From the NCBI RefSeq assembly GCF_014873535.1, contig NZ_JADBEF010000001.1:6014001-6078000 (forward strand): a stretch of DNA of 64,000 nt, written 5' to 3'. The notes under the pieces were generated by a model that made no database searches, had not been told where the DNA came from, and saw only the letters and a list, made by a program, of their open reading frames with translations. Positions 1-64,000 of this stretch are shown one piece after another (position 1 is the first letter of the stretch; each line of letters begins with the position of its first letter). Source of the DNA: Nonomuraea africana (lineage in GTDB: Bacteria > Actinomycetota > Actinomycetes > Streptosporangiales > Streptosporangiaceae). Both the position numbers and the translations under genes were made by a program.

Positions 1-1
1 C

Positions 2-895
2 TTCACGGAGGGCGGGGACGCGCTGGTGACCGAGCGCGACAGCGCGAGGCTGCTGCGCGTGACGGCGGCGGGGAAGGTCACCCCGCTGGGAGAGATCGAA
101 GGCGTGGAACCGGACGGCGAGGGCGGCCTGATGGGGGTGGCCGCCCGAGGCGACCAGGTCTTCCTCTACTACACCGCCGCCTCGGACAACAGGATCGTCC
201 GCTACCGGCTGGCCGGTGACACGCTCTCGGACCGGAAGGTGATCGTCAAGGGCATCCCCAAGGGCGGCATCCACAACGGAGGCAGACTCGCCTTCGGCCC
301 CGACGGCTTCCTCTACGCCAGCACCGGCGAGACCGGCGACCAGGCCCTCGCCCAGGACCGCGACTCGCTCGCGGGCAAGATCCTGAGGATGACCGCCGAC
401 GGCGCGCCCGCGCCGGGCAACCCGTTCGGCACCCTGGTCCACAGCTACGGCCACCGCAACGTGCAGGGCCTGGCGTGGGACTCCTCGGGTCGGCTGTACG
501 CCTCGGAGTTCGGCGCCAACTCCTTCGACGAGGTCAACCTGATCGAGGCGGGCGGCAACTACGGCTGGCCCGAGGTCGAGGGCGTCGGCGACGATCCCGA
601 CTACGTCAACCCGATCGTCACCTGGGACACCTCGGAGGCCTCCCCCTCGGGCATGGCCTACGCGGAGGGCTCGCTGTGGGTGGGCGCGCTGCGCGGGGAG
701 CGGTTGTGGCAGGTGCCGCTGGACGGGGCCGGCTCGGCCGGCCGGCCGGTCGACCATCTGCGCGACGCCCACGGCAGGCTCCGCGCCGTCACCCTCGCCC
801 CCGACGGCACCCTGTGGATCGGCACGAGCAACAAGGACGGCAGGGGCGACCCCCGTCAGGGCGACGACCGGATCATGTCGGTGCCCGTGGGCTGA
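2..895 (+). CDS. PQQ-dependent sugar dehydrogenase (glucose/sorbosone dehydrogenase family), 5'-truncated
   Basis: The reading frame is already open at the first bases of the window (codons from base 2 read FTEGGDALVTERD), so the true start lies outside. The visible 297 codons are the body of a six-bladed GSDH propeller. Recognisable pieces are the GGLMGVA segment, the HNGGRLAFGPDGFLYASTGE segment that supplies active-site and calcium/PQQ contacts in the family, and YGHRNVQGLAWD. Members are usually exported and oxidise aldose sugars; the signal peptide would lie in the missing part. The TGA stop is immediately followed, with no spacer, by the stop of the convergent VanW gene. Substrate cannot be told from sequence. 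Confidence 0.85.
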   Translation, partial: FTEGGDALVTERDSARLLRVTAAGKVTPLGEIEGVEPDGEGGLMGVAARGDQVFLYYTAASDNRIVRYRLAGDTLSDRKVIVKGIPKGGIHNGGRLAFGPDGFLYASTGETGDQALAQDRDSLAGKILRMTADGAPAPGNPFGTLVHSYGHRNVQGLAWDSSGRLYASEFGANSFDEVNLIEAGGNYGWPEVEGVGDDPDYVNPIVTWDTSEASPSGMAYAEGSLWVGALRGERLWQVPLDGAGSAGRPVDHLRDAHGRLRAVTLAPDGTLWIGTSNKDGRGDPRQGDDRIMSVPVG

Positions 896-2881
896 CTACT
901 CCAGGTCGTCGGAGGGCGGCTTGACGCAGGTCACGAGCTTCTCCATGCGGTAGACCGTGGTCTTCGTGTCCCGCTTGACCTCCGCGCCGTCGTTGGAGAT
1001 CACGCGGGTCACGTCGATCGTGAACCCCTCGTGGCCCTCGGTCGGCTTGCAGTCGGGGCTGTCGTCCTGCTCGCGGACCACCGGCACGACGTTCCTCTTC
1101 GGCGAGGTGACCGACTCGACCTTGTCGTAGCGCTTGGTGCTCCAGAGCGTGACCGTGATCGACGTGCTCGTGTAGGAGGTCTTGACCAGCACGCCGTACT
1201 CGGAGTCGTTCTTCCACTTCAGGTCGACGGTCGGCCAGAAGACGGTGGCCTCGCGGCCCGGCGGGTAGCGGGAGATCCAGTACATGTGGGCCAGGTGCTC
1301 GACGTCCTCGAAGCCGCCGAAGTAGGCCGCGTTGTACATCGTGGTCGCGAACTGCGAGACGCCGCCGCCGACGCCGTCCTCCATCTTGCCCGCGACGATC
1401 TGCCCGGCGGGCAGGTAGCCCTTGGCGGCGGTGCGCTCGCCCACGAGGCCGTTGATGGAGAAGGTCTCGCCGGGCCTGACGATGTGGCCGTCGACCGCGT
1501 CGGCCATCAGATGGATGTTGGTCACTCGGTTCTGGCAGCAGGGGTGCTGGGTGGTGAAGGAGCCCACCTTCTCCTTGATGCCCAGGCCGCGCAGCTCGCT
1601 GTCGGTCAGCCGCGGCGCGACGACCGCCAGCTCCACCGGGATGGTACGGCTGCCGCCCGACGCGAGCGCCTTGGCCACGTCCGCGGCGAGACGCTTGTCG
1701 TCCACGCCCTTGCCCTTGCGCGCGGGAACCAGCTTGAGCCGGTCGCCGACCACGTCGTAGGTGGCGTCGCGCGGCGCCTGGGCGGCGTCGATGAGCTGGC
1801 TCTCGATCCCGCTCAGCGCCTTCCTGGCGTCGAAGCGGGGTTCGAGGGCGCCCTCGCCGTCGGAGACGAAGGTGAGGTTGGCGGCGATGACCGAGGCGGG
1901 GATCTGCGCCTGCTTGCCGTCTCTGGTCAGGGTGATCGGTCCGGACACCGCCTTGGCCGCCGTGGCGGCGGCCGCCTTGACGGCGGCGGGCGTGGTCGTC
2001 GGCTGGTCCACCTTGACGGGCAGCGACACGGTCGCGCGCGGCTTGAGGAAGCCGTCGCTGATCAGCTTGACCGCGGCCTCCTGGTCGAGGACGACCCCGT
2101 CGCGCGGGGCCACGGAGACGGGCGTGGTCCCCTTGAAGACGACGCGCCCCTCCCTGGCCTTCTGGTCGACCTTGGCGGCCAGCGACTCGACGGTCCTGGC
2201 GAGCTGGGCGGACTCCACGGAGACCTTCGGCTCGATCTCGGTCGTCCCGGTCAGCGCCCGCCACACCTCGACGGGGTCGGGGAAGCCGCTGGGCGCCTGC
2301 TCGATCGTCCCCACGACGTCGAGCTCGACGCCCGCCTCGTCGGAGTCGATGGTCTCCTTGCGGCCGTTCACCTCGACGTCGAGGGGCAGCTCCACCTTGG
2401 GCGCCAGCTCGTCCCTGAGCGTGTCGGCCGCCTCGGTGACGGTCATGCCGCCGATGTCGACGCCGCCGACCCTGGTGCCGCGCAGCACGGAGCCGGACAT
2501 GGCCACCGCGGGGACGAGGTAGGCCAGCGCCACCAGCACGCCGAGCACGATCGCGAGCACGGGGAGCAGGCGGCCGCCCCGCTTCGCGGGCGGGCGCGGC
2601 GGCTCCGAGGAGCGTTCCTGGAATCCGAAGTCAGGGGGCGGCGGGGGCGCGTCGTGGCGCTGCGGTTCCGCCATGGGCCACGGCTGGGGCACGGGGGCCA
2701 CGGGCGGCAGCGCGTTCGGCCCGGCGGGAGCCGGTTCCCGCCGGCCTCCGGGGCCGTAGATGTCGGGTGAGACGCCGGGCGGCAGCCCGCCCATCCTGGG
2801 TTTCCTGCCATTACCCGGGGGTGGCGTGGGCACCGAGGCGAACGGGTCGGTCGGTGGATCGATCGGTCGGGCGTTCGCCAC
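896..2881 (-). CDS. VanW family protein with peptidoglycan-binding-like repeats
   Basis: 661 residues. A proline-rich cytoplasmic N-terminus (about 1-100) precedes a single membrane helix (about 105-128), followed by an extracytoplasmic part with two PG_binding_4-type modules (about 130-430) and a C-terminal VanW domain (about 430-600) containing the GETFSINGLVGERT and GGGVSQFATTMYNAA signatures. The start is a GTG preceded by GGGGAGGAG at about 8 bases. VanW proteins are linked by family context to cell-wall processes, but no activity is established. Its stop abuts that of the convergent sugar dehydrogenase. It lies 74 bp downstream of the response regulator on the same strand, so read-through from the two-component genes is possible. 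Confidence 0.88.
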   Translation of the reverse strand: MANARPIDPPTDPFASVPTPPPGNGRKPRMGGLPPGVSPDIYGPGGRREPAPAGPNALPPVAPVPQPWPMAEPQRHDAPPPPPDFGFQERSSEPPRPPAKRGGRLLPVLAIVLGVLVALAYLVPAVAMSGSVLRGTRVGGVDIGGMTVTEAADTLRDELAPKVELPLDVEVNGRKETIDSDEAGVELDVVGTIEQAPSGFPDPVEVWRALTGTTEIEPKVSVESAQLARTVESLAAKVDQKAREGRVVFKGTTPVSVAPRDGVVLDQEAAVKLISDGFLKPRATVSLPVKVDQPTTTPAAVKAAAATAAKAVSGPITLTRDGKQAQIPASVIAANLTFVSDGEGALEPRFDARKALSGIESQLIDAAQAPRDATYDVVGDRLKLVPARKGKGVDDKRLAADVAKALASGGSRTIPVELAVVAPRLTDSELRGLGIKEKVGSFTTQHPCCQNRVTNIHLMADAVDGHIVRPGETFSINGLVGERTAAKGYLPAGQIVAGKMEDGVGGGVSQFATTMYNAAYFGGFEDVEHLAHMYWISRYPPGREATVFWPTVDLKWKNDSEYGVLVKTSYTSTSITVTLWSTKRYDKVESVTSPKRNVVPVVREQDDSPDCKPTEGHEGFTIDVTRVISNDGAEVKRDTKTTVYRMEKLVTCVKPPSDDLE

Positions 2882-2955
2882 GCCTCAAACTCCTCCCCAT
2901 CGCTGCTCTCCCTCAGGAAACAGTAAGGCACTCCTGGCACGATATGTACCTTGAA

Positions 2956-3609
2956 TCAGGACATCCAGCGATAGCGGTGTTCGGGACGGCCCGTCGTGCC
3001 GTACCTGGGTCTCAGCTCGGCGCGGCCCGCCGCGCACAGGTATTCGAGGTAGCGGCGGGCGCTGACCCGCGACAGGCCGGTCAGCGCGGCGGCCTCGCTG
3101 GCCGACAGATCGCCGGCGGCCTGGCGCAGCGCGTCGGCGACCAGGGCGCACGTCGCCGAGGACAGTCCCTTGGGCAGAGGCGCGCGCACGACGCCGAAGA
3201 GGCGGTCGATGTCGTCCTGCCGTACCTCGGGGCCGATGGCGGTGAGCTGCCTGCGGGTGGCGGCGTACTGCGTGAGCCGCTCGGCCAGCGCGGCCGCGGT
3301 GAAGGGCTTGATCAGGTAGCTGATCGCGCCGCCGCGCATCGCCTCCCTGACCGTGGGCAGGTCGCGGGCCGCGCTGATCATGAGGACGTCCACGCCGCGC
3401 AGCCTGTTCAGCACCTCGAGCCCCGACATGTCGGGCAGGTAGATGTCGAGCAGCACCAGGTCGGGGTGCTCCCTCGCCACCGCGTCCAGGGCCGCGGCGC
3501 CGGTGTGGGCAGTGCCGACGACCTCGAACCCCTGCACCTTCGACACGTAGCCGCCGTGGATGCGCGCCACCATGAAGTCGTCGTCGACGACGAGCACACG
3601 GACGGTCAT
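2956..3609 (-). CDS. Response regulator, CitB/DcuR family
   Basis: 217 residues. The N-terminal receiver domain (1-120) has the acidic pocket DDD at 9-11, phosphoacceptor Asp55 in LLDIYLPD, and the Lys of the LIKPF motif. A C-terminal winged/HTH DNA-binding region follows (about 160-217, SASEAAALTGLSRVSARRYLEYL), as in CitB, DcuR and DctR regulators of C4-dicarboxylate or citrate uptake. The ATG overlaps the kinase stop by 4 bases (ATGA), so the two are co-translated. The divergent tctCBA operon is the natural target; that link is inferred from position. The frame remains open far upstream through the kinase gene, but that extension is a shadow. Confidence 0.92.
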   Translation of the reverse strand: MTVRVLVVDDDFMVARIHGGYVSKVQGFEVVGTAHTGAAALDAVAREHPDLVLLDIYLPDMSGLEVLNRLRGVDVLMISAARDLPTVREAMRGGAISYLIKPFTAAALAERLTQYAATRRQLTAIGPEVRQDDIDRLFGVVRAPLPKGLSSATCALVADALRQAAGDLSASEAAALTGLSRVSARRYLEYLCAAGRAELRPRYGTTGRPEHRYRWMS

Positions 3610-5144
3610 GGCAGCAACGCCGTGAACACGGCGCCTCCCGCGTTGTGGACGCGCACCCAGCCACCCCTGCGCATGCACGCCTGCCTGGTGAGGGCCAGGC
3701 CCAGCCCGCGCGGCCCCGAGTGCGCCGCCTTGGTGGTGAACCCCTCCCTGAAGACCTCTTCGACCAGGTCGGCGGTGATGCCGGGGCCCGAGTCGCCGAC
3801 CCGCACCCGCAGGCCCTCCTCGGTCGCCCGCACCGAGACCTCGATCGTCCCCTGCGCGCCGTCGAGCGCGTCGATCGCGTTGGCGACCAGGTTGCCGACC
3901 ACGAGCACGGCGTCCTGCGGGTCGTCGATCACGCCCTCGGGCACGCAGGTGTCGTCGGCGAGCACCAGGGTCGCGCCGCGCTCGGCGGCCTCCGCCGACT
4001 TGGCCAGCAGCAGCGCGGCCAGCGTGGGATCGGCGACGCGGTCGCGGATGCCGGTCGCGTAGGTGTTGCGGGTGGTCCTGGTGATGAAGCTGACCGCGGC
4101 GTCGTGCTCGCCGAGCTCCAGCAGGCCGACCACGGTGTGCATCCTGTTGGCGAACTCGTGGGCCTGGGCGCGCAGCGCCTCGGTGGCCGAGCTGGCCGAG
4201 TCGAGCTCGGCGGCCAGCCGTACCAGCTCGGTGCGGTCGCGCAGGGTGATCACCCAGCCGCGCTGCCTGCCGCGCACGGACACGGGGGTGCGGTTGAGCA
4301 CCAGCACCCGCTCGCCGTGCAGCACGATCCGGTCCTCGCCGGGGTCGGCGCCGCCGAGGACGTCGCGCATGCGCTCGGAGACCGGCATCGCGGTCAGGTC
4401 GGCGCCGACCTCGCCGAGCAGCTCGCGGGCGGCGTCGTTGACCAGCGTCACCCTGCCCTCCATGTCGAGGGCGAGCACGCCCTCCTTGACCCCGTGCAGC
4501 ACGCCCTCGCGCTGCTCGAGCAGCTTGGCGATCTCTCCCGGCTCGAGGCCGAAGGTCTGCCTGCGCACCCTGCGCACGATGAGCGCCGCCGCCGCCGAAC
4601 CGGCCACCAGGACGGCGAGCGCCGTGTAGAGCAGTGGCGCCAGGACCGCCCCCACCTGGGCGTCCACCTTCTCCACGAGCACGCCGACCGAGGTGAGCCC
4701 GATGACCGTGCCGTACTCGTCGTAGATCGGCGCCTTGCCCCGCACGGTGGTGCCGATCGTGCCGGTCTGGACCCCGACCCACTTCTGCCCCGTCAGCACC
4801 TGCGAGCCGTCGGTGGACAGCCGCTTGCCGATGAGGGAGGTGTTCGGGTGGGCGTAGCGCTTCTGCTCCCTGTTGGCGATCACCACGTAGTCGGCGCCGG
4901 TCTCCAGCTGGACGCCCGCGGCGATGGGCTGCAGCAGCGCGGACGGATCCTCGGCGGCGAAGGCGGCCCGCACCTGCGGCATCCCCGCCACCGCCTCGGC
5001 GATCGCCAGCGCCCGCTGCTGGTACTGCGAATCGAGCTGGGTGCGGGTGTGCTGGGCCCACACGACAGCGGTGCCGCTGACGGCGAGGACGACGATCACC
5101 ATCTGCAGCACGAAGAGTTGCGTGCCGAGTCTCACAGCTGCCAT
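3606..5144 (-). CDS. Sensor histidine kinase, CitA/DcuS family
   Basis: 512 residues. Membrane helix 1 (about 10-30), an extracytoplasmic PASC sensor (about 35-165) with the family signature HPNTSLIGK at 99-107, helix 2 (about 168-190), a cytoplasmic PAS domain (about 215-300), a dimerisation domain with phosphoacceptor His329 in QAHEFANRMHT, and a HATPase domain (N box NLVANAIDAL, G1 DSGPGIT, G2 GPRGLGLAL). This is the classic di/tricarboxylate sensor layout. It overlaps the regulator by 4 bases. It is transcribed divergently from the tct transporter, suggesting it senses that transporter's substrate, perhaps citrate or a related tricarboxylate. Confidence 0.93.
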   Translation of the reverse strand: MAAVRLGTQLFVLQMVIVVLAVSGTAVVWAQHTRTQLDSQYQQRALAIAEAVAGMPQVRAAFAAEDPSALLQPIAAGVQLETGADYVVIANREQKRYAHPNTSLIGKRLSTDGSQVLTGQKWVGVQTGTIGTTVRGKAPIYDEYGTVIGLTSVGVLVEKVDAQVGAVLAPLLYTALAVLVAGSAAAALIVRRVRRQTFGLEPGEIAKLLEQREGVLHGVKEGVLALDMEGRVTLVNDAARELLGEVGADLTAMPVSERMRDVLGGADPGEDRIVLHGERVLVLNRTPVSVRGRQRGWVITLRDRTELVRLAAELDSASSATEALRAQAHEFANRMHTVVGLLELGEHDAAVSFITRTTRNTYATGIRDRVADPTLAALLLAKSAEAAERGATLVLADDTCVPEGVIDDPQDAVLVVGNLVANAIDALDGAQGTIEVSVRATEEGLRVRVGDSGPGITADLVEEVFREGFTTKAAHSGPRGLGLALTRQACMRRGGWVRVHNAGGAVFTALLP

Positions 5145-5168
5145 GCAAGCACCGGCAGGTCACGCCAG

Positions 5169-5215
5169 GGTCGCGACCAATATGTCCTTTACGACGGCAA
5201 GCGAGTAAATACTCG
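5169..5215. promoter_or_regulatory. Divergent tct/two-component control region with two palindromes
   Basis: The 136-bp gap between the divergent kinase and tctC holds two perfect dyads. One is ggtcgcgacc at 5169-5178. The other is cgagta-aa-tactcg at 5202-5215, which sits in a locally AT-rich patch. They are candidate binding sites for the CitB-type regulator. No textbook -35/-10 pair stands out, so assignment as operators is inference. Confidence 0.4.
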
Positions 5216-5280
5216 ACGTGGGGGGATGTCCGTTTCACCATCCAGTATTCGAAATTGTGACCCCCCGTTTTGGAGTGATC

Positions 5281-6249
5281 ATGCGACTCCGCATACTTGC
5301 CGCAATTGCCGCCCTCTCCGTCGCGGCCCTCACCGGCTGCGGCGGCCAGGGAACGACCGGCGGAACCGGCACACTGCGCATCATGGCGCCCGCCGCCGTC
5401 GGCGGCGGGTGGGACCAGACCTCCCGTACGGCGGAGCAGGCCATCAAGTCCGTCTTCCCCGACCGGAAGATCGAGGTCTTCAACGTGCCCGGCGCCGGAG
5501 GCACCATCGGCCTGGCCCAGCTCGCCGGCGAGAAGGGCAACGGCAACATGCTCATGACCATGGGCCTGGTCATGGTCGGCGCGATCGAGCAGAACAAGTC
5601 CAAGGTCACGCTGGCGGACACGACGCCCATCGCCAAGCTGACCGAGGAGTACGAGATCGTCGTCGTGCCCGCCGACTCGCCGCTGAAGACGCTGGCCGAC
5701 CTGGCCGCGGCGTGGAAGGCCGACCCCGCCAAGGTGTCGGTCGCGGGCGGCTCGGCCGGCGGCACCGACCACATCCTGGCCGGGCTGATGGCCAAGGCGG
5801 CCGGCGTCGACCCCAAGCGGGTCAACTACATCGCCCACTCGGGTGGCGGTGAGGCGCTCAACGCCCTGCTCGGCAACAAGGTCACCATCGGCGTCTCGGG
5901 CGTCGGCGAGTTCGCCGAGCACGTGAAGTCGGGCAAGCTGCGCGCGCTGGGCGTCTCCTCGCCCGCCCGCATCGACTCGGTGGACGCGCCCACGCTGAAG
6001 GAGGGCGGCCTCGACGTCGAGCTGGCCAACTGGCGCGGAATGGTCGCCCCCGCCGGGGTGAGCGACGTCGACAAGAAGTCGCTCATCGATCTGGTGACCA
6101 AGATGCACGACTCGCAGGCGTGGAAGGACGCGGTGGCCAAGAACGGCTGGATCGACGCCTTCCAGACCGGCCAGCAGTTCGCCGACTTCCTGACGGCCGA
6201 GCAGACGCGCGTCAAGGCGGTCATCGCCGAGATGGGGCTCGTCTCCTGA
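5281..6249 (+). CDS. tctC: Tripartite tricarboxylate transporter, substrate-binding lipoprotein (TctC/Bug family)
   Basis: 322 residues from the ATG at 5281, which is preceded by TTGGAGTGATC (GGAG at about 6 bases). Longer in-frame starts upstream would destroy the signal peptide. Lipoprotein signal with lipobox LTGC, acylated Cys20. The mature part is a Bug-type periplasmic-binding fold with [14 protein letters not shown] and the [11 protein letters not shown] loop that contacts carboxylates in the family. It delivers substrate to the TctA/TctB membrane unit encoded directly downstream; tctB starts on the last base of this stop codon (TGATG). The ligand is probably a tricarboxylate or similar organic acid, but it cannot be read from sequence. 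Confidence 0.92.
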
Positions 6250-6827
6250 TGTCCGCGCCGCGCGACGACGGCGCCACCCCGGGTGGCGCCGTCCCTCCTC
6301 CCACCGGGAGTCATGCCACGAACCCACCAGGAGAGGCGAAGCGGCACGCCTGGTGGCGGCCCGAACTCGGCCTCTCCCTGGTCGTCCTCGTCCTGGGTGT
6401 GCTCGTCATCGTCGGCACGCTGGACGTCGCCGCCGCCACCTCGGCCCTCGGCCTCGGCCCTCGGTTCTTCCCGATGCTCGTCGGCGGCTCCCTCGTCCTC
6501 ATCGGCGTCTTCTACACCCTCGACGTCCTGCGCGGCGGCAGGGGCGACCCCGAGGAGAGCGAGGACATCGACGCCGACGCCCCCGCCGACTGGAGAAGCG
6601 TCGGCCTGGTCAGCGGCATCTTCCTGGCCTTCACCGCGCTCCTCGGCACCCTCGGCTGGATCATCGCCGCCTCCCTGCTCTTCTTCGGCCTCTCGGTCGT
6701 CCTGGGCGCCGGCAGCAAGCCGAGGGCTGCGGTCATCGCCGTGGTCCTCGGCGTGCTCTCCTACGTGGCCTTCGTCAAGGGCCTCGGCGTCACCCTGCCC
6801 GGCGGCCTCCTGCAGGGGGTGATCTGA
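6249..6827 (+). CDS. tctB: Tripartite tricarboxylate transporter small membrane subunit (TctB)
   Basis: 192 residues. A hydrophilic N-terminal tail of about 40 residues is followed by four predicted membrane helices (LSLVVLVLGVLVIVGTL; FFPMLVGGSLVLIGVFYTL; LVSGIFLAFTALLGTL; AAVIAVVLGVLSYVAFV), the usual TctB layout. The ATG shares one base with the tctC stop, and its own stop is directly followed by the GTG of tctA, so the three are translated as one unit. It pairs with TctA to form the sodium- or proton-driven permease. The acidic loop EESEDIDADAPAD between helices 2 and 3 is unremarkable. Confidence 0.9.
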   Translation: MSAPRDDGATPGGAVPPPTGSHATNPPGEAKRHAWWRPELGLSLVVLVLGVLVIVGTLDVAAATSALGLGPRFFPMLVGGSLVLIGVFYTLDVLRGGRGDPEESEDIDADAPADWRSVGLVSGIFLAFTALLGTLGWIIAASLLFFGLSVVLGAGSKPRAAVIAVVLGVLSYVAFVKGLGVTLPGGLLQGVI

Positions 6828-8351
6828 GTGGAATCGCTCCAGCTCCTCCTGGAGGGCTTCGGCACCGCCCTCACCCCGGTCAACCTGCTCTACGCGCTCG
6901 TCGGCGTCACGCTCGGCACGCTGGTCGGCGTCCTGCCCGGCATCGGGCCCGCCATGACCGTCGCCCTGCTGCTGCCCATCACCTTCACCGTGCCCCCGGC
7001 CAGCGCGTTCATCATGTTCGCCGGCATCTACTACGGCGGTATGTACGGCGGCTCCACCACCTCCATCCTGCTCAACACGCCCGGCGAGTCGTCCTCGATG
7101 ATCACGGCGCTCGAGGGCAACAAGATGGCCAGGCGGGGCAGGGCCGCCCAGGCGCTGGCCACAGCCGCCATCGGCTCGTTCGTCGCGGGCACGATCGCGA
7201 CCGGCCTGCTGGTCGTGGCCGCCCCCGCGGTGGTCGACTTCGCGATCTCCTTCGGCCCCGAGGACTACTTCGCGCTGGCCATCCTGGCCTTCACCGCCAT
7301 CTCCTCCGTGCTGTCGCGCTCGATGGTCCGCGGCCTGGCCTCCCTCGGCCTCGGCCTGGTGATCGGCCTGATCGGCATCGACGTGCAGACCGGACAGGCC
7401 CGCCTCACCCTCGGCGTCCCCCAGCTGCTCGACGGCATCGACGTGGTGATCGTGGCGGTCGGCCTGTTCGCGCTGGGCGAGGCGCTCTACGTCGCCTCCA
7501 GGCTGCGCCACGCCAGCCCCGAGGTGGTCCCCGTGGGCGCGGCGTGGATGGGCCGCTCGGACTGGGGCCGCTCGTGGAAGCCGTGGCTGCGCGGCACCGC
7601 GTTCGGCTTCCCCTTCGGCGCGCTGCCCGGCGGCGGCGCCGAGATCCCCACCTTCCTGTCCTACGCCACGGAGAAGAAGCTCGCCAGCGGCGTGGCCAAG
7701 GAGGAGTACGGCAAGGGCGCCATCGAGGGCGTGGCGGGCCCCGAGGCCGCCAACAACGCCTCGGCGGCGGGCACCCTGGTGCCCCTGCTCACCCTGGGCC
7801 TGCCCACCTCCGCCACCGCCGCGATCATGCTGGCCGCCTTCCAGCAGTACGGCCTGCAGCCCGGCCCCCAGCTGTTCAACCACAACCCCGCCCTGGTGTG
7901 GGGCATGATCGCCTCGCTGTTCATCGGCAACGCGATGCTCCTGGTGCTGAACCTGCCGCTGGCCCCGCTGTGGGCCCGCGTCCTGCGCATCCCGCGGCCC
8001 TACCTGTACGCGGGCATCGTGCTCTTCGCCGCGCTGGGCGTCTACGCGCTGAACTCCTCGGCGGTGGACCTCGTCGTCCTGTTCGTGCTCGGCCTGCTCG
8101 GCTACGCCATGCGCCGCTTCGGCCTGCCGATCGCCCCCGCAGTGATCGGCATGATCCTCGGCCCCATGGCCGAGATCCAGCTGCGCAGGGCGCTGGCCAT
8201 CAGCGCGGGCGACGTGACGACACTGGTGAGGAGCCCCATCGCGGCCGTCCTGCTCGCCCTGGCCGCTCTCGCCCTCCTGACGCCGCTGTTCCGGCGCCTG
8301 TGGGCACGCCGGCGCGGCGAAGCGGTCACACCTGCGTCACGGGTGGAGTAG
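6828..8351 (+). CDS. tctA: Tripartite tricarboxylate transporter large membrane subunit (TctA)
   Basis: 507 residues, GTG start directly after the tctB stop. About 12 membrane helices. Conserved TctA motifs are visible near the N-terminus ([41 protein letters not shown]) and in the middle ([58 protein letters not shown]). This is the translocation subunit that works with TctB and the TctC binding protein. A strong GC-rich hairpin follows 52 bases after the stop. Confidence 0.95.
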
Positions 8352-8403
8352 CCCGGAGCCTCAGGGGGCATCTCCCCTGTGGTTCTTGGGACATGACGTC
8401 GAG

Positions 8404-8432
8404 GCCCCGCCGGCCCGTCCAGCCGGCGGGGC
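8404..8432. terminator. Bidirectional hairpin between tctA and the heparinase-like gene
   Basis: Perfect 11-bp inverted repeat gccccgccggc / gccggcggggc with a 7-base loop, lying between two convergent genes. There is no T-tract in either direction, which is common for actinobacterial terminators. Confidence 0.7.
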
Positions 8433-8466
8433 TTCCGTGTCGTGGCAGGCGACCTCGCCCCGGCGA

Positions 8467-10035
8467 TCAGCGGATTCCCGCCGGAAAGGTGACGGTGCCG
8501 TCCCCGGTGCGTACGGTCACCGTCCTGCCGTCGCACGCCACCCGCGCCCGGCCCGGCACGACCACCGTCAGCAGCGATCGGGCGGCGGGAGAGGTGATCG
8601 TGACGGTCTTCACCCGCTTGAGATAGCCGGGCGAGATCTCTCCCGTGCCCACCCGTTGCCCGCCGATCCTGCGGCACGCGGGCATCTCCAGCTGGACCAG
8701 CGTGGGCCTGCTGCCCGGCGCCAGATGCCACAGGTTGCGCAGCCGATGCCCCTCTGGCACCTCGTCCAGGACGGCGAGCACGTCCGTGCCGTGGTTGACC
8801 AGCACCTTCCTGGTACGGCTGACGCCGTACGCGTCGTCGGTGAGCTCGTAGGTCTGCCGGGCGGGGGTGATGGACGAGCCGGTGAGCCGCGTCGCCGTAC
8901 CGGGGCGGAAGGCCGCGCCCTCGACCACGGGCACGTTGTGCGCCTCAGGTGTGACCGTCCAGCGGGGGTAGGCCGCCTTCTCGTAGGAGTGGAAGCCCGC
9001 CTCCACCAGCACGTCGCGCCCCTTGGCCTGGTAGGTGACGCCCAGGTGGTCCTCGTGGCCGTGGTAGCGGCGCGGCGGGCCGAACCTGATCGAGTAGAAG
9101 GCGGCGCCAGGCGACCAGTCGGTCCTGCCGAAGACGTAGCCGCCGTCGAACACCCCCACCGTGGCGCCGGGACGGCGGAAGCCGGTGGGACGCATGTCGG
9201 CGGGGCCGTCGCCGATCGCGACGAGCCGGCCGTCGGGCTGGATGGCGTGCGCCACGTACGACTCCAGGGCCCGCCGCCTGGTGGACAGCTCCTTCGGCAC
9301 GCCGAGACCGCACTGCCTGATGGCGGCGAACGCGACGCCGAGCCGCTGGTGGACGTAGACGCCGTAGCGCGGCGCCTGCTCCTGCAGGGTGCCCTGCCCG
9401 TCGATGGCGGCCCTGGCCGACTCGGTCATCCTGCGGAGCGCGAGGTCGCGCCACTCCGCCACGCCGAGCCTGCAGCCGATGCTCAGCAGCGCGATGTCCT
9501 GGTCGAGGCCGTGGTTGTGGCCGCCCTTGTAGAGCGAGGCGTCGGCCAGCACCTCAGCGTGCTCGACCAGCGTCTCCGACAGCCACTCGGCCTTCACGTA
9601 GGTGCTGAGGCAGACCAGCGCGGGGGCGCGCAGGGCGATCGGGTGCTCGGCCCACGCCCACTCGCTGACGCCCCAGCCGCCGCGCGGGTTGTCCCGCACC
9701 CAGTCGAGGGCGGTTCCCTCCGCGCGCCTGAGGGCGTCGGCGCCGCCCGTGGTCTCGTAGGCGACGACGAGGCGGCCGACCCAGCGCAGCGCGTGCAGGT
9801 TCAGCGCCCACGACCGGTTGCGGTAGGGGTCCATCCGCCAGTCGACGTCGACGCCGAGCTCGACGGGCGGCAGGCCGACGAAGGAGATCGGGCCCCTCAT
9901 CACGTCGGCGGCGGCGAACTGGGTCCTGTCGCACATCGGTCGTCCGCCGGCCGCCGCCAGGCTGGGCCCGCCCGGCCTGACCAGGAAGCCGATCGCGAGC
10001 ACGCAAAGGACGACCGACACGATCGCGCGCTTCAC
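8467..10035 (-). CDS. Heparinase II/III-like protein (putative polysaccharide lyase), membrane-anchored or secreted
   Basis: 522 residues from a GTG that overlaps the upstream stop by 4 bases (GTGA). An N-terminal hydrophobic segment (about 3-20, AIVSVVLCVLAIGFLV) acts as a signal or anchor. Residues about 60-290 look like the alpha/alpha-toroid of polysaccharide lyases. The C-terminal part (about 330-480) resembles the heparinase II/III beta domain, with RRYHGHEDHLGVTYQAKGRD and the following DVLVEAGFHSY, including the His-rich motif expected near the metal site. It is likely to act outside the cell on an acidic polysaccharide, but the substrate is unknown. Placement as third gene of an ECF sigma/anti-sigma operon suggests stress- or envelope-controlled expression. 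Confidence 0.8.
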   Translation of the reverse strand: MKRAIVSVVLCVLAIGFLVRPGGPSLAAAGGRPMCDRTQFAAADVMRGPISFVGLPPVELGVDVDWRMDPYRNRSWALNLHALRWVGRLVVAYETTGGADALRRAEGTALDWVRDNPRGGWGVSEWAWAEHPIALRAPALVCLSTYVKAEWLSETLVEHAEVLADASLYKGGHNHGLDQDIALLSIGCRLGVAEWRDLALRRMTESARAAIDGQGTLQEQAPRYGVYVHQRLGVAFAAIRQCGLGVPKELSTRRRALESYVAHAIQPDGRLVAIGDGPADMRPTGFRRPGATVGVFDGGYVFGRTDWSPGAAFYSIRFGPPRRYHGHEDHLGVTYQAKGRDVLVEAGFHSYEKAAYPRWTVTPEAHNVPVVEGAAFRPGTATRLTGSSITPARQTYELTDDAYGVSRTRKVLVNHGTDVLAVLDEVPEGHRLRNLWHLAPGSRPTLVQLEMPACRRIGGQRVGTGEISPGYLKRVKTVTITSPAARSLLTVVVPGRARVACDGRTVTVRTGDGTVTFPAGIR

Positions 10036-10847
10036 GGCTTGACGTCGGTCCATCCCGCTTCGAGCACGACCTCGGTGGCCGTGCCCGTGGTGGCGCGCAG
10101 GACCTGGCCGCTGCGCCGGTCGATGACCAGCTCGCGGCGCACCCCGCGCACCTCGTAGCTGAAGGCGCCCTTCCCCAGGTAACGCACGTTGGACAGGCCG
10201 GCGAGCGCCCGGTAGGCGGCGGCGCGGACGTCGGGCGGGGCCGGCTTGCTCCACAGCAGGCCGGTGAGCGCGTCGGCGACCACCCCTTCGCGGTCCTGCC
10301 TCGGGACGTCCTTGAGGATGCCGTTCACCCGTTCGCGCAGCGGCCCGACCTCGTCGGGCAGCGCCTCGATCTGGGCGATCGTCAGCTCATGACCGCCCAT
10401 CGTGAAGGGCCCCTTGCCGGTGAAGGGGACCGGCTTCTTCCCGCCCTGGCTGGTCCAGGCGCGACCGTCCCTCGCCACCCACAGCTGCCTGACGTCCGAT
10501 CCGTTGAGCACCCGCTTGACGTGCCAGTAGGCGCCCTTCGTCACGGGCCTGGTCTCCACCACGCCGGCGGCGGCCAGCAGCACGCCCTCTCCCTCGTCGG
10601 TCAGGAGCGCGGGCCCGGCGAAGGCCACCGCCGCCATCGCGACGATCGCCGCCCCTGCCGCGATCGGCGCCCACCACGCCCGCGCCCTGCTCGGCGGGCG
10701 CCGCGTGGCCGGCGCGGGCCCGCGGGACCGGCCCGCTCTGGCGGGCGCGGCGCGCTCCGCGTCGAGCCTGGCCGCCACCCGCGCCCTGACCTCCGGGTCC
10801 AGGGACGGCTCGCCGTACAGCTCGCGAACCTTGTTCAGCTCATCCAC
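10032..10847 (-). CDS. Anti-sigma-like membrane protein (CU044_5270-type family)
   Basis: 271 residues from a GTG with GGAGG about 7 bases upstream; the start lies 8 bases inside the sigma gene. It begins VDELNKVRELYGEPSLDP, typical of this actinobacterial family. A cytoplasmic basic stretch follows, then one membrane helix (about 62-82, WAPIAAGAAIVAMAAVAFAG), then an extracytoplasmic domain of about 185 residues ending near RRELVIDRRSGQVLRATTG. Such proteins are routinely encoded directly after ECF sigma factors and are presumed to hold the sigma factor at the membrane. No zinc-binding anti-sigma (HxxxCxxC) motif is present, so the mechanism is unproven. Confidence 0.75.
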   Translation of the reverse strand: MDELNKVRELYGEPSLDPEVRARVAARLDAERAAPARAGRSRGPAPATRRPPSRARAWWAPIAAGAAIVAMAAVAFAGPALLTDEGEGVLLAAAGVVETRPVTKGAYWHVKRVLNGSDVRQLWVARDGRAWTSQGGKKPVPFTGKGPFTMGGHELTIAQIEALPDEVGPLRERVNGILKDVPRQDREGVVADALTGLLWSKPAPPDVRAAAYRALAGLSNVRYLGKGAFSYEVRGVRRELVIDRRSGQVLRATTGTATEVVLEAGWTDVKP

Positions 10848-11400
10848 GGTCGCCCTCCATCGGGTTGGTGCCGCCAAGGGCCTTGCGGAGCTTCTTCCTC
10901 GCCCGGTTCAGCCGGGAGCCGACCGTGCCGTAGGGGATGCCGAGCGCCGTGGCGATCTCCTCGTGGGAGAGCCCGGCGAGCGCGACGAGCAGGAGCACGT
11001 CGCGGTCGCCCTTGCCCAGCCTGGAGATCGCGCCGGCCAGGCTAGGGCCGAGGCTCTGCGCGCTCACCCGCACGGCCACCCCTTCCGCGAGGCCCTGCAC
11101 GTCGCGGTCGTGGGGCAGGCGGTCGAGCGCCCTGAGCGCGCGGACCTCCGAGCGGCGGTGCTTGCCGACGAGGTTGGTGGCGATGCCGTACAGCCAGGAC
11201 CTGACGCTCGCGCGCGAGGGGTCGTACTGGCCGCGTTTGCGGAAGGCGGTGAGGAAGGTCTCGGCGACCACGTCCTCGGCGTCGTCGGGGCCGAGCCGCT
11301 GGGCGACGTACCTGTGGATCTCCCCGAAGTGGGCGTCGAAGATCTCGCCGAAGCCCTCGGGGTCGGCGAGATCCGGTTGGTGCACCGCGGCTGCGGTCAT
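10840..11400 (-). CDS. ECF RNA polymerase sigma factor
   Basis: 186 residues from the ATG at 11400; the frame stays open another 30 codons upstream but those codons look non-coding. Region 2 (FDAHFGEIHRYVAQRLGPDDAEDVVAETF, about 22-50) and region 4 (SRLGKGDRDVLLLVALAGLSHEEIATALGIPYGTVGSRLNRARKKL, about 130-178) are intact, with the HTH in ALGIPYGTVGSRL. It is the first gene of a three-gene unit with an anti-sigma-like protein and a heparinase-like enzyme, linked by overlaps of 8 and 4 bases. A GAACC-type -35 element upstream is compatible with autoregulation. Confidence 0.92.
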   Translation of the reverse strand: MTAAAVHQPDLADPEGFGEIFDAHFGEIHRYVAQRLGPDDAEDVVAETFLTAFRKRGQYDPSRASVRSWLYGIATNLVGKHRRSEVRALRALDRLPHDRDVQGLAEGVAVRVSAQSLGPSLAGAISRLGKGDRDVLLLVALAGLSHEEIATALGIPYGTVGSRLNRARKKLRKALGGTNPMEGDRG

Positions 11401-11427
11401 GGGCGGCCTTCCGTGTGCGAAGCGGTC

Positions 11428-11455
11428 GATAGGTATCACCCGATCAGCCGGTTCA
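11428..11455 (-). promoter_or_regulatory. Possible ECF-type promoter of the sigma operon
   Basis: On the minus strand TGAACC (11455-11450) is followed after about 13 bases by TACCTATCG (11436-11428), about 28 bases before the sigma ATG. It resembles ECF promoters with a GAAC-type -35. The match is short and the spacing is only approximately right, so this is a weak call. Confidence 0.3.
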
Positions 11456-11538
11456 CTTTCACGGTCTTTTCCGCGCGGGTCGCGGGTCACTGCGAAGAGC
11501 GCCGGACAGACTCCCTCACCGCCCAGCGCACGGCGGAA

Positions 11539-12861
11539 TCATGACATATGGGCAATTGCCGGGGTGGTGACTCGTGCGGTCTGGAAGCGCGGCGCGACCC
11601 AGAGCCCGCCCAGCGCCATGACCAGCGTGGCCGCGTAGACGGCCCAGTAGCCCGAGCCCGCCGCGACGAACAGCGCGCTGGTGACCGCGACCGAGACCAC
11701 CGAGAAGACCGACTCACCCACCTGCAGGGCCGAGCTGTTCACGCCCTCCTCGCCGGGGCTCGACAGTTCGAGCGTCAGCACCGACAGGGTCGGGTAGACC
11801 AGCCCCATGCCGAAGCCCGTGACGATCCAGGCCGGGTAGGCGAGGGCGACGGGCACGCTCTCGAAGGTGACGGCGCCCATGAACAGGATGCCGAGGGCGA
11901 TGGCCGCCGAGCCGCCGAACAGGTTCGTCCTCCTGCTGAACACCTCACGCCCCTGCAGCCAGGAGGCGAACGACCAGGTGAGCGCGCCTCCGGTGAGCGC
12001 GAATCCCGCCAGCAGCGGAGACAGGCCGCGCTGGTTGATCAGCATCAGCGGGATGATCACCTCGGCGGCGAAGAAGGCGCCGGTGGCCAGGCCGCGCAGG
12101 GCCACGACCGAGGGCAGGCCCCTGACGGCTCGCAGCGTGCCCGCCGGCAGCAGCTTCGGAAGGGCAACCAGCAACACGACGAGCCCCACGGCCAGCAGGA
12201 GGAGCCTGCCGTCGCTGCCGTACTGCATGAGGCCCGCGCCCACGGCCGTCAGCACCGCCCAGCCGACCTTCCTGGCCAGCCCCGGGGCGGGCTCGGCCTG
12301 CCCGCCGGTGATCGGCTGCCCCGCCAGGCCGCGCAGCAGGATCAGCCCGGCGAGCACGGTGAGCACCGGCACCGAGAGGAAGACCCAGCGCCAGCCCAGC
12401 GTGTCGACCACGAGGCCGACGATGGCCGGGCCCACCATCGACGGCACCACCCACGCGGTGGCGAACAAGGAGAAGATCTTCGGATGTGACTCATCGGGAT
12501 AGACCCTGGCCACCACCACGTAGAGAGCCACGCTGACCAGCGCGCCGCCGAAGCCCTGGACAAGACGTCCGGCGATCAGCATCTCCATGGTGGAGGCCGC
12601 GCCGGCCAGCACCAGACCGAGGATGAACCCGGCCGTTCCCGTCCACAGCGGGGCGCTCGGCCCTCTCAGGTCGGCCCATCGGCCGCCCAGGACCGTGCCG
12701 ACGACCGCGGCGGCCATCGCGCCGCTGAACGCCAGTCCGTAGAGGTGCAATCCGCCCAGCTCACGAGCCACGACCGGCATGGCGATGGCCACCGCGATGT
12801 ACTCGAAGGCCACCAGCGACACGAGCGCCACCAGGCCCGCGGTCAAGGATTTGTGCGTCAT
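11539..12861 (-). CDS. MFS transporter, DHA2-like drug/metabolite efflux
   Basis: 440 residues from the ATG at 12861. The protein is almost entirely hydrophobic with 12 or more predicted helices. Major-facilitator signatures are visible: GTVLGGRWADLRGP between helices 2 and 3, and AGRLVQGFGGALVSVALYVVVARVYP, the family's motif C-like region. Helices 11-12 close the fold. It probably exports a small lipophilic compound, but the substrate is unknown. The gene stands alone between gatB and the sigma operon. A perfect 15-bp hairpin separates its start from the gatB stop. Confidence 0.85.
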   Translation of the reverse strand: MTHKSLTAGLVALVSLVAFEYIAVAIAMPVVARELGGLHLYGLAFSGAMAAAVVGTVLGGRWADLRGPSAPLWTGTAGFILGLVLAGAASTMEMLIAGRLVQGFGGALVSVALYVVVARVYPDESHPKIFSLFATAWVVPSMVGPAIVGLVVDTLGWRWVFLSVPVLTVLAGLILLRGLAGQPITGGQAEPAPGLARKVGWAVLTAVGAGLMQYGSDGRLLLLAVGLVVLLVALPKLLPAGTLRAVRGLPSVVALRGLATGAFFAAEVIIPLMLINQRGLSPLLAGFALTGGALTWSFASWLQGREVFSRRTNLFGGSAAIALGILFMGAVTFESVPVALAYPAWIVTGFGMGLVYPTLSVLTLELSSPGEEGVNSSALQVGESVFSVVSVAVTSALFVAAGSGYWAVYAATLVMALGGLWVAPRFQTARVTTPAIAHMS

Positions 12862-12900
12862 GGGTGCGACGCTACGATGGCGCGCCGCGCAGCACATCGG

Positions 12901-12934
12901 GCCGAGGTCCTAGGCATCGGCCTAGGACCTCGGC
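12901..12934. terminator. Strong hairpin terminator after gatB
   Basis: Perfect 15-bp inverted repeat gccgaggtcctaggc / gcctaggacctcggc with a 4-base loop (atcg), six bases past the gatB stop. There is no U-tract, but the position and stem strength fit termination of the gatCAB operon. Confidence 0.8.
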
Positions 12935-12939
12935 GACGA

Positions 12940-14433
12940 CTACTCCGAGACGCCGAGCCGCTCCAGGATCAGCTCGCGGGCCCGCGCGGCGTCGGCCTTG
13001 CCGCGGCTGGCCTTCATGACGCCGCCGACCAGCGCGCCCACCGCGGCGATCTTGCCGGAGCGCACCTTCTCCGCGGCGTCGGCGTTGCCGGCGAGCACCT
13101 GGTCGACGATGGTCACGAGCTCGCCCTCGCCGGCGATCCGCAGCCCCCTGGCCGCGACGACCTCGTCGGGACCGCCCTCGCCCGCCAGCACGCCGTCGAA
13201 CGCCTCACGGGCCAGCTTGTCGTTGAGCGCGCCCGAGGCCACCAGCTCGGTCACCCTGGCGACCTGCGCGGGGGTGATCGGCAGGTCGGCGAGCGCCTTG
13301 CCCGACTCGTTGGCCCTGCGGGCCAGCTCGCCCATCCACCACTTGCGGGCGTCGGCGGCGGGCGCGCCCGCCGCGATCGTGGCCTCCACGATCTCGATGG
13401 CGTCGGCGTTGTGCATCGACTGCATGTCGTGGTCGCTCACGCCCCACTCGGCCTGCAGCCGCCTGCGCCGTACGGCCGGCAGCTCGGGCAGCTCGGCCTT
13501 GAGCTTGGCCACCCACGCGGGGTCGGGCGCGATCGGCACCAGGTCGGGCTCGGGGAAGTAGCGGTAGTCCTGCGCCTCCTCCTTGGACCGGCCCGGCGTG
13601 GTCACGCCGGTGTCCTCGTGGAAGTGGCGGGTCTCCTGGATGATCCGGCCGCCCTCGGCGAGGATCGCCGCCTGCCGCTGGATCTCCCCGCGAACCGACC
13701 GCTCGACGCTGCGCAGCGAGTTGACGTTCTTGGTCTCGGTGCGGGTGCCCCACTCGGAGGCGCCGCGCGGCATGAGCGAGACGTTGACGTCGCAGCGCAT
13801 GGAGCCCTCCTCCATGCGCACGTCGGAGACGCCCAGCGAGCGCATGAGCTCACGCAGCTCGGTGGCGTAGGCGCGGGCGACCTCGGGGGCCAGCCCGTCG
13901 GTGCCGGGGATCGGCTTGGTGACGATCTCGACCAGCGGGATGCCCGCGCGGTTGTAGTCGACGATGGAGTAGTCGGCGCCCTGGATGCGGCCGGTCGCGC
14001 CACCCATGTGAGTGGACTTGCCGGTGTCCTCCTCGAGGTGCACACGCTCGATCTCGATGCGCACGGTCTTGCCGTCGACCTCGACGTCGAGGTAGCCGTC
14101 GGTGCAGAGCGGCTCGTCGTACTGCGAGATCTGGTAGTTCTTCGGCATGTCCGGATAGAAGTAGTTCTTCCGGGCGAAGCGGCACCACTCGGCGATCGAG
14201 CAGTTCAGCGCCAGGCCGATGCGGATCGTCGACTCGATCGCCATCTCGTTGGCCACCGGCAGCGAGCCGGGCAGCGCGAGACAGGTCGGGCAGACCTGGG
14301 TGTTGGGCGGCGCGCCGAAGGTGGTCGAGCAGCCGCAGAACATCTTCGAGTGGGTGCCCAGCTCGACGTGGGTCTCGAGGCCGAGGACCGGCTCGTACAT
14401 CTCCAGGGCCTCGTGGAATGGCATGACGCTCAC
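12940..14433 (-). CDS. gatB: Asp/Glu-tRNA(Asn/Gln) amidotransferase subunit B
   Basis: 497 residues. It binds the mischarged tRNA and performs the phosphorylation/transamidation step with GatA-supplied ammonia. The conserved start of the fold ([21 protein letters not shown]) is present, and the zinc-type pair of Cys clusters (FCGC and CPTC). The acidic/Arg-rich substrate loop ([13 protein letters not shown]) is also present, and the C-terminal YqeY-like tail domain (about 350-497) is complete. The GTG start overlaps the gatA stop by 4 bases; an internal ATG three codons later is the alternative start. Last gene of gatC-gatA-gatB. Confidence 0.97.
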
Positions 14434-15920
14434 AGTCCGGGAGCCTCCTTCAGCAGCGGGCCGCCCCAGCGGCTCTCCAGTGCCTTCTCAACGGCCGCGC
14501 CGACCCGGTAGCAGCGGTCATCGCCGAGGACCGGGGCCATGATCTGCAGGCCGACCGGCAGGTTGTCCTCGTCGGCCAGGCCGCACGGCACGGAGATGGC
14601 CGCGTTGCCCGACAGGTTGGACGGGATCGTGCACAGGTCGGCGAGGTACATCGCGATCGGGTCGTCGGCGCGCTCGCCGATCGGGAACGCCGTGGTCGGC
14701 GTGGTCGGCGAGATCAGCACGTCGACCTGGTGGAAGGCGGCCTCGAAGTCGCGCGAGATGAGCGTGCGGACCTTCTGCGCCGAGCCGTAGTAGGCGTCGT
14801 AGTAGCCGCTCGACAGCGCGTAGGTGCCGAGCATGATGCGCCGCTTGACCTCGGGGCCGAAGCCCTGGGCCCTGGTCAGCGCCATGACCTCCTCGGCGCT
14901 CCTGGTGCCGTCGTCGCCGACGCGCAGGCCGTAGCGCATGGCGTCGAAGCGGGCCAGGTTGGAGGAGCACTCGGACGGCGCGATCAGGTAGTACGCGGGC
15001 AGCGCCGTGGTGAACGACGGGCAGGAGACCTCGACGACCTTCGCGCCCAGCGACTCGAGCAGCTCGACGGTGTCGTGGAAGCGGTTGAGCACGCCCTGCT
15101 GGTAGCCCTCGCCGGCGAACTCCTTGACCACGCCGATGCGCATCCCCGCGATGTCGGCGTTCTTCGCCGCCGCGACGACGTCGGGCACGGCCGCGTCGAT
15201 GGAGGTGGAGTCCATCGGGTCGTGGCCGGAGAAGGCCGCGTGGAGCAGCGCCGCGTCCATGACGTTGCGGGCGAACGGGCCGGGCGTGTCGAGGGAGCTG
15301 GCGAAAGCGATCAGGCCGTAGCGGGAGGACCCGCCGTAGGTCGGCTTCATGCCCACGATGCCGGTGACGGCGGCGGGCTGCCTGATCGAGCCGCCGGTGT
15401 CGGTGCCGGTGGACAGCGGCGCCTGGTAGGCGGCGACCGCCGCGCTCGACCCGCCGGAGGAGCCGCCGGGAACCCTGGTGAGGTCCCAGGGGTTGTGCGT
15501 CGGGTGGTAGGCGGAGTTCTCGGTGGAGGAGCCCATCGCGAACTCGTCGAGGTTGGTCTTGCCGAGGATGACCAGCCCGGCCTGGCGCAGCCGCGCGGTG
15601 ACGGTCGCGTCGTACGGCGGGTGCCACCCCTCGAGGATCTTCGAGGCCGCGGTGGTGGGCATGTCGCGCGTGGCGAAGATGTCCTTGTGCGCGATCGGCA
15701 CGCCGGCCAGCGGACCGAGCTTCTCCCCCTTGTGGAGGCGCTCGTCGACGACGCGGGCCTGCTCCAGCGTGACCTCGCGGTCGACGTGGAGGAACGCGCG
15801 CACCTTGGGCTCGACCTGCTCGATGCGGTCGAGATGGGCCTCGGCGACCTCGGTGGCGCTGGCCTCGCCCGAGGCGATCAGCGCGCCCAGCTCCGCGGCG
15901 GTCTTGTGGATCAGACTCAT
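14430..15920 (-). CDS. gatA: Asp/Glu-tRNA(Asn/Gln) amidotransferase subunit A
   Basis: 496 residues, full length for GatA. An amidase-signature hydrolase that releases ammonia from glutamine for GatB. The signature [13 protein letters not shown] and the downstream [24 protein letters not shown] carry the Ser-cisSer-Lys triad; the Lys is in the HKDIFAT segment near residue 80. The ATG overlaps the gatC stop by 4 bases (ATGA), and its stop overlaps gatB by 4. Needed where Gln- or Asn-tRNA synthetases are missing, as in most actinobacteria. Confidence 0.97.
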
Positions 15921-16216
15921 GCTTCCTCCCCGAGGATGCGCGGAACCCGGAAGCGGTCGTCCTCGACGGCCGGAGCGCCCGAGAGCGCCAGCTCGGGCGT
16001 GAGGGACTGTCGCACCTCGTCGGCACGGAAGACATTGGTCAGCGGGAGCGCGTGCGACGAAGGCGGGACGTCCTCGGCGGCGACCTCTGCCACCTTCGCG
16101 ACCGCGGCGATGATGTCATCGAGCTGGGTCGCGTAGTGGTCGAGTTCGTCGTCGGAGATCGCCAGCCGGGACAACCGGGCCAGGTGCGCGACCTCGTCGC
16201 GGGTTATGGCGGACAT
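15917..16216 (-). CDS. gatC: Asp/Glu-tRNA(Asn/Gln) amidotransferase subunit C
   Basis: 99 residues, the normal size for GatC. The conserved N-terminus is [22 protein letters not shown] and the C-terminal belt segment ends with [10 protein letters not shown], the part that wraps the GatA/GatB interface. It is the first gene of the operon. The 101-bp upstream gap presumably carries the promoter, where a TAGGAT hexamer on the minus strand is a possible -10. Confidence 0.95.
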
Positions 16217-16317
16217 GAGTCGTTGAACCCGTTTCGTGGATGGAGTTTGGACAGTGTCATCCTAGGGCTCTTGACTGAGCGTGGCCGAACCATTAACACG
16301 CCTGTAGCGTGCGGCCG

Positions 16318-18366
16318 CTAGATCTCGACGTACTCGGCCTCCTGCACGCCGACGCGCTCCCTCAGCCATACGGTCGCGTCGGCGGGCGCCATCGGCCTGC
16401 CGAACAGCCAGCCCTGGGCCATGTCGCAGCCCATGTCCGTCAGCCTGAGCGCCACGTCCTCGGACTCGACCCCCTCGGCCACCGACCGCAGCCCCAGCGA
16501 GCGCACCAGGTCGACGATCGAGCGCACGATGCGCTCGTCGTCCTCCGACGACGACAGCCGCTGCACGAACGAGGCGTCGATCTTCACCTCCGAGGCGGCC
16601 AGCCGCTGCAGGCGGATGAAGGAGGAGTAGCCGGTGCCGAAGTCGTCGAGCGCGAGCGGCACGCCGAGCGCCGCCAGCGCCTTGATGGCCTCGTGGGTGT
16701 AGGCCTGGTCGCCCATCAGGATGCGCTCGGTGACCTCCAGCTGGATCGCCTCCGGCGGCAGCCTGAACCGCGAGAGGCAAGCCTCCAGCTGGTCGGGCAG
16801 CGCGGAGTCGAGCAGGTCGCGGGCGGAGATGTTGACCGAGATCTGCACCTGCAGGCCCGTGTGCCACCAGCGGGCCGCCTGCTCCATCACCGCGTCGATG
16901 ACGTACTCGGTCAGCTGCCGCATCAGATACGACTGCTCGGCCAGCGGGATGAAGTCGTCGGGGGCGATCGTGCCGCGCACGGGGTGCCGCCAGCGCAGCA
17001 GCGCCTCCATGCCCCGCACCTCGCCGGTGGCGAGCTCGACCTTGGGCTGGTAGTGGAGCCGCAGCTCGCGGTTGTCGACGGCGCGGCGCAGGTCGCCGAG
17101 CAGGCCGAGGCGTTCGGGCGAGTTGCGGTCCTTGTCGGGCTGGTAGAGCTCGACGCCCGTGCGTCCCTCCTTGGCCAGGTACATCGCCACGTCCGCGCGC
17201 TGCAGCAGCAGCTCGAAGTCGGGGGCATGGTCGGGGAAGAGCGCGATGCCGACCGAGCCGTCCATGTCGAACGTCATGCCCTCGAGCCGTACGGGCTCGG
17301 TCAGCGCGGCTCTGAGCCGCGCGGCGACCTCCCTGGCGGCGTGGGAGTCCCTGATGGACGGCAGCAGCACCGCGAACTCGTCACCGCCCAGGCGCGCGAC
17401 GACGTCGCCCGGCCGTACCGAGTGGGTCAGCCGGTGCGCCACCATCTGCAGCAGCCGGTCGCCGACCGGGTGCCCCATGGTGTCGTTGACCTCCTTGAAC
17501 CTGTCGAGGTCGATGAGGAACAGCCCCACCCGCTCGTCGTGGCGCGCCTCGGCCAGCGCCTCCTCGGTGGAGACGATGAGCATCTTGCGGTTGGGCAGCC
17601 CGGTGAGCTCGTCGTGCATCGCCTGATGGTCGCGGCGCATGGAGAGCGTGGCGGTGAAGTAGACCGCGGCCAGCGGCGCCACGAACAGCGGCACCAGTCC
17701 CGGTGAGTCCTCCATGACCACGACGACCAGCGGGGCGAGGCCGAGCAGCGCCGTGTAGACCAGCGCCTGCGGGCCCACCGTCGACCGCAGCACCCTGCTC
17801 AGCGAGCGCCGCTCGTGCAGCGCCACGGCGCCGCAGACGAGCATCGCCCGCGCGGCGAAGTAGGCGAGCCCCGACAGCGCGACGGCCGCCAGGGTCGGCC
17901 CCGAGGGCACCCACGGCGACGACGGGCTCGGCACGATGCCGAACAGCCCGAGCACCACCGCTGCCGCGGTGAAGGCCAGTGTCGCCTGGGCGATGTTGAA
18001 GCTCACCCGGTGCCAGGCCTTGCGGGTGACGACGCCGTTGACCACGATGCCCACGACCTGCATGAGCACCGCCACGGCGAGCCCGTAGTGCAGGAGCACG
18101 GCGAAGGTGAACATGGTCGCCGGATAGGTGCCGCCCACCGCGGTGGCCGACGACACCATGACGGGACGCAGCTCGCCGAGCACGACCAGGACGGCCAGCA
18201 CCCAGAAGAGCGGCGCCCTGGCCAGCTCCGCCAGCTCGAACACGTCGAGGCGCAGCTCGGCCACGATCAGCGCGGTGAAGCCGATCACGGAGACGCCTGC
18301 GAGGAAGGCCCACAACGGGGTGCCTACGCGTGGTCCCGTGTCGCGCGTGTCATTCGGGTCGGTCAT
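16318..18366 (-). CDS. Membrane GGDEF-EAL protein (bifunctional-type c-di-GMP enzyme, RmdB-like)
   Basis: 682 residues from the ATG at 18366, preceded by GGGGGT. Eight or so N-terminal membrane helices (about 15-260) are followed by a GGDEF domain (about 265-425) and an EAL domain (about 435-680). Both domains look intact. RLGGDEFAVLLP is preceded at the canonical five-residue distance by RPGD, a product-inhibition I-site. The EAL domain has EALLR, NISARDL, LEVTER, DDFGTGYSSF, KIDASFVQ and AEGVES. The position between gatC and ligA matches, from memory, the locus of Streptomyces RmdB (SCO5495), a phosphodiesterase affecting development. Net activity cannot be decided from sequence. Confidence 0.92.
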   Translation of the reverse strand: MTDPNDTRDTGPRVGTPLWAFLAGVSVIGFTALIVAELRLDVFELAELARAPLFWVLAVLVVLGELRPVMVSSATAVGGTYPATMFTFAVLLHYGLAVAVLMQVVGIVVNGVVTRKAWHRVSFNIAQATLAFTAAAVVLGLFGIVPSPSSPWVPSGPTLAAVALSGLAYFAARAMLVCGAVALHERRSLSRVLRSTVGPQALVYTALLGLAPLVVVVMEDSPGLVPLFVAPLAAVYFTATLSMRRDHQAMHDELTGLPNRKMLIVSTEEALAEARHDERVGLFLIDLDRFKEVNDTMGHPVGDRLLQMVAHRLTHSVRPGDVVARLGGDEFAVLLPSIRDSHAAREVAARLRAALTEPVRLEGMTFDMDGSVGIALFPDHAPDFELLLQRADVAMYLAKEGRTGVELYQPDKDRNSPERLGLLGDLRRAVDNRELRLHYQPKVELATGEVRGMEALLRWRHPVRGTIAPDDFIPLAEQSYLMRQLTEYVIDAVMEQAARWWHTGLQVQISVNISARDLLDSALPDQLEACLSRFRLPPEAIQLEVTERILMGDQAYTHEAIKALAALGVPLALDDFGTGYSSFIRLQRLAASEVKIDASFVQRLSSSEDDERIVRSIVDLVRSLGLRSVAEGVESEDVALRLTDMGCDMAQGWLFGRPMAPADATVWLRERVGVQEAEYVEI

Positions 18367-18524
18367 TGGTAACAGAACCCCCATGAGGTCACTATGGGAG
18401 GGTACGACCTTCACCCCACTTCCCGAAACCACCCGCCTACGTTCCGTCACCCCACTTGCCCATATTTTTCGGCAAGAAGCGTCTTTTGTACGGTTTTGCG
18501 AAGGAGGCGAGCGTGCGGGGGCTG

Positions 18525-18734
18525 TCAGCCCAGGAGACGGACGAACTCCTCGAAGGAGATCCGGCCGTCTCCGTCGGCATCGGCGGCCTCCTCCAGCGAT
18601 CCGAGCGCCTCGGCGGGCAGGTCGGGGAAGTGCCTGAGGAACTCCTCCTCGCTGATGAACCCGTCGCCGCTGGCGTCGATCGAGTCGAAGGCCTGACGGA
18701 GCTCCGCCAACCGCTCACCGCTGAGATCGGACAT
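18525..18734 (-). CDS. Small two-EF-hand calcium-binding protein
   Basis: 69 residues. Two canonical EF-hand loops are present: DASGDGFISEEE (about 20-31) and DADGDGRISFEE (about 52-63). Each has acidic or Ser ligands at positions 1, 3 and 5, Gly6, Ile8 and Glu12, flanked by amphipathic helices. No signal peptide or other domain, so a cytosolic calcium sensor or buffer is likely. The start has GAAAGGTGG about 5 bases upstream. It lies between ligA and the GGDEF-EAL gene on the same strand. A partner protein is not evident. Confidence 0.9.
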   Translation of the reverse strand: MSDLSGERLAELRQAFDSIDASGDGFISEEEFLRHFPDLPAEALGSLEEAADADGDGRISFEEFVRLLG

Positions 18735-18758
18735 ATGGCCACCTTTCTATAGGTAAGC

Positions 18759-20972
<2,214 letters not shown>

Positions 20973-21015
20973 CTATCTCGCGACACCGACAGACCGGAGC
21001 CCGTAGGGGTGCTGT

Positions 21016-21417
21016 TCACCGCTCGCTCAGCGGGACCCAGGTCTCCGAGCACGGAGAAGCGGGCCTGGATCGCGACGAGACGCACAACTTCGCCCATGCC
21101 CGCGCGATGCCGTCTCTGGAGAAGGTGGGGAGATCGTCTGTCCTGTTGCCGCAGTTGCGGTTGGTGGCGGCCTCCCAGGTGGGCACCGTCCGCTTGGGCC
21201 CGCTCGTGCGTTGCAGACGCAGGATCACCCAGGTGCACTTGGGTCTGTTCTTGTCGGTGACCCGGGGAATGCGGACGGTCAGCTTGTGGCCGTTGTCGAT
21301 CGAGGCGTAGATCGTGGCCCGGTTGCGGTCGGGGCCGGTGACGACTGTGGCCGAATCCGTGGCGGCGGGTAAGAGGGCGGTGGTGAGCAGGGCGGTGACG
21401 GCGATTCGCATGATCAC
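21016..21417 (-). CDS. Small secreted protein of unknown function
   Basis: 133 residues from a GTG placed six bases after AGGAG; an ATG two codons later is possible. N-terminal signal peptide (MRIAVTALLTTALLPAATDSA) with likely cleavage near residue 23. The mature part of about 110 residues has four cysteines (CTW, NCGN, LCV, PCSE) that could form two disulfides. I do not recognise the family. It starts nine bases after the stop of the caspase/WD40 gene and is probably co-transcribed with it, so a functional link with that large protein is possible. Confidence 0.6.
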   Translation of the reverse strand: MIMRIAVTALLTTALLPAATDSATVVTGPDRNRATIYASIDNGHKLTVRIPRVTDKNRPKCTWVILRLQRTSGPKRTVPTWEAATNRNCGNRTDDLPTFSRDGIARAWAKLCVSSRSRPASPCSETWVPLSER

Positions 21418-21426
21418 GGTCTTCTC

Positions 21427-24400
21427 CTAACGACACGAACGCTGGTAGGCGAGCCCGTCGGTCAGTCGCATCCACTCCTTCTCGTCCAGCCCTCCATGGG
21501 CGATCTCGCATGCCTCGGCGACCGGATCGCGCAGCACCCCGGCCAACCGCGACAGATCCCACACCACGGCCCCCGTCAGGTGGCCGTTGGCGAACATGCG
21601 CGTTCCCTCCGCGCTGAGCGTCACCTCGTCGGCCGAGGGGAGCGTCGCGTACCGGCGCGCCTCCCCCTCCCCTGTCACGTGCCACAGGCTCACCGGGCCC
21701 CCGCCGGCCCCCGTGTACGCGACGGCCGACCCCAGCGCGAACCCGACCGAGGCCACCACCCTGAAGTCGTTGTCCAGGTCAGCCAGGCGAACGGGCCTGG
21801 CAGGGTCGCTGACGTCCCACAACCTGGCGAGCTTCTCGCTCCCGCCGACGAGCAGCCTGCGCCCGTCGGCGGACAGCGCGGCCGAGACGACCCCGTCGGG
21901 ATCGGCGGGGAAGTCCGCCACGGGGCGCGCGGGGTCGGCCAGGCTCCACAGCCGGACCCTGCCCGACGCGTCGCCCGTCGCCGCGAGCCTGCCGTTCGCG
22001 CTGATGGCGACCGCGTCCACCGACCCGCGCGAGGGCGGCAGCCGTACCGGATCTCGGGAGGAGAGCGGCCACAGCGCCGCGGTTCCGTCGGCGGCGCCGA
22101 CGAGCGCCCAGCCATCCGCCGACGCGACCGCGGTGATCCGGGAGCCGGACAGCCGCGAAGCCGCCGAGGCGTCCTGCGACGAGGAGCGCCACAGCGCGGC
22201 CGTGCCGTCCTCGCCGCCCGTGACGGCCACGCCGTCGCCGGCGGCGAGCGCGGAGACCCGGCCCGCGTCCTCGGCCAGGACCGCGCGCCGCCGCAGGTCG
22301 CCGCCCAGCTCCCAGAGGGTGAGCGCGTGCTCGGCCGTCACCGTGACCAGCCGCCTGCCGTCGCCGGCCAGCGCGCCCCGCCCGACCCCCTCCTGCGGCA
22401 CCCTGGCCAGTACGGCGGGCGGCCCCAGCCTGGAGGTCTCCCACAGCACCGTCCGGCCGTCGCCGTCAGCGGTCACGAGGTCGCCGGTGACGGGGTCGAA
22501 CGAGACGGACCGCAGCTCCGCCGCCCGGCCCCCTACCACGGCGCGCTGGACGGGAGCGCCCCGCGACACCTCCCACACGATCGCGCGCCCGTCGGCCCCG
22601 GCCGTCGCCAGCAGCCGCCCGTCGCCGCTGAAGGCCACCGCCGTGATCGCCGAGGCGTGGCCCGCGAGGTCGGCCAGCAGCCTGGGCCTGGACCCCTCGA
22701 TGGTCCAGAGGTAGGCGCGCGACCTGTTCCCGCTGGTGGCGATCGTCCTGCCGTCGGGGCTGACCGCGAGCGCCCAGGTGACGTGCGCCTGCTCCCCCTC
22801 CACGGCCGGGGGCGTGGAGAAGCGCACGGCGGCCCCGCCGGACGGGCTCCACAGCGCGCAGTCGGTGAACCTGCCGCACGTGACCACCCGCCGCCCGTCC
22901 ACCGTGAAGGCCACGGACCCGACGGGATCGTCCCGTCCCGCCTTCCTGACCGCCTCGGCCCGCTCGCCGCCCATGGGCCACACCAGCGCGGCCGCGTCGG
23001 CGCCGACCGCGAGCCGCCTGCCGTCGGGGCTGAAGTCCAGCGCGTGGATCCCGCCGCGGCCCGGTTCGATCGTGGCGATCCTGGCCCAGTCGGAGCTCCG
23101 CCAGACGATCACGCTGCCGTCCTCGCCGCCGGTGGCGAGGGCTTTGCCGTCCGGGGTGAACGCCGCGGCCCGCACGGCTCCCCCGTGGCCGTCGAGCACG
23201 GCGACCCGGGCGGGCGCGTGCCGGTCTTTGGTGTCCCATACCTCGGCCGCGCCGTCGAGGCCGACGGCGGCCACGAGCCTGCCGCGAGGGCTGTGGGCCA
23301 GGGCCAGCGCGGGTTCGCCCGGCCCCAGGGCGGCGGCGTAGAGGGAGCCCGCCAGCAGCCCGACCAGGGCGCCCCTGTGCCGTTCTCCCGGCTCGATGGC
23401 CAGGGCGGCCAGCGCCAGACGGAGGGCGTGCGCGGGGTCGGCCTGGCTCTGGGCGCCGGCCTGCTGCATGAGGGCGCGGGCCGTGGCGCTCCTGCGGGCC
23501 GCCTCGGCGCTGCCGTACAGGGTGAAGGCGACGCCGCTTGCGGCCACGGACAGGATCAGCAGCACGCCCAGCACGCCGGACAGCAGCACCCTGCGCCTGG
23601 CGCGGCGGCGCACCGCCCGTGCCTCCCCCTCCTCGTGGGCGACGGAGGCCGCGAGGAAGCGTCCGGCCGCCTCCGGCAGCCGCCTGCCGAGCGCCCACTC
23701 GCGCGCGAGCGACAGCCTGGAGCCGCGGTACAGCCCCTGCGTGTCGCCCTCCCACGCGGCGGCGGCCGCCATCAGGTGCTGCTCGACGAGCAGGCCGGCC
23801 CGGTCGGAGTCGAGCCAGCCGCGCAGCACGGGCCAGGCCGTCAGCAGCGCCTCGTGGGTGATCGCGACCGTGGGTCCCTCGATGGTGATCAGCCTGGCGG
23901 CGGCGAAGAGGTCGACCACCTCGCAGGCGGCCAGCGGGTCGGGGACCTCGGTGAGCAGCCGGTCCAGCTCCACCCGCCGCCTGGTGTCGTCGCTGCTCTC
24001 TCCCACGTGGACGAGCCGCCTGAAGACCGCCCTGGCCGCCGCGTGCGAGGGGAGCGCGGCCAGCACCTGGTCGGCGCTGGCGGCGAGCGCGCCGTGGATG
24101 CCGCCGGTGGCCTGATAGCCCGCGACGGTGAGCGTGCGACCACGCCGCTGCCGCCAGGTCACCAGCAGGGCGTGGGAGAGCAGGGGCAGCCGTCCCGGCT
24201 CGGTGCCCAGCTCGCGCAGCAGCAGCTCGACCAGGCCCGGTTCGACGGTGAGTCCGGCCGCGAGCGCGGGACGCTCGACGGCCGAGCGGAGCTCGGCCGG
24301 GCTCATCGAGCCGACCACGACGGGCCCGCGTTCGAGCCCCTCTCTCAGCTCCGGTACGGCGGCGCACCTGCCCAGGAAGTCGGCCCGCACGCCGATCACG

Positions 24401-25464
24401 ACCTGCCCGGCGAAGGCCGGAAGGACACCTTCGGTGAACGCCTCCTCGAACTGGTCGATCACCAGCACGTCCACGTCCTGGAGGATCGGCTCCCCCGGCG
24501 TGACCACCGCGACCGAGGCCCCCGCCGCGCGCTGGCGCAGGGCGGGCACGAGCCCCGCGCGTAACAGCGAGGACTTCCCCGAGCCCGAGGCTCCGGTGAC
24601 GATCAGCGGCGCCGGGTCGTCGAGCCGCCGCACCAGGGTCTCCACCAGGCGCTCCCTGCCGAAGAACAGCGCCGCGTCGGCGGTGCCGAACGCCTCGAGC
24701 CCCTTGTACGGCGGGCCGTCGAGGGCGAGCGCGGGGGCCGGCCGTACCTCGGCGCGGGCGGCGGAGGGGGTGCGGAGCAGCACCAGCTCGCCCACCCTGC
24801 CGGTCGTGCGGACGCGCGGCCGGGGAAAGCCGGCGGCCGGCAGCGTCCTGCTCAGGTGGCGGTGCACGTCGGACAGCGTCAGCTCGGGCGGCCCCTCGGT
24901 CAGCAGCCGCAGCAGCGCGCCGCTGAAGGCGGTGTGCGCCAAGCCGCCGGGCGCGAAGGACGGCTCGCTGCGCCCCGCGGAGGTCAGCACGTAGGCGCCG
25001 GAGATCTCCGTCACGTCCCACGGATCCGACATGCCCTCGATCGCCCTGCCGGAGAAGCAGCAGTCGAGGACGACGACGAGCGGCCCCTCCGCGTTGTCGA
25101 GCAGGTAGCGGCGCATCAGGTCGTACGGCAGCGCCGTGTGCTCCAGCCCCAGCGGCCCCGAGACCGTCCCCGCCGCCGCGAGATGGAGCGCTCCACGCCT
25201 GCTGACCAGCCCGTGCCCGACGTAGTAGACGATCAGCGGCCCCTCGGTGGACGCCGCGGCGGCGATCGCGTCACCCAGCTCGCGCGGCGAGGCGGGATCG
25301 AGGACGGTGCGCACCCACGCGAGCCCGCACCGGTCGAGCAGCACCGTCCGCAGGTCGTCGAGCGTGCGCGCGACGGACGGCAGGTCGGGCAGGTCGGAGC
25401 CGGGCGCGTGCGAGCCGGTGCCCAGCAGCAGCGCGCCGGCCCCCGCGAAGTCGCCCGCCGTCAC
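21427..25464 (-). CDS. Caspase-like peptidase / STAND NTPase / WD40 protein
   Basis: 1345 residues. Residues 1-230: caspase-fold (C14) domain with His84 in YYVGHGL and Cys136 in VLDCCFSG. Residues about 253-600: nSTAND-type NTPase beginning YKGLEAF, with Walker A GASGSGKSS (291-299) and Walker B VDVLVIDQFEEAF (331-343). Residues about 626-649: one membrane helix after a run of arginines. Residues about 690-1330: 14 WD40-like blades, each ending in VW/LW, enough for two seven-bladed propellers. Related multidomain proteins are proposed to sense a signal with the propellers and trigger a protease through the NTPase, as in regulated cell death. Here the helix would put sensor and protease on opposite sides of the membrane. 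Role inferred. Confidence 0.88.
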   Translation of the reverse strand: MTAGDFAGAGALLLGTGSHAPGSDLPDLPSVARTLDDLRTVLLDRCGLAWVRTVLDPASPRELGDAIAAAASTEGPLIVYYVGHGLVSRRGALHLAAAGTVSGPLGLEHTALPYDLMRRYLLDNAEGPLVVVLDCCFSGRAIEGMSDPWDVTEISGAYVLTSAGRSEPSFAPGGLAHTAFSGALLRLLTEGPPELTLSDVHRHLSRTLPAAGFPRPRVRTTGRVGELVLLRTPSAARAEVRPAPALALDGPPYKGLEAFGTADAALFFGRERLVETLVRRLDDPAPLIVTGASGSGKSSLLRAGLVPALRQRAAGASVAVVTPGEPILQDVDVLVIDQFEEAFTEGVLPAFAGQVVIGVRADFLGRCAAVPELREGLERGPVVVGSMSPAELRSAVERPALAAGLTVEPGLVELLLRELGTEPGRLPLLSHALLVTWRQRRGRTLTVAGYQATGGIHGALAASADQVLAALPSHAAARAVFRRLVHVGESSDDTRRRVELDRLLTEVPDPLAACEVVDLFAAARLITIEGPTVAITHEALLTAWPVLRGWLDSDRAGLLVEQHLMAAAAAWEGDTQGLYRGSRLSLAREWALGRRLPEAAGRFLAASVAHEEGEARAVRRRARRRVLLSGVLGVLLILSVAASGVAFTLYGSAEAARRSATARALMQQAGAQSQADPAHALRLALAALAIEPGERHRGALVGLLAGSLYAAALGPGEPALALAHSPRGRLVAAVGLDGAAEVWDTKDRHAPARVAVLDGHGGAVRAAAFTPDGKALATGGEDGSVIVWRSSDWARIATIEPGRGGIHALDFSPDGRRLAVGADAAALVWPMGGERAEAVRKAGRDDPVGSVAFTVDGRRVVTCGRFTDCALWSPSGGAAVRFSTPPAVEGEQAHVTWALAVSPDGRTIATSGNRSRAYLWTIEGSRPRLLADLAGHASAITAVAFSGDGRLLATAGADGRAIVWEVSRGAPVQRAVVGGRAAELRSVSFDPVTGDLVTADGDGRTVLWETSRLGPPAVLARVPQEGVGRGALAGDGRRLVTVTAEHALTLWELGGDLRRRAVLAEDAGRVSALAAGDGVAVTGGEDGTAALWRSSSQDASAASRLSGSRITAVASADGWALVGAADGTAALWPLSSRDPVRLPPSRGSVDAVAISANGRLAATGDASGRVRLWSLADPARPVADFPADPDGVVSAALSADGRRLLVGGSEKLARLWDVSDPARPVRLADLDNDFRVVASVGFALGSAVAYTGAGGGPVSLWHVTGEGEARRYATLPSADEVTLSAEGTRMFANGHLTGAVVWDLSRLAGVLRDPVAEACEIAHGGLDEKEWMRLTDGLAYQRSCR

Positions 25465-25513
25465 GCGTCGAGTCCATCACTCCTGGTGCTGCCGTCAAGA
25501 CCCACGCGCGCAT

Positions 25514-26479
25514 TCAGTCTCCGCGCAGCGCTTTCGCCGTCTCCCTGAGCGTGCCGAGCGCCGCCTTGGCGTAGGCGGGAGAGGCGCCGGCCAGCCCGCA
25601 CGCCGGCGTGAGGACCACCCGGTTCGGCAGGTCCTCCACGGCGAACCCGAGCCGCTGCCACAGCTCCGTCGCGGTCTTGGCGACCACCTTCACGTCGGGC
25701 AGCCTGGCGTCGAGGCCCGGCAGGACACCGAGGAAGAAGTCGACGCCGGCCTCGACCGCCTCGCCGATCGGCTCCTCGTCGCGCCTCGACAGCAGCGCGG
25801 CGTCGAGCGAGATGGCCCGCGCCCCGGCCCTGCGCAGCAGGGAGATCGGCACTCTGGGCGCGCAGCAGTGCACGACCGGGTCGGGGAAGCGCCTCAGCGC
25901 CTCCTCCACCCGCCACTCCTCCACGGCGGAGAGCCTGCCGAATCCCGAGGCCGTCGGGACGCTGCCCGCCAGCACCCCGGGCAACCCCGGCTCGTCGAGC
26001 TGCAGCACGATCTCGGTCACGCCGGGGACCCGCCTGCGCACCGACTCGACGTGGTCGGCGACCCCCTGCGCGAGCGAGGCGGTCAGATCGCGCACGGCGC
26101 CCTGGTCGGAGAGCATCTTGTCGCCGTGGCGCAGCTCGATCGCCCCCGCCAGCGTCCACGGCCCGCACACCTGCAGCTTCAGCGGCCCCTCGTAGCCGTC
26201 GGCGACCTCCTCGAGCCCGTCGAGGTCGCGGGCGAGGTGGTCGACGGCCCTGCGGTGGTCGCGCCCCGGGCGTGAGGCCAGCCGCCAGCCCGAAGGCTGC
26301 ACCTCGACCGGCAGCTCGACCAGCAGCGCCGCCGTCCTGCCGACCAGGTCGGCCCCGACGCCTCTCGCGGGCAGCTCCGGCAGGTACGGCAGGCCGGGCA
26401 ACTCCCCGAACACCACCCGAAGCGCCTCGAAGTGATCCTCACCTGGATGTGATCCGACACCGCTCGCGCCAAAGGACAT
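25514..26479 (-). CDS. MetE-like (cobalamin-independent) methionine synthase C-terminal domain protein
   Basis: 321 residues from the ATG at 26479. A single UROD/MetE-type TIM barrel, without the duplicated N-terminal half of full MetE. Features are GVGSHPGEDHFEALR at the start, LQLDEPGLPGVL, the zinc-type motif VVHCCAPRVP, and LTPACGLAGA, which corresponds to the Cys of MetE's NPDCGL. It probably transfers a methyl group to homocysteine or a related thiol from an unidentified donor. The position between mnmA and ligA is a conserved actinobacterial arrangement. No clear ribosome binding site is seen. A 94-bp inverted-repeat element lies just upstream. Confidence 0.85.
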   Translation of the reverse strand: MSFGASGVGSHPGEDHFEALRVVFGELPGLPYLPELPARGVGADLVGRTAALLVELPVEVQPSGWRLASRPGRDHRRAVDHLARDLDGLEEVADGYEGPLKLQVCGPWTLAGAIELRHGDKMLSDQGAVRDLTASLAQGVADHVESVRRRVPGVTEIVLQLDEPGLPGVLAGSVPTASGFGRLSAVEEWRVEEALRRFPDPVVHCCAPRVPISLLRRAGARAISLDAALLSRRDEEPIGEAVEAGVDFFLGVLPGLDARLPDVKVVAKTATELWQRLGFAVEDLPNRVVLTPACGLAGASPAYAKAALGTLRETAKALRGD

Positions 26480-26490
26480 GGGACCCAGCT

Positions 26491-26584
26491 TACTGATGAG
26501 AAACCTGCGCAAAGGATCGCATCCATATGTCTGACCTGGTCCAACAGCGTTTCGGCGATCTCCCTCGCACGTTTCTCATCAGTA
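26491..26584. repeat. 94-bp element bounded by 19-bp inverted repeats
   Basis: Left arm tactgatgagaaacctgcg (26491-26509) and right arm cgcacgtttctcatcagta (26566-26584) are reverse complements except for one base, separated by 56 bases. The right arm covers the stop codon of the upstream histidine kinase. The arms are less GC-rich than the surroundings. It could be a long terminator or leader hairpin, or the remnant of a miniature transposable element. Confidence 0.8.
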
Positions 26585-28501
26585 GAGAGGCAATCGGGCC
26601 GCTATCTCCGTGCCGCCGCCCTCGCGCCGTCCCGCCGTACAGGTGCCGCCGGTCTCGGCCGCGCGCTCCCGCATGGAGGTCAGTCCCACCCCGGCGGGCG
26701 GCGACGGCGGCAGGCCCACCCCGTCATCGGAGACCACCACGCGCAGCTCCCCGTCCGCGCGGGCCAGCCGCACCAGGCAGGCAGTGGCCTCCGCGTGCCT
26801 GCGGACGTTCGTCAGCGCCTCCTGGACGATCCGGTAGACCGCCACCTCGACCGCCGCGGGCAGCCCGTCGAGCGAGCCCTCCACGACCACGTCCACGCGC
26901 GGCCCGGGGGCCTGGCCGAAGAAGCGCAACGCCCCCTCCAGGCCTAGATCGTCGAGGGCCGGCGGGCGCAGGCCGTAGACCAGCTCCCGCACCGACACGA
27001 TCGTCGAGGTCATCTCCTCGCGCACCCGCATCAGCAGCGGCGCCACCGACTCGGGGTCGCGCGCGAGCCGCCGCCGCGCCTCGTCGATCGTCATCGTGAC
27101 GCTGGTCAGCGCGGGACCGAGCCCGTCGTGCAGCTCCCTGCCGAGCCGCCGCCGCTCCTCGTCGCGGGTGGCCCTGATGCGCTCGCGCGAGCGCATCAGA
27201 TCGGTGGTCAGGCGTACGGCGTGCGCCAGCTCGGCCAGGTGCCTGGCCAGCACGGACAGCGGCTCCCTGCCCTGCCTCGCGCCGTTGAGCAGCAGCCGGC
27301 CGACGGGCTCGCCGTGCCAGTCGAGCGGCACCGCCTTCGGCTCCTCGCCCAGCTCGCCGTCCACGATCGTGACCGCGCCCTCGATCTCGACGGCCGCCCC
27401 TCGCGCGCCGAGCGCCCATCTGACCACCGAGGTCGCGGTGGCCAGCGCCTCGGCGGGGTCGCCTGCCTCCTGCACGGTACGGCTGAGCCGGTCGGCCGCC
27501 CGGTAGGGGTTGCGCTCGACGTCGAACAGGCGGTCCACGGCCTGCTGGAGGCGCTGCCGTACGGGGTGGAAGAGCGCGCCCACCAGCATCGCCGCCACCA
27601 GTCCCGCGACCGGGCCGTAGGAGCCCACCAGGTGGTCGCCGAGCCAGATCAGCGCGGCGTAGACGACGCCCACGACGACCGCGAGCGCGCCGTACACCAG
27701 GGTCCTGTTGAGGATGATCTGGATGCCGTACAGCTGGTGACGCAGCACGGCCGCGACGACAGAGATCGGGATGCCGCCGGCCAGCAGCAGGTGCAGGGCG
27801 ACCAGGACGGGGTCGTCGCCGCGCACCAGCCAGAAGCCGACGAACGCCCCCATCGTGACCGCGTACCAGGCGATCTGCCTGCGCAGCTCGGGGCCCGCCG
27901 CCCGGTAGCGGAAGCCGAGCGAGGCCAGGCCCAGCACCGACAGAGCCATCATCGGCGGGGTGATCCACGACTCGACGGTCTCGGGGATCGAGCCGAGCGC
28001 CTCGACGCCGAACGGGTTGACGAAGCCCTCGATCTCGATCTCGAAGCCAGCGTCGGGGCTCAGGCCGAGCATGAGCGAATGGCCGACCATCAGGAACAGG
28101 TTGCCGTAGAGCACCCACCGCCACCCCCTGGACGGCAGCCGCCCGTCGGGGAAGAGCAGCGGCATGATCCCGATGAACGTCGGCACCGTCCACAACCACA
28201 GCCACAGCGCCAGCCAGCCGAGGTAGGGCACGTACGGCCCAGGGGCGAACGCGGTCAGCCAGTGGGTGCCGGCGAAGGCGAGGCTGTAGACCGCCCACAC
28301 CACGCCGGTGCCCCACATGATCCACAGGAACGGCAGCCGCGGCCTGCGCGCGATCAGGAACGCCGCGGCGACGGGGAAGAGCAGCGCGATGGGGTCGACG
28401 CCCTCCATCGACAGGGCCCACGGCACCTGCTCGGCCAGCCACCACGACGTCAACGCCGCCGCGGGCGAGAACACCGCGCCCGCCCAGGCGATCCAGCGCA
28501 T
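26579..28501 (-). CDS. Sensor histidine kinase (HisKA_3 type), orphan, paralogue A
   Basis: 640 residues from the ATG sharing one base with the upstream stop (TGATG); a GTG one codon earlier sits 7 bases after AGGAGG and may be the real start. About eight to ten N-terminal helices (1-300) precede a GAF-like linker (about 330-440, with VDRLFDVERNPYRAADRL). A HisKA_3 domain with His458 in RRRLGRELHDGLGPALTS follows, then a HATPase domain (QEALTNVRRHAEAT; VSDDGVGLPP; TSMRERAAETGG). No response regulator is nearby. The neighbouring upstream gene has the same architecture and clearly arose by duplication. Confidence 0.9.
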   Translation of the reverse strand: MRWIAWAGAVFSPAAALTSWWLAEQVPWALSMEGVDPIALLFPVAAAFLIARRPRLPFLWIMWGTGVVWAVYSLAFAGTHWLTAFAPGPYVPYLGWLALWLWLWTVPTFIGIMPLLFPDGRLPSRGWRWVLYGNLFLMVGHSLMLGLSPDAGFEIEIEGFVNPFGVEALGSIPETVESWITPPMMALSVLGLASLGFRYRAAGPELRRQIAWYAVTMGAFVGFWLVRGDDPVLVALHLLLAGGIPISVVAAVLRHQLYGIQIILNRTLVYGALAVVVGVVYAALIWLGDHLVGSYGPVAGLVAAMLVGALFHPVRQRLQQAVDRLFDVERNPYRAADRLSRTVQEAGDPAEALATATSVVRWALGARGAAVEIEGAVTIVDGELGEEPKAVPLDWHGEPVGRLLLNGARQGREPLSVLARHLAELAHAVRLTTDLMRSRERIRATRDEERRRLGRELHDGLGPALTSVTMTIDEARRRLARDPESVAPLLMRVREEMTSTIVSVRELVYGLRPPALDDLGLEGALRFFGQAPGPRVDVVVEGSLDGLPAAVEVAVYRIVQEALTNVRRHAEATACLVRLARADGELRVVVSDDGVGLPPSPPAGVGLTSMRERAAETGGTCTAGRREGGGTEIAARLPLY

Positions 28502-30285
28502 CACTCCGCACCCTCCTCGGCCTTGAGCGGCAGCCGCGCGACCACCTCGGTGCCGCCGCCCGGCCGGCCCGTGACCGCGCAGTCGCCGCCCACCTCGGCC
28601 GCGCGCTCGCGCATCGAGGCCAGCCCCACCCCGCTGCGCCGCTGCTCGGGCAGCCCGATCCCGTCGTCCGACACGGTCAGCCACAGCTCCTCCTGGCGCT
28701 CCAGCCGGATCAGGGCCGTGGTGGCGTGGGCGTGCCTGCGCACGTTCGTCACCGCCTCCTGCGCGATCCGGTAGGCGGCCACGCTCGTCGCGGAGGGCAG
28801 CCCGTTCACGGCGCCCGCCACGACCACGTCCACCCTCGGTCCAGGCCCGTCCGCCAGCGACCGCAGCGCGCCCTCCAGGCCCAGCTCCTCCAGCGCGGGC
28901 GGGCGCAGCCCGTAGACCAGGTCGCGCACGTCCCCGATCGCCTCGGTCATCTGGCTGCGCACCCTGTGGAGCAGCGGATCGACCGCCGCCGGGTCCCTGG
29001 TCAGGCGCAACCGCGCCTCGTCGACGGTCATCGCCAGGCTGGCCAGCGTGGGCCCGAGCCCGTCGTGCAGGTCCCTGCGCAGCCTGCGGCGCTCCTCCTC
29101 CCTGGTGGCCAGGATGCGCTCCCTTGAGCGCTGCAGATCGGCGGTCAGCCGTACGGCGTGGGCCACCTCGGCCAGATGCCTGACCAGCATGTCGAGCAGG
29201 CCGGGATCGGGCGGATCGCCCTTGAGCAGCAGGCGGCCCACCGGACGGCCGTGCCAGATCAGCGGCGTGGCCCGCTCCCCCGGCTCGCCGTCGCACACCC
29301 TGCGGACCGTGCCCTGGGACAGCAGCACCTCGACGGCCACGCCGTCGGCCTGGAGCGCCTGCCTGATCGCGGTCGCCGCGGACTCCAGCGCCTCGATCGG
29401 GCCGCTGGCCTGCTGGATGCTCTGGTTGAGGCGGTGGGCCACCCGGTACGGGTCGCGCTCGACCTTGAACAGCCGATCCGCGGCCTCCTGCAGGCGTTGC
29501 CGTACGGGGTGGAACAGCGCGCCCGCCGCCAGCGCGGCGACCAGGCCCGACCACGAGCCGAGGCCCGCCGCCACGGCGGTGATCCCGAAGTAGACGGCGC
29601 CGATCACCGCGGTGAGCACGGTGTAGACGAGTGTGCGGTTGACGATCAGGTCGATATCGTGGAGGCGGTGGCGCAGGACGGCGACCGCGACGGCGACCGG
29701 CATCGCGGCGATCGCGGCCGACTGGACGGCCGTCGCGAGCGGCGCGTCATCGAAGAAGGCGCAGCTCGCCACGATGACCAGCGGGTAGCCGAACCAGGCG
29801 ACCTGCCTCCTGGTGTCCGCGTCGCCCCTGCGGTAGCGGTGCACGAGCGCCCCCACGCCCAGGAACGGGACCACCCCGACCACGGTCGGCAGCGCCGCAG
29901 CCGCTCCGGGGTCGGTCATCGCCACGGCGGCGAGCGCCAGGGGCCCGACAACCATGACGGCCGGCAGCGGGCCCCACGGCCGCGAAGGCGGCTTCCCGTC
30001 GGGGAAGGTCACCGCGAGCGGTCCCAACAGCAGCAGACCCACCTGCGGGCTCCACGCGTGCGGGCCGTGCGCGAATGTGTACACCGCCGACACCAGGCCC
30101 ACGGCCAGCAGCAGCCGCGCGGTGAGTAGCCCGGGCCGCCGCCCGAGCAGGAACGCTCCAACGGGAGGGAACACCGCCCCCACGACCGCCTCCGCCGGCC
30201 GGAAGCCGGGGACGGCGAAGACGCCCAGCCAGCCCGCCGCGACGACCAGCAGCGGACCTAATGCCCCGAGCAGTTTTCTCCCCAT
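28501..30285 (-). CDS. Sensor histidine kinase (HisKA_3 type), orphan, paralogue B
   Basis: 594 residues. Membrane helices occupy about 1-260. The linker FKVERDPYRVAHRLNQSIQQ mirrors that of paralogue A. Phosphoacceptor His407 is in RRRLRRDLHDGLGPTLAS. The HATPase motifs are QEAVTNVRRHAHAT, VSDDGIGLPE and LASMRERAAEVGG. The two kinases share a near-identical H-box, the 'RTLVY' hinge and the 'GALFHPVRQRLQ' segment. This gene leads the pair; the divergent MBL gene starts 69 bp away, and that gap holds a repeated GGGACAGG motif. The partner regulator must be elsewhere. Confidence 0.9.
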   Translation of the reverse strand: MGRKLLGALGPLLVVAAGWLGVFAVPGFRPAEAVVGAVFPPVGAFLLGRRPGLLTARLLLAVGLVSAVYTFAHGPHAWSPQVGLLLLGPLAVTFPDGKPPSRPWGPLPAVMVVGPLALAAVAMTDPGAAAALPTVVGVVPFLGVGALVHRYRRGDADTRRQVAWFGYPLVIVASCAFFDDAPLATAVQSAAIAAMPVAVAVAVLRHRLHDIDLIVNRTLVYTVLTAVIGAVYFGITAVAAGLGSWSGLVAALAAGALFHPVRQRLQEAADRLFKVERDPYRVAHRLNQSIQQASGPIEALESAATAIRQALQADGVAVEVLLSQGTVRRVCDGEPGERATPLIWHGRPVGRLLLKGDPPDPGLLDMLVRHLAEVAHAVRLTADLQRSRERILATREEERRRLRRDLHDGLGPTLASLAMTVDEARLRLTRDPAAVDPLLHRVRSQMTEAIGDVRDLVYGLRPPALEELGLEGALRSLADGPGPRVDVVVAGAVNGLPSATSVAAYRIAQEAVTNVRRHAHATTALIRLERQEELWLTVSDDGIGLPEQRRSGVGLASMRERAAEVGGDCAVTGRPGGGTEVVARLPLKAEEGAE

Positions 30286-30310
30286 ATGTCGCGGATCCTA
30301 GGGCCGGGAT

Positions 30311-30355
30311 GTCCCGTCGTCACGGGACAGGAGCCCTGTCCTATCGTGGGACAGG
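30311..30355. promoter_or_regulatory. Cluster of GGGACAGG repeats and dyads in a divergent promoter
   Basis: Between the divergent kinase and MBL genes are gtcccgt-cgtca-style dyad arms at 30311-30317 and 30322-30328 (acgggac). A second dyad has cctgtcc (30335-30341) and ggacagg (30349-30355). GGGACAGG occurs directly at 30324-30331 and 30348-30355 and inverted between them. The last copy overlaps the MBL start codon. Such spacing suggests a repressor site controlling one or both genes; the factor is unknown. Confidence 0.5.
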
Positions 30356-30990
30356 TGAAGCTCACGAAATTCGGCCATGCCTGCGTCCGCCTCGAGAAGG
30401 ACGGCAAGGTCCTGGTCATCGACCCCGGTACGTTCACCGACGCCGCCGCCCTCGACGGCGCCGACGCCGTACTGATCACGCACAACCACTTCGACCACGC
30501 CGACCGCGACAAGCTGCTCACGCTGTCGCCCGAGGTCGAGGTGTGGACCTGCGAGGGAGTCGCCTCGGGCGCCGCCGAGGCGCTGCCCGCGAAGGTCCAG
30601 ACGGTACGCCACGGCGACACCTTCGACACGGCCGGATTCGGCGTGAAGGTGTTCGGCGAGTGGCACGCCGCCAACCACCCCGACATGCCGGTCGTCGACA
30701 ACGTCGGGTTCCTGCTGGACGAGGAGGTGTTCTACCCGGGGGACGCCTTCACGGTGCCGGACGCCTCCGTCGGGACGCTCCTGGTGCCCACGGGCGCGCC
30801 GTGGCTGAAGCTGGCAGAGGTCGTCGAGTACCTGCGCACGGTGAAGGCGGCACGCGCCTACTCCACGCACGACGCGCTCTACAGCGACCTGGGTCTCGGC
30901 CTGGTCGACAACTGGCTGAAGATGGAGGCGGACAAGCAGGGCGCCGACATCCGTCGCATCGCGGTGGGCGACTCCGTCACCCTGTCCTGA
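30355..30990 (+). CDS. MBL-fold metal-dependent hydrolase
   Basis: 211 residues from the GTG at 30355 (VKLTKFGHACVRLE); earlier in-frame starts would add a non-conserved leader. Metallo-beta-lactamase fold of the UlaG/YtnP-like type. The metal motif HNHFDHAD (HxHxDH) lies at about residues 43-48, with later metal ligands in YPGDAF and the terminal STHDALYS. It is a cytosolic hydrolase of unknown substrate. Its stop codon is the first part of a 15-bp tandem repeat array that fills the gap to the convergent mnmA gene. Confidence 0.85.
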   Translation: MKLTKFGHACVRLEKDGKVLVIDPGTFTDAAALDGADAVLITHNHFDHADRDKLLTLSPEVEVWTCEGVASGAAEALPAKVQTVRHGDTFDTAGFGVKVFGEWHAANHPDMPVVDNVGFLLDEEVFYPGDAFTVPDASVGTLLVPTGAPWLKLAEVVEYLRTVKAARAYSTHDALYSDLGLGLVDNWLKMEADKQGADIRRIAVGDSVTLS

Positions 30991-31055
30991 CCTGTGCTGA
31001 CCCGGCCCGCGCTGTCCTGACCCGCGCTGTCCTGACCTGCGCTGTCCTGACCTGC
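30981..31055. repeat. 15-bp tandem repeat array across the MBL stop codon
   Basis: Five head-to-tail 15-base units of consensus gctgtcctgacctgc. The last three (31011-31025, 31026-31040, 31041-31055) are nearly identical; the first two (30981-31010) are degenerate. Each good unit repeats the tcctga context of the stop codon at 30988-30990, so the array looks like an expansion of the gene's own 3' end. Confidence 0.85.
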
Positions 31056-31068
31056 GTTCGCGGCGGGG

Positions 31069-32130
31069 TCAGGCGGCGGTGGCGATGGTGGCGGAGCCGA
31101 TCACGGTGTCGCCCGAGTAGAGCACCGCAGCCTGGCCCGCCGCCACGCCCGTGGCCGGCTGGTCGAGCGTGATGACGACCGTGTTGTCGTCGCGGACCTC
31201 GAAGCGGCAGCCGTAGACCTCGCCGTGCGCACGCAACTGCACCGACAGCTCCCCGGTGGCCACGGGCCCGTTCCACACCGGACGGGTGCAGGTGATCTCG
31301 GAGACCCGCAGCGCCTCGCGAGGACCCACGGTCACGGTGTTCGACACCGGCTCGATCGACAGCACGTAGCGCGGCCTGCCGTCGGCGGTCGGGCGATCGA
31401 TGTGCAGGCCCTTGCGCTGGCCGACCGTGAAGGCGTAGGCGCCCTCGTGCGCGCCGACGACCTCGCCCTCCTGGTCGACGATGCTGCCGGGCTCCTGGCC
31501 CAGGCGCTTGGCGAGGAAGCCCCTGGTGTCGCCGTCGGCGATGAAGCAGATGTCGTGGCTGTCGGGCTTGTCGGCGACGGTCAGGCCGCGCCTGGCGGCC
31601 TCCTCGCGCACCTCGGCCTTGGTGGAGTCGCCGAGCGGGAAGATCGCGTGGCTGAGCTGCTCCCTGGTGAGCACCCCCAGCACGTACGACTGGTCCTTGC
31701 CCTGGTCGACGCTCCTGGACAGCACGCCGTCGGTGAGCCTGGCGTGGTGGCCCGTGGCCACGGCGTCGAACCCGAGCGCCAGCGCCCGGTCGAGCACCGC
31801 CTCGAACTTGATCTTCTCGTTGCAGCGGAGGCAGGGGTTGGGCGTGCGGCCGGCGGCGTACTCGGCGACGAAGTCCTCGATCACGTCGCGCTGGAAGCGC
31901 TCGGCCATGTCCCAGATGTAGAACGGGATGCCGATGACGTCGGCGGCGCGGCGGGCGTCGCGGGAGTCCTCGATCGTGCAGCAACCCCTGGCCCCCGTGC
32001 GGTGGGATTGCGGATTGGCCGAGAGCGCCAGATGCACACCGGTGACATCGTGGCCCGCCTCGGCGATCCGAGCAGCGGCCACGGCGGAATCGACGCCGCC
32101 CGACATGGCGGCAAGCACACGCAGTCCCAT
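31069..32130 (-). CDS. mnmA: tRNA-specific 2-thiouridylase
   Basis: 353 residues. It thiolates U34 of Glu, Gln and Lys tRNAs, using sulfur relayed from a cysteine desulfurase and ATP. PP-loop [10 protein letters not shown] at about 10-19; catalytic Cys in [12 protein letters not shown] (near residue 100) and the second Cys in [15 protein letters not shown] (near 195); C-terminal beta-barrel (about 280-353). The sulfur donor is probably the cysteine desulfurase at 34923-36080, with which mnmA is commonly linked in actinobacteria. ATG start; 244 bp upstream contain a three-unit 32-bp repeat. Confidence 0.96.
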
Positions 32131-32251
32131 GACGATTCGAGACTACCGTCTCGCCGACGCCCACTCGGCCCCCGTGTGCCCGGCACCCGCTCGACCGCCG
32201 AGCACACGGGCCCCCAGGGCCATCGCCGTCACCTCGCCCGTCGAACGCGGC

Positions 32252-32347
32252 TCGCCGTACCAGGCGCGAACAGCGAAGCCGCTTCGCCGTACAGGGCGGG
32301 AACGTCGCGCCCGGCTCGCCGTACCGGGCGGGAACGGAGAGTCGCGG
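32252..32347. repeat. Three-unit 32-bp tandem repeat
   Basis: Units start at 32252, 32284 and 32316 with exactly 32-base spacing. The first 20 bases are conserved (tcgccgtaccgggcgggaac with two or three changes); the last 12 diverge. A weaker partial match begins near 32223. It sits between mnmA (minus) and the next plus-strand gene, ending about 28 bases before that gene's ATG. Confidence 0.8.
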
Positions 32348-32374
32348 GCCTTCGTGGTGCGAGAATGCTGGGCT

Positions 32375-33430
32375 ATGCGACTGTTCGGGCGCAAGGACGA
32401 AGAAGAAGAGAGCGCCGAGGAGCCCGGCGACGGGCTGGCGGAGTTCTGGGACTGGTGGCGGGAGTCCAGGCCCAGGGTCGACGCGCTGGTCGAGGCGGGT
32501 GCGGCCGAGAGCCTGTCGGAGCTGATCGCCCCGGCCGTCACGGCGGTCCATCCCGGCCTGGTCTGGGAGGTCGCGCCCGGCAGGAAGGCGCAGCAGGCGC
32601 TGGTCGTGACCGCGGCGGGCGATCCCGAGCTGCGGTCGCTGGCGCACCGGTGGGCCAAGGCGGCGCCCGAGAGCGACGCGCTGTGGGAGTACCACCCCTC
32701 TCGCCAGGCCAACCCCGAGGCGATGGAGCTCACGCTCGACGTGGGCGGGTACGAGTTCGCCCTCGACAAGCTGCTGCTCGGCCTGCGGGTGCCGAGGGGC
32801 ACCCCGCGCATGGACATCGCCGCCTTCCATCCCGTCTTCGTCATGCTCGACGAGGAGACGAGGATGGAGACGACGCTGCTCTCCCTCGACTGGCTGCTCG
32901 GCGAGGACGACGTGGCCAGGTGGGTCGGCGAGATCACACCCGCCACGTTCCAGCCGATCGACGCCGTCGAGGCCGTGCACCTGCCCTCGGTGATCGCCGA
33001 CCTCGCCTCCGAGTACGCCGAGGAGCAGTGGGCGCTGCTGGAGGGCCAGACCGCGGGCGGCGCGCCGCTCATCGCGACGGCACGCTACCCGCTGAGGCCC
33101 GTCGACTACCCGCTCTACGACCAGCACATCCAGATCACGCTGCCCTACGCGAACGCCGACGAGAACGGCCTGCCCGTGGGCGAGTCGCTGGCGTCGCTGA
33201 GGGAGTTCGAGGAGCGGCTCGCCGCCCGCCTCGACCGGCTGCACGCCGACGGGGTGCTGGCCGCCCACCTCAGCGCCGAGAGCACGCGGGTCATCCACGT
33301 CTACGCCGACCCGACGGGCGAGGCGGCCATCCACGCCAAGGAGCTGATCGTGAGCTGGGAGGAGGGCCAGCCGCTGGTCGACGTCGTCACCGACCCGGGC
33401 TGGACCTCTGTCGCCCCGTTCCTCTCCTAG
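32375..33430 (+). CDS. Cytosolic protein of unknown function (DUF695-like)
   Basis: 351 residues from the ATG at 32375 (MRLFGRKDEEEESAEEPG); the frame is open upstream through the repeat region, but that part is not protein-like. An acidic N-terminus is followed by FWDWWRESRPRVDALVEAG and two alpha/beta domains (about 30-215 and 230-351). The C-terminal one contains HADGVLAAHLSAESTRVIHVYAD, recalling DUF695-type sequences. No signal peptide, membrane helix or catalytic motif is seen. It is widely conserved next to mnmA in actinobacteria as far as I recall; function unknown. Confidence 0.75.
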   Translation: MRLFGRKDEEEESAEEPGDGLAEFWDWWRESRPRVDALVEAGAAESLSELIAPAVTAVHPGLVWEVAPGRKAQQALVVTAAGDPELRSLAHRWAKAAPESDALWEYHPSRQANPEAMELTLDVGGYEFALDKLLLGLRVPRGTPRMDIAAFHPVFVMLDEETRMETTLLSLDWLLGEDDVARWVGEITPATFQPIDAVEAVHLPSVIADLASEYAEEQWALLEGQTAGGAPLIATARYPLRPVDYPLYDQHIQITLPYANADENGLPVGESLASLREFEERLAARLDRLHADGVLAAHLSAESTRVIHVYADPTGEAAIHAKELIVSWEEGQPLVDVVTDPGWTSVAPFLS

Positions 33431-33566
33431 CGCGGCATGGCTGCCCTGGCACCGCCACGGCGGGCCGCACCGGTGCCGGTCAGTCAAAACCCCATCAAAA
33501 GTCCTTTGGACTGCCAGACGACTCCTCACCAGGTGGGCAGGGCTCACCAGAAGAGGAGATCCCACC

Positions 33567-33989
33567 ATGAACTTCGTGGAGACGGCCAGACCGTACGTCC
33601 TGTCCCTGTTCCGTATCGTCGTCGCGCTGCTCTTCGCCTGCCACGGCGCGGCGAAGATCTTCGGCGTCCTCGGAGGCGAGAAGGTCCCTGCCGGTGTCTG
33701 GCCGCTGTGGTACGCGGGCATCATCGAGCTCGTGGGGGGCGGCCTGATCCTCCTCGGCCTCGCCACCCGGATCGTCGCGCTGATCTGCTCGGGCGAGATG
33801 GCCTTCGCGTACTTCACCGTCCATCAGCCGAGAGCCCTGTGGCCGCTGCAGAACGAGGGCGAGCTGGCGGCCGTCTTCTCCTGGTCGTTCCTGCTGATCG
33901 CGGTCCTGGGTCCAGGAGCGTGGGCTCTCGACACGTGGCTGGGCCGTCTCCGCAAACGAGCGCCCACCACACCCACCAGGACGGCCTGA
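33567..33989 (+). CDS. DoxX family membrane protein
   Basis: 140 residues with four membrane helices (about 12-32, 50-68, 72-92, 103-125). The DoxX hallmark LFRIVVALLFACHGAAKIFG is in helix 1 and GIIELVGGGLILLGLATR in helix 2. A good RBS (GAGGAG) lies 7 bases before the ATG. Family members are quinone-linked or redox-associated membrane proteins of uncertain role. The basic tail RLRKRAP is likely cytoplasmic. It converges with the arylamine N-acetyltransferase gene. Confidence 0.88.
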   Translation: MNFVETARPYVLSLFRIVVALLFACHGAAKIFGVLGGEKVPAGVWPLWYAGIIELVGGGLILLGLATRIVALICSGEMAFAYFTVHQPRALWPLQNEGELAAVFSWSFLLIAVLGPGAWALDTWLGRLRKRAPTTPTRTA

Positions 33990-34032
33990 CCCGGCCCCAC
34001 GCCGCGCTCCTTCGCCCGGGCGACCTGGAGGG

Positions 34033-34803
34033 TCACGCTCCGCTGGACGGGAGGCGGTCGAGCGCGATCCCGAAGTGGTCGAGGTAGGCGGGCAGCAGTT
34101 CGGCTTCCCGCAGGACGCGTTCCGTGCGCTCGCCGTACACGGTGTGGATCAGCTTGCGGCCGCTGATCGTGGTCCGCCCCTCGGCTGTGCGCATCGAGCA
34201 GACCGGCGACCTGGTGAAGTGCGACTCCGGCGAGGTCGTCTGCCACCAGCACGTCGGGACGAAGTCCGCCAGCTCATACGGCCGAGCGGTCAGCCGGTAG
34301 CCCTGGTCGCCCTTGTGCACGATGTCGAGGTCGCCGTCGCCGCTGGGAGCGGGCACGACCCGGAACACGCCCCCGTCGTCCTTCTGCTCCGAGCGTTCGT
34401 CGAGCCGCAACGGCTCGTCGGCGAAGTCACCGAAGCCGACGTCGACCAGCCACGGCTCGTCCAGATCCACGCGGAGCGCCAGGTGGTCGAAGAGCGGCCC
34501 CGGCCTGGCGCCGTGGAGGACCCGTGCGGCCAGCAGCGTCACCCGGTAGCCGAGCGCGGTCAGCAGCTCGGCGAACAGCCCGTTCAGCTCGTAACAGAAG
34601 CCACCGCGGCGGCGGTTGACGATCTTGTCGAACAGCGCCTCGGATTCGAGCGAGATCGGCTCGCCGAGATGGATGCTCAGATTCTCGAACGGCACCGCCC
34701 TCAGGTGAGCGAGCTGCAGGGCTCGCAGGCTCTGCGCGTCCGGCTCGGCCGGCCGGGTCGCGCCGAATCTGTCGAGGTAACGGGCGACGTGCGACTCCTT
34801 CAT
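34033..34803 (-). CDS. Arylamine N-acetyltransferase
   Basis: 256 residues from the ATG at 34803; upstream in-frame codons to 34875 do not look conserved. The NAT catalytic triad is clear: Cys70 in RRRGGFCYELNGLF, His107 in LFDHLALRV, Asp121 in WLVDVGFGD. The N-terminal helical bundle includes LRAVPFENLSIHLG, a family signature. It transfers acetyl (or longer acyl) groups from CoA to arylamines or hydrazines. In actinobacteria homologues may also act in secondary metabolism, such as amide synthases for ansamycins, but no polyketide genes are nearby. Confidence 0.94.
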   Translation of the reverse strand: MKESHVARYLDRFGATRPAEPDAQSLRALQLAHLRAVPFENLSIHLGEPISLESEALFDKIVNRRRGGFCYELNGLFAELLTALGYRVTLLAARVLHGARPGPLFDHLALRVDLDEPWLVDVGFGDFADEPLRLDERSEQKDDGGVFRVVPAPSGDGDLDIVHKGDQGYRLTARPYELADFVPTCWWQTTSPESHFTRSPVCSMRTAEGRTTISGRKLIHTVYGERTERVLREAELLPAYLDHFGIALDRLPSSGA

Positions 34804-34922
34804 GGGGCAAGCAAACCATGCGCCGCGCGTGCCGCCGCTCACGAAGCAGAGCCGGCCGTCCTCCGTGCCGGGCACCGCTGGGCATCACCCATCGGGACGT
34901 CCCCCGCGAAAGGCTGGTGCGG

Positions 34923-36080
34923 TCAGCTGAGACCGGCCCGGCGAGCCCGTTCCACCGCCGCGGGAAGTACCTCGATCAGCCGGTCGACGTCCTCCTGGGT
35001 CGACGTGTGCCCGAGGGTGAAACGGAGCGATCCCCGGGCGGCCGCGGCGGGCGCGCCCATCGCCAGCAGCACGTGGGACGGCTGAGCCACCCCCGCCGAG
35101 CAGGCCGAGCCGGTCGAGCACTCCACGCCCTTGGCGTCGAGGAGCATCAGCAGCGCGTCGCCCTCGCAGCCGGGGAAGGAGAAGTGCGCGTTGCCCGGCA
35201 GCCGGTCGACGGGGTCGCCGTTGAGTATCACGTCGGGGACGGCCTGCCGTACGCGGTGAATGAGGTCGTGGCGCAGCGCGGTGAGGCGGGCGGCCTGCTC
35301 CCGCTGCCCCTTCACCGCGGTCTCCACGGCGGCGGCCAGCCCCGCGATCGCGGGGGCGTCGAGCGTGCCGGAGCGGACGTCGCGCTCCTGGCCCCCGCCG
35401 TGCAGGACGGAGACCGGCGTGACGCCGCGGGCCAGCAGCAGCGCGCCGATGCCCATGGGCCCGCCGACCTTGTGGCCGCTCAGGGTGAGCGCCTCGGCGC
35501 CCGAGTCGGCGAAGGAGACCGGCAGCATGCCGATGGCCTGGACGGCGTCGGTGTGGAAGGGGATGCCGTGGTCGCGCGCGATCGCCGAGAGCACGCGGAT
35601 CGGCTGGACGGTGCCGACCTCGTTGTTCGCCCACATGACGCTGACCAGGGCGACGCTCTCGGGGTCGCGCTCGATGGCGGCGCGCAGCGTGTCAGGGTGG
35701 ACCCTGCCCTCGGAGTCGACCTCGAGCAGCTCGACCTCGGCGCCCTGGCGGTCGGCCAGCCACCTGGCGGGGTCGAGCGCGGCGTGGTGCTCAACCGAGC
35801 TGATCAGGATACGCGCGCGGGGCGCGCGCGCCCAGTAGAGGCCCTTGACGGCGAGGTTGTCGGCCTCGGTGCCGCCCGCGGTGAAGACGACCTCGCTGGG
35901 CCGCGCCCCCAGGGCGTCGGCGATCGCCTCGCGGGACTCCTCGACCACCCGGCGAGCCTGTCGGCCGGCGGCGTGCAGCGACGATGCGTTACCCACGCGG
36001 CCGAGCTGTTGGGTCATCGCCTCGATGGCCTGGAGAAGCATCGGAGTGGTCGCCGCGTGATCGAGATAGGCCGGGCTCAC
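34923..36080 (-). CDS. Cysteine desulfurase (NifS/IscS family, PLP enzyme)
   Basis: 385 residues, GTG start ([13 protein letters not shown]). It converts cysteine to alanine and an enzyme persulfide for thiolation and Fe-S assembly. Motifs: HAATTP at the N-terminus; [22 protein letters not shown]-binding Lys in [13 protein letters not shown] (near 203); sulfur-carrying Cys in the loop [14 protein letters not shown] (near 325). It probably feeds MnmA. The start lies 24 bp from the palindromic operator of the divergent TetR regulator, so it may share that control. Confidence 0.95.
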
Positions 36081-36103
36081 CCGCTCAGAGTATCTCGTTT
36101 GCG

Positions 36104-36127
36104 ACTGTACCGTCCAGACGGTACAGT
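36104..36127. promoter_or_regulatory. Perfect palindromic operator between cysteine desulfurase and tetR
   Basis: actgtaccgtc-ca-gacggtacagt: 11-bp perfect arms with a 2-base centre. It ends six bases before the TetR ATG and starts 24 bp from the GTG of the divergent cysteine desulfurase gene. Location and symmetry are those of an autoregulatory TetR operator. Confidence 0.85.
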
Positions 36128-36133
36128 AGAGGC

Positions 36134-36634
36134 ATGAGGCGAGACGAGTTGCTTGACGCCGCGGAGGAGCTCCTCTGCGACCAGGGCTCGGCCGCGCTCA
36201 CCCTCGCCGCCGTCGCCGACCGGGCCGGCGTGAGCAAGGGCGGGCTCCTCTACCACTTCAGCAGCAAGGAAGCCCTGATCAAGGGCATGGTCGAGCGGCT
36301 CATCGGAGAGTTCGACGACCTGCTGGCGGCCCAGCCGCACGACACGTACACCAAACGCTATCTGGGCGCCACGCTCGCGGCCGTCCGCTCGGGCCGGCTG
36401 CGACGCTGGGCCGTCGTGACGGGCGCCTCGGGCAACCTGTTCCTCCTCGCGCCGCTGCGCGACGCGATGGCCAGGTGGCACTGTGAGGGCCTGTCGGACG
36501 AGCCCGACCCGGTGGCCTCCCAGATCGTCCGGCTGGCATGCGAGGGGCTGTGGGACGTGGCCAGCCACGACCCCGGCCTCCACACCGAGAGCGAGCTCGT
36601 CGCCCTCGAGGCCCGCCTCCTCGCCCTGCTCTAG
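36134..36634 (+). CDS. TetR/AcrR family transcriptional regulator
   Basis: 166 residues, short for the family. The N-terminal HTH (about 1-45) has [31 protein letters not shown], the standard TetR pattern. A compact ligand domain (about 60-166) contains [21 protein letters not shown]. The ATG is preceded by AGAGG, which touches the palindrome, so binding would block both transcription and translation start. Downstream, 275 bp away, is a co-directional MFS transporter that is a plausible second target. The effector is unknown. Confidence 0.92.
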
Positions 36635-36840
36635 CACCCGGCGCCCAGAGAGCCGCAGGCCGCGCGCCTGACCGCGGCGCGCCCGCCTTCTCCCTTCCCC
36701 TGTATTCCCTGGTCCCCGGTGTTCCCCCGTTCCCTTCTTCTCCTGTTCCCTCGTTCCGCTGTCCCCCCGTTTCCGGACGGACGGCGCCCGGCCCGGCGTC
36801 GCTGCTCCGGCTGCCTTTTCCCTGAAAGCGGCGCCCTTCC

Positions 36841-36873
36841 CGGGGCGCCGTTCATGAACTGAACGGCGCCCCG
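36841..36873. terminator. Long hairpin upstream of the MFS gene
   Basis: 14-bp perfect stem cggggcgccgttca / tgaacggcgccccg with a 5-base loop, 37 bases before the MFS ATG. It may terminate tetR transcripts or serve as a leader hairpin of the transporter mRNA. A C/T-rich tract of about 90 bases (36688-36777) lies just upstream. Confidence 0.65.
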
Positions 36874-36909
36874 ATGGGCGCCCATCTGACGATCCGAGAG
36901 GTGTTGACG

Positions 36910-38103
36910 ATGACCCGCGACCTGAGGACTGCCCGTTATGGGTCGATCCTCACTTTCGTCCTGGCTGGCTTGATGGTGGGCACGATGACCGTGCGCATCC
37001 CCGCGCTGACCGACAAACTCGGCCTGTCCGAGGCGACGGTCGGCGTGATCCTGCTCGTGTGGGGTCTGGGCGCGCTCGTGACCATGCAGTCGATGCGCGG
37101 GATCATGAGCCGCGCGGGCAGCCGGACGGTCCTGCGGGTCGGTGGCCCCGCCACCGCGCTCTCGCTGCTCGGCATGGCCTGCGCGCCGAACCTGCCGTCG
37201 CTCCTGGTGGCGGTCGCGGTCTTCGGCATGGCCTTCGGCACCGTCGACATCGCGATGAACGCCCAGGGCTCCACTGTCGAACAGGCCTACGGCAGGCCGC
37301 TGATGAACGGCATGCACGCGGGCTGGTGCGTCGGCGCGATCGCGGCGGGCGGCATCGGCAGCCTGTCGATCGCCCTCGGCCTGTCCTACACCGCGAACCT
37401 GTCGATCGTCGCGCTGCTCTCGCTCCCCCTTGCCGTGCTCATCGGCCGCACCTACCTGCCCGAGCCGCCCGTCGTGCGGACCACCGCCAAGGCGCGCAGG
37501 CGGCTGCCCGCCGTCGTCTACCTGCTGGGCGCGATCATGTTCTTCGCGTTCATGGTGGAGGGCACCGTCGCCGACTGGAACGGACTGTTCATGCGCGACG
37601 AGCTCGGCGCGCCCGAGGCCATCGCCGCGCTCGGCTACCCGATCTTCGAGGCCGGCATGCTCCTGGCCAGGCTCGGCGGTGACCGGCTGCGCTCGCGGTT
37701 CGGTGTGCGCGGCATGATGACCGTCTCGGGCGTGGCCACGGCCGTGACCTTCGCGATCGTGCTGACCGCCGCCACTCCGCTGATCGCCGTCGTCGCGATG
37801 TTCTTCGTCGGCCTCGGGGTCGCGACCATCTCGCCGATGACGCTGTCGCTGGCGGGCACCGCCACCGACAACCCCGGCCCCGCGATCGCCCAGGCGGGCG
37901 CGATGGGCTACGCGGGTCTGCTGCTCGGACCCGTGGCGATCGGCCTGATCAGCGACTTCACCTCGCTGCGGGTGGCGCTCGGCATCGCGGTCGTGCTCGG
38001 CGTGCTCATCGCGATCGCGGCCCGCTTCCTGCCCCGCCAGGAGACGACCACGATCACACCGGTCCACGTGGAGGAGCGCACCCCCGCGGGACTGGCCGCC
38101 TGA
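36910..38103 (+). CDS. MFS transporter (FucP/YbjJ-like sugar or drug permease fold)
   Basis: 397 residues from the ATG at 36910, with GAGAGG about 9 bases upstream; an ATG 12 codons earlier lies inside the hairpin and is less likely. Twelve membrane helices. Loop 2-3 carries MRGIMSRAGSRTVLRVGG. The segment FGTVDIAMNAQGSTVEQAYGRPLMNGMHAGWCVG is typical of the YbjJ-like MFS subgroup. A C-terminal cytoplasmic tail ends the protein. Probably controlled by the upstream TetR regulator, by inference from order only. Substrate unknown. Confidence 0.88.
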   Translation: MTRDLRTARYGSILTFVLAGLMVGTMTVRIPALTDKLGLSEATVGVILLVWGLGALVTMQSMRGIMSRAGSRTVLRVGGPATALSLLGMACAPNLPSLLVAVAVFGMAFGTVDIAMNAQGSTVEQAYGRPLMNGMHAGWCVGAIAAGGIGSLSIALGLSYTANLSIVALLSLPLAVLIGRTYLPEPPVVRTTAKARRRLPAVVYLLGAIMFFAFMVEGTVADWNGLFMRDELGAPEAIAALGYPIFEAGMLLARLGGDRLRSRFGVRGMMTVSGVATAVTFAIVLTAATPLIAVVAMFFVGLGVATISPMTLSLAGTATDNPGPAIAQAGAMGYAGLLLGPVAIGLISDFTSLRVALGIAVVLGVLIAIAARFLPRQETTTITPVHVEERTPAGLAA

Positions 38104-38126
38104 CCCCAGGCGCCGCCTCCCAAAGC

Positions 38127-38154
38127 CGCGGCCCCGCATTAGCGCGGGGCCGCG
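38127..38154. terminator. Hairpin terminator after the MFS gene
   Basis: Perfect 11-bp stem cgcggccccgc / gcggggccgcg with a 6-base loop (attagc), 24 bases beyond the MFS stop. Confidence 0.75.
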
Positions 38155-38160
38155 CCTCCA

Positions 38161-38243
38161 GCGGTTCCGTCTCGGGGCCGGGCCGCGCCTCGAGCCGTTC
38201 CGTCTCGGGCGCGGGGCCGTGCTTCTGGCGGTTCCGTCTCGGG
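38161..38243. repeat. Three copies of a 33-34-bp repeat upstream of the HIT gene
   Basis: The core gttccgtctcggg recurs at 38164, 38197 and 38231, each preceded by a diverged gccgcgcct...gcg stretch. The third copy ends about 25 bases before the HIT start, so the promoter or leader must lie in or around the array. Confidence 0.75.
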
Positions 38244-38266
38244 CGCGTGCGTGAGAGGCTCGGACG

Positions 38267-38764
38267 GTGACCGCCCGCTCCGAGCGCATGGACCTGGACG
38301 CCTACGTCGAACGCGTCAGGAACGGCCCCTGCTTCGTCTGCGCCATCGTCTCCGGCGACCCCGCCCACGACCTAGAGGAGATCCTCTACGAGGACGAGCG
38401 GCACCTGGCCTTCCTCGCCCGCTATCCCACGGTTCCCGGCTACACGCTCGTCTGCCCCAAGGCGCACGTCGAGCACGCCGTCAGGGACCTGGACGAGGAC
38501 GCCTACCTCGCGCTGATGGCCGTGGTGCGCAGGGTCGCGCTGGCCGTGGAGGCGGTCGTCCCCTCGGAGCGGACCTACCTCCTCACGCTGGGCAGCCAGC
38601 AGGGCAACTCCCACCTGCACTGGCACATAGCCCCGCTGCCGCCCGGCACGCCGTACCACGAGCAGCAGTTCCACGCGCTGATGAGCGAGAACGGCCTGAT
38701 CCCGTGGGACACCGAGCAGGCGGCCGCGCTGGGCGCCCGCATCCGGGCCGCCCTCGCAAGGTGA
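38267..38764 (+). CDS. HIT-domain protein (histidine triad hydrolase)
   Basis: 165 residues from a GTG with GAGAGG upstream; an internal ATG seven codons later is the alternative start. The histidine triad GNSHLHWHIAPLPP (about 113-126) is intact, with catalytic middle His. Other HIT features are CFVCAIVSGDP (a two-Cys motif reminiscent of zinc-binding HIT proteins) and YPTVPGYTLVCPKAHVEHA. It hydrolyses nucleotide phosphoramidates or related nucleotides. The gene's 3' end, including its stop, is the first unit of a short direct-repeat array. Confidence 0.9.
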   Translation: MTARSERMDLDAYVERVRNGPCFVCAIVSGDPAHDLEEILYEDERHLAFLARYPTVPGYTLVCPKAHVEHAVRDLDEDAYLALMAVVRRVALAVEAVVPSERTYLLTLGSQQGNSHLHWHIAPLPPGTPYHEQQFHALMSENGLIPWDTEQAAALGARIRAALAR

Positions 38765-38831
38765 GCGACACGAAAGCCGCCTTCGCGAAGTGAGCGACGC
38801 GAAAGCCGCAAGTGACCGACACGAAAAGCGG
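38761..38831. repeat. Three direct repeats beginning at the HIT stop codon
   Basis: gtgagcgacacgaaagccgc at 38761-38780, a one-base variant at 38790-38809 and a diverged copy at 38812-38831 (spacings 29 and 22). The first copy contains the HIT stop (TGA 38762-38764). The third runs into the etfA terminator hairpin. Confidence 0.8.
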
Positions 38832-38860
38832 CGGCCCCCCTGAGACAGGGGACCGCCGCT
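38827..38860. terminator. Terminator hairpin after etfA
   Basis: Outer stem agcggcgg / ccgccgct and inner stem cccct / agggg around a 5-base loop, with one internal mismatch. It is eight bases past the etfA stop on the minus strand and is also in position to stop HIT transcripts. Confidence 0.75.
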
Positions 38861-38868
38861 CCACGCGC

Positions 38869-39822
38869 CTACTTGCGCTTGCTGATCTCGTCCGCGAGCT
38901 GCGGGACGACCTGGTGCAGGTCGCCCACGACACCGAAGTCGGCGAGCTCGAAGATCGGCGCCTCCGGGTCCTTGTTGATCGCGACGATGGTCTTGGCCGT
39001 CTGCATGCCCGCCCGGTGCTGGATCGCACCCGAGATGCCGGCGGCGATGTAGAGCTGCGGCGAGACCGTCTTGCCCGTCTGGCCGACCTGGAACTGGTGC
39101 GGGTACCAGCCCGCGTCCGTGGCCGCGCGGGAGGCGCCCACAGCGGCGCCCAGGACGTCGGCGAGCCCCTCGATGATCGAGAAGTTCTCCGCCGATCCCA
39201 CGCCACGGCCACCGGAGACGACGATGGCCGCCTCGGTGAGCTCGGGACGGGCGCCCTTCTCCTGCTTGACCCGCTCGACGATCTTCGAGGCCTTGGCGGC
39301 GTCCGACAGCGCGACCGAGACCTCCTCCTCGGTCCCCGCGGCCGGCGAAGGAGCGGGAGCGGTGGAGTTGGGGCGGACCGCGATGATCGGGGTGCCCTTG
39401 GTCACGCGCGAGTGGACGTTGACGCCGCCACCGAAGATGGACTGGTCGGCGACGAAGCCCTCGCTCAGGCCGACCGCGTCGGTGATGACACCGGAGTCGG
39501 TCTTGACGGCCAGGCGACCGGCGATCTCCTTGCCCTCCGCCGTGGCGGCGACGAGGACGGCCGCGGGCGCGGCCGAGCCGACCAGCTGCGCCAGCAGTTC
39601 GGCCTTGGGGGCGACGACGTGGTCGACGACGTCGGCGGAGCCCGCGACGTAGACCTTCTCCGCGCCGTACTCGGCCAGCCTGGCCTTGGCGTCGGCGGTG
39701 AAGCCGGGGCCTGCCCACACGGCCGAGGGGGTGCCGAGCGAGCGGGCCAGGGTCAGCAGCTCGAGCGTGACCTTCTTGACCTCGCCGTCGACCTGCTCAA
39801 CGAGAACGAGAATCTCCGACAT
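38869..39822 (-). CDS. etfA: Electron transfer flavoprotein, alpha subunit
   Basis: 317 residues. The N-terminal domain (about 1-185) is Rossmann-like. The C-terminal FAD domain (about 190-317) contains [45 protein letters not shown] and [22 protein letters not shown], the FAD-binding signature. With the beta subunit it passes electrons from acyl-CoA dehydrogenases to ETF-quinone oxidoreductase. It begins 21 bp after the etfB stop, so etfB-etfA form one transcript. Confidence 0.97.
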
Positions 39823-39843
39823 ATCAGCTGTTCTCTCCCGTAC

Positions 39844-40623
39844 TCAGATGAACTTCTTGGACGCGAGGAAGTCGGCGGCCTTGACGCCGCCATCGCCCTC
39901 GTCCTTGACGATCGTGCCCGCCGCGCGCGGAGGGGCCGCGGCGAAGTCGACGACCTCGGACCAGGCCGCACCGAGGCCGACCTGCGACGCGTCGATCTCG
40001 GCGTCCGCCACGCCCATCGTCGCGACCGGCTTCTTCTTGGCCGCCATGATGCCCTTGAAGGAGGGGTAACGCGGCTCGTTGATCTTCTCGACCACGGAGA
40101 CGACGGCGGGCAGCGTGGCCTCGACCTTGTCGTAGCCGTAGTCGGTCAGGCGCTGGATGGAGATCGAGGAACCGTCGATGTCCACCTTGTTGGCCAGCGT
40201 GAGCTGCGCGGCGCCCAGGCGCTCGGCCAGCATCGCGGCCAGCACGCCGGTCCGCGCGTCGGTCGACTCCGAACCGAGGATGACCAGGTCGAAACCGATC
40301 TTCTTCAGCGTCTGGGCCATCGCGTAGGAGGTCGAGAGCGCGTCCGAGCCGTGCAGGGCGTCGTCGGTCAGGTGGACCGCCTTGTCCGCGCCCATGGCCA
40401 GGGCCTTGCGGATGGTCTCGGTGGCCTTGCCGGGGCCCATGGTGAGGACGGTCACTTCACCGCCGTGGGCCTCCTTGAGCTTCAGGGCCTCCTCGACCGC
40501 GTACTCGTCAAGCTCGTTGACGACGCCGTCGGCGGCGTCGCGGTCGAGCGTCTTGTCATCGGACCGGAGCTTGCGCTCGGTCGCCGTGTCGGGGACCTGC
40601 TTCACGCAGACGACGATGTTCAT
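39844..40623 (-). CDS. etfB: Electron transfer flavoprotein, beta subunit
   Basis: 259 residues from the ATG at 40623 (MNIVVCVKQVPDTA), with GGAGG about 13 bases upstream; in-frame codons further out are not coding-like. Features: NELDEYAVEEALKLKEA, GADKAVHLTDDALHGSDALSTSYAMA, and the ETF-beta signature LVILGSESTDARTGVLAAMLAERLG with AMP-binding residues. Forms a heterodimer with the alpha subunit. A promoter with an overlapping palindrome lies about 100 bases upstream. Confidence 0.97.
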   Translation of the reverse strand: MNIVVCVKQVPDTATERKLRSDDKTLDRDAADGVVNELDEYAVEEALKLKEAHGGEVTVLTMGPGKATETIRKALAMGADKAVHLTDDALHGSDALSTSYAMAQTLKKIGFDLVILGSESTDARTGVLAAMLAERLGAAQLTLANKVDIDGSSISIQRLTDYGYDKVEATLPAVVSVVEKINEPRYPSFKGIMAAKKKPVATMGVADAEIDASQVGLGAAWSEVVDFAAAPPRAAGTIVKDEGDGGVKAADFLASKKFI

Positions 40624-40716
40624 GGCCGGTGGCCGACCTCCCGTAATCGCATGCTCGGATGAGTGCTGTCCAGACTGCCAGACTGCCCAGGGCCCCACTC
40701 CACGGCCCCTTGGGTC

Positions 40717-40747
40717 GCCATGTTACCCATGGGTAGCTTTGACGCAA
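40717..40747 (-). promoter_or_regulatory. etfBA promoter with overlapping 12-bp palindrome
   Basis: Minus strand reads TTTGCG, 17 bases, then TAACAT, an acceptable sigma70-like pair. The perfect palindrome tacccatgggta at 40724-40735 covers the end of the spacer and the start of the -10, the classic place for a repressor. About 95 bases separate it from the etfB start. Confidence 0.5.
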
Positions 40748-40817
40748 ACCCGCAGGTGGCCCCACCATACCGAACTTTGTTCCGGAATCCCGCTATGGCC
40801 CCCATCGCATATCGCGA

Positions 40818-42200
40818 TCAGGCGTTGAGCAGGAAGACCACTCCCACGACCAGCGCAGTGCCGGCGAAGAGCGCCAGCGTGAACGGGCTGAAGAGGGTGC
40901 TGAGCACCAGCCACAGCGCCACCACCCCGGCCACCGACGACAGGTCGGTCACCATGCGGCGGATCCTGAACAGGCCGCGCGAGAGCAGCGCGACCGCCGC
41001 GTCGCCGACCACGATCAGAGAGTAGGACGCGAGCAGCAGCAGCGACGCCTCGGGCAGCGGTGTCCTGGCCGCCGCCGCCAGCAGGGCGACGAAGATGCCC
41101 GAGCCGATCACCCACCGCCTGCGGATCTTCTCCCTGTGGCGGGCGCGCGCCTCGTCCGTCGTGGGCCGCCCGGGCCGCCACTCCCTCGTGGACAGGTCGT
41201 GCAGGTCGGCATGGCCCTGAGTGGGCTCCACCCGCCGGCCCCCGGCGAAGACGCCGCCCAGCCCACCGGAAGGGCCGCCCGCCTCGAGGAACGCCCCCGG
41301 CTCGGGCCCCAGGGCGCCGGGGAAGGGCTCCGGTCCCGCCGGGCCCGCCGCTCCCATGGCGCTCGGCGTGGGGCGCCGGGCCGTACCGCTCAGGCCTCTG
41401 ACGCCGTGGCGCCCGCGGGAAGGCGTGTCGACGCCGAGCCTGGCGCAGATCTGCGCGGCCGTCGGCCGCGCGGCGGGGTCACGCAGCAGGCATTCGCGCA
41501 GCAGCGGCTCCAGCCAGGCGGGCACCCCCTCGAGATCGGGCTCGTGATGGACGACCCGGTAGGCGATGGCCGACAGCGGGCCCGTGCCGTACGGCTGGCG
41601 CCCCGTGGCCGCGTAGGCCAGCGTGGCGGCGAAGGAGAACACGTCGGCCGGAGCGCCGGTCTCCTGCCCTTCGAGCACCTCGGGCGCCAGGTAACCGGGC
41701 GTGCCGACCACCGCGCCCGAGGCGGTGACAGACAGCGAGTCGAGCGCCGAGGCGATGCCGAAGTCGATCACCACGGGCTCGCCCTCGGCCATCATGACGT
41801 TGGCGGGCTTGAGGTCCCTGTGCACCACGCCCGCGTCGTGGATGGCCGTCAGCGCCTGCGCCAGCCCCTTGGCCAGGCGGCGCAGATCCGTCACGGGCAC
41901 CGGCACGACGCTGAGCGGCCGCCCCTGGACGTAGCGGGTCACGAGGTAGGGCCGCTCGCCCGACATCGAGGCGTCGAGCACCTCGGCCACGTACGGCCCC
42001 TCCACCAGGCGCATCGTCTCGACCTCGCGCTCGAGCCTGGTCAGGGCGGAGGCGTCGGCGGCGACGTGCGGGTGCAGGACCTTGACCGCGACGGTGCGGC
42101 CCTCGGGGTCGAGCGCGAGGTGGACCTCGCCGAACCCGCCCGAACCGAGCGGGGAGAGAAGGCGGTAGGGGCCGAGATGCTCACCGTCAGGCTCGCTCAT
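40818..42200 (-). CDS. Membrane Ser/Thr protein kinase (first of three)
   Basis: 460 residues from the ATG at 42200 with GGAG 4-7 bases upstream. Kinase domain about 8-270: Gly loop LGSGGFGEVHLA, VAIK-type Lys in TVAVKVL, catalytic HRDLKPANVM, DFGIASALD, and GTPGYLAPEVLEG. A Gly/Pro-rich linker of about 90 residues follows, then three or four C-terminal membrane helices (about 375-460, RRWVIGSGIFVALLA onward), with no large extracellular domain. This helix cluster, rather than PASTA repeats, is shared by all three kinases here. Substrate unknown. Confidence 0.92.
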   Translation of the reverse strand: MSEPDGEHLGPYRLLSPLGSGGFGEVHLALDPEGRTVAVKVLHPHVAADASALTRLEREVETMRLVEGPYVAEVLDASMSGERPYLVTRYVQGRPLSVVPVPVTDLRRLAKGLAQALTAIHDAGVVHRDLKPANVMMAEGEPVVIDFGIASALDSLSVTASGAVVGTPGYLAPEVLEGQETGAPADVFSFAATLAYAATGRQPYGTGPLSAIAYRVVHHEPDLEGVPAWLEPLLRECLLRDPAARPTAAQICARLGVDTPSRGRHGVRGLSGTARRPTPSAMGAAGPAGPEPFPGALGPEPGAFLEAGGPSGGLGGVFAGGRRVEPTQGHADLHDLSTREWRPGRPTTDEARARHREKIRRRWVIGSGIFVALLAAAARTPLPEASLLLLASYSLIVVGDAAVALLSRGLFRIRRMVTDLSSVAGVVALWLVLSTLFSPFTLALFAGTALVVGVVFLLNA

Positions 42201-42237
42201 GTCTCCATAGTGCCCCGCGGAGGGGCCGGAGACCACG

Positions 42238-44064
42238 TCATGACCAGGGTGAGAGGAAGCCGAGTCCGAGGCTCGTCATGAGGGAGTCGATGAGCCCCGT
42301 GATGAGTCCGGTCACGCTGTCCTTCGCGGTGCGGGTCAGCTCCCTCACCACGTCGGAGGGCTGCTCCCACGGATGCCAGGTAGGCGCCTGCCCCATCGCG
42401 AACAGCACAGCGAGCAGCGCGGCGGTGCCGACGACCAGCGCGACCACGAGCCCTGCCCCTGGACTGCGGATGACGCCGGTCAGCGTGCGGGTGACGGCCT
42501 TGCGCGGCGCTCCCCCTCCGGGCAGCACGAACAGCCCCGCCGCGAAGGCACCGGCCGCGTAGGCCACCGCCTGGTCGCTGTGGATCTGCAGGGCGTAGTG
42601 CAGCACGCCCCACACGCACACGCCCCACAGGATCGACAGCGGGACCTGCACCAGCGACACCAGAGTCGCCTTGATCAGCGCCCATGGCGTGCCGAGCAGG
42701 ATCAGCGCGGGATCGGCCGCGCTGCTGCCCCGCAACTGGCGGCGCGAGACGAGGTCACCGAAGAGGTACTCGCCCACGCGCAGCACCAGCGCGATCACCA
42801 CGGCCGCGGCGCCGGCCATGACCGGCATCATGACCGCGAGCGCGACCAGCAACGTCAGCAGCAGCGCCGCGATGAGCGGATGCCCCACGCGGTACCTCGG
42901 CCGATCGGCCTGCGGCGGCGTGTAAGGCCGCGGCTGGACGGCGGGCTGGGGCGGCCTGACCGCCGCCCGCTGCTGCTGCGGCGAAGGCGCGGGGTAGCCC
43001 GCGACCCGCTGGTCGGGGTACGGCGGTGGCGGCTGGTACGGCGGCACGTTCGCCGGCACGTACGGCGGCGGCTTCGGCTCCTTGCGCTGCCTGTGCTCCT
43101 TGCGGGGCTGCGGCTCGGGGCGCGGCGGCTTGGCGTACTCGACCGGCGGCAGCAGGTCGGAGAAGCTGTCGTCGGAGACGAGCGTCCTGGTCCTGCCGAC
43201 CGGCGGCGACTCCAGGACCCGCGTGCCGTTCGGCGGCGTCTCGTTGAAGGCCGTCACCGAGGGGTCGAGCGCGCGCGCCATGCGCAGCAGTTCCTGCGCG
43301 GTGGGCCTGGCCTTGGGGTCGACCGCCAGCGCCCTGCTCAGCCAGCCGCGCAGCCACGCGGGCGCCTTGTCGAGCTGCGCCCGCCCCTCCATGATGTTGA
43401 AGCAGATGACCTCGAACGTGCCCGTGCCGAACGGCGGCGCGCCCACCGCGGCGAAGAAGACCGTGGAGGCCAGCGCGTGCACGTCGGCCGCCTGGGTGAT
43501 CTCCGTGTCGCGGATGATCTCAGGCGCGAGGTAGCCGGGCGTGCCGACGAACATGCCCGTCTGGGTCAGCCTGGTGGCGTTGACCAGGTGCGCGATGCCG
43601 AAGTCGATGACCAGGGGCTCGCCGTCGACCAGCATGACGTTGGACGGCTTGAAGTCGCGGTGGATGACGTCGGCGGCGTGGATGGAGACGAGCGCGGCGC
43701 ACAGTCCCTGTGCCAGCCTGATCAGCTGCGCCGCGGGCAGCGGCCCCTCGGCGAGCACCGTCTCCTCGAGCGTGCGCCCGGGGGCGAATCTCGTCACCAC
43801 GTACGGCTGCCCGCCGACCAGCTCGGCGTCGAGCACCTCGGCGACGTGCCGGCTGCGCACCCTGCGCATGGTCTCGACCTCGCGGGTCAGCCGGTCGCGC
43901 GCCTTCAGGTCCGCCGCGACGTGGGGGTGCAGCACCTTGATGGCGACCTCGCGCCCCTCCTCGTCGAGCCCGAGGTGGACAACCCCCATGCCACCCTCGC
44001 CGATCTTCCTGACGAGCCTGTAGGGACCGAGACGCTCGGGCGCCTGGGTGTTGCCAGTGCTCAT
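42238..44064 (-). CDS. Membrane Ser/Thr protein kinase (second of three)
   Basis: 608 residues. Kinase domain about 12-270: IGEGGMGVVHLG, VAIKVLHPHV, and HRDFKPSNVM, where Phe replaces the usual Leu of HRDLKP (common and active in many kinases). Also DFGIAHLVN and GTPGYLAPEI. A Pro/Gln-rich linker (about 300-395, with repeated PPPYP motifs) follows, then a membrane region of five or so helices (about 400-560) and an amphipathic tail ending SLGLGFLSPWS. Four bases separate it from the stop of the larger kinase upstream, and 37 from the next. Confidence 0.92.
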   Translation of the reverse strand: MSTGNTQAPERLGPYRLVRKIGEGGMGVVHLGLDEEGREVAIKVLHPHVAADLKARDRLTREVETMRRVRSRHVAEVLDAELVGGQPYVVTRFAPGRTLEETVLAEGPLPAAQLIRLAQGLCAALVSIHAADVIHRDFKPSNVMLVDGEPLVIDFGIAHLVNATRLTQTGMFVGTPGYLAPEIIRDTEITQAADVHALASTVFFAAVGAPPFGTGTFEVICFNIMEGRAQLDKAPAWLRGWLSRALAVDPKARPTAQELLRMARALDPSVTAFNETPPNGTRVLESPPVGRTRTLVSDDSFSDLLPPVEYAKPPRPEPQPRKEHRQRKEPKPPPYVPANVPPYQPPPPYPDQRVAGYPAPSPQQQRAAVRPPQPAVQPRPYTPPQADRPRYRVGHPLIAALLLTLLVALAVMMPVMAGAAAVVIALVLRVGEYLFGDLVSRRQLRGSSAADPALILLGTPWALIKATLVSLVQVPLSILWGVCVWGVLHYALQIHSDQAVAYAAGAFAAGLFVLPGGGAPRKAVTRTLTGVIRSPGAGLVVALVVGTAALLAVLFAMGQAPTWHPWEQPSDVVRELTRTAKDSVTGLITGLIDSLMTSLGLGFLSPWS

Positions 44065-44068
44065 CTAC

Positions 44069-46486
44069 TCATCCCCCTCCTTGGCCCGCCTTCCCCCGCA
44101 GCTCCATCAGCTGGTCCGTGAGCCAACTCACCTCGACGGGCGCCCATACCGACTTCCTACCCAATTCGGGCACCGTGCCGAACGCCAGGACCAGCGAGAG
44201 CGCGGCGCCGACGGCGAGCACGCCGGCGGTCACCATGGCCACCGTACGCGACGGAACCAGTGAGGCGAGCGTCCTGCGCATCTGCCGCCCGGGGGCCTCG
44301 ACCCCGGGACCGGCGCAGACCGTCCACAGCGCGACCGCTCCACCCCAGGCCAGCGCGTTGGCCAGCGGCATCGAATGGACCAGCACGGTGAGCAGCAGGG
44401 TGACGGGCAGACCGAGGATCAGCGCGTACGGCACCAGCGCGGCCGTGATGCCGATCGACTTCAGCAGCGCGGCGGGCTGGGCGAACACGCGGACCACGTC
44501 CGCCGCCGCCGAACCCGTCGAGCGCCTGGCGTTGAGCTGCGGCTGGGCCAGGTCGGCGGCGCGCAGCAGCACGGCGAACGGGATCGCCACCGCGCTCACC
44601 ACCAGCGGGGCGAGCACGGCCAGCACGATCATGATGACGAGCAGCATGGCGCCCGCCACGCCGTACGCCTTGGAGCGCTGCAACGCGAGGCCGGGCGGCG
44701 CGCCGGGAATGCGCGGCTCGCGCCAGGTCTCGGGGTCGTGCCCCGAGACGTTCGCCTGCGGGTACTGCTGGCCGTAGGGCGGCTGGGCGCCACGAGGGTA
44801 GTCGGGCGCTTCGGGGCGCACCCTGCGGGTCGGGATGTCACCGTCACGCTGGTACGGCCGCGCCTGCGGCGGCACGCCCTGGTAACCGCCGGCCGGCCCG
44901 CCCTGAGCGGGGAAGCCCTGCGAAGGGCCGCCCTGGGCCGGGAATCCACCCGAGGGGCCGCCTTGGCCAGGGTGGCCACCCGAAGGGCCTTGGGCCGGGC
45001 GGCTACCGGAAGGCCCGCTCTGAGCAGGAGGGCCACTCTGCGGGCCGCCCTGCGCGGGGAAACCACCCGCCGAGGGGAAGCCGCCGGACGGACTCGGCGC
45101 ACCCGGAGGGGCGTGCGGCGCGCTGTGGTTGCCCTGGTTACCCGGCCACGGGCGGCTCGAGGGTGGTTCGGGAGCGGCCTTGGTCGGCGCGTCCCACGGG
45201 TGCGCGGGCACGCCGCCCTCCTCGCGCATCTGCCGCAGCTCCTCGGGCGTCACACGCCTGGTCGGCCACGGGTCGCCCCCGGTCGTCGAGTGCTCGCCCG
45301 CCTGCCCCTGACCCGCGGGAGCGGGACCGCCCGAAGCGGGACCGGCCGCGCCATGGCCGCCCGTGGCGGGACCTCCAGGACCCTGACCACCGGTGCCGGG
45401 ACCCGCCGTGCCCTGACCACCGGTGCCCTGCCCCCCTGTGGCGGGGCCTGCCTGGCCGTGGCCGCCGGTCGCTGGGGGCTGGTTGCCGAGCAGGGAGACG
45501 AACTCCTGGCTGCCGGGGGCGGCGGCGCCCGGCACGGGTGCGGCGCCGCCGTACGGCCCAGGGGCGGCCGGCTGCCCGAGCGGCGGGCGAGCGGGCGGGA
45601 TCGCGGGCGTGGGGACGTCGGCGGGGTCGATGACGGGACGCGACCCAGGACGGTCCGGCCTGGGCACCGTGGAGATCTCGTCGGCCACCTTGGCGGGCCC
45701 CGGCAGCAGCCTCGCGGTCTGCTCGGCCAGGTCGGCCGCCTTGGGCCGCTTGGCGGGATTGCGCTGGAAGGCCGCCTTGAGCAGCGGCTGCAGCTCGCGC
45801 GGCGCCGCCGACACCTCGGCCTTGCCCGCGGTGATGTTATAGAAGATCATCTCCAGCGTGCCCTTGCCGAAGGGCGGCTGGCCGGTCGCGGCGTACAGCA
45901 GCGTGCCCGCCCACGCGTGGACGTCGACCTCGGGACCCGCCTCGTGCCCCTCGATGATCTCGGGGGCGAGGTAGCCGGGCGTGCCGATGAACATGCCGGT
46001 CTGGGTCAGCCTGGTCGCGTCGACCGCCTGCGCGATGCCGAAGTCGATCAGGACGGGGTCGCCGTCGAGGATCAGCACGTTGCCGGGCTTGAGGTCGCGG
46101 TGGATCACGCCGACGGAGTGGACGGCGGCCAGCGCCGAGGCCACCCCGTGTGCCACGCGGACCAGCGCGGGCAGCTCCAAGGGACCGTCCTGCTTGACGA
46201 CCTCGTCGAGGGGACGGCCCGGCACGTAACGGGTGACGATGTAGGGACGGTGTCCCGTGACGTCGGCGTCCAGCACCTCGGCGATGTACTTGCTGCGCAC
46301 TCGCCGCATCGTGTCGACCTCGCGCGAGAGCCGCCGCCTGGCGACGTCGTCGCCGGCGACCTCTGCTCGCAGGACCTTGACCGCCACCTGCCGCCCCTGC
46401 GGGTCGACAGCGAGGTGGACAACGCCCATGCCACCTTCACCGAGCCGCCTGAGCAGTCGGTAGGGGCCTAGTCGGTCATCGTTCAT
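44069..46486 (-). CDS. Membrane Ser/Thr protein kinase with long Gly/Gln/Pro-rich linker (third of three)
   Basis: 805 residues from the ATG at 46486; another ATG five codons earlier is possible and neither has a clear RBS. Kinase domain about 5-265: LGEGGMGVVHLA, VAVKVL, HRDLKPGNVL, DFGIAQAVD, GTPGYLAPEII. Residues about 285-590 are low complexity: a GG(Q/P/H)GxG run near 350-400 and a FPAQGGP repeat block near 480-540, likely disordered. The end (about 600-790) has four or more membrane helices. It heads the three-kinase operon. The linker repeats invite length variation between strains. Confidence 0.92.
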   Translation of the reverse strand: MNDDRLGPYRLLRRLGEGGMGVVHLAVDPQGRQVAVKVLRAEVAGDDVARRRLSREVDTMRRVRSKYIAEVLDADVTGHRPYIVTRYVPGRPLDEVVKQDGPLELPALVRVAHGVASALAAVHSVGVIHRDLKPGNVLILDGDPVLIDFGIAQAVDATRLTQTGMFIGTPGYLAPEIIEGHEAGPEVDVHAWAGTLLYAATGQPPFGKGTLEMIFYNITAGKAEVSAAPRELQPLLKAAFQRNPAKRPKAADLAEQTARLLPGPAKVADEISTVPRPDRPGSRPVIDPADVPTPAIPPARPPLGQPAAPGPYGGAAPVPGAAAPGSQEFVSLLGNQPPATGGHGQAGPATGGQGTGGQGTAGPGTGGQGPGGPATGGHGAAGPASGGPAPAGQGQAGEHSTTGGDPWPTRRVTPEELRQMREEGGVPAHPWDAPTKAAPEPPSSRPWPGNQGNHSAPHAPPGAPSPSGGFPSAGGFPAQGGPQSGPPAQSGPSGSRPAQGPSGGHPGQGGPSGGFPAQGGPSQGFPAQGGPAGGYQGVPPQARPYQRDGDIPTRRVRPEAPDYPRGAQPPYGQQYPQANVSGHDPETWREPRIPGAPPGLALQRSKAYGVAGAMLLVIMIVLAVLAPLVVSAVAIPFAVLLRAADLAQPQLNARRSTGSAAADVVRVFAQPAALLKSIGITAALVPYALILGLPVTLLLTVLVHSMPLANALAWGGAVALWTVCAGPGVEAPGRQMRRTLASLVPSRTVAMVTAGVLAVGAALSLVLAFGTVPELGRKSVWAPVEVSWLTDQLMELRGKAGQGGG

Positions 46487-46606
46487 GGCATGCAGCACCA
46501 TACTGGCTCAAACCCCGCCCACGAGATGAACCACGAGGTCACATTCCCACTGGTGTAACGTCCGAAGTGGCCCCATAGGTTTCCAATCAACAGTCTCGCA
46601 TTGGTC

Positions 46607-47122
46607 TCAGTTCGCCAGATCGAGGACCTCCGCGGCCTTCAGTCCGGCCAGAGCGGCCCCCCGCAGGGCGAGCTTCGAGCGCCGCACGCCGCTGCCGATG
46701 ACCACCTCGGGATGCGCCGCCACCCTGCTGTCGACGAGGATCGGCCAGTCGTCGGGCAGGCCGAGCGGAGTGATGCCGCCGTACTCCATGCCCGTGAGCG
46801 AGACCGCGTCGTCCATGGGGGCGAAGCTGATCTTGCGCGCGTCGAGCCGTCTCCTGATCACACCGTTGACGTCGGCCTTCGTCGTGGCGAGCACCATGCA
46901 GGCGGCATAGCGCACCTCGCCGCCGCGCCTGCCCGCCACCACCACGCAGTTGGCCGAGGCGTCGAGCGCCACGCCGTACCGCTCGCAGAAGGCGGCGGTG
47001 TCGGCCAGCTCGGGATCGATCTCGGCCACCCGCACCTCCTCCTCCATCTCACGTACGGCCCGCGCCACCGGTTCGGCGAGCAGGTCGATCCGGTCGAGAG
47101 CCGGAACCCATTGCACGTCCAT
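46607..47122 (-). CDS. YbaK/EbsC-type aminoacyl-tRNA deacylase
   Basis: 171 residues from the ATG at 47122 (MDVQWVPALDRIDLLAEPV). YbaK fold about 30-160 with ASANCVVVAGRR, CMVLATTKADVNGVIRRRLDARKISFA and YGGITPLGLPDDWPILVDS. Relatives clear mischarged Cys- or Ala-tRNA(Pro) or related species; an alternative is a family member acting on a free aminoacyl compound. It starts 10 bases after the amine oxidase stop and is the last gene of the coiled-coil/PP-loop/M55/oxidase operon. This may be operonic chance or a functional link. Confidence 0.85.
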   Translation of the reverse strand: MDVQWVPALDRIDLLAEPVARAVREMEEEVRVAEIDPELADTAAFCERYGVALDASANCVVVAGRRGGEVRYAACMVLATTKADVNGVIRRRLDARKISFAPMDDAVSLTGMEYGGITPLGLPDDWPILVDSRVAAHPEVVIGSGVRRSKLALRGAALAGLKAAEVLDLAN

Positions 47123-47132
47123 GGGCAGGACC

Positions 47133-48686
47133 TTACGCCGAGGCTGTGACACGTCGATGCAGCTGGGTGACCGCGCTCCTGGCGGACTCCATGGCGCCCG
47201 CCTGCCAGGCGACCAGATGGGTGAGCCAGTCGCCCGCGAAGTACACCCTCCCTGACGGACGTTGCAGGAGAGTGAAGGACGAATCAAAGGCCGGCCAGCG
47301 CGCCCAGCCGCCCTGGAGATGGGGCTGGCGCTCCCAGGCGATCGAGACGCTCGACAGCAGCTCCGCGCGGTACTTCTCGCCGTGGATCTTCTTGCCCTGG
47401 GTGAGCGCGCGGCGCCTGCGGTCCTCGGGGGTGAGCGCGCCGTACAGCTCGGCGGACTCGCCCGAGTTGTAGTAGCCGACGAGCAGGCCGCGCTCGGAGT
47501 GGTAGCCGTAGGAGGGGTACCAGATGTGCGTGATGTCGAGGTCGGTCTCGGTGACGCCGCCGTAGATGCGGTCCTCCAGCTCCCACCAGCGCCTGCCGTA
47601 CTCCAGGCCGATCTTGCCGGCGGCGACCGGGACCGGGGTGCGGAGCGCGGCGGTGACGGGGGCGCCCAGGTTGTGCGGGATCCTCGCCAGGACGTGCGGG
47701 GGCAGCGTGGCGACGCAGTAGTCGGCGGTGAGCTCGCCACCCTCCCAGGTGACGGTGACGCCCTGGTCCTGGTCGGTGATCCTGGTGACCTTCGCGCCGG
47801 TCCTGACGCGGTCGCGGCCGACGGCCTCGACCAGCCTCGTGACGATCGCGTCCATGCCGCCGACCGGCTGGAACATCGGGGTGGCCTGGTCGTAGCCGAA
47901 GTCGTTGATGATCGCGCGGCCGACTCCCGCGACGAGCACGTCGTGCAGGCTCGTGGGGCCGGTCAGCGCCGTCCCACCGTCCAGGCCCGGGTACTTCGTG
48001 AAACCGCGGCGCTCCGACCCCTCGTAGGTGAGCTTGGGCCCCAGGTCTCCGAACCTGCGCAGGAACTCCAGGAGGCGCTCCTGGTCGTCGCCCGTGAGCC
48101 TGCGGTCGAGCGCGCGGTGGTTGGTGGCCTTGGCCAGCAGCTCCGCGACGTAGCCGTACATGTCGGCGCGGGCGGTCTTGTTCCGGACCGTCCGGCCCTC
48201 GGTGTGCACGTAGGCGGAGGCGTTGGAGTTGACGAACGTCTCGATGGGGACACCGAGTTCGCGGCAGTAGTCCATCGTCACCATCCACGGCGCGATCCGG
48301 CCGGGACCCGCGTTGAAGTAGACGCCCTCGCCGAAGCGCACGTCCTGGGCGGCCCCGTTGAGCTCGGTGAGCCGGTCGCCGCCGCGCAGGGTGAGATTGC
48401 GCCCGCCGATTCTGTCGCTCGCCTCGAGGAGCGTGCAGTCGTAGCCCGCTTTGCCCAGCTCGTATGCGACGGTCAGGCCCGCGACGCCCGCGCCGAGGAT
48501 GACGACCTTCGCGGCGCCCTTCCCCGTCAGCGTGAAATCGCCCGTCCGCGGTGGGGTGAACGCCTTGTCCTGCTCCGCGGGAGCCAGCCCCAGCGCGCCC
48601 ATCGCCGCGTACATCGCGCCCGCGCCGCCCGCCGCGCCGATGCCGACCAGCAGTCCCCGCCTGGTCAGCGTGCCTCTGTCAGCCAT
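47133..48686 (-). CDS. Flavin amine oxidase / L-amino-acid-oxidase-like, Tat-exported
   Basis: 517 residues from the ATG at 48686, which overlaps the M55 stop by 8 bases. Twin-arginine signal TRRGLLVGIGAAGGAG near 8-23. FAD-binding Rossmann motif VVILGAGVAGLTVAYELGKAG followed by LLEASDRIGGRN. Substrate domain in the middle, and a C-terminal FAD segment RVYFAGDWLTHLVAWQAGAMESARSAV. This is the layout of monoamine and L-amino-acid oxidases, which yield imine, ammonia and peroxide. Export by Tat places it outside, with FAD inserted beforehand. The substrate could be the product of the two upstream enzymes. Confidence 0.9.
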   Translation of the reverse strand: MADRGTLTRRGLLVGIGAAGGAGAMYAAMGALGLAPAEQDKAFTPPRTGDFTLTGKGAAKVVILGAGVAGLTVAYELGKAGYDCTLLEASDRIGGRNLTLRGGDRLTELNGAAQDVRFGEGVYFNAGPGRIAPWMVTMDYCRELGVPIETFVNSNASAYVHTEGRTVRNKTARADMYGYVAELLAKATNHRALDRRLTGDDQERLLEFLRRFGDLGPKLTYEGSERRGFTKYPGLDGGTALTGPTSLHDVLVAGVGRAIINDFGYDQATPMFQPVGGMDAIVTRLVEAVGRDRVRTGAKVTRITDQDQGVTVTWEGGELTADYCVATLPPHVLARIPHNLGAPVTAALRTPVPVAAGKIGLEYGRRWWELEDRIYGGVTETDLDITHIWYPSYGYHSERGLLVGYYNSGESAELYGALTPEDRRRRALTQGKKIHGEKYRAELLSSVSIAWERQPHLQGGWARWPAFDSSFTLLQRPSGRVYFAGDWLTHLVAWQAGAMESARSAVTQLHRRVTASA

Positions 48687-49521
48687 AGGGCCCGCTGCCG
48701 CAGGCCACCTGCCCACCAATGGTCGCGAACAGGCCCATCAGCGCCATGATCTCGGTGAAGTCGTCCGTGGCGAACTCGATCTCCCGAGACCCCGTCTGCT
48801 TCACGCCCGGCACGAGCGCGCAGGCCGCCGCGATCGCCGTGGAGTTCCACTCCACACCCAGCGTGTACGGCCGGCTCGTCTCGTAGGGCGTGAACTCGCT
48901 CAACCTGCCGAGCGCCCGAGCCGCCGCCTCACGAATCGTCGCCTGCGCCACGGACGGCGGCAGCAACTCGGCGGAGAACTTGTCGATGCCCTTCTTGACC
49001 GCGACCGTCTCCACCTCGCCGAGCAGCTCGGCGGCCTCCTCGCCGACCGCCGCGTCCCCCGTGACGAGCGCGACCGGCACGCCGTGGAAGCCCGCGCAGG
49101 CCGCGACCAGCCGCGTCTCCCCGCAGGGCGCCCCGTTCAGGAAGACGTTCTGGATCTCCTTGCCCATCCACGTGTGGTTGAGCACGCCGTGCTGCACGCC
49201 CGCCCTCGCGTGGTAGCCGACGAACATCGCGGCGTCGAACGAGGCGTCGAGCCCCTGCGCCATGCGCTGCGACTTGCCGGGACCGCGGATCAGCGTGGCA
49301 CGGGGGTCGAGCAGGTCGATCCTGAGGTTCTTGGTCGACCCGTGCGCGTCGTTGACCAGCACGCTGGTCGCCCCCGCGGCGAAGGCGCCCTCGATGGCCG
49401 CGTTGGCGTCGGCGGTCATGAGCTCGCAGCCGCGCTCGTAGCCCCGTTTGCCCGCGTGCATCTCCTCCGGGTCGGTCAACCCGGTCACGCCCTCCATGTC
49501 AACGGACAGGTAGACCTTCAC
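48679..49521 (-). CDS. M55 family D-aminopeptidase (DppA-like)
   Basis: 280 residues from a GTG that overlaps the PP-loop stop by 4 bases. Di-zinc ligands line up with Bacillus DppA: Asp8 and Glu10 in SVDMEG, His60 in NDAHGS, His104 in GYHARAG and Glu135 in GET. The conserved LNHTW segment near 114-118 supplies the probable catalytic His. The family cleaves N-terminal D-amino acids from short peptides. No signal peptide. It is flanked by a PP-loop enzyme and an amine oxidase, so the substrate may be a small D-amino-acid-containing metabolite rather than dietary peptide. Confidence 0.92.
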   Translation of the reverse strand: MKVYLSVDMEGVTGLTDPEEMHAGKRGYERGCELMTADANAAIEGAFAAGATSVLVNDAHGSTKNLRIDLLDPRATLIRGPGKSQRMAQGLDASFDAAMFVGYHARAGVQHGVLNHTWMGKEIQNVFLNGAPCGETRLVAACAGFHGVPVALVTGDAAVGEEAAELLGEVETVAVKKGIDKFSAELLPPSVAQATIREAAARALGRLSEFTPYETSRPYTLGVEWNSTAIAAACALVPGVKQTGSREIEFATDDFTEIMALMGLFATIGGQVACGSGPYG

Positions 49522-50729
49522 CCCACGCCACCCCACGTCTCGACTCGCGTTGCCTGTGCCTCGTCCATGAACCCGACGTTCTCCGCCATGAACCGCTCCG
49601 CCCGCTCCCGCCATGGCTCGGGGATCTCCTCGATCGCCGGCCGGTAGCAGCGGTCGAGCCAGCTGGTGGACTCCTCGGTCGCCTTGAGGTACCCGGCCGC
49701 CCTGGCGAACGGCGTGCGCTCGATGCCGGGGACCCTCGCGCAGCCGTACTCGATCATCTCCTGCCCGCCGTACGGCGGAGGCTCCTGCCACTTGCGCGCC
49801 ACGGGACGGTCCGCGGTGATCGGCGTGTCCATCGGACGCCGCTCGACCGCGGCCTGGATGAGCTCCTTGTACAGGCACTTCCCGCACGTGCGGCAGGGTC
49901 CCGAGGTGCCGCGCAGGCACCAGCGCACCTGGGCCTTCAGCGGAGAGTTCAGCGCGATCTTCATGGTCATCGCCTCGCTCACGCCGCCCACGGGCAGCAC
50001 GATCCGCAGACCCGCCGCCGCGAACAGCCGCCCCCACATCCCGTGCGGCGCCCACATCGGGTTGTCGGGGGTGAAGCGGTGCAAATAACGGCCGCCGCCC
50101 AGCCAGCGCGAGCCGATCTCGTACCCGAGACCCACCCCGCCGAGACCCAGCCGGTCGGCGTGCAGCAGCGCCCCGACCATGACCGCGTGGTGCTCGGGAT
50201 AGCCGGGACGCGGCTCGGCCAGCGTGAACTCCAGGTCGGACTCGACCGTGGTCACGTCGCGGCCGGTCCGCGCGGCCAGCTTGGCCAGGACGTCGGAGCG
50301 GTAGTGCGGCCAGCGGTTCGGCACCCTGCTGTGCGGGACCCGCCTGAAGTGCACGAACGGCGCCTCTGGGAAGACCGCCGCGGCGGCCACCGAGTCGGCG
50401 CCGCCGCTGTAGGAGATCGCCAGCGTGGGGCCCGGGGTGCGCGGCGGACCGCCCACGGGACCCGCCTCGACCCCCCAGCCGTCGTGCAGCGCGGCGGCGA
50501 GCTCGTGCGACACGGGACGGTCGAAGGTGATCCTTCTCCTGGTCCAGGGGGCGACGACCGTCCAGGCGGCGACGGCCCAGAGGTCGTTGTGCGCGTCGGA
50601 GGGGATGCCCCGGATCTCGCACGAGTTGACGGCCAGTTTGACGGGGTAGCCGTCGGACACGGTGCCGGTGATCTCGTCCTCGGGGTCGAGCCTGAAGGAG
50701 AGCTCGCCGCCCTTCCACGTCACGCGCAC
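49518..50729 (-). CDS. PP-loop ATPase, QueC/ExsB-like, unknown product
   Basis: 403 residues from a GTG with GAGGAG 5 bases upstream, overlapping the coiled-coil gene by 10 bases. The first 105 residues form a beta-rich domain not found in QueC. The PP-loop SYSGGADSVAAAA lies at about 106-118. Near 280-297, CLRGTSGPCRTCGKC strongly resembles the four-Cys zinc site of QueC. Family chemistry is ATP-dependent adenylation of a carboxylate or amide followed by nitrogen insertion (QueC makes a nitrile from a carboxylate). No other queuosine or 7-deazaguanine genes are visible, so the substrate is probably different. Exact function unknown. Confidence 0.8.
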   Translation of the reverse strand: MRVTWKGGELSFRLDPEDEITGTVSDGYPVKLAVNSCEIRGIPSDAHNDLWAVAAWTVVAPWTRRRITFDRPVSHELAAALHDGWGVEAGPVGGPPRTPGPTLAISYSGGADSVAAAAVFPEAPFVHFRRVPHSRVPNRWPHYRSDVLAKLAARTGRDVTTVESDLEFTLAEPRPGYPEHHAVMVGALLHADRLGLGGVGLGYEIGSRWLGGGRYLHRFTPDNPMWAPHGMWGRLFAAAGLRIVLPVGGVSEAMTMKIALNSPLKAQVRWCLRGTSGPCRTCGKCLYKELIQAAVERRPMDTPITADRPVARKWQEPPPYGGQEMIEYGCARVPGIERTPFARAAGYLKATEESTSWLDRCYRPAIEEIPEPWRERAERFMAENVGFMDEAQATRVETWGGVG

Positions 50730-51166
50730 GACTGCTCCTCGGCGACCGTGGACCCGCTGGGCCGAGATCGGTTCGCGGCTCCGATCCCGCCGTCCCGCGG
50801 CTCGTCCGCGCCCCTGTGTCCGCCCGCCGGCGGTTCCTTCGCGGTTCTGAGTTCGTCGACGGCCTGCCAGAGCAGGACCTCGTTCTGCAGGATCCTGTCG
50901 AGCGCCTGGGCCGTCTCGAACGCCAGCCGGTGCGCCTCGGCGGCCTTCTCCTCCGCCGCCTTGGCCCCGGTCTGCGGAGCCTGCTGCTTGACCGCCCTGA
51001 GCCGCCTGACCTCCTCCTGCAGAGTGGTCACCTCACGGCGCAGCGTCTGGACCTCCCACAGCGCGTCCTTGATGTCCTGCCGGTGGTCGGCGACCGAGAT
51101 GTAACGGGAGTCGAACCACGAACGGACGGCTTTCTTCAGCCGCGCCGGGACCAGGACGCGCATCAT
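50720..51166 (-). CDS. Small coiled-coil protein, unknown function
   Basis: 148 residues from the ATG at 51166; a second ATG follows directly and could be used. A basic start (MRVLVPARLKKAVRSWFDSRYISVADHRQDIK) leads into a long coiled coil (about 35-63, WEVQTLRREVTTLQEEVRRLRAV with heptad leucines). A second helical segment (about 78-107) and a flexible Gly/Asp-rich tail follow. No signal peptide or membrane helix. It is the first gene of the PP-loop/M55/amine-oxidase operon and overlaps it by 10 bases, so it may scaffold that complex; this is inference. The distal frame to 51355 is not coding-like. Confidence 0.75.
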   Translation of the reverse strand: MMRVLVPARLKKAVRSWFDSRYISVADHRQDIKDALWEVQTLRREVTTLQEEVRRLRAVKQQAPQTGAKAAEEKAAEAHRLAFETAQALDRILQNEVLLWQAVDELRTAKEPPAGGHRGADEPRDGGIGAANRSRPSGSTVAEEQSCA

Positions 51167-51374
51167 GAAACGCCACGATAGCGGCAAACCACCTCCCTCT
51201 AGAGCCGCTCTCCGAAGGCCATCTAGCTCTCCCCAGACCAGCTGACCTCGGCGACGACGAGTCGACCGCCCTGGCCCCGCTGGTGGCACGCAAACCGGTC
51301 GGAGCGATCTGCAACACATCGAAGGGCACCGGACACTAACCAAGGTGTCCGGCACCTTTCGGCAAGGAGACTCT

Positions 51375-51887
51375 GTGACACAGCGAGATCGCTTCGAGGC
51401 GGTCTATGACGCGTACTATCCGGCGATACATCAGTACGCCGCACGCCGTACCGACTCCCCCGAGGACACCGCCGACGTCATCTCCGAGACGTTCCTCACC
51501 GCCTGGCGGCGTATCGACCAGGTGCCCGCGGGCGAGCGGGCGCTGCTGTGGCTGTACGGCGTGGCCCGCCGCGTGCTGGCCAACCAGAAACGCGGTGCCT
51601 CACGCAGGGCCGTGCTCGCCGACCGGCTCCGCGACGAGCTGGCCGCCGACCGGCCGGGCACACCGGCCGACCTGGAGTATGTCCGCACGGCCTTCGACGA
51701 GCTACCCGAGAGAGACCGGGAGATCTTGGCACTGGCCTGCTGGGAGAGGCTGACCAGCGAGCAGATCGCCAAGGTTGTGGGATGTACGGCGATCGCCGCC
51801 CGAACCCGCCTGCACCGGGCACGCAAACGGCTGGCGGCAACGCTGGAGCGGCAGCCGTCCTCGACGATCGCGATGGGGGAAGCATGA
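51375..51887 (+). CDS. ECF RNA polymerase sigma factor
   Basis: 170 residues from the GTG at 51375, chosen because AAGGAG stands 5 bases upstream. Region 2 (RFEAVYDAYYPAIHQYAARRTDSPEDTADVISETFLTAWRR) and region 4 (AFDELPERDREILALACWERLTSEQIAKVVGCTAIAARTRLHRARKRL) are both present. The DNA-recognition helix runs through VVGCTAIAARTRL. The following anti-sigma-like gene overlaps by 4 bases. The short dyad aaggtg-tccgg-cacctt lies just upstream of the start and might be regulatory. Confidence 0.92.
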   Translation: MTQRDRFEAVYDAYYPAIHQYAARRTDSPEDTADVISETFLTAWRRIDQVPAGERALLWLYGVARRVLANQKRGASRRAVLADRLRDELAADRPGTPADLEYVRTAFDELPERDREILALACWERLTSEQIAKVVGCTAIAARTRLHRARKRLAATLERQPSSTIAMGEA

Positions 51888-52792
51888 ATGACATCGACCA
51901 CCTGGTAATGGCCATCGACCCCACGCCACACGCGCCGGATCAGGGCCCTGGCGCGCGTGAACTACGCGCGGCGATCATGGCGACCCCGCCTCCGCGCCGC
52001 CGGTTCTCCTGGCTCCCCAGAGGGGGAACCCGTGTACGAGGGCGTGCCCGCTGGCCCATATCGGCCTTGGCGGTCACCGCCCTGGCTGTGGCCGTCGCGA
52101 TCGGCGTCGGCCTGGCGCCCGTCGGTCCGGCCACCCAGTACGCCAATGCGGCCGTCTCCATAAAGAAGGCCGACGACCATTTCAGCGTCACCATCACCGA
52201 CCCCACCGCCGACCATCGGCGCTTCGAGGAGGCGTTTCGCGCGGTAGGGCTGAATGTCAGGGTCAAGGTCGTCCCAGTGGCGCCGAACGCAGTGGGCACG
52301 CTGCTCGGCCCGATCGTCCCTGAGGGCTTCACCCGGCACGGAAGCATAGGAGTGAAGGCCGTGACCCCGTGCGCTTCGGCCTTCTGCGGCAAGGTCTGGA
52401 TGCCCGCGGACTTCCCCGGCCGGGTCGTCTTCGGGGTGGGCCGCCCCGCCGGACCGGGTGAACCCTACGTCGATGACCGTCCCTACGATCCCTCGGGGGA
52501 GGAGGCGCTGGACGGGTACACGGTCCACGGTAAGACGGTCTCGGCTGTGCGCGCCGAACTGCACCGGCGCGGATTGAAGGTCGGCCATCGCCTGCTGTGG
52601 AGCCGGCCTGACGGCGGTTCCTTCGACCAACCCGTTCCCGCGGACCGGATCAAGAACGACTGGATCGTCAACGGCTCCCGCGACCACAGCTCGGACACCG
52701 TAGACCTCTACGTCGTTCCCGGACCTGGGGCCGGCCCCATGCCCGATCCGCTGAAGGTCGCCACTCCCCAGTGGTACGACCTCACCGGCTGA
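51884..52792 (+). CDS. Anti-sigma-like membrane protein (CU044_5270-like)
   Basis: 302 residues, ATG overlapping the sigma stop by 4 bases (ATGA). The cytoplasmic N-terminus (about 1-58, MNDIDHLVMAIDPTPHAPD) is followed by a membrane helix (about 60-82, WPISALAVTALAVAVAIGVGLAP). A mainly soluble extracytoplasmic part follows, with the Cys pair CASAFCGKVWMPADFPG and a GYTVHGKTVSAVRAELHRRGL segment resembling PASTA-type ligand-binding repeats. Typical of proteins paired with ECF sigmas. The gap after the stop contains a second open frame that I rejected. Confidence 0.75.
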   Translation: MNDIDHLVMAIDPTPHAPDQGPGARELRAAIMATPPPRRRFSWLPRGGTRVRGRARWPISALAVTALAVAVAIGVGLAPVGPATQYANAAVSIKKADDHFSVTITDPTADHRRFEEAFRAVGLNVRVKVVPVAPNAVGTLLGPIVPEGFTRHGSIGVKAVTPCASAFCGKVWMPADFPGRVVFGVGRPAGPGEPYVDDRPYDPSGEEALDGYTVHGKTVSAVRAELHRRGLKVGHRLLWSRPDGGSFDQPVPADRIKNDWIVNGSRDHSSDTVDLYVVPGPGAGPMPDPLKVATPQWYDLTG

Positions 52793-52821
52793 GAACGGAC
52801 CGGTAGACGGCAACTGGATCA

Positions 52822-52914
52822 TCAACCTGACGCCGCCGTGAGCAGGTACGCCGTCCGCATCAGCGACTGCTGAGGGACGGCCACGAACTCGCGGAAGCTC
52901 TCATTGCGGTCCAA
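52822..52914 (-). pseudogene. Truncated SigE/SigM-family sigma factor, N-terminal remnant
   Basis: A 30-codon frame from TTG (or nearby) with GAGAGGAG five bases upstream encodes DRNESFREFVAVPQQSLMRTAYLLT, the exact opening of actinobacterial SigE/SigM-type sigma factors, then stops with TGA. The remaining 130 or so residues of sigma region 2/4 are absent. The ribosome binding site is intact, so the gene lost its 3' part recently or in a rearrangement. It lies in the 340-bp gap between the anti-sigma gene and the GNAT gene; the remainder of that gap holds nothing else I can support. Confidence 0.55.
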
Positions 52915-53132
52915 GGTGACTCCTCTCACCCATTACCGACGCCGACGAGCGGGTGAAAGGTTGGGTCGGGGCCGGCCAGCCCGCTGCGACGCGCTCCAGG
53001 GCGCCCCGACCCCTACGAATCTGGTACCTCACAGCGCCTCCCGATGCGGTGGCCCCGCCAGAAGGCCCCGCCTCCGCAGCTCAGGCAGGTCTCGAGAGAG
53101 CATGCGGCGGCCGCCCGGATAAGGTCGTGGTC

Positions 53133-53663
53133 ATGGTCGATTGGGTGCGCCTCGAGCTCCATGTGGACACGTTCGACGAGGCGACCTTCGAGCCCTACCT
53201 CCACCGAGCGCAGGAATCAGGGATCACGTTCACGACCATGGCCGAGCTCGGCGACACACCCGCCCATCGGCGCGCCCTCTACGACCTCAACAGAACCTGC
53301 TCGGCCGACATCCCCGACAGGGGCGAGTTCTACACCTATGAGGAATACGTCGCCCAACGCATCGACGTGCCCGCCTTCACTCCCGAGGGCGTCGCGCTGG
53401 CACTCCTCGACGGAACGTGGATCGGCATGTCCGCGACCTCCCTCCACCCGGGCAAGGGCCACGCGTTCAGCGAGATGACCGGCGTACTCGCACCGCACCG
53501 CGGCCTGGGCCTGTCACTGGCGCTGAAACTGCTGGCGATCCGCTTCGTCAGGTCATCCGGTTACGAACGCCTCACCACCGTCCACCACCCCCGCAACGCC
53601 TCCGCGATCGCGATGAACCATCGCCTCGGCTTCGTCCCCCCACCCAACGACGCAGCCGACTAG
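53133..53663 (+). CDS. GNAT family N-acetyltransferase
   Basis: 176 residues from the ATG at 53133; an AAGG lies about 12 bases before it and an upstream GTG two codons earlier is possible. GNAT fold with the acetyl-CoA pyrophosphate loop GVLAPHRGLGLSLALKLLAIRF (about 130-151, Q/RxxGxG type) and C-terminal HHPRNASAIAMNHRLGFVP (motif B with the conserved NxxAxxxNxxLGF). The N-terminal half contains a substrate region with several acidic residues. The substrate is unknown. It is a lone gene in an otherwise degenerate accessory stretch. Confidence 0.85.
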   Translation: MVDWVRLELHVDTFDEATFEPYLHRAQESGITFTTMAELGDTPAHRRALYDLNRTCSADIPDRGEFYTYEEYVAQRIDVPAFTPEGVALALLDGTWIGMSATSLHPGKGHAFSEMTGVLAPHRGLGLSLALKLLAIRFVRSSGYERLTTVHHPRNASAIAMNHRLGFVPPPNDAAD

Positions 53664-53852
53664 GGCCCGGGTCTCCCATCATGACAACCAGAGGCGGCCG
53701 TGCTCAGGCCAAGATCTGTGGTGAATTAACCCGGTTACATACCGTTGATTGTCCAGGCAGACCGAGAGCCGTTTGTTGTCGGGCACGCAGATGTGCTTAC
53801 CTGGAATAAGAAATCTTCTACTGGTGCCTAGGGGTGACCCGAACACCACATC

Positions 53853-53880
53853 CTAAGGCCGCCCCTGTGGGCGGCCTTAG
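53853..53880. terminator. Perfect hairpin after the GNAT gene
   Basis: 12-bp stem ctaaggccgccc / gggcggccttag with a 4-base loop (ctgt). It ends 16 bases before the DUF3800 pseudogene start. The AT-richer stretch 53700-53830 before it shows no gene that I can support. Confidence 0.75.
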
Positions 53881-53896
53881 CGCTATCGTGACCTCC

Positions 53897-54290
53897 GTGC
53901 AGCTCTGTTACCTCGACGAGTCCGGCGGCTGCGAATCCCCCGACATGAACATGACAGCCACACCAGCCATGGTGCTGTTGGGCCTGATCATCAACGGCGC
54001 GTCCGTTCCAGCGCTCACGAGAGATTTTCTGGCCCTGAAACGAAGACACTTTCCTGGCCGCTTCGCGAACGGCCACCCCGGGACTCCTGATCGCCGACGG
54101 CAGGGACCATCACACCAACCTTGGCGTCGCACATTCTATCTTTACTCAAAAGTGGAGGACTGGGGGCGATCCCTTCGCCCCTCTTAGCGAGGTGCCCCTG
54201 TTCGCAGCCAGCGACAATCACGCTGGCCTCCAAATCGCCGACCTTCTCGCCTCCACCCTGGTGTTTCCCATGGCAGCCTCTGCCTACTGT
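53897..54290 (+). pseudogene. DUF3800 protein, broken by an internal deletion and frameshift
   Basis: The start GTG at 53897 opens VQLCYLDESGGCESPDMN, the DxD-like YLDESG head of DUF3800 proteins, and continues in frame to about 54065 ([11 protein letters not shown]). From about 54081 a different frame reads [38 protein letters not shown] and [19 protein letters not shown], the usual C-terminal part, ending near 54290; that frame stays open without likely coding to 54422. The middle of the domain (about 100 residues, judging by the family's usual size) is missing and the two parts are out of frame, so it is not functional. Members are RNase-H-like and common on mobile elements. Confidence 0.75.
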
Positions 54291-54309
54291 CCGCCCGCGA
54301 CCGGGGGTC

Positions 54310-54364
54310 CGGGGGCCGGCAGGCCCCCGTCAAGGGGGTGTGGGGGAGCTGGGCTCCCCCACAC
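54310..54364. repeat. REP-like double hairpin
   Basis: Two adjacent strong inverted repeats: cgggggcc-ggca-ggcccccg (54310-54329) and gtgtgggggag-ctggg-ctcccccacac (54338-54364). Next to them, ccatgccgttga occurs twice at 54411 and 54441. G-rich and unlike the coding DNA on either side; it resembles dispersed palindromic repeats of actinomycete genomes. Confidence 0.6.
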
Positions 54365-54467
54365 AGGGGAGCCTGAGCCCCGAACGCGCGAAGCGCGCCA
54401 CGGGCGAAGCCCATGCCGTTGAGGGGGCGAAGGCGAGACCCCATGCCGTTGAAGGGTGCTGTTGGGC

Positions 54468-55241
54468 CTAGCGGCCGGTGAACTTGGGTTTGGCCTTCTC
54501 CGTGAAGGCGTGCATGCCGATCTTGGCGTCGTCCGTGGCGAACAGGCCGGAGAACTGCAGGCGCTCGACCTCCAGCCCCGTGTCCAGGTCCACCTCGAGC
54601 CCCTGGTCGATCGCCTGCTTGGCGGCGCGCAGCGCGACCGTGGGGCCGCCGACGAAGGTGGCGGCCCAGGCCAGGGCTTCGGTGTAGACGTCGGTGTCGG
54701 GCACGACCCGATCGACCAGGCCGAGGCGAAGGGCCTCCTCGGCGGTGACGTGACGGCCGCTGAAGATGAGGTCCTTGGCACGGGCGGGGCCGATCAGGCG
54801 GGGCAGCCGCTGGGTGCCGCCCGCTCCGGGGATGATGCCGAGCTGGATCTCCGGCTGCCCGAGCTTGGCGCTCTCGCCCGCCACCCTGAAGTCCGCGCAG
54901 AGGGCCAGCTCGCAGCCGCCGCCCAGCGCGTAGCCGGTGATCGCGGCGATGACCGGCTTGCCGACGCGGGCCAGCGCGGTGAAGCAGTCCTGAAGGGTTC
55001 GGGAGTGGGCGGCCATGTCCGCGTAGGACATGTCGGCCATTTCCTTGATGTCGGCGCCCGCGGCGAAGACCCGCTCCCCGCCGTACACGACGACCGCGTG
55101 AACGCCCTGGTCGGCGTCCACGGCCCGCGCGCACTCGGCGATCTCGCGCTGGACCTGCCCGTTGAGGGCGTTCATCTTCGGACGATCGAGCCTGATCGTG
55201 GCGATCTGGTCGGACACCTCGACGCGTGCAAACTCACCCAT
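54468..55241 (-). CDS. Enoyl-CoA hydratase/isomerase
   Basis: 257 residues. Crotonase fold with the oxyanion-hole segments [10 protein letters not shown] and [17 protein letters not shown]. Both catalytic Glu positions of true hydratases look present: one in the [11 protein letters not shown] helix and one in [22 protein letters not shown]. It hydrates trans-2-enoyl-CoA in beta-oxidation or a related pathway. The ATG is chosen by conservation. Upstream is the divergent large histidine kinase (82-bp gap); downstream lie the REP-like hairpins. No other fatty-acid gene is adjacent, though etfBA lies 14 kb away. Confidence 0.93.
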
Positions 55242-55323
55242 GAGGTGACCTTATCCGGCCAAGAGGGCGAGAACCGAGGTCCGAAACGGCGAGAATGTGG
55301 GGCCACACGGGAAGGCGGACGCG

Positions 55324-57207
55324 ATGGACGCTCAGGCGTTGAAGCTGGCGCAGCTGGTCGCGGTGGTGGCCAGCGCGGGGTTCTCCTTCGGCGGCTTCAT
55401 CGGCATCGTCTACTCCGACGACCCCCCGGCCGTGAAGGCGCTGGCGTTCACGATGCTGGCCGTCCTGCTCGGGCTGCACCTGCGCAACTGCGTACGGCGG
55501 GCCGACGGGCACCGGCCGCGCGGATGGCAGTGGACGCTGGCCGTACAGGCCGTCCTGACCGGGGCTGGCCTGGCGTGGTTCCCGAACACCTGGTACGGCA
55601 ACACCGGCTTCCTGGCCGCGGCCGTCCTGCTGCTGATCAGGAGCCCGGCGCCGCGGTGGGCGGCGTTCGCGCTGGTGCTGGCCGCCCAGCTCTGGTCCGG
55701 GCTCACCGTACGGCCGGTGAGCGAGGCGCTCTACTTCGTGGTGGGGCAGGCCGCCTTCGTCGGGGTCGCGCTGTACGGCGTGGTGCGTCTGACCGACCTG
55801 ATCATCGACCTGCGCGGCACCCAGGCGAGTCTGGCGGCCGCCGCGGTGGCCCGCGAGCGGCTGACCTTCGCCGAGCAGCTCAACGAGCGGGTGGGGTCGA
55901 GCCTGCGGCAGGTGATCCTGGCGCTCCAGCGGCCCGACCTGTCACGGGATGAGCTGGAGTCGAGCCTCGCGACGGCGCGCGCGGCGCTCTCCGACGTGCG
56001 GTCCGTCTCGCACGCCCACCGTGACGGGTCCGGGGCCAGGCCGGTGGTGGCGGGCGACCTGACCACGAGGGTCGTGAACGTCCTGGTGGTCACGACGCTG
56101 CTGCTGATGATCGTGCCGCACGAGGTTCGCCACGCCTTCCAGGTCGGCCTGTCGGGCCCGCCGCTGGTGGTCTTCGTCGTGGCGCTGCTCGCCTTCCTGG
56201 CGCTGTACCTGCGCGCGTGCCTGCCCGGCGGGCGGCACGAGGGCAAGACGCTGGCCGGGCTCGTGCTGCTCACCTACGCGCCGACGGCGGTGCTCGGCGC
56301 GGAGCTCTGGTACGTCGCCACACTGCTGCCCGGCGCCGTCGTCGTGCTGCTGCGCGGGCCGATCCGGTGGATCGCCGCGGGCGCGGTGCTGGCGGGCGAC
56401 ACGGTCTTCCACCTGACCCAGACCGGCCTGGCGGGCAACGTCCTGGACGTGCTCTACGGGTTGGTGTACGTGACCGAGCGGGCGATCATCGTCTACGCGC
56501 TGTGGTGGATGGCCAGACTGACGGTCGAACTGCGCGAGGCGCGGGCGGAGCTGGCCAGGGTCCAGGTGGCGCGCGAGCGGCTGCGCTTCGCCCGCGACCT
56601 GCACGACCTGCTCGGTTACGGCCTGTCGGTGGTGGTGCTGAAGGCCGAGCTGGCCTTCCGCCTGCTCGAACGCGACGAGGCGGCGGCCGCGCGGCAGCTC
56701 GGCGACGGCCTGGAGGCGGCCCGCCAGGTGCTGGCCGACCTCGACTCGGTGGCCTCGGGCCGCACCGAGATCTCGCTTTCGGCCGAGGCCGAGTCGGCCC
56801 GCGCGGTGCTGGAGGCGACGGGGGCCGAGGTGAGCTGGTCCTTCACGGCGGAGCGGCTGCCCGCCGAGGTGGACGAGGCGCTGGCCGCGGTGCTGCGCGA
56901 GGGCGTGACCAACGTGCTCAGGCACAGCTCGGCCCGCCACTGCGCGCTGGAGGTCGTGGCCGACGACAGGCAGGTACGGCTCAGCCTGACGAATGACGGC
57001 GTGGCGGCCGCCGTACCCGAGCACGAGCCGGGGTCGGGCATCGGCAACCTCACCCACCGCCTGAACACGCTGGGCGGGCGGCTGAGCGTGGGACGCGCGG
57101 ACGGCACCCACACGCTCACCGCGACGGCGCCGCTAGAGCCAGCCCTCGTCGGCGGCGATGCGTATCGCGTCGACCCGGTTCCTGGCGTTGAGCTTCATGA
57201 CCGCTGA
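55324..57207 (+). CDS. Histidine kinase with internally duplicated sensor/DHp halves
   Basis: 627 residues from the ATG at 55324. First half: about five membrane helices (1-165) and a helical segment VARERLTFAEQLNERVGSSL, where Asn187 stands at the phosphoacceptor position. Second half: five more helices (about 240-400) and VARERLRFARDLHDLLGYGL with His427. The two copies are offset by 240 residues. A HATPase domain (about 480-600) follows, with EGVTNVLRHSSARH and LTNDGVAAAV. The last 25 codons run past the usual end TLTATAPLE into the convergent response-regulator gene. The neighbouring NarL-type regulator is the obvious partner. Confidence 0.88.
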   Translation: MDAQALKLAQLVAVVASAGFSFGGFIGIVYSDDPPAVKALAFTMLAVLLGLHLRNCVRRADGHRPRGWQWTLAVQAVLTGAGLAWFPNTWYGNTGFLAAAVLLLIRSPAPRWAAFALVLAAQLWSGLTVRPVSEALYFVVGQAAFVGVALYGVVRLTDLIIDLRGTQASLAAAAVARERLTFAEQLNERVGSSLRQVILALQRPDLSRDELESSLATARAALSDVRSVSHAHRDGSGARPVVAGDLTTRVVNVLVVTTLLLMIVPHEVRHAFQVGLSGPPLVVFVVALLAFLALYLRACLPGGRHEGKTLAGLVLLTYAPTAVLGAELWYVATLLPGAVVVLLRGPIRWIAAGAVLAGDTVFHLTQTGLAGNVLDVLYGLVYVTERAIIVYALWWMARLTVELREARAELARVQVARERLRFARDLHDLLGYGLSVVVLKAELAFRLLERDEAAAARQLGDGLEAARQVLADLDSVASGRTEISLSAEAESARAVLEATGAEVSWSFTAERLPAEVDEALAAVLREGVTNVLRHSSARHCALEVVADDRQVRLSLTNDGVAAAVPEHEPGSGIGNLTHRLNTLGGRLSVGRADGTHTLTATAPLEPALVGGDAYRVDPVPGVELHDR

Positions 57208-57738
57208 CGACAGGTAGTTGCGGACGGTGCCCCTGCTGAGCGAGAGCCGTACCGCGATCTCGTCGGCCTCCGCCCCCGTGGCGGCCAGCCTGAGCACGTC
57301 GACCTCGCGGGCGGCCAGTGGGTTGTCGGCCTTGCGGAGTGCGGCCATGGCCAGCTGTGGGTCGACGACCTGCTCCCCCGCGATCACCTTCCTGATCGCC
57401 TGGATGAGATCGCCCGGCGGGGAGTGCTTGAGCAGGAAGCCGCTCACCCCCGAGGCCATCGCGCGCCGCAGGTAGCCCGGCCTGGCGAAGCCGGTGAGCA
57501 CGACGACCCGGCACTCCGGCAGGCGCTCGGTCAGCTGCGCGGCGGCGCTCAGGCCGTCCAGCTCGGGCAGTTCGATGTCGAGGACGGCCACGTCAGGACG
57601 GCACTCCAGCGCGGCGGGCACGATCTGGTCGCCCCGTTCCACGGCGGCCACCACCTCGAGGTCGTCCTCCAGCCCGAGCACGGCGGCCAGCGTCTCGCGC
57701 AGGATGCGAACATCCTCCGCGATCAGAACTCGGATCAC
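57133..57738 (-). CDS. NarL/FixJ (LuxR-type) response regulator
   Basis: 201 residues from a GTG (VIRVLIAEDVRIL) with AAGGA 7 bases upstream; a longer frame exists but adds non-conserved residues. Receiver: ED at 8-9, phosphoacceptor Asp in AVLDIELPELDG, Thr and Lys of VLTGFAR and GFLLKHSP. C-terminal LuxR HTH (about 140-201, PLAAREVDVLRLAATGAEADEIAVRLSLSRGTVRNYLSSAVMKL). Its 3' end overlaps that of the convergent kinase by 75 bp, so the two mRNAs are complementary there. Likely forms a DesK/DesR-like two-component pair with that kinase. Confidence 0.93.
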   Translation of the reverse strand: MIRVLIAEDVRILRETLAAVLGLEDDLEVVAAVERGDQIVPAALECRPDVAVLDIELPELDGLSAAAQLTERLPECRVVVLTGFARPGYLRRAMASGVSGFLLKHSPPGDLIQAIRKVIAGEQVVDPQLAMAALRKADNPLAAREVDVLRLAATGAEADEIAVRLSLSRGTVRNYLSSAVMKLNARNRVDAIRIAADEGWL

Positions 57739-57827
57739 GGTGAATCCTTCACACGGTGTTGGTGAACGAGGCACTACTGGGGATGTCGCCGGGTTGCGAC
57801 TATAGCGAGCAGAGAGAGGAGCACATC

Positions 57828-58262
57828 ATGCAGAAGATCACCACGTACCTCTGGTTCGACAACCAGGCGGAGGAGGCGGCCAACCACTACGTCTCCATCT
57901 TCCCGAACTCGCGCGTCGTCGAGGTCACGCCCATGATCGTGACGTTCGAGCTCGACGGGCAGCGCTTCATCGCGCTCAACGGCGGGCCGCAGTTCACGTT
58001 CAACGAGGCGATCTCCCTCTATGTCGACTGCGAGAACCAGGAGGAGGTCGACGAGCTGTGGGCCAAGCTCGTCGACGGCGGTGAAGAGAGCCAGTGCGGC
58101 TGGCTCAAGGACAAGTACGGACTCTCCTGGCAGATCATCCCCAAGCAGCTCCCCAAGCTGCTCAGCGACCCCGACCCGGCCAGGGCCGAGCGTGCCATGC
58201 AGGCGATGCTCAAGATGTCGAAGATCAACATCAAGGAGCTCGAAGCGGCCGCCAACGGCTGA
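57828..58262 (+). CDS. VOC/PhnB-like protein (3-dmu-9_3-mt family)
   Basis: 144 residues from the ATG at 57828, with GAGGAG 7 bases upstream. Starts QKITTYLWFDNQAEEAANHYVSIFPNSRV, the characteristic PhnB/YjdN-type opening, then FELDGQRFIALNGGPQFTFNEAISLYVDCENQEEVDELWAKL and GWLKDKYGLSWQIIP. Vicinal-oxygen-chelate fold. Despite a database name that mentions a methyltransferase, most members have no shown activity. It probably binds a small ligand or metal. A UUCG-loop terminator follows. Confidence 0.88.
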   Translation: MQKITTYLWFDNQAEEAANHYVSIFPNSRVVEVTPMIVTFELDGQRFIALNGGPQFTFNEAISLYVDCENQEEVDELWAKLVDGGEESQCGWLKDKYGLSWQIIPKQLPKLLSDPDPARAERAMQAMLKMSKINIKELEAAANG

Positions 58263-58268
58263 CCGGCC

Positions 58269-58294
58269 ACCGGGGAGGCTTCGGCCTTCCCGGT
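58269..58294 (+). terminator. Terminator with UUCG tetraloop after the VOC gene
   Basis: Stem accggggaggc / gccttcccggt (11 pairs with one G-T wobble) closed by the stable ttcg loop, seven bases past the stop. A second small stem (ttcctct / agaggaa, 58319-58335) lies in the following AT-rich leader. Confidence 0.8.
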
Positions 58295-58388
58295 GAAGTC
58301 CTGAAAAAATCCTTCTCATTCCTCTTCTAGAGGAAGGAAAATGTTGAGACGCTGACTCCTGAACGACCCCCCAGTCAAGGAGTCACCC

Positions 58389-60302
58389 ATGCGCAGAGCG
58401 TTGGCGGTCGCGTGCTTTTTACCGCTGCTGATACCCACCGCGGTCGCACACGCCGAGGCGGCGCCCGATGACAGGCAGCAGGCGTTCGCGAAGGCGGCCG
58501 AGACCTACCAGGTGCCCGAGAGCGTGCTGCTCGGGGTCTCCTACCTGGGGTCGAGGTGGGACTCCCACGCGGGCCAGCCCAGCAACGACGCCGGGTTCGG
58601 GCCGATGCACCTGACCGACGCGGCCGCCTTCACCGGCTCCAACCACCACGCCGAGGGCGAGGAGGACCCGCGCGGCGACGAGACGCGCCCGCTGGAGCTG
58701 CCGACCGAGGCGCCGGTGCCGCCGGAGGAGATCCCCGCCTCGCTCAGGACGATGGAGAAGGCGGCGGCGCTGACCGGCGAGTCGCACGAGACGCTGAAGA
58801 CCGACCCCGCGGCCAACATCCGCGGCGGCGCGGCCCTGCTGGCCGACCATCAGAAGCGGCTCGGCGCGCCGCTCAGCGACGATCCCGCCCAGTGGTACGG
58901 CGCGGTCGCGGCCTACTCGGGCGCCACCGAGCACGAGGCCGCGAAGTTCTTCGCCGACGAGGTCTTCTCGGTGATCGCCTCGGGCATGACGCGCACCACC
59001 GACGACGGCCAGCTGGTCACCCTCAAGCCGGTGCCCGACCTCGACAAGGTCGAGGCGTGGCTGGACAAGCTCGGCCTCTCGCTGCCCCGCCGCGACGGCG
59101 TGGAGTGCCCGCGGTCGATCTCCTGCGAGTGGATCCCGGCCGCATACGCGCAGCTGCCGAACAACAACTACGGCCACTACGACCTGTCCGACCGGCCGAA
59201 CAACCAGAAGATCGACTACATCGTCATCCACGACATGGAGGGCTACTGGGCGCCGTCCGTGCGGCTGAACCAGGACCCGAAGTGGCCCGGCAGCTGGCAC
59301 TACTCGGTAAGGTCCAGCGACGGGCACATCGCCCAGCAGATCAAGACCAAGGACGTCGGCTGGCAGGCCGGCAACTGGTACATCAACGCCAAGTCCATCG
59401 GCATCGAGCACGAGGGCTTCCTGGCCGAGGGCAGCACCTGGTACACCGAGGCGATGTACCGCACGTCGGCCAAGCTCGTGCGCTACCTGGCCATGCGCCA
59501 CGGCGTGCCGCTCGACCGGGCGCACATCATCGGCCACGACAACGTGCCGGGCACGCTGCCGACCACGGTCAGGGGCATGCACGAGGACCCCGGCCCGTTC
59601 TGGGACTGGGCGCACTACTTCGAGCTCATGGGCGCGCCGCTGCACCAGTTCGGCGGGCCGAAGTCGGGCTCGGTCATGATCAAGCCGGACTTCGCGACGA
59701 ACAAGCCGTACTTCTACGGCTGTGACCGCAAGAACCCCTCGGCCGCGTGCCCGCCGCTGCCCGCCTCGACGGTGTGGCTGCGCACCGAACCGCGCCCCGA
59801 CGCGCCGCTGATCAAGGACATCGGCAAGCACCCGACGGGCGACTCGCTGTACAGCGTCTATGACCACAGCGCCCGCGCCACCACCGGGCAGCGCTTCGCC
59901 GTGGCCGACCGCGACGGCGACTGGACCGCGATCTGGTACCTCGGCCAGAAGGCGTGGTTCCACAACCCCGCGGACAAGCCGACCGCGGTGCCGTCCATGG
60001 GTCTCGTCGTGACCCCCCGTCCTGGGCTGAAGACGGTCCCGGTGTACGGCAGGGCGTACCCGGAGCGGGAGGCCTACCCCACGGGCATCCCGTACCAGGC
60101 CGTGACGCCGCTGCAGTACACCTTCTCCGAAGGGGAGAAGTACACGCTGTCAGGGCCCGCGGCGACCGAGTACTACCGGGCGGTGACCTTCGACCCCGCC
60201 CCGCACACCGTCGTGCGCGGCAAGACGAAGTACTTGCAGATCCAGTTCGGTCACCGGGTGATGTTCGTCAAGGCCGACGACGTGCAGGTGACGTTCCAGT
60301 AA
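58389..60302 (+). CDS. Secreted N-acetylmuramoyl-L-alanine amidase (Amidase_2/PGRP)
   Basis: 637 residues, ATG with AAGGAG 8 bases upstream. Signal peptide MRRALAVACFLPLLIPTAVAHA. Residues about 35-200 resemble a lysozyme-like (SLT-type) helical domain (YQVPESVLLGVSYLGSRWDS). Residues about 260-430 form the Amidase_2 fold with zinc ligands expected at the His of IVIHDMEG and at the later His/Asp near IIGHDNVPG, and the conserved SIGIEHEG. The C-terminus (about 440-637) is SH3-like and probably binds cell wall. It cleaves the lactyl-amide bond in peptidoglycan. Alone on its strand; the adjacent convergent RpiR regulator may concern the same sugars. Confidence 0.9.
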   Translation: MRRALAVACFLPLLIPTAVAHAEAAPDDRQQAFAKAAETYQVPESVLLGVSYLGSRWDSHAGQPSNDAGFGPMHLTDAAAFTGSNHHAEGEEDPRGDETRPLELPTEAPVPPEEIPASLRTMEKAAALTGESHETLKTDPAANIRGGAALLADHQKRLGAPLSDDPAQWYGAVAAYSGATEHEAAKFFADEVFSVIASGMTRTTDDGQLVTLKPVPDLDKVEAWLDKLGLSLPRRDGVECPRSISCEWIPAAYAQLPNNNYGHYDLSDRPNNQKIDYIVIHDMEGYWAPSVRLNQDPKWPGSWHYSVRSSDGHIAQQIKTKDVGWQAGNWYINAKSIGIEHEGFLAEGSTWYTEAMYRTSAKLVRYLAMRHGVPLDRAHIIGHDNVPGTLPTTVRGMHEDPGPFWDWAHYFELMGAPLHQFGGPKSGSVMIKPDFATNKPYFYGCDRKNPSAACPPLPASTVWLRTEPRPDAPLIKDIGKHPTGDSLYSVYDHSARATTGQRFAVADRDGDWTAIWYLGQKAWFHNPADKPTAVPSMGLVVTPRPGLKTVPVYGRAYPEREAYPTGIPYQAVTPLQYTFSEGEKYTLSGPAATEYYRAVTFDPAPHTVVRGKTKYLQIQFGHRVMFVKADDVQVTFQ

Positions 60303-60317
60303 GCGCCTGATCGACGG

Positions 60318-60343
60318 GGACCTCGCCCTCGCGGGCGGGGTCC
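60318..60343. terminator. Terminator between the amidase and rpiR genes
   Basis: 11-bp stem ggacctcgccc / gggcggggtcc (one wobble) with a 4-base loop, followed on the plus strand by TTT. Placed between convergent genes, so it can serve both. Confidence 0.8.
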
Positions 60344-60345
60344 TT

Positions 60346-61221
60346 TCAGCGTTTGCGGGTGAACTCGGCGACGGCGCGGCGGGTGCTCTGCAGCGCCTCC
60401 TGTGAGGAGTCGAAGGTCCGCTGGGCCACCCCCACGAAGACGCAGTCGACGACGAGCAACTGGCTGATGCGGCTGGCCAGCGCGCCGGGACGGAACTCGG
60501 TCTCCCTTCCAGCGGAGATCAGCACGTGCTCGGCCAGTTCGGCGAGGGAGGAGCGCGGGTTGTTGGTGATGGCCACCGTGGTCGCCCCCGCCTCCCCCGC
60601 CAGCCGCAGCGGCTCCAGGACGTCGGGCGTCTCACCCGAGGTGCTGATGCCGATCGCGACGTCACCGGGCTTCAGCAGCACCGCGCTGGTGAGGGCCAGG
60701 TGCGCGTCCTGGAAGGCGTGACTCGACAGGCCGATGCGCATGAGCTTCTGCGCCACGTCCTCGGCCACCAGGCCAGAGGCGCCCACGCCGTAGGAGTCGA
60801 TCCTGCGGGCGCCGACGATGGCGTCCACGACCAGGCCCAGCCGCTCGGAGGTGAGCTGGGCGACGGTGTCGTTGATGGCCTCGGACTCGGCGCGGGAGAC
60901 CTTGAGGATGACCTCCGACAACGGGTCGTCGGGGGCGAGGTCGCCGGGCACCAGCCGGTCCGGCTGCGCGGCCGCGGCCGCCAGCGCCAGCCTGAGCTGC
61001 GGATATCCGGCGAAGCCGAGCAGGCGCGCGGTGCGGACGATCGTCGCCTCGCTGGTGCCCGAGGCGGCCGACAGCTCGGTGATCGTGCTGCGCGCGACGG
61101 TGGCCGGATCTTCGAGGATGAGGCGCGCCACGGTCTGCGCGGCGGGAGTGAGCGACGGGAGGACACCGCGGACGGTGGCCACGAGTGTGTCGGCCCGCAG
61201 ACCGCTGATGGTGTCTTCCAC
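60346..61221 (-). CDS. MurR/RpiR family transcriptional regulator (HTH + SIS)
   Basis: 291 residues from the GTG at 61221 (VEDTISGLRADTLV); the frame continues upstream but with no RBS, and a CATAAT-like hexamer 8 bases before the GTG hints at a leaderless mRNA. RpiR-type HTH (about 20-85, TAAQTVARLILEDPATVARSTITELSAASGTSEATIVRTARLLGF). SIS domain (about 120-260, DSYGVGASGLVAEDVAQKL and GISTSGETPDVL) for a phosphosugar. MurR homologues control amino-sugar catabolism; here the convergent amidase makes peptidoglycan recycling a reasonable guess. Confidence 0.92.
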   Translation of the reverse strand: MEDTISGLRADTLVATVRGVLPSLTPAAQTVARLILEDPATVARSTITELSAASGTSEATIVRTARLLGFAGYPQLRLALAAAAAQPDRLVPGDLAPDDPLSEVILKVSRAESEAINDTVAQLTSERLGLVVDAIVGARRIDSYGVGASGLVAEDVAQKLMRIGLSSHAFQDAHLALTSAVLLKPGDVAIGISTSGETPDVLEPLRLAGEAGATTVAITNNPRSSLAELAEHVLISAGRETEFRPGALASRISQLLVVDCVFVGVAQRTFDSSQEALQSTRRAVAEFTRKR

Positions 61222-61345
61222 ATACCGATTATGGGGCCTGGACGGGCGGAAAGACCGCCGCGGGACGTCATGACCCGAAACCGGCATCTCCGTGTGGTCC
61301 CGAGGTCGACCCCAGGGTTCCCGGCAGAAGAACCCGAGGCCGAGC

Positions 61346-61375
61346 CCTGGGGTTCCCCCGCCGGGGAACCCCAGG
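61346..61375 (-). terminator. Hairpin terminator after the glucan phosphorylase gene
   Basis: 13-bp perfect stem cctggggttcccc / ggggaaccccagg with a 4-base loop, 36 bases past the glgP stop. A second, weaker dyad ggccccgg / ccggggcc (61379-61404) lies between. Confidence 0.75.
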
Positions 61376-61411
61376 CCCGGCCCCGGAGCCGTGGCGCCGG
61401 GGCCCCGCGCG

Positions 61412-63994
61412 TCAGCGGAGGGTGCCGTTGGTCATGCCCGCGGGCTCCTCCGGCAGGGCGAGCAGGCCGAGCTCGGCGGGCGCGGCCATCAGCGGATGGC
61501 TGGGCACCGCCCGCACCGTGTAGCCGAACGCCCCGGTGCTGTCGAGCGGCACCTTGCCCACGTAGTGGGCCTTCCCGTCGTCGGTCGTCCCCTCCAGCGT
61601 CATGGCGAGATGGCGGGGGTTCAGCAGCTCGTCGTGCGGGCCGACCTTGCCGTAGGCCGCCTGGACCAGCAGGTCCTGGGCCTCCAGCTCGCCCAGCGCG
61701 ATCGTCGCGCGCAGGTCGAGGGCGGCGCCCACCTCCGGCGTGTCGCCGACGCCCGACGCCTCCACGTGCTCCACCCGCACGCCGGGCCACGCCTTGGCGA
61801 CGCGCACCCGCCAGGCGGCGAACGCCTTCGCGGGAGCGTAGGAGTCGACCGACAGCGCCCTGGCCGAGGCGGCGGCGGGCAGGTAGAGGCCCACGACGTA
61901 GTCGCGCAGCATCCGGCCCGCGAGCACCTTGGGCCCGAGCGAGGTCAGCGTGTGCCTGACCATCTCCAGCCACCGCCTGGGCAGCCCGTCGGGTGCCCTG
62001 TCGTAGAAGCGGTCGGAGACCTCGTGCTCGATGAGGTCGTAGAGCGCGGCCGCCTCCAGCTCGTCGCGCCGGTCGGCGTCGGCGACGCCGTCGGCGGTCG
62101 GGATGGCCCAGCCGTTGGTGCCGTCGTACCACTCGTCCCACCAGCCGTCGCGGATCGACAGGTTGAGCCCGCCGTTCAGCGCCGACTTCATGCCCGAGGT
62201 GCCCGACGCCTCCAGCGGGCGCAGCGGGTTGTTCAGCCAGACGTCGCAGCCCTGGACGAGCAGCTGGCCGAGGGCCATGTCGTAGTCGGGCAGGAAGACG
62301 ATGCGGTGCCGCACGTCCTCGGAGTCGGCGAACCTGACGATCTGCTGGATGAGCTTCTTGCCGCCCTCGTCGGCGGGGTGCGCCTTGCCCGCGATGAGGA
62401 TCTGCACGGGCTTGTCGGGAGACAGCAGGAGCTCGCGCAGCCGTACGGGGTCGCGCAGCATCAGCGTGAGCCGCTTGTAGGACGGCACCCTGCGGGCGAA
62501 GCCGATCGTCAGCACGTCGGGGTCGAGGGCGTCGTCGACCCAGGTGAGCTCGGCGTCGGAGGCCCCGCGATCGCGCCACGAGCGGCGCAGCCGTACTCTC
62601 GCCGCCTCCACCAGGCGCGCGCGCAGGCGGCCGCGGATGGCCCAGATGTCGCGGTCGGGGATCTTCTGCACGCCCTCCCAGCCCTGGCCCTTCTCGATCA
62701 GCTCGGGCAGCTCGCGGCCGGCCAGCTCCATGATCTCGCGGCCGACCCAGGTGGGCGCGTGGACGCCGTTGGTGATCGAGCCGATGGGCACTTCCTGGAG
62801 GTCGAAGCCGGGCCACAGCTCCTGGAACATCCCTCTGCTGACCTCGCCGTGCAGCTCGGAGACGCCGTTGACGCGCTGGGCCAGGCGCATGCCCATGATG
62901 GCCATGTTGAAGCGCCCGGGCTCCCGCTCGGCGCCGAGCTCCAGGATGCGCTCGACGGGGACGGTCGGCCACGCGTTGTCGCCGCCGAACTGGCGCTCGA
63001 TCATGTCGGCCGGGAAGCGGTCGATGCCCGCGGGCACCGGCGTGTGGGTGGTGAAGACCGTGCCCGCGCGGACCGCCTCGATCGCCTCGTCGAAGGACAG
63101 CCGCGCCTCGGTGAGCTCGCGGATGCGCTCCAGGCCGAGGAAGCCGGCGTGGCCCTCGTTGGTGTGGAAGACCTCGGGCTCGGCGTGTCCGGTGATCTGG
63201 CAGTAGGCGCGGATCGCCCGGACGCCGCCGACACCGAGCAGCAGCTCCTGCATGAGTCTGTGGTCGGTGCCGCCGCCGTACAGGCGGTCGGTGACGTCGC
63301 GGGCGGCGGTGTCGTTGTCGGACACGTCGGAGTCGAGCAGCAGCAGCGGCACCCTGCCGACCTGCGCCACCCACACCTGCGCGTGCAGCGCGCGATGGTT
63401 GGGCAGGCTGATCCTGATGTGGACGGCGGTGCCCTCCTCGTCCTTCAGCAGGCTGAGCGGCAGGCCGCCCGGATCGAGGCTGGGATAGTGCTCCAGCTGC
63501 CAGCCCTCTGGCGACAGCGACTGGGTGAAGTAGCCGTGGCGATAGAGGAGTCCGACCGCCAGGATCGGCACGCCGAGATCGCTGGCCGCCTTGAGGTGGT
63601 CACCTGCGAGGATGCCGAGGCCGCCGGAGTATTGCGGCAGGGCCGCGGCGATGCCGTACTCGGGCGAGAAGTAGGCGATCGCGCCCGCGGCGTCGGGCAG
63701 GGTCTGGTACCAGCGCGGCGCGGTCATGTACTCGCGCAGATCGTCGGCGGCGTCGGCGAGACGGCGTAGGAAGCGTCGGTCGGTGGCCAGCTCGCGCAAC
63801 CTGGCGGGGGCGACGGCGCCCAGCAACGCGACGGGATCGTGCCCGACTCGCTCCCAGACGGCCGGATCGACCTCGGCGAACAGGTCCGTGGTCTCAGGAT
63901 GCCAGGACCATCGGAGGTTGTGCACAAGCTCGCCGAGGGCGGCCAGCTCCGTGGGCAGGACGGTGCGGACGGTAAACCTGCGGATAGCTCTCAC
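61412..63994 (-). CDS. glgP: Alpha-glucan (glycogen) phosphorylase
   Basis: 860 residues from a GTG six bases inside the window end (VRAIRRFTVRTVLP); upstream signals cannot be judged. It belongs to the short actinobacterial GlgP type with an N-terminal DUF3417-like region (about 1-110). The sugar-binding segment EYGIAAALPQYSGGLGILAGDHLKAASDLG follows. The catalytic core is around FHTNEGHAGFLGLERIRE, and the PLP-Lys motif EASGTSGMKSALNG is near 625-640. It splits maltosaccharides or glycogen with phosphate into glucose 1-phosphate. In some actinobacteria the same family makes or uses maltose 1-phosphate polymers, but this protein's motifs are the phosphorylase ones. Confidence 0.92.
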   Translation of the reverse strand: MRAIRRFTVRTVLPTELAALGELVHNLRWSWHPETTDLFAEVDPAVWERVGHDPVALLGAVAPARLRELATDRRFLRRLADAADDLREYMTAPRWYQTLPDAAGAIAYFSPEYGIAAALPQYSGGLGILAGDHLKAASDLGVPILAVGLLYRHGYFTQSLSPEGWQLEHYPSLDPGGLPLSLLKDEEGTAVHIRISLPNHRALHAQVWVAQVGRVPLLLLDSDVSDNDTAARDVTDRLYGGGTDHRLMQELLLGVGGVRAIRAYCQITGHAEPEVFHTNEGHAGFLGLERIRELTEARLSFDEAIEAVRAGTVFTTHTPVPAGIDRFPADMIERQFGGDNAWPTVPVERILELGAEREPGRFNMAIMGMRLAQRVNGVSELHGEVSRGMFQELWPGFDLQEVPIGSITNGVHAPTWVGREIMELAGRELPELIEKGQGWEGVQKIPDRDIWAIRGRLRARLVEAARVRLRRSWRDRGASDAELTWVDDALDPDVLTIGFARRVPSYKRLTLMLRDPVRLRELLLSPDKPVQILIAGKAHPADEGGKKLIQQIVRFADSEDVRHRIVFLPDYDMALGQLLVQGCDVWLNNPLRPLEASGTSGMKSALNGGLNLSIRDGWWDEWYDGTNGWAIPTADGVADADRRDELEAAALYDLIEHEVSDRFYDRAPDGLPRRWLEMVRHTLTSLGPKVLAGRMLRDYVVGLYLPAAASARALSVDSYAPAKAFAAWRVRVAKAWPGVRVEHVEASGVGDTPEVGAALDLRATIALGELEAQDLLVQAAYGKVGPHDELLNPRHLAMTLEGTTDDGKAHYVGKVPLDSTGAFGYTVRAVPSHPLMAAPAELGLLALPEEPAGMTNGTLR

Positions 63995-64000
63995 GAATTC

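Follow-up and report, generated by a model that had tools for sequence, protein, structure and literature searches.

A conserved five-gene operon of Streptosporangiaceae encodes a DUF6395 PP-loop protein that may modify cell-surface sugars rather than produce queuosine

What does a bacterium achieve by packing a PP-loop protein resembling the queuosine enzyme QueC into one operon with a coiled-coil protein, a D-aminopeptidase, an amine oxidase and a YbaK-type protein? The question is raised by a locus of Nonomuraea africana that lies in a 64,000-nucleotide stretch of contig NZ_JADBEF010000001.1 (positions 6,014,001 to 6,078,000), hereafter the window. The original prediction, made from the sequence alone, described five genes in one direction with overlaps of 10, 4 and 8 bases and one gap of 10 bases. 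These genes are real and the spacings exact. All five lie on the minus strand: CC (50720-51166), for a coiled-coil protein of 148 residues; PP (49518-50729), for a 403-aa protein of the DUF6395 PP-loop ATP pyrophosphatase type (PF19932, 1.8e-68); M55 (48679-49521), for a DppA-type D-aminopeptidase (PF04951, 2.3e-97); AO (47133-48686), for a predicted Tat-type L-amino-acid oxidase; and YbaK (46607-47122), for a protein with an aminoacyl-tRNA editing domain (PF04073, tRNA_edit, 1.2e-20). A promoter and terminator scan returned 0 promoter-like and 5 terminator-like sites, with 0 between any two operon genes, and was uninformative. No account of this operon was found in the literature searched (DUF6395, QueC/QatC, PP-loop amidation and M55/oxidase themes), nor did the name DUF6395 appear there.

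A genome-neighbourhood search confirmed that the five families co-occur. Of 63 named loci, 50 have CC, PP, M55, AO and YbaK together (48 if partial YbaK matches are excluded), at protein identities as low as approximately 65%, and 62 of the 63 belong to Streptosporangiaceae; the operon cluster is common to many related soil actinobacteria. This arrangement exceeds chance. The five genes are a conserved, tightly packed set, yet they form no obligate pathway.

The neighbouring genes are conserved as well. On the minus strand, the operon is followed by three Ser/Thr kinase genes, the first with a C-terminal extension and with its order kept (44069..46501, Pkinase 7.7e-43), the others likewise conserved neighbours (42238..44064, 9.9e-41; 40818..42236, 7.7e-41), and by an electron transfer flavoprotein (ETF; 38869..40698, with beta at 39844-40698 and alpha at 38869-39822), which marks the conserved end of this backbone. 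At the other side lies an enoyl-CoA hydratase gene (54468..55241, minus strand), directly upstream of CC in many relatives; its cluster is present in 44 of 63 loci, the Pfam name having been assigned in L075. In part of the loci, genes for GlgE, a phosphorylase (cluster in 34 of 63), a debranching enzyme and a group-1 glycosyltransferase (25 of 63 each) lie upstream of the usual locus, where the enoyl-CoA hydratase sits between these glucan genes and CC. They are of glycogen type, not surface type.

PP scored 230.3 bits against PF19932 (DUF6395; curated cut-off 25), a family whose Pfam description records no function. The predicted SGGADS motif is present at residue 108, so the N-terminal extension comprises 107 residues, not 105 as had been claimed. 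The CxxCxxC zinc site proposed for PP was also seen, as C-x7-CxxC-xx-C at residues 271-285, zinc-type by motif. The N-terminal domain (residues 1-107) carries an H-x-D-L motif that is invariant in 44 of 44 aligned sequences and in 11 of 11 of a set including the most divergent members, and the C-terminus is helical. A structure model of PP (pLDDT 86.6) had QatC 9y02_B as its top PDB match (Z 11.3 over 261 residues, from residue 1), followed by QueC 2pg3 (Z 10.2, 184 residues), QueC 3bl5 (9.8, 176 residues) and Cap9 (9.4, 164 residues); the suggested comparison with QueC did produce matches, although QatC scores higher. A profile comparison of the PP family with 8 QatC sequences gave an E of 0.0027, and in the alignment the invariant D49 pairs with a QatC aspartate that maps by spacing to E. 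coli D63, a residue termed catalytic (PMC13329287); the hhalign probability was 11-12%, and 1.7% with a third sequence set. Foldseek alone gave no PDB match for the model at E <= 0.001. The N-terminal domain alone (pLDDT 88.9) gave no strong structural match, and QatC was not among the matches listed; its best match, with a Z of 5.1 to retroviral integrase cores, was too weak to be used for an RNase-H-like assignment.

An indication of a possible PP substrate came from distant relatives. Four independent loci with divergent DUF6395 genes (approximately 25-50% identity to PP) all lie in surface-polysaccharide clusters (4 of 4, a raw count). The L090 gene has AftA-, PMT- and GT2-type neighbours, and that of L091 a polysaccharide deacetylase gene and three GT2 genes. 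On a Priestia megaterium plasmid, the neighbours encode GalU, two nucleotide-sugar dehydrogenases, GT-D, a pyruvyl transferase, an IRX15/GXM-type protein and spore coat proteins. In G816, four tandem DUF6395 copies adjoin epimerase and GT2 genes, with GDP-mannose dehydratase and RmlD genes within approximately 14 kb. Nucleotide-sugar dehydrogenase genes were found near neither of the PP copies of L090 and L091, so the hint of a uronate substrate comes from Priestia only, and we did not adopt it. Near a PP paralogue of 65% identity (L074/L093) lie genes for a TetR regulator, a hydrolase, a protein with a BTAD-type regulator domain and an FAD-binding protein of oxidase type, and a scan of five of its neighbours revealed no glycan gene. 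Plasmid records held two DUF6395 relatives; none was found on viral contigs, or in phages with the L091 protein as query. A weak DUF6395 match with in-frame stops (L016/L092) was set aside.

The gene directly upstream of PP appears to encode its partner. CC has a basic amphipathic N-terminus followed by a coiled coil and a C-terminal motif (LQNEVLLWQAVD); all 63 extracted orthologues carry the form [WR]QA[VI][DE] (62 from loci with PP and one from L095). In all five PP-less loci fetched from the g14/g158 clade, CC lacks its C-terminal half. A single deletion could take the 3' half of CC together with PP, so this shared absence is no proof of contact, and L095 combines a full-length CC with a PP fragment. 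Where the locus is split between PP and M55 (L052 and L118, one genome), CC and PP remain joined, and in L090 a CC-like protein is encoded immediately upstream of the divergent PP (42% identity over CC residues 71-106). CC is likely a membrane tether and a partner of PP. Its "-CA" ending was rejected as a lipidation box, since it is produced where the PP start codon overlaps CC.

AO matched the Rhodococcus opacus L-amino acid oxidase 2jae at 4.6e-126 over 467 residues. Its residues R130, Y406 and W461 align with R84, Y371 and W426 of 2jae, which we take to be the substrate site, and all three are kept; AO is thus predicted to be an L-amino-acid oxidase of the roLAAO type. The Tat signal claimed for it was upheld, with a Tat-type N-terminus whose arginine pair is unchanged across all 20 aligned sequences. 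Of 52 genomes with a full-length PP, 49 have AO, as compared to 17 of 98 other genomes. Two genomes with PP fragments had no AO at E <= 1e-60, and short AO tail remnants were still in place. However, three genomes have PP without AO, and the g14/g158 clade has AO without PP at the locus, so the coupling of the two genes is not strict.

We propose that PP is a tethered enzyme which uses ATP to form an amide on a precursor of a surface glycan, that its coupling to an exported AO is loose, and that it lies within an M55-YbaK-kinase-ETF backbone, a reading to which we assign a probability of roughly 0.38. CC and PP would form a two-gene enzyme unit, a complex that CC would anchor at the membrane. 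With its QatC-like architecture, PP would activate a carboxylate with ATP by adenylation, releasing pyrophosphate, and then form an amide or amide-like bond. The substrate would most probably be a precursor of a cell-surface glycan, because divergent members of the PP family sit in surface-polysaccharide clusters. AO would leave by the Tat route and work outside the membrane, in functional but loose coupling to PP. M55 and YbaK would serve amino-acid housekeeping, dispensable to the CC-PP unit, as parts of a syntenic backbone that runs from enoyl-CoA hydratase through M55, YbaK and the kinases to ETF and is also seen in the absence of CC-PP and AO.

Does the operon reflect joint function at all? 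State changes of the genes were scored on a tree of the neighbouring kinase/ETF genes, a test run without L032 and in which L052 and L074 had no kinase rows. M55, YbaK, AO and PP each showed approximately 4 to 5 state changes (five as scored), mostly at different places. In independent pairs, CC changed the same way as PP in 4 of 5 (p ~0.125) and AO in 3 of 5 (p ~0.25), neither being significant in a five-pair test that cannot attain p 0.05; the corresponding count was 0 of 5 for M55 and for YbaK. Of the five PP changes, one is spurious: the tree row L118 was scored PP-less, although the PP of the same genome lies in L052. This change falls among the independent pairs without an AO difference. 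The test is blind to gain versus loss, and in the outlying genome L123, where only M55-YbaK-kinase-ETF is kept and CC, PP and AO are absent, absence may be the older state. Only AO and CC tend to change together with PP.

The scattered changes of M55, AO, YbaK and PP would suit an explanation mostly by shared transcription, under which separate housekeeping genes (a turnover peptidase, a tRNA-editing factor, a secreted oxidase and a glycan enzyme) are simply inherited vertically side by side. The separation of PP from M55-AO-YbaK in L052/L118 and in G508 fits this as well, and the 65% paralogue in L074 adds a fifth changed setting, one without glycan genes. However, 50 of 63 loci preserve the gene order, and the decay of PP coincides with that of AO in the two genomes with PP fragments, whose nearest tree rows keep both genes. 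We regard shared transcription as possible, though on the unlikely side.

The structural match to QatC raises another explanation, in which PP, like Cap9 or as proposed for QatC, would attach a small molecule to a partner protein at its N-terminus, making the locus a protein-modifying or defence-like unit. QatC is the top structural match, and the small CC is encoded directly upstream of PP, as qatB is annotated upstream of qatC. In contrast, the QatC-specific motifs ST(R/K)(S/T)xHP and CGxCxxCxxRR occurred in 0 of 44 aligned DUF6395 sequences versus 8 of 8 QatC controls, and P(x)4TK is absent from PP (PP sequence only). NCBIfam gave no match for PP at E <= 1, and the QatC model NF041925 none in the window's genome. 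QatB is reported to require its MGTS start, and QatC activity could not be reconstituted in vitro (PMC13279940). No QatB with such a start, QatA or QatD was found beside PP. The operon proteins begin with MMRV, VRVT, VKVY, MADR and MDVQ, so that 0 of 5 have an M-G start; with 0 of 63 extracted CC sequences starting in this way when starts were chosen by position, CC was rejected as an N-terminal-glycine substrate. PADLOC assigned no defence family to CC, PP, M55 or YbaK, its sole match being AO to a model described as a desaturase, and an anti-phage role was set aside. Together with a locus that stays beside housekeeping genes in the loci examined, and divergent DUF6395 members in glycan clusters, these results make conjugation improbable.

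The original prediction had envisaged one linear pathway, in which PP modifies an amino-acid-like carboxylate, M55 trims a D-peptide, AO oxidizes the product outside and YbaK proofreads. The residues it named in M55 (D8, E10, H60, H104 and E135), which we take to be metal ligands, are present and invariant in 16 of 16 aligned sequences, as is H116; M55 matched B. subtilis DppA 1hi9 at 1.2e-49, and no signal sequence was seen in it. YbaK scored 41.2 bits against TIGR00011 (Cys-tRNA(Pro) deacylase), below the cut-off of 153.25, and falls within the wider tRNA_edit family. Five packed same-direction genes, all together in most loci, are what such a pathway would predict. However, the changes of M55 and YbaK do not follow those of PP and AO: among the 61 named loci with PP next to AO, 7 lack M55 and 5 lack YbaK, all five fetched PP-less loci of the g14/g158 clade retain M55-AO-YbaK, and L123 has M55-YbaK without the other three genes. 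An amino-acid-like substrate was not indicated either, as the distant PP relatives suggest a surface glycan instead. We consider this pathway quite doubtful.

The claim that no other queuosine genes are present held for QueC (no PF06508 gene in the window's genome, and no match of PP to PF06508 at E <= 1) but not for a PTPS/QueD-family gene, one of which lies on a second contig. PTPS/QueD is absent from 6 of 12 tested genomes with full-length PP, which makes a deazaguanine substrate unlikely. Of the QueC features SGGxDS and C(x)8CxxCxxC, PP has the first, whereas its Cys site reads C(x)7CxxCxxC; each of the QueC signatures YxQxHxxE, VPxRN and YPDC (PMC13329287) was found in 0 of 44 aligned DUF6395 sequences. 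That PP produces or uses a 7-deazaguanine (preQ0-type) compound, as its QueC-like fold and Cys4 site might suggest, is very hard to credit given these missing signatures and genes, and a queuosine role was rejected on the same grounds. By motif, PP is neither QueC nor QatC. The idea of an ATP-using PP-loop type enzyme outside any queuosine pathway is supported, and PP may modify cell-surface sugars rather than produce this tRNA base.

More broadly, we tentatively suggest, with some reserve, that DUF6395 represents a third branch next to those of QueC and QatC, an ATP-dependent family of QatC architecture for amide or related nitrogen modification of surface glycans. If so, an anti-phage enzyme and a glycan-modifying enzyme would have a common ancestor carrying the same N-terminal aspartate domain, and the PP of Streptosporangiaceae would work at the membrane with a CC tether and an exported AO, building an envelope feature particular to them. 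The QatC architecture, aligned aspartate and sugar-gene context of DUF6395 offer a testable guess at the chemistry of both DUF6395 and QatC, and a starting point for work on a widespread but unexplained gene set of Streptosporangiaceae, as well as on a Pfam family lacking a function. The loss pattern suggests that CC, PP and AO belong together for testing and that M55 and YbaK may be bystanders.

Among known systems, M55 shares family and metal site with the B. subtilis D-aminopeptidase DppA, whereas its 217 bits fall under the NCBIfam DppA equivalog cut-off of 430. AO resembles the R. opacus oxidase in keeping the three aligned substrate-site residues and differs in the 2jae comparison by its conserved Tat-type N-terminus. 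Like QueC (PF06508, 7-cyano-7-deazaguanine synthase), PP has a PP-loop core and a zinc-type Cys4 site (Z 9.8-10.2); unlike QueC, it lacks the catalytic signatures, has an added N-terminal domain and shows no tie to a preQ0 pathway. Cap9 of type IV CBASS shares the QueC-like fold (Z 9.4), but is a protein of approximately 185 aa with QueC motifs (PMC13329287), in contrast to the 403 aa of PP without them. Passages of PMC13060819 concern an asparagine-synthetase-like nitrile enzyme, which was not used in the analysis. The closest likeness is to QatC of the qatABCD anti-phage system, with which PP shares a length of approximately 400 aa, an N-terminal extension bearing the aspartate aligned with E. 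coli D63, a QueC-like core with SGGxDS and a Cys4 site, and a helical C-terminus; it differs from QatC in the two missing motifs, in having no adjoining QatA, QatB or QatD, in its fixed chromosomal locus and in the glycan clusters of its divergent relatives. WbpG-type N-sugar amidotransferases, cluster 5 of the QueC superfamily, have the signature CxxC(x)6CxC (PMC13329287), unlike the C(x)7CxxCxxC of PP when compared by published signature only, and provide the works-like precedent of a QueC-superfamily PP-loop enzyme serving a surface glycan pathway.

The five genes of the locus exist as the original prediction described them, and all lie on the reverse strand; neighbors overlap successively by 10, 4 and 8 bases, and a gap of 10 precedes the last gene. 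The coiled-coil protein (CC; 50720-51166), which matched no family above the cut-off, is followed by the PP-loop protein (PP; 49518-50729), a member of DUF6395 (PF19932; 1.8e-68), the D-aminopeptidase-type protein (M55; 48679-49521; Peptidase_M55, 2.3e-97), the Tat-type oxidase (AO; 47133-48686; Amino_oxidase, 1.2e-45) and the tRNA-editing domain protein (YbaK; 46607-47122; tRNA_edit, 1.2e-20). The nearest solved structures of AO and M55 were the Rhodococcus opacus L-amino acid oxidase 2jae (4.6e-126) and DppA (1.2e-49), respectively. Between CC and a GNAT gene, positions 51345-52792 hold a sigma-70-family factor, ECF-type by our own reading, and an open frame downstream of it; in a close relative (L017), the GNAT gene directly adjoins CC. 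Downstream of the operon are three tandem Ser/Thr kinase genes (40818-46501), conserved with the locus, and then ETF.

A PP scan of genome contigs, which reaches close relatives only, yielded 63 loci, assigned by NCBI taxonomy to Streptosporangiaceae (62, including 16 from Nonomuraea, 10 from Streptosporangium and 8 from Sphaerisporangium) and to one unplaced actinobacterial MAG; the PP match spanned nearly the whole length in every case. In a tblastn search (E <= 1e-5, run on 68 loci including these 63), all five genes were found together in order in 50 of the 63 loci. The others lacked M55 alone (6), YbaK alone (4) or both (1), or retained only CC-PP (L052) or only PP (L074). YbaK matches were partial in L048 and L057, leaving 48 loci complete by span. 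Upstream, recurring clusters, named by Pfam in L075, encoded enoyl-CoA hydratase (at least 44 of 63 loci), phosphorylase (at least 34), group-1 glycosyltransferase and a glycogen-debranching-type protein (at least 25 each) and GlgE (at least 23), these being lower bounds because flank length and gene calling limit them. In sampled genomes, DUF6395 was detected in 54 of 150 from the GTDB family (alignment A1), two of them carrying C-terminal fragments, in 16 of 394 from the class, one below the cut-off (alignment A3 recovered 15 of 394 at E <= 1e-6), and, at phylum level, in 2 of 396, one being the genome of the window itself.

AO (E <= 1e-100) was present in 66 of the 150 family genomes, namely 49 of the 52 with full-length PP (exceptions G016, G161 and G423) and 17 of the 98 without it, the PP and AO samples being taken as the same draw because the handles listed for both agree, although negatives were listed only in part. 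M55 (E <= 1e-60) was present in 72 of 150. In two genomes (G419 and G465), PP is reduced to its C-terminus, M55 and YbaK are retained, and AO gave no match at E <= 1e-60. Their loci, in which PP is truncated too, retain a short remnant of the AO tail precisely in the M55-YbaK interval (L094, 8510-8563, E 0.075; L095, 1642-1683, E 2.7). In the g14/g158 clade, all five fetched loci (L117, L121, L122, L129 and L130) contain CC, M55, AO, YbaK, the kinases and ETF and lack PP, and in all five CC ends after about 60 residues; the C-terminal motif of CC was found in 63 of 63 sequences (62 PP-bearing loci and L095). Another locus, L123, has enoyl-CoA hydratase, M55, YbaK, a kinase and ETF, without CC, PP or AO. 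One genome has the locus broken between PP and M55, with CC-PP remaining beside glucan-type genes (L052) and M55-AO-YbaK-kinases elsewhere (L118).

A 72-row tree of kinase/ETF genes, which does not distinguish gain from loss, required at least five changes each for PP, AO, M55 and YbaK and four for the long form of CC; the PP change at L118 is an artefact, since its genome has CC-PP in L052. Among independent pairs, AO shared the direction of change of PP in 3.0 of 5 (p about 0.25) and CC in 4 of 5 (p about 0.125), in a test that cannot reach 0.05; L123 counts among the rows lacking both PP and AO, an absence that may be the older state there. M55 and YbaK had no such pairs, leaving unsupported the proposal of a single pathway running from PP through M55 trimming to AO oxidation with YbaK as helper. 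The operon is thus a mosaic of an M55-YbaK backbone, a CC-PP unit and an oxidase that is only loosely coupled to PP. Several genomes also have a second oxidase paralogue (about 800 bits) away from the operon (e.g., L119 and L120), and the two loci inspected showed no neighbors in common.

A role for PP in queuosine synthesis was rejected, as the genome of the window has no PF06508 (QueC) gene and, of 12 genomes selected from carriers of full-length PP, 6 have PTPS/QueD and 6 lack it. The window's genome carries a single PTPS/QueD-family gene (G000:C2:33182-33667).

Among the carriers inspected, DUF6395 occurred in five settings outside the usual locus, and for its divergent members all four settings were glycan clusters, a raw count without a random-gene baseline. 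In L090, PP (50% identity) has a CC-like protein directly upstream and AftA-like, PMT-like and GT2/GT21-type neighbors, one GT2 match being below the cut-off. In L091 (27%), it lies between a polysaccharide deacetylase gene and GT2 genes; two of the GT2 products end, by our own reading, in coiled coils. On a Priestia megaterium plasmid, the gene (25%; NZ_CP109861.1:59289-60605, L136:177-1493) neighbors those for GalU, GT-D, pyruvyl transferase, a galactosyltransferase-related protein, YheC/YheD, a UDP-glucose/GDP-mannose dehydrogenase family protein and an IRX15/GXM-type protein; farther round the circular molecule come a nucleotide sugar dehydrogenase gene, a glycosyltransferase gene and genes for spore coat proteins. 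The IRX15/GXM-type protein is a relative of the plant proteins. The fourth, G816, is a 2.2 Mb genome from another family of the same phylum and, by label, a different class. Its large glycan cluster holds four tandem DUF6395 genes (C1:1208767-1213626, L138-L143; 36-39%, three aligned) adjoining an epimerase and a GT2 gene; at distances of about 9 kb and about 14 kb lie GDP-mannose dehydratase and RmlD, respectively. One copy reads GGGTDS instead of SGGxDS. The fifth setting (L074 and L093, of matching gene order and on contigs of the same length, 187,442) is a second copy in a Streptosporangiaceae genome, a 65% paralogue without CC, M55, AO or YbaK, whose neighbors include a TetR regulator and an FAD-binding oxidase-type protein. 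None of the five neighbors scanned was a glycan gene, so this setting gives the glycan reading no support. We tentatively regard PP as a glycan enzyme, with a probability of about 0.38.

The basic N-terminus and coiled coil of CC suggest that it is a tether. In alignment, AO conserves the residues of 2jae that we take to form the substrate site; AO should therefore depend on a free alpha-amino acid group and, outside the membrane, might, speculatively, oxidize amino acids released from the envelope or attached to it by side chains. According to PMC13279940, QueC and the CBASS enzyme Cap9 pass an ATP-activated carboxylate to a nitrogen nucleophile. By analogy, PP would catalyze ATP-dependent carboxylate activation and transfer to a nitrogen nucleophile, and its partner substrate may be a glycan-precursor acid or amine.

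An AlphaFold2 model of PP (44 sequences; mean pLDDT 86.6) gave no Foldseek match at E <= 0.001. In VIA-align over the top Foldseek chains, the anti-phage enzyme QatC ranked highest (9y02_B; Z 11.3 and rmsd 4.4 for 261 aligned residues, spanning model residues 1..333), above QueC (2pg3, Z 10.2, rmsd 3.4, 184 aligned; 3bl5, Z 9.8, rmsd 3.5, 176 aligned), and Cap9 (9nto; Z 9.4, rmsd 3.2, 164 aligned); ThiI, YcfA, TilS and other PP-loop enzymes scored 7.7 or less. When PP was compared by profile with a set of eight QatC sequences (L096-L098, L112-L116; E 0.0027, probability 11%), PP 42-160 aligned with QatC 48-201, which placed invariant D49 on an invariant QatC aspartate. Judged by its distance from the following motif aspartate (a spacing of 12), this aspartate corresponds to E. 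coli D63, a residue named as catalytic in PMC13329287. A more diverse DUF6395 set gave E 0.0024 over a shorter stretch that leaves D49 outside, and set A3 gave E 0.028. H-x-D-L was found in all DUF6395 sequences of two sets (44/44 and 11/11). QueC motifs were found in none of 44 DUF6395 sequences, nor were the QatC motifs ST(R/K)(S/T)xHP and CGxCxxCxxRR, which 8 of 8 QatC controls carried. The literature searched did not mention DUF6395 by name. The finding of most use is that PP falls within an unstudied family of QatC-like enzymes, whose divergent members are glycan-associated; in view of the motif absences, PP is neither QueC nor QatC, but is QatC-like in build.
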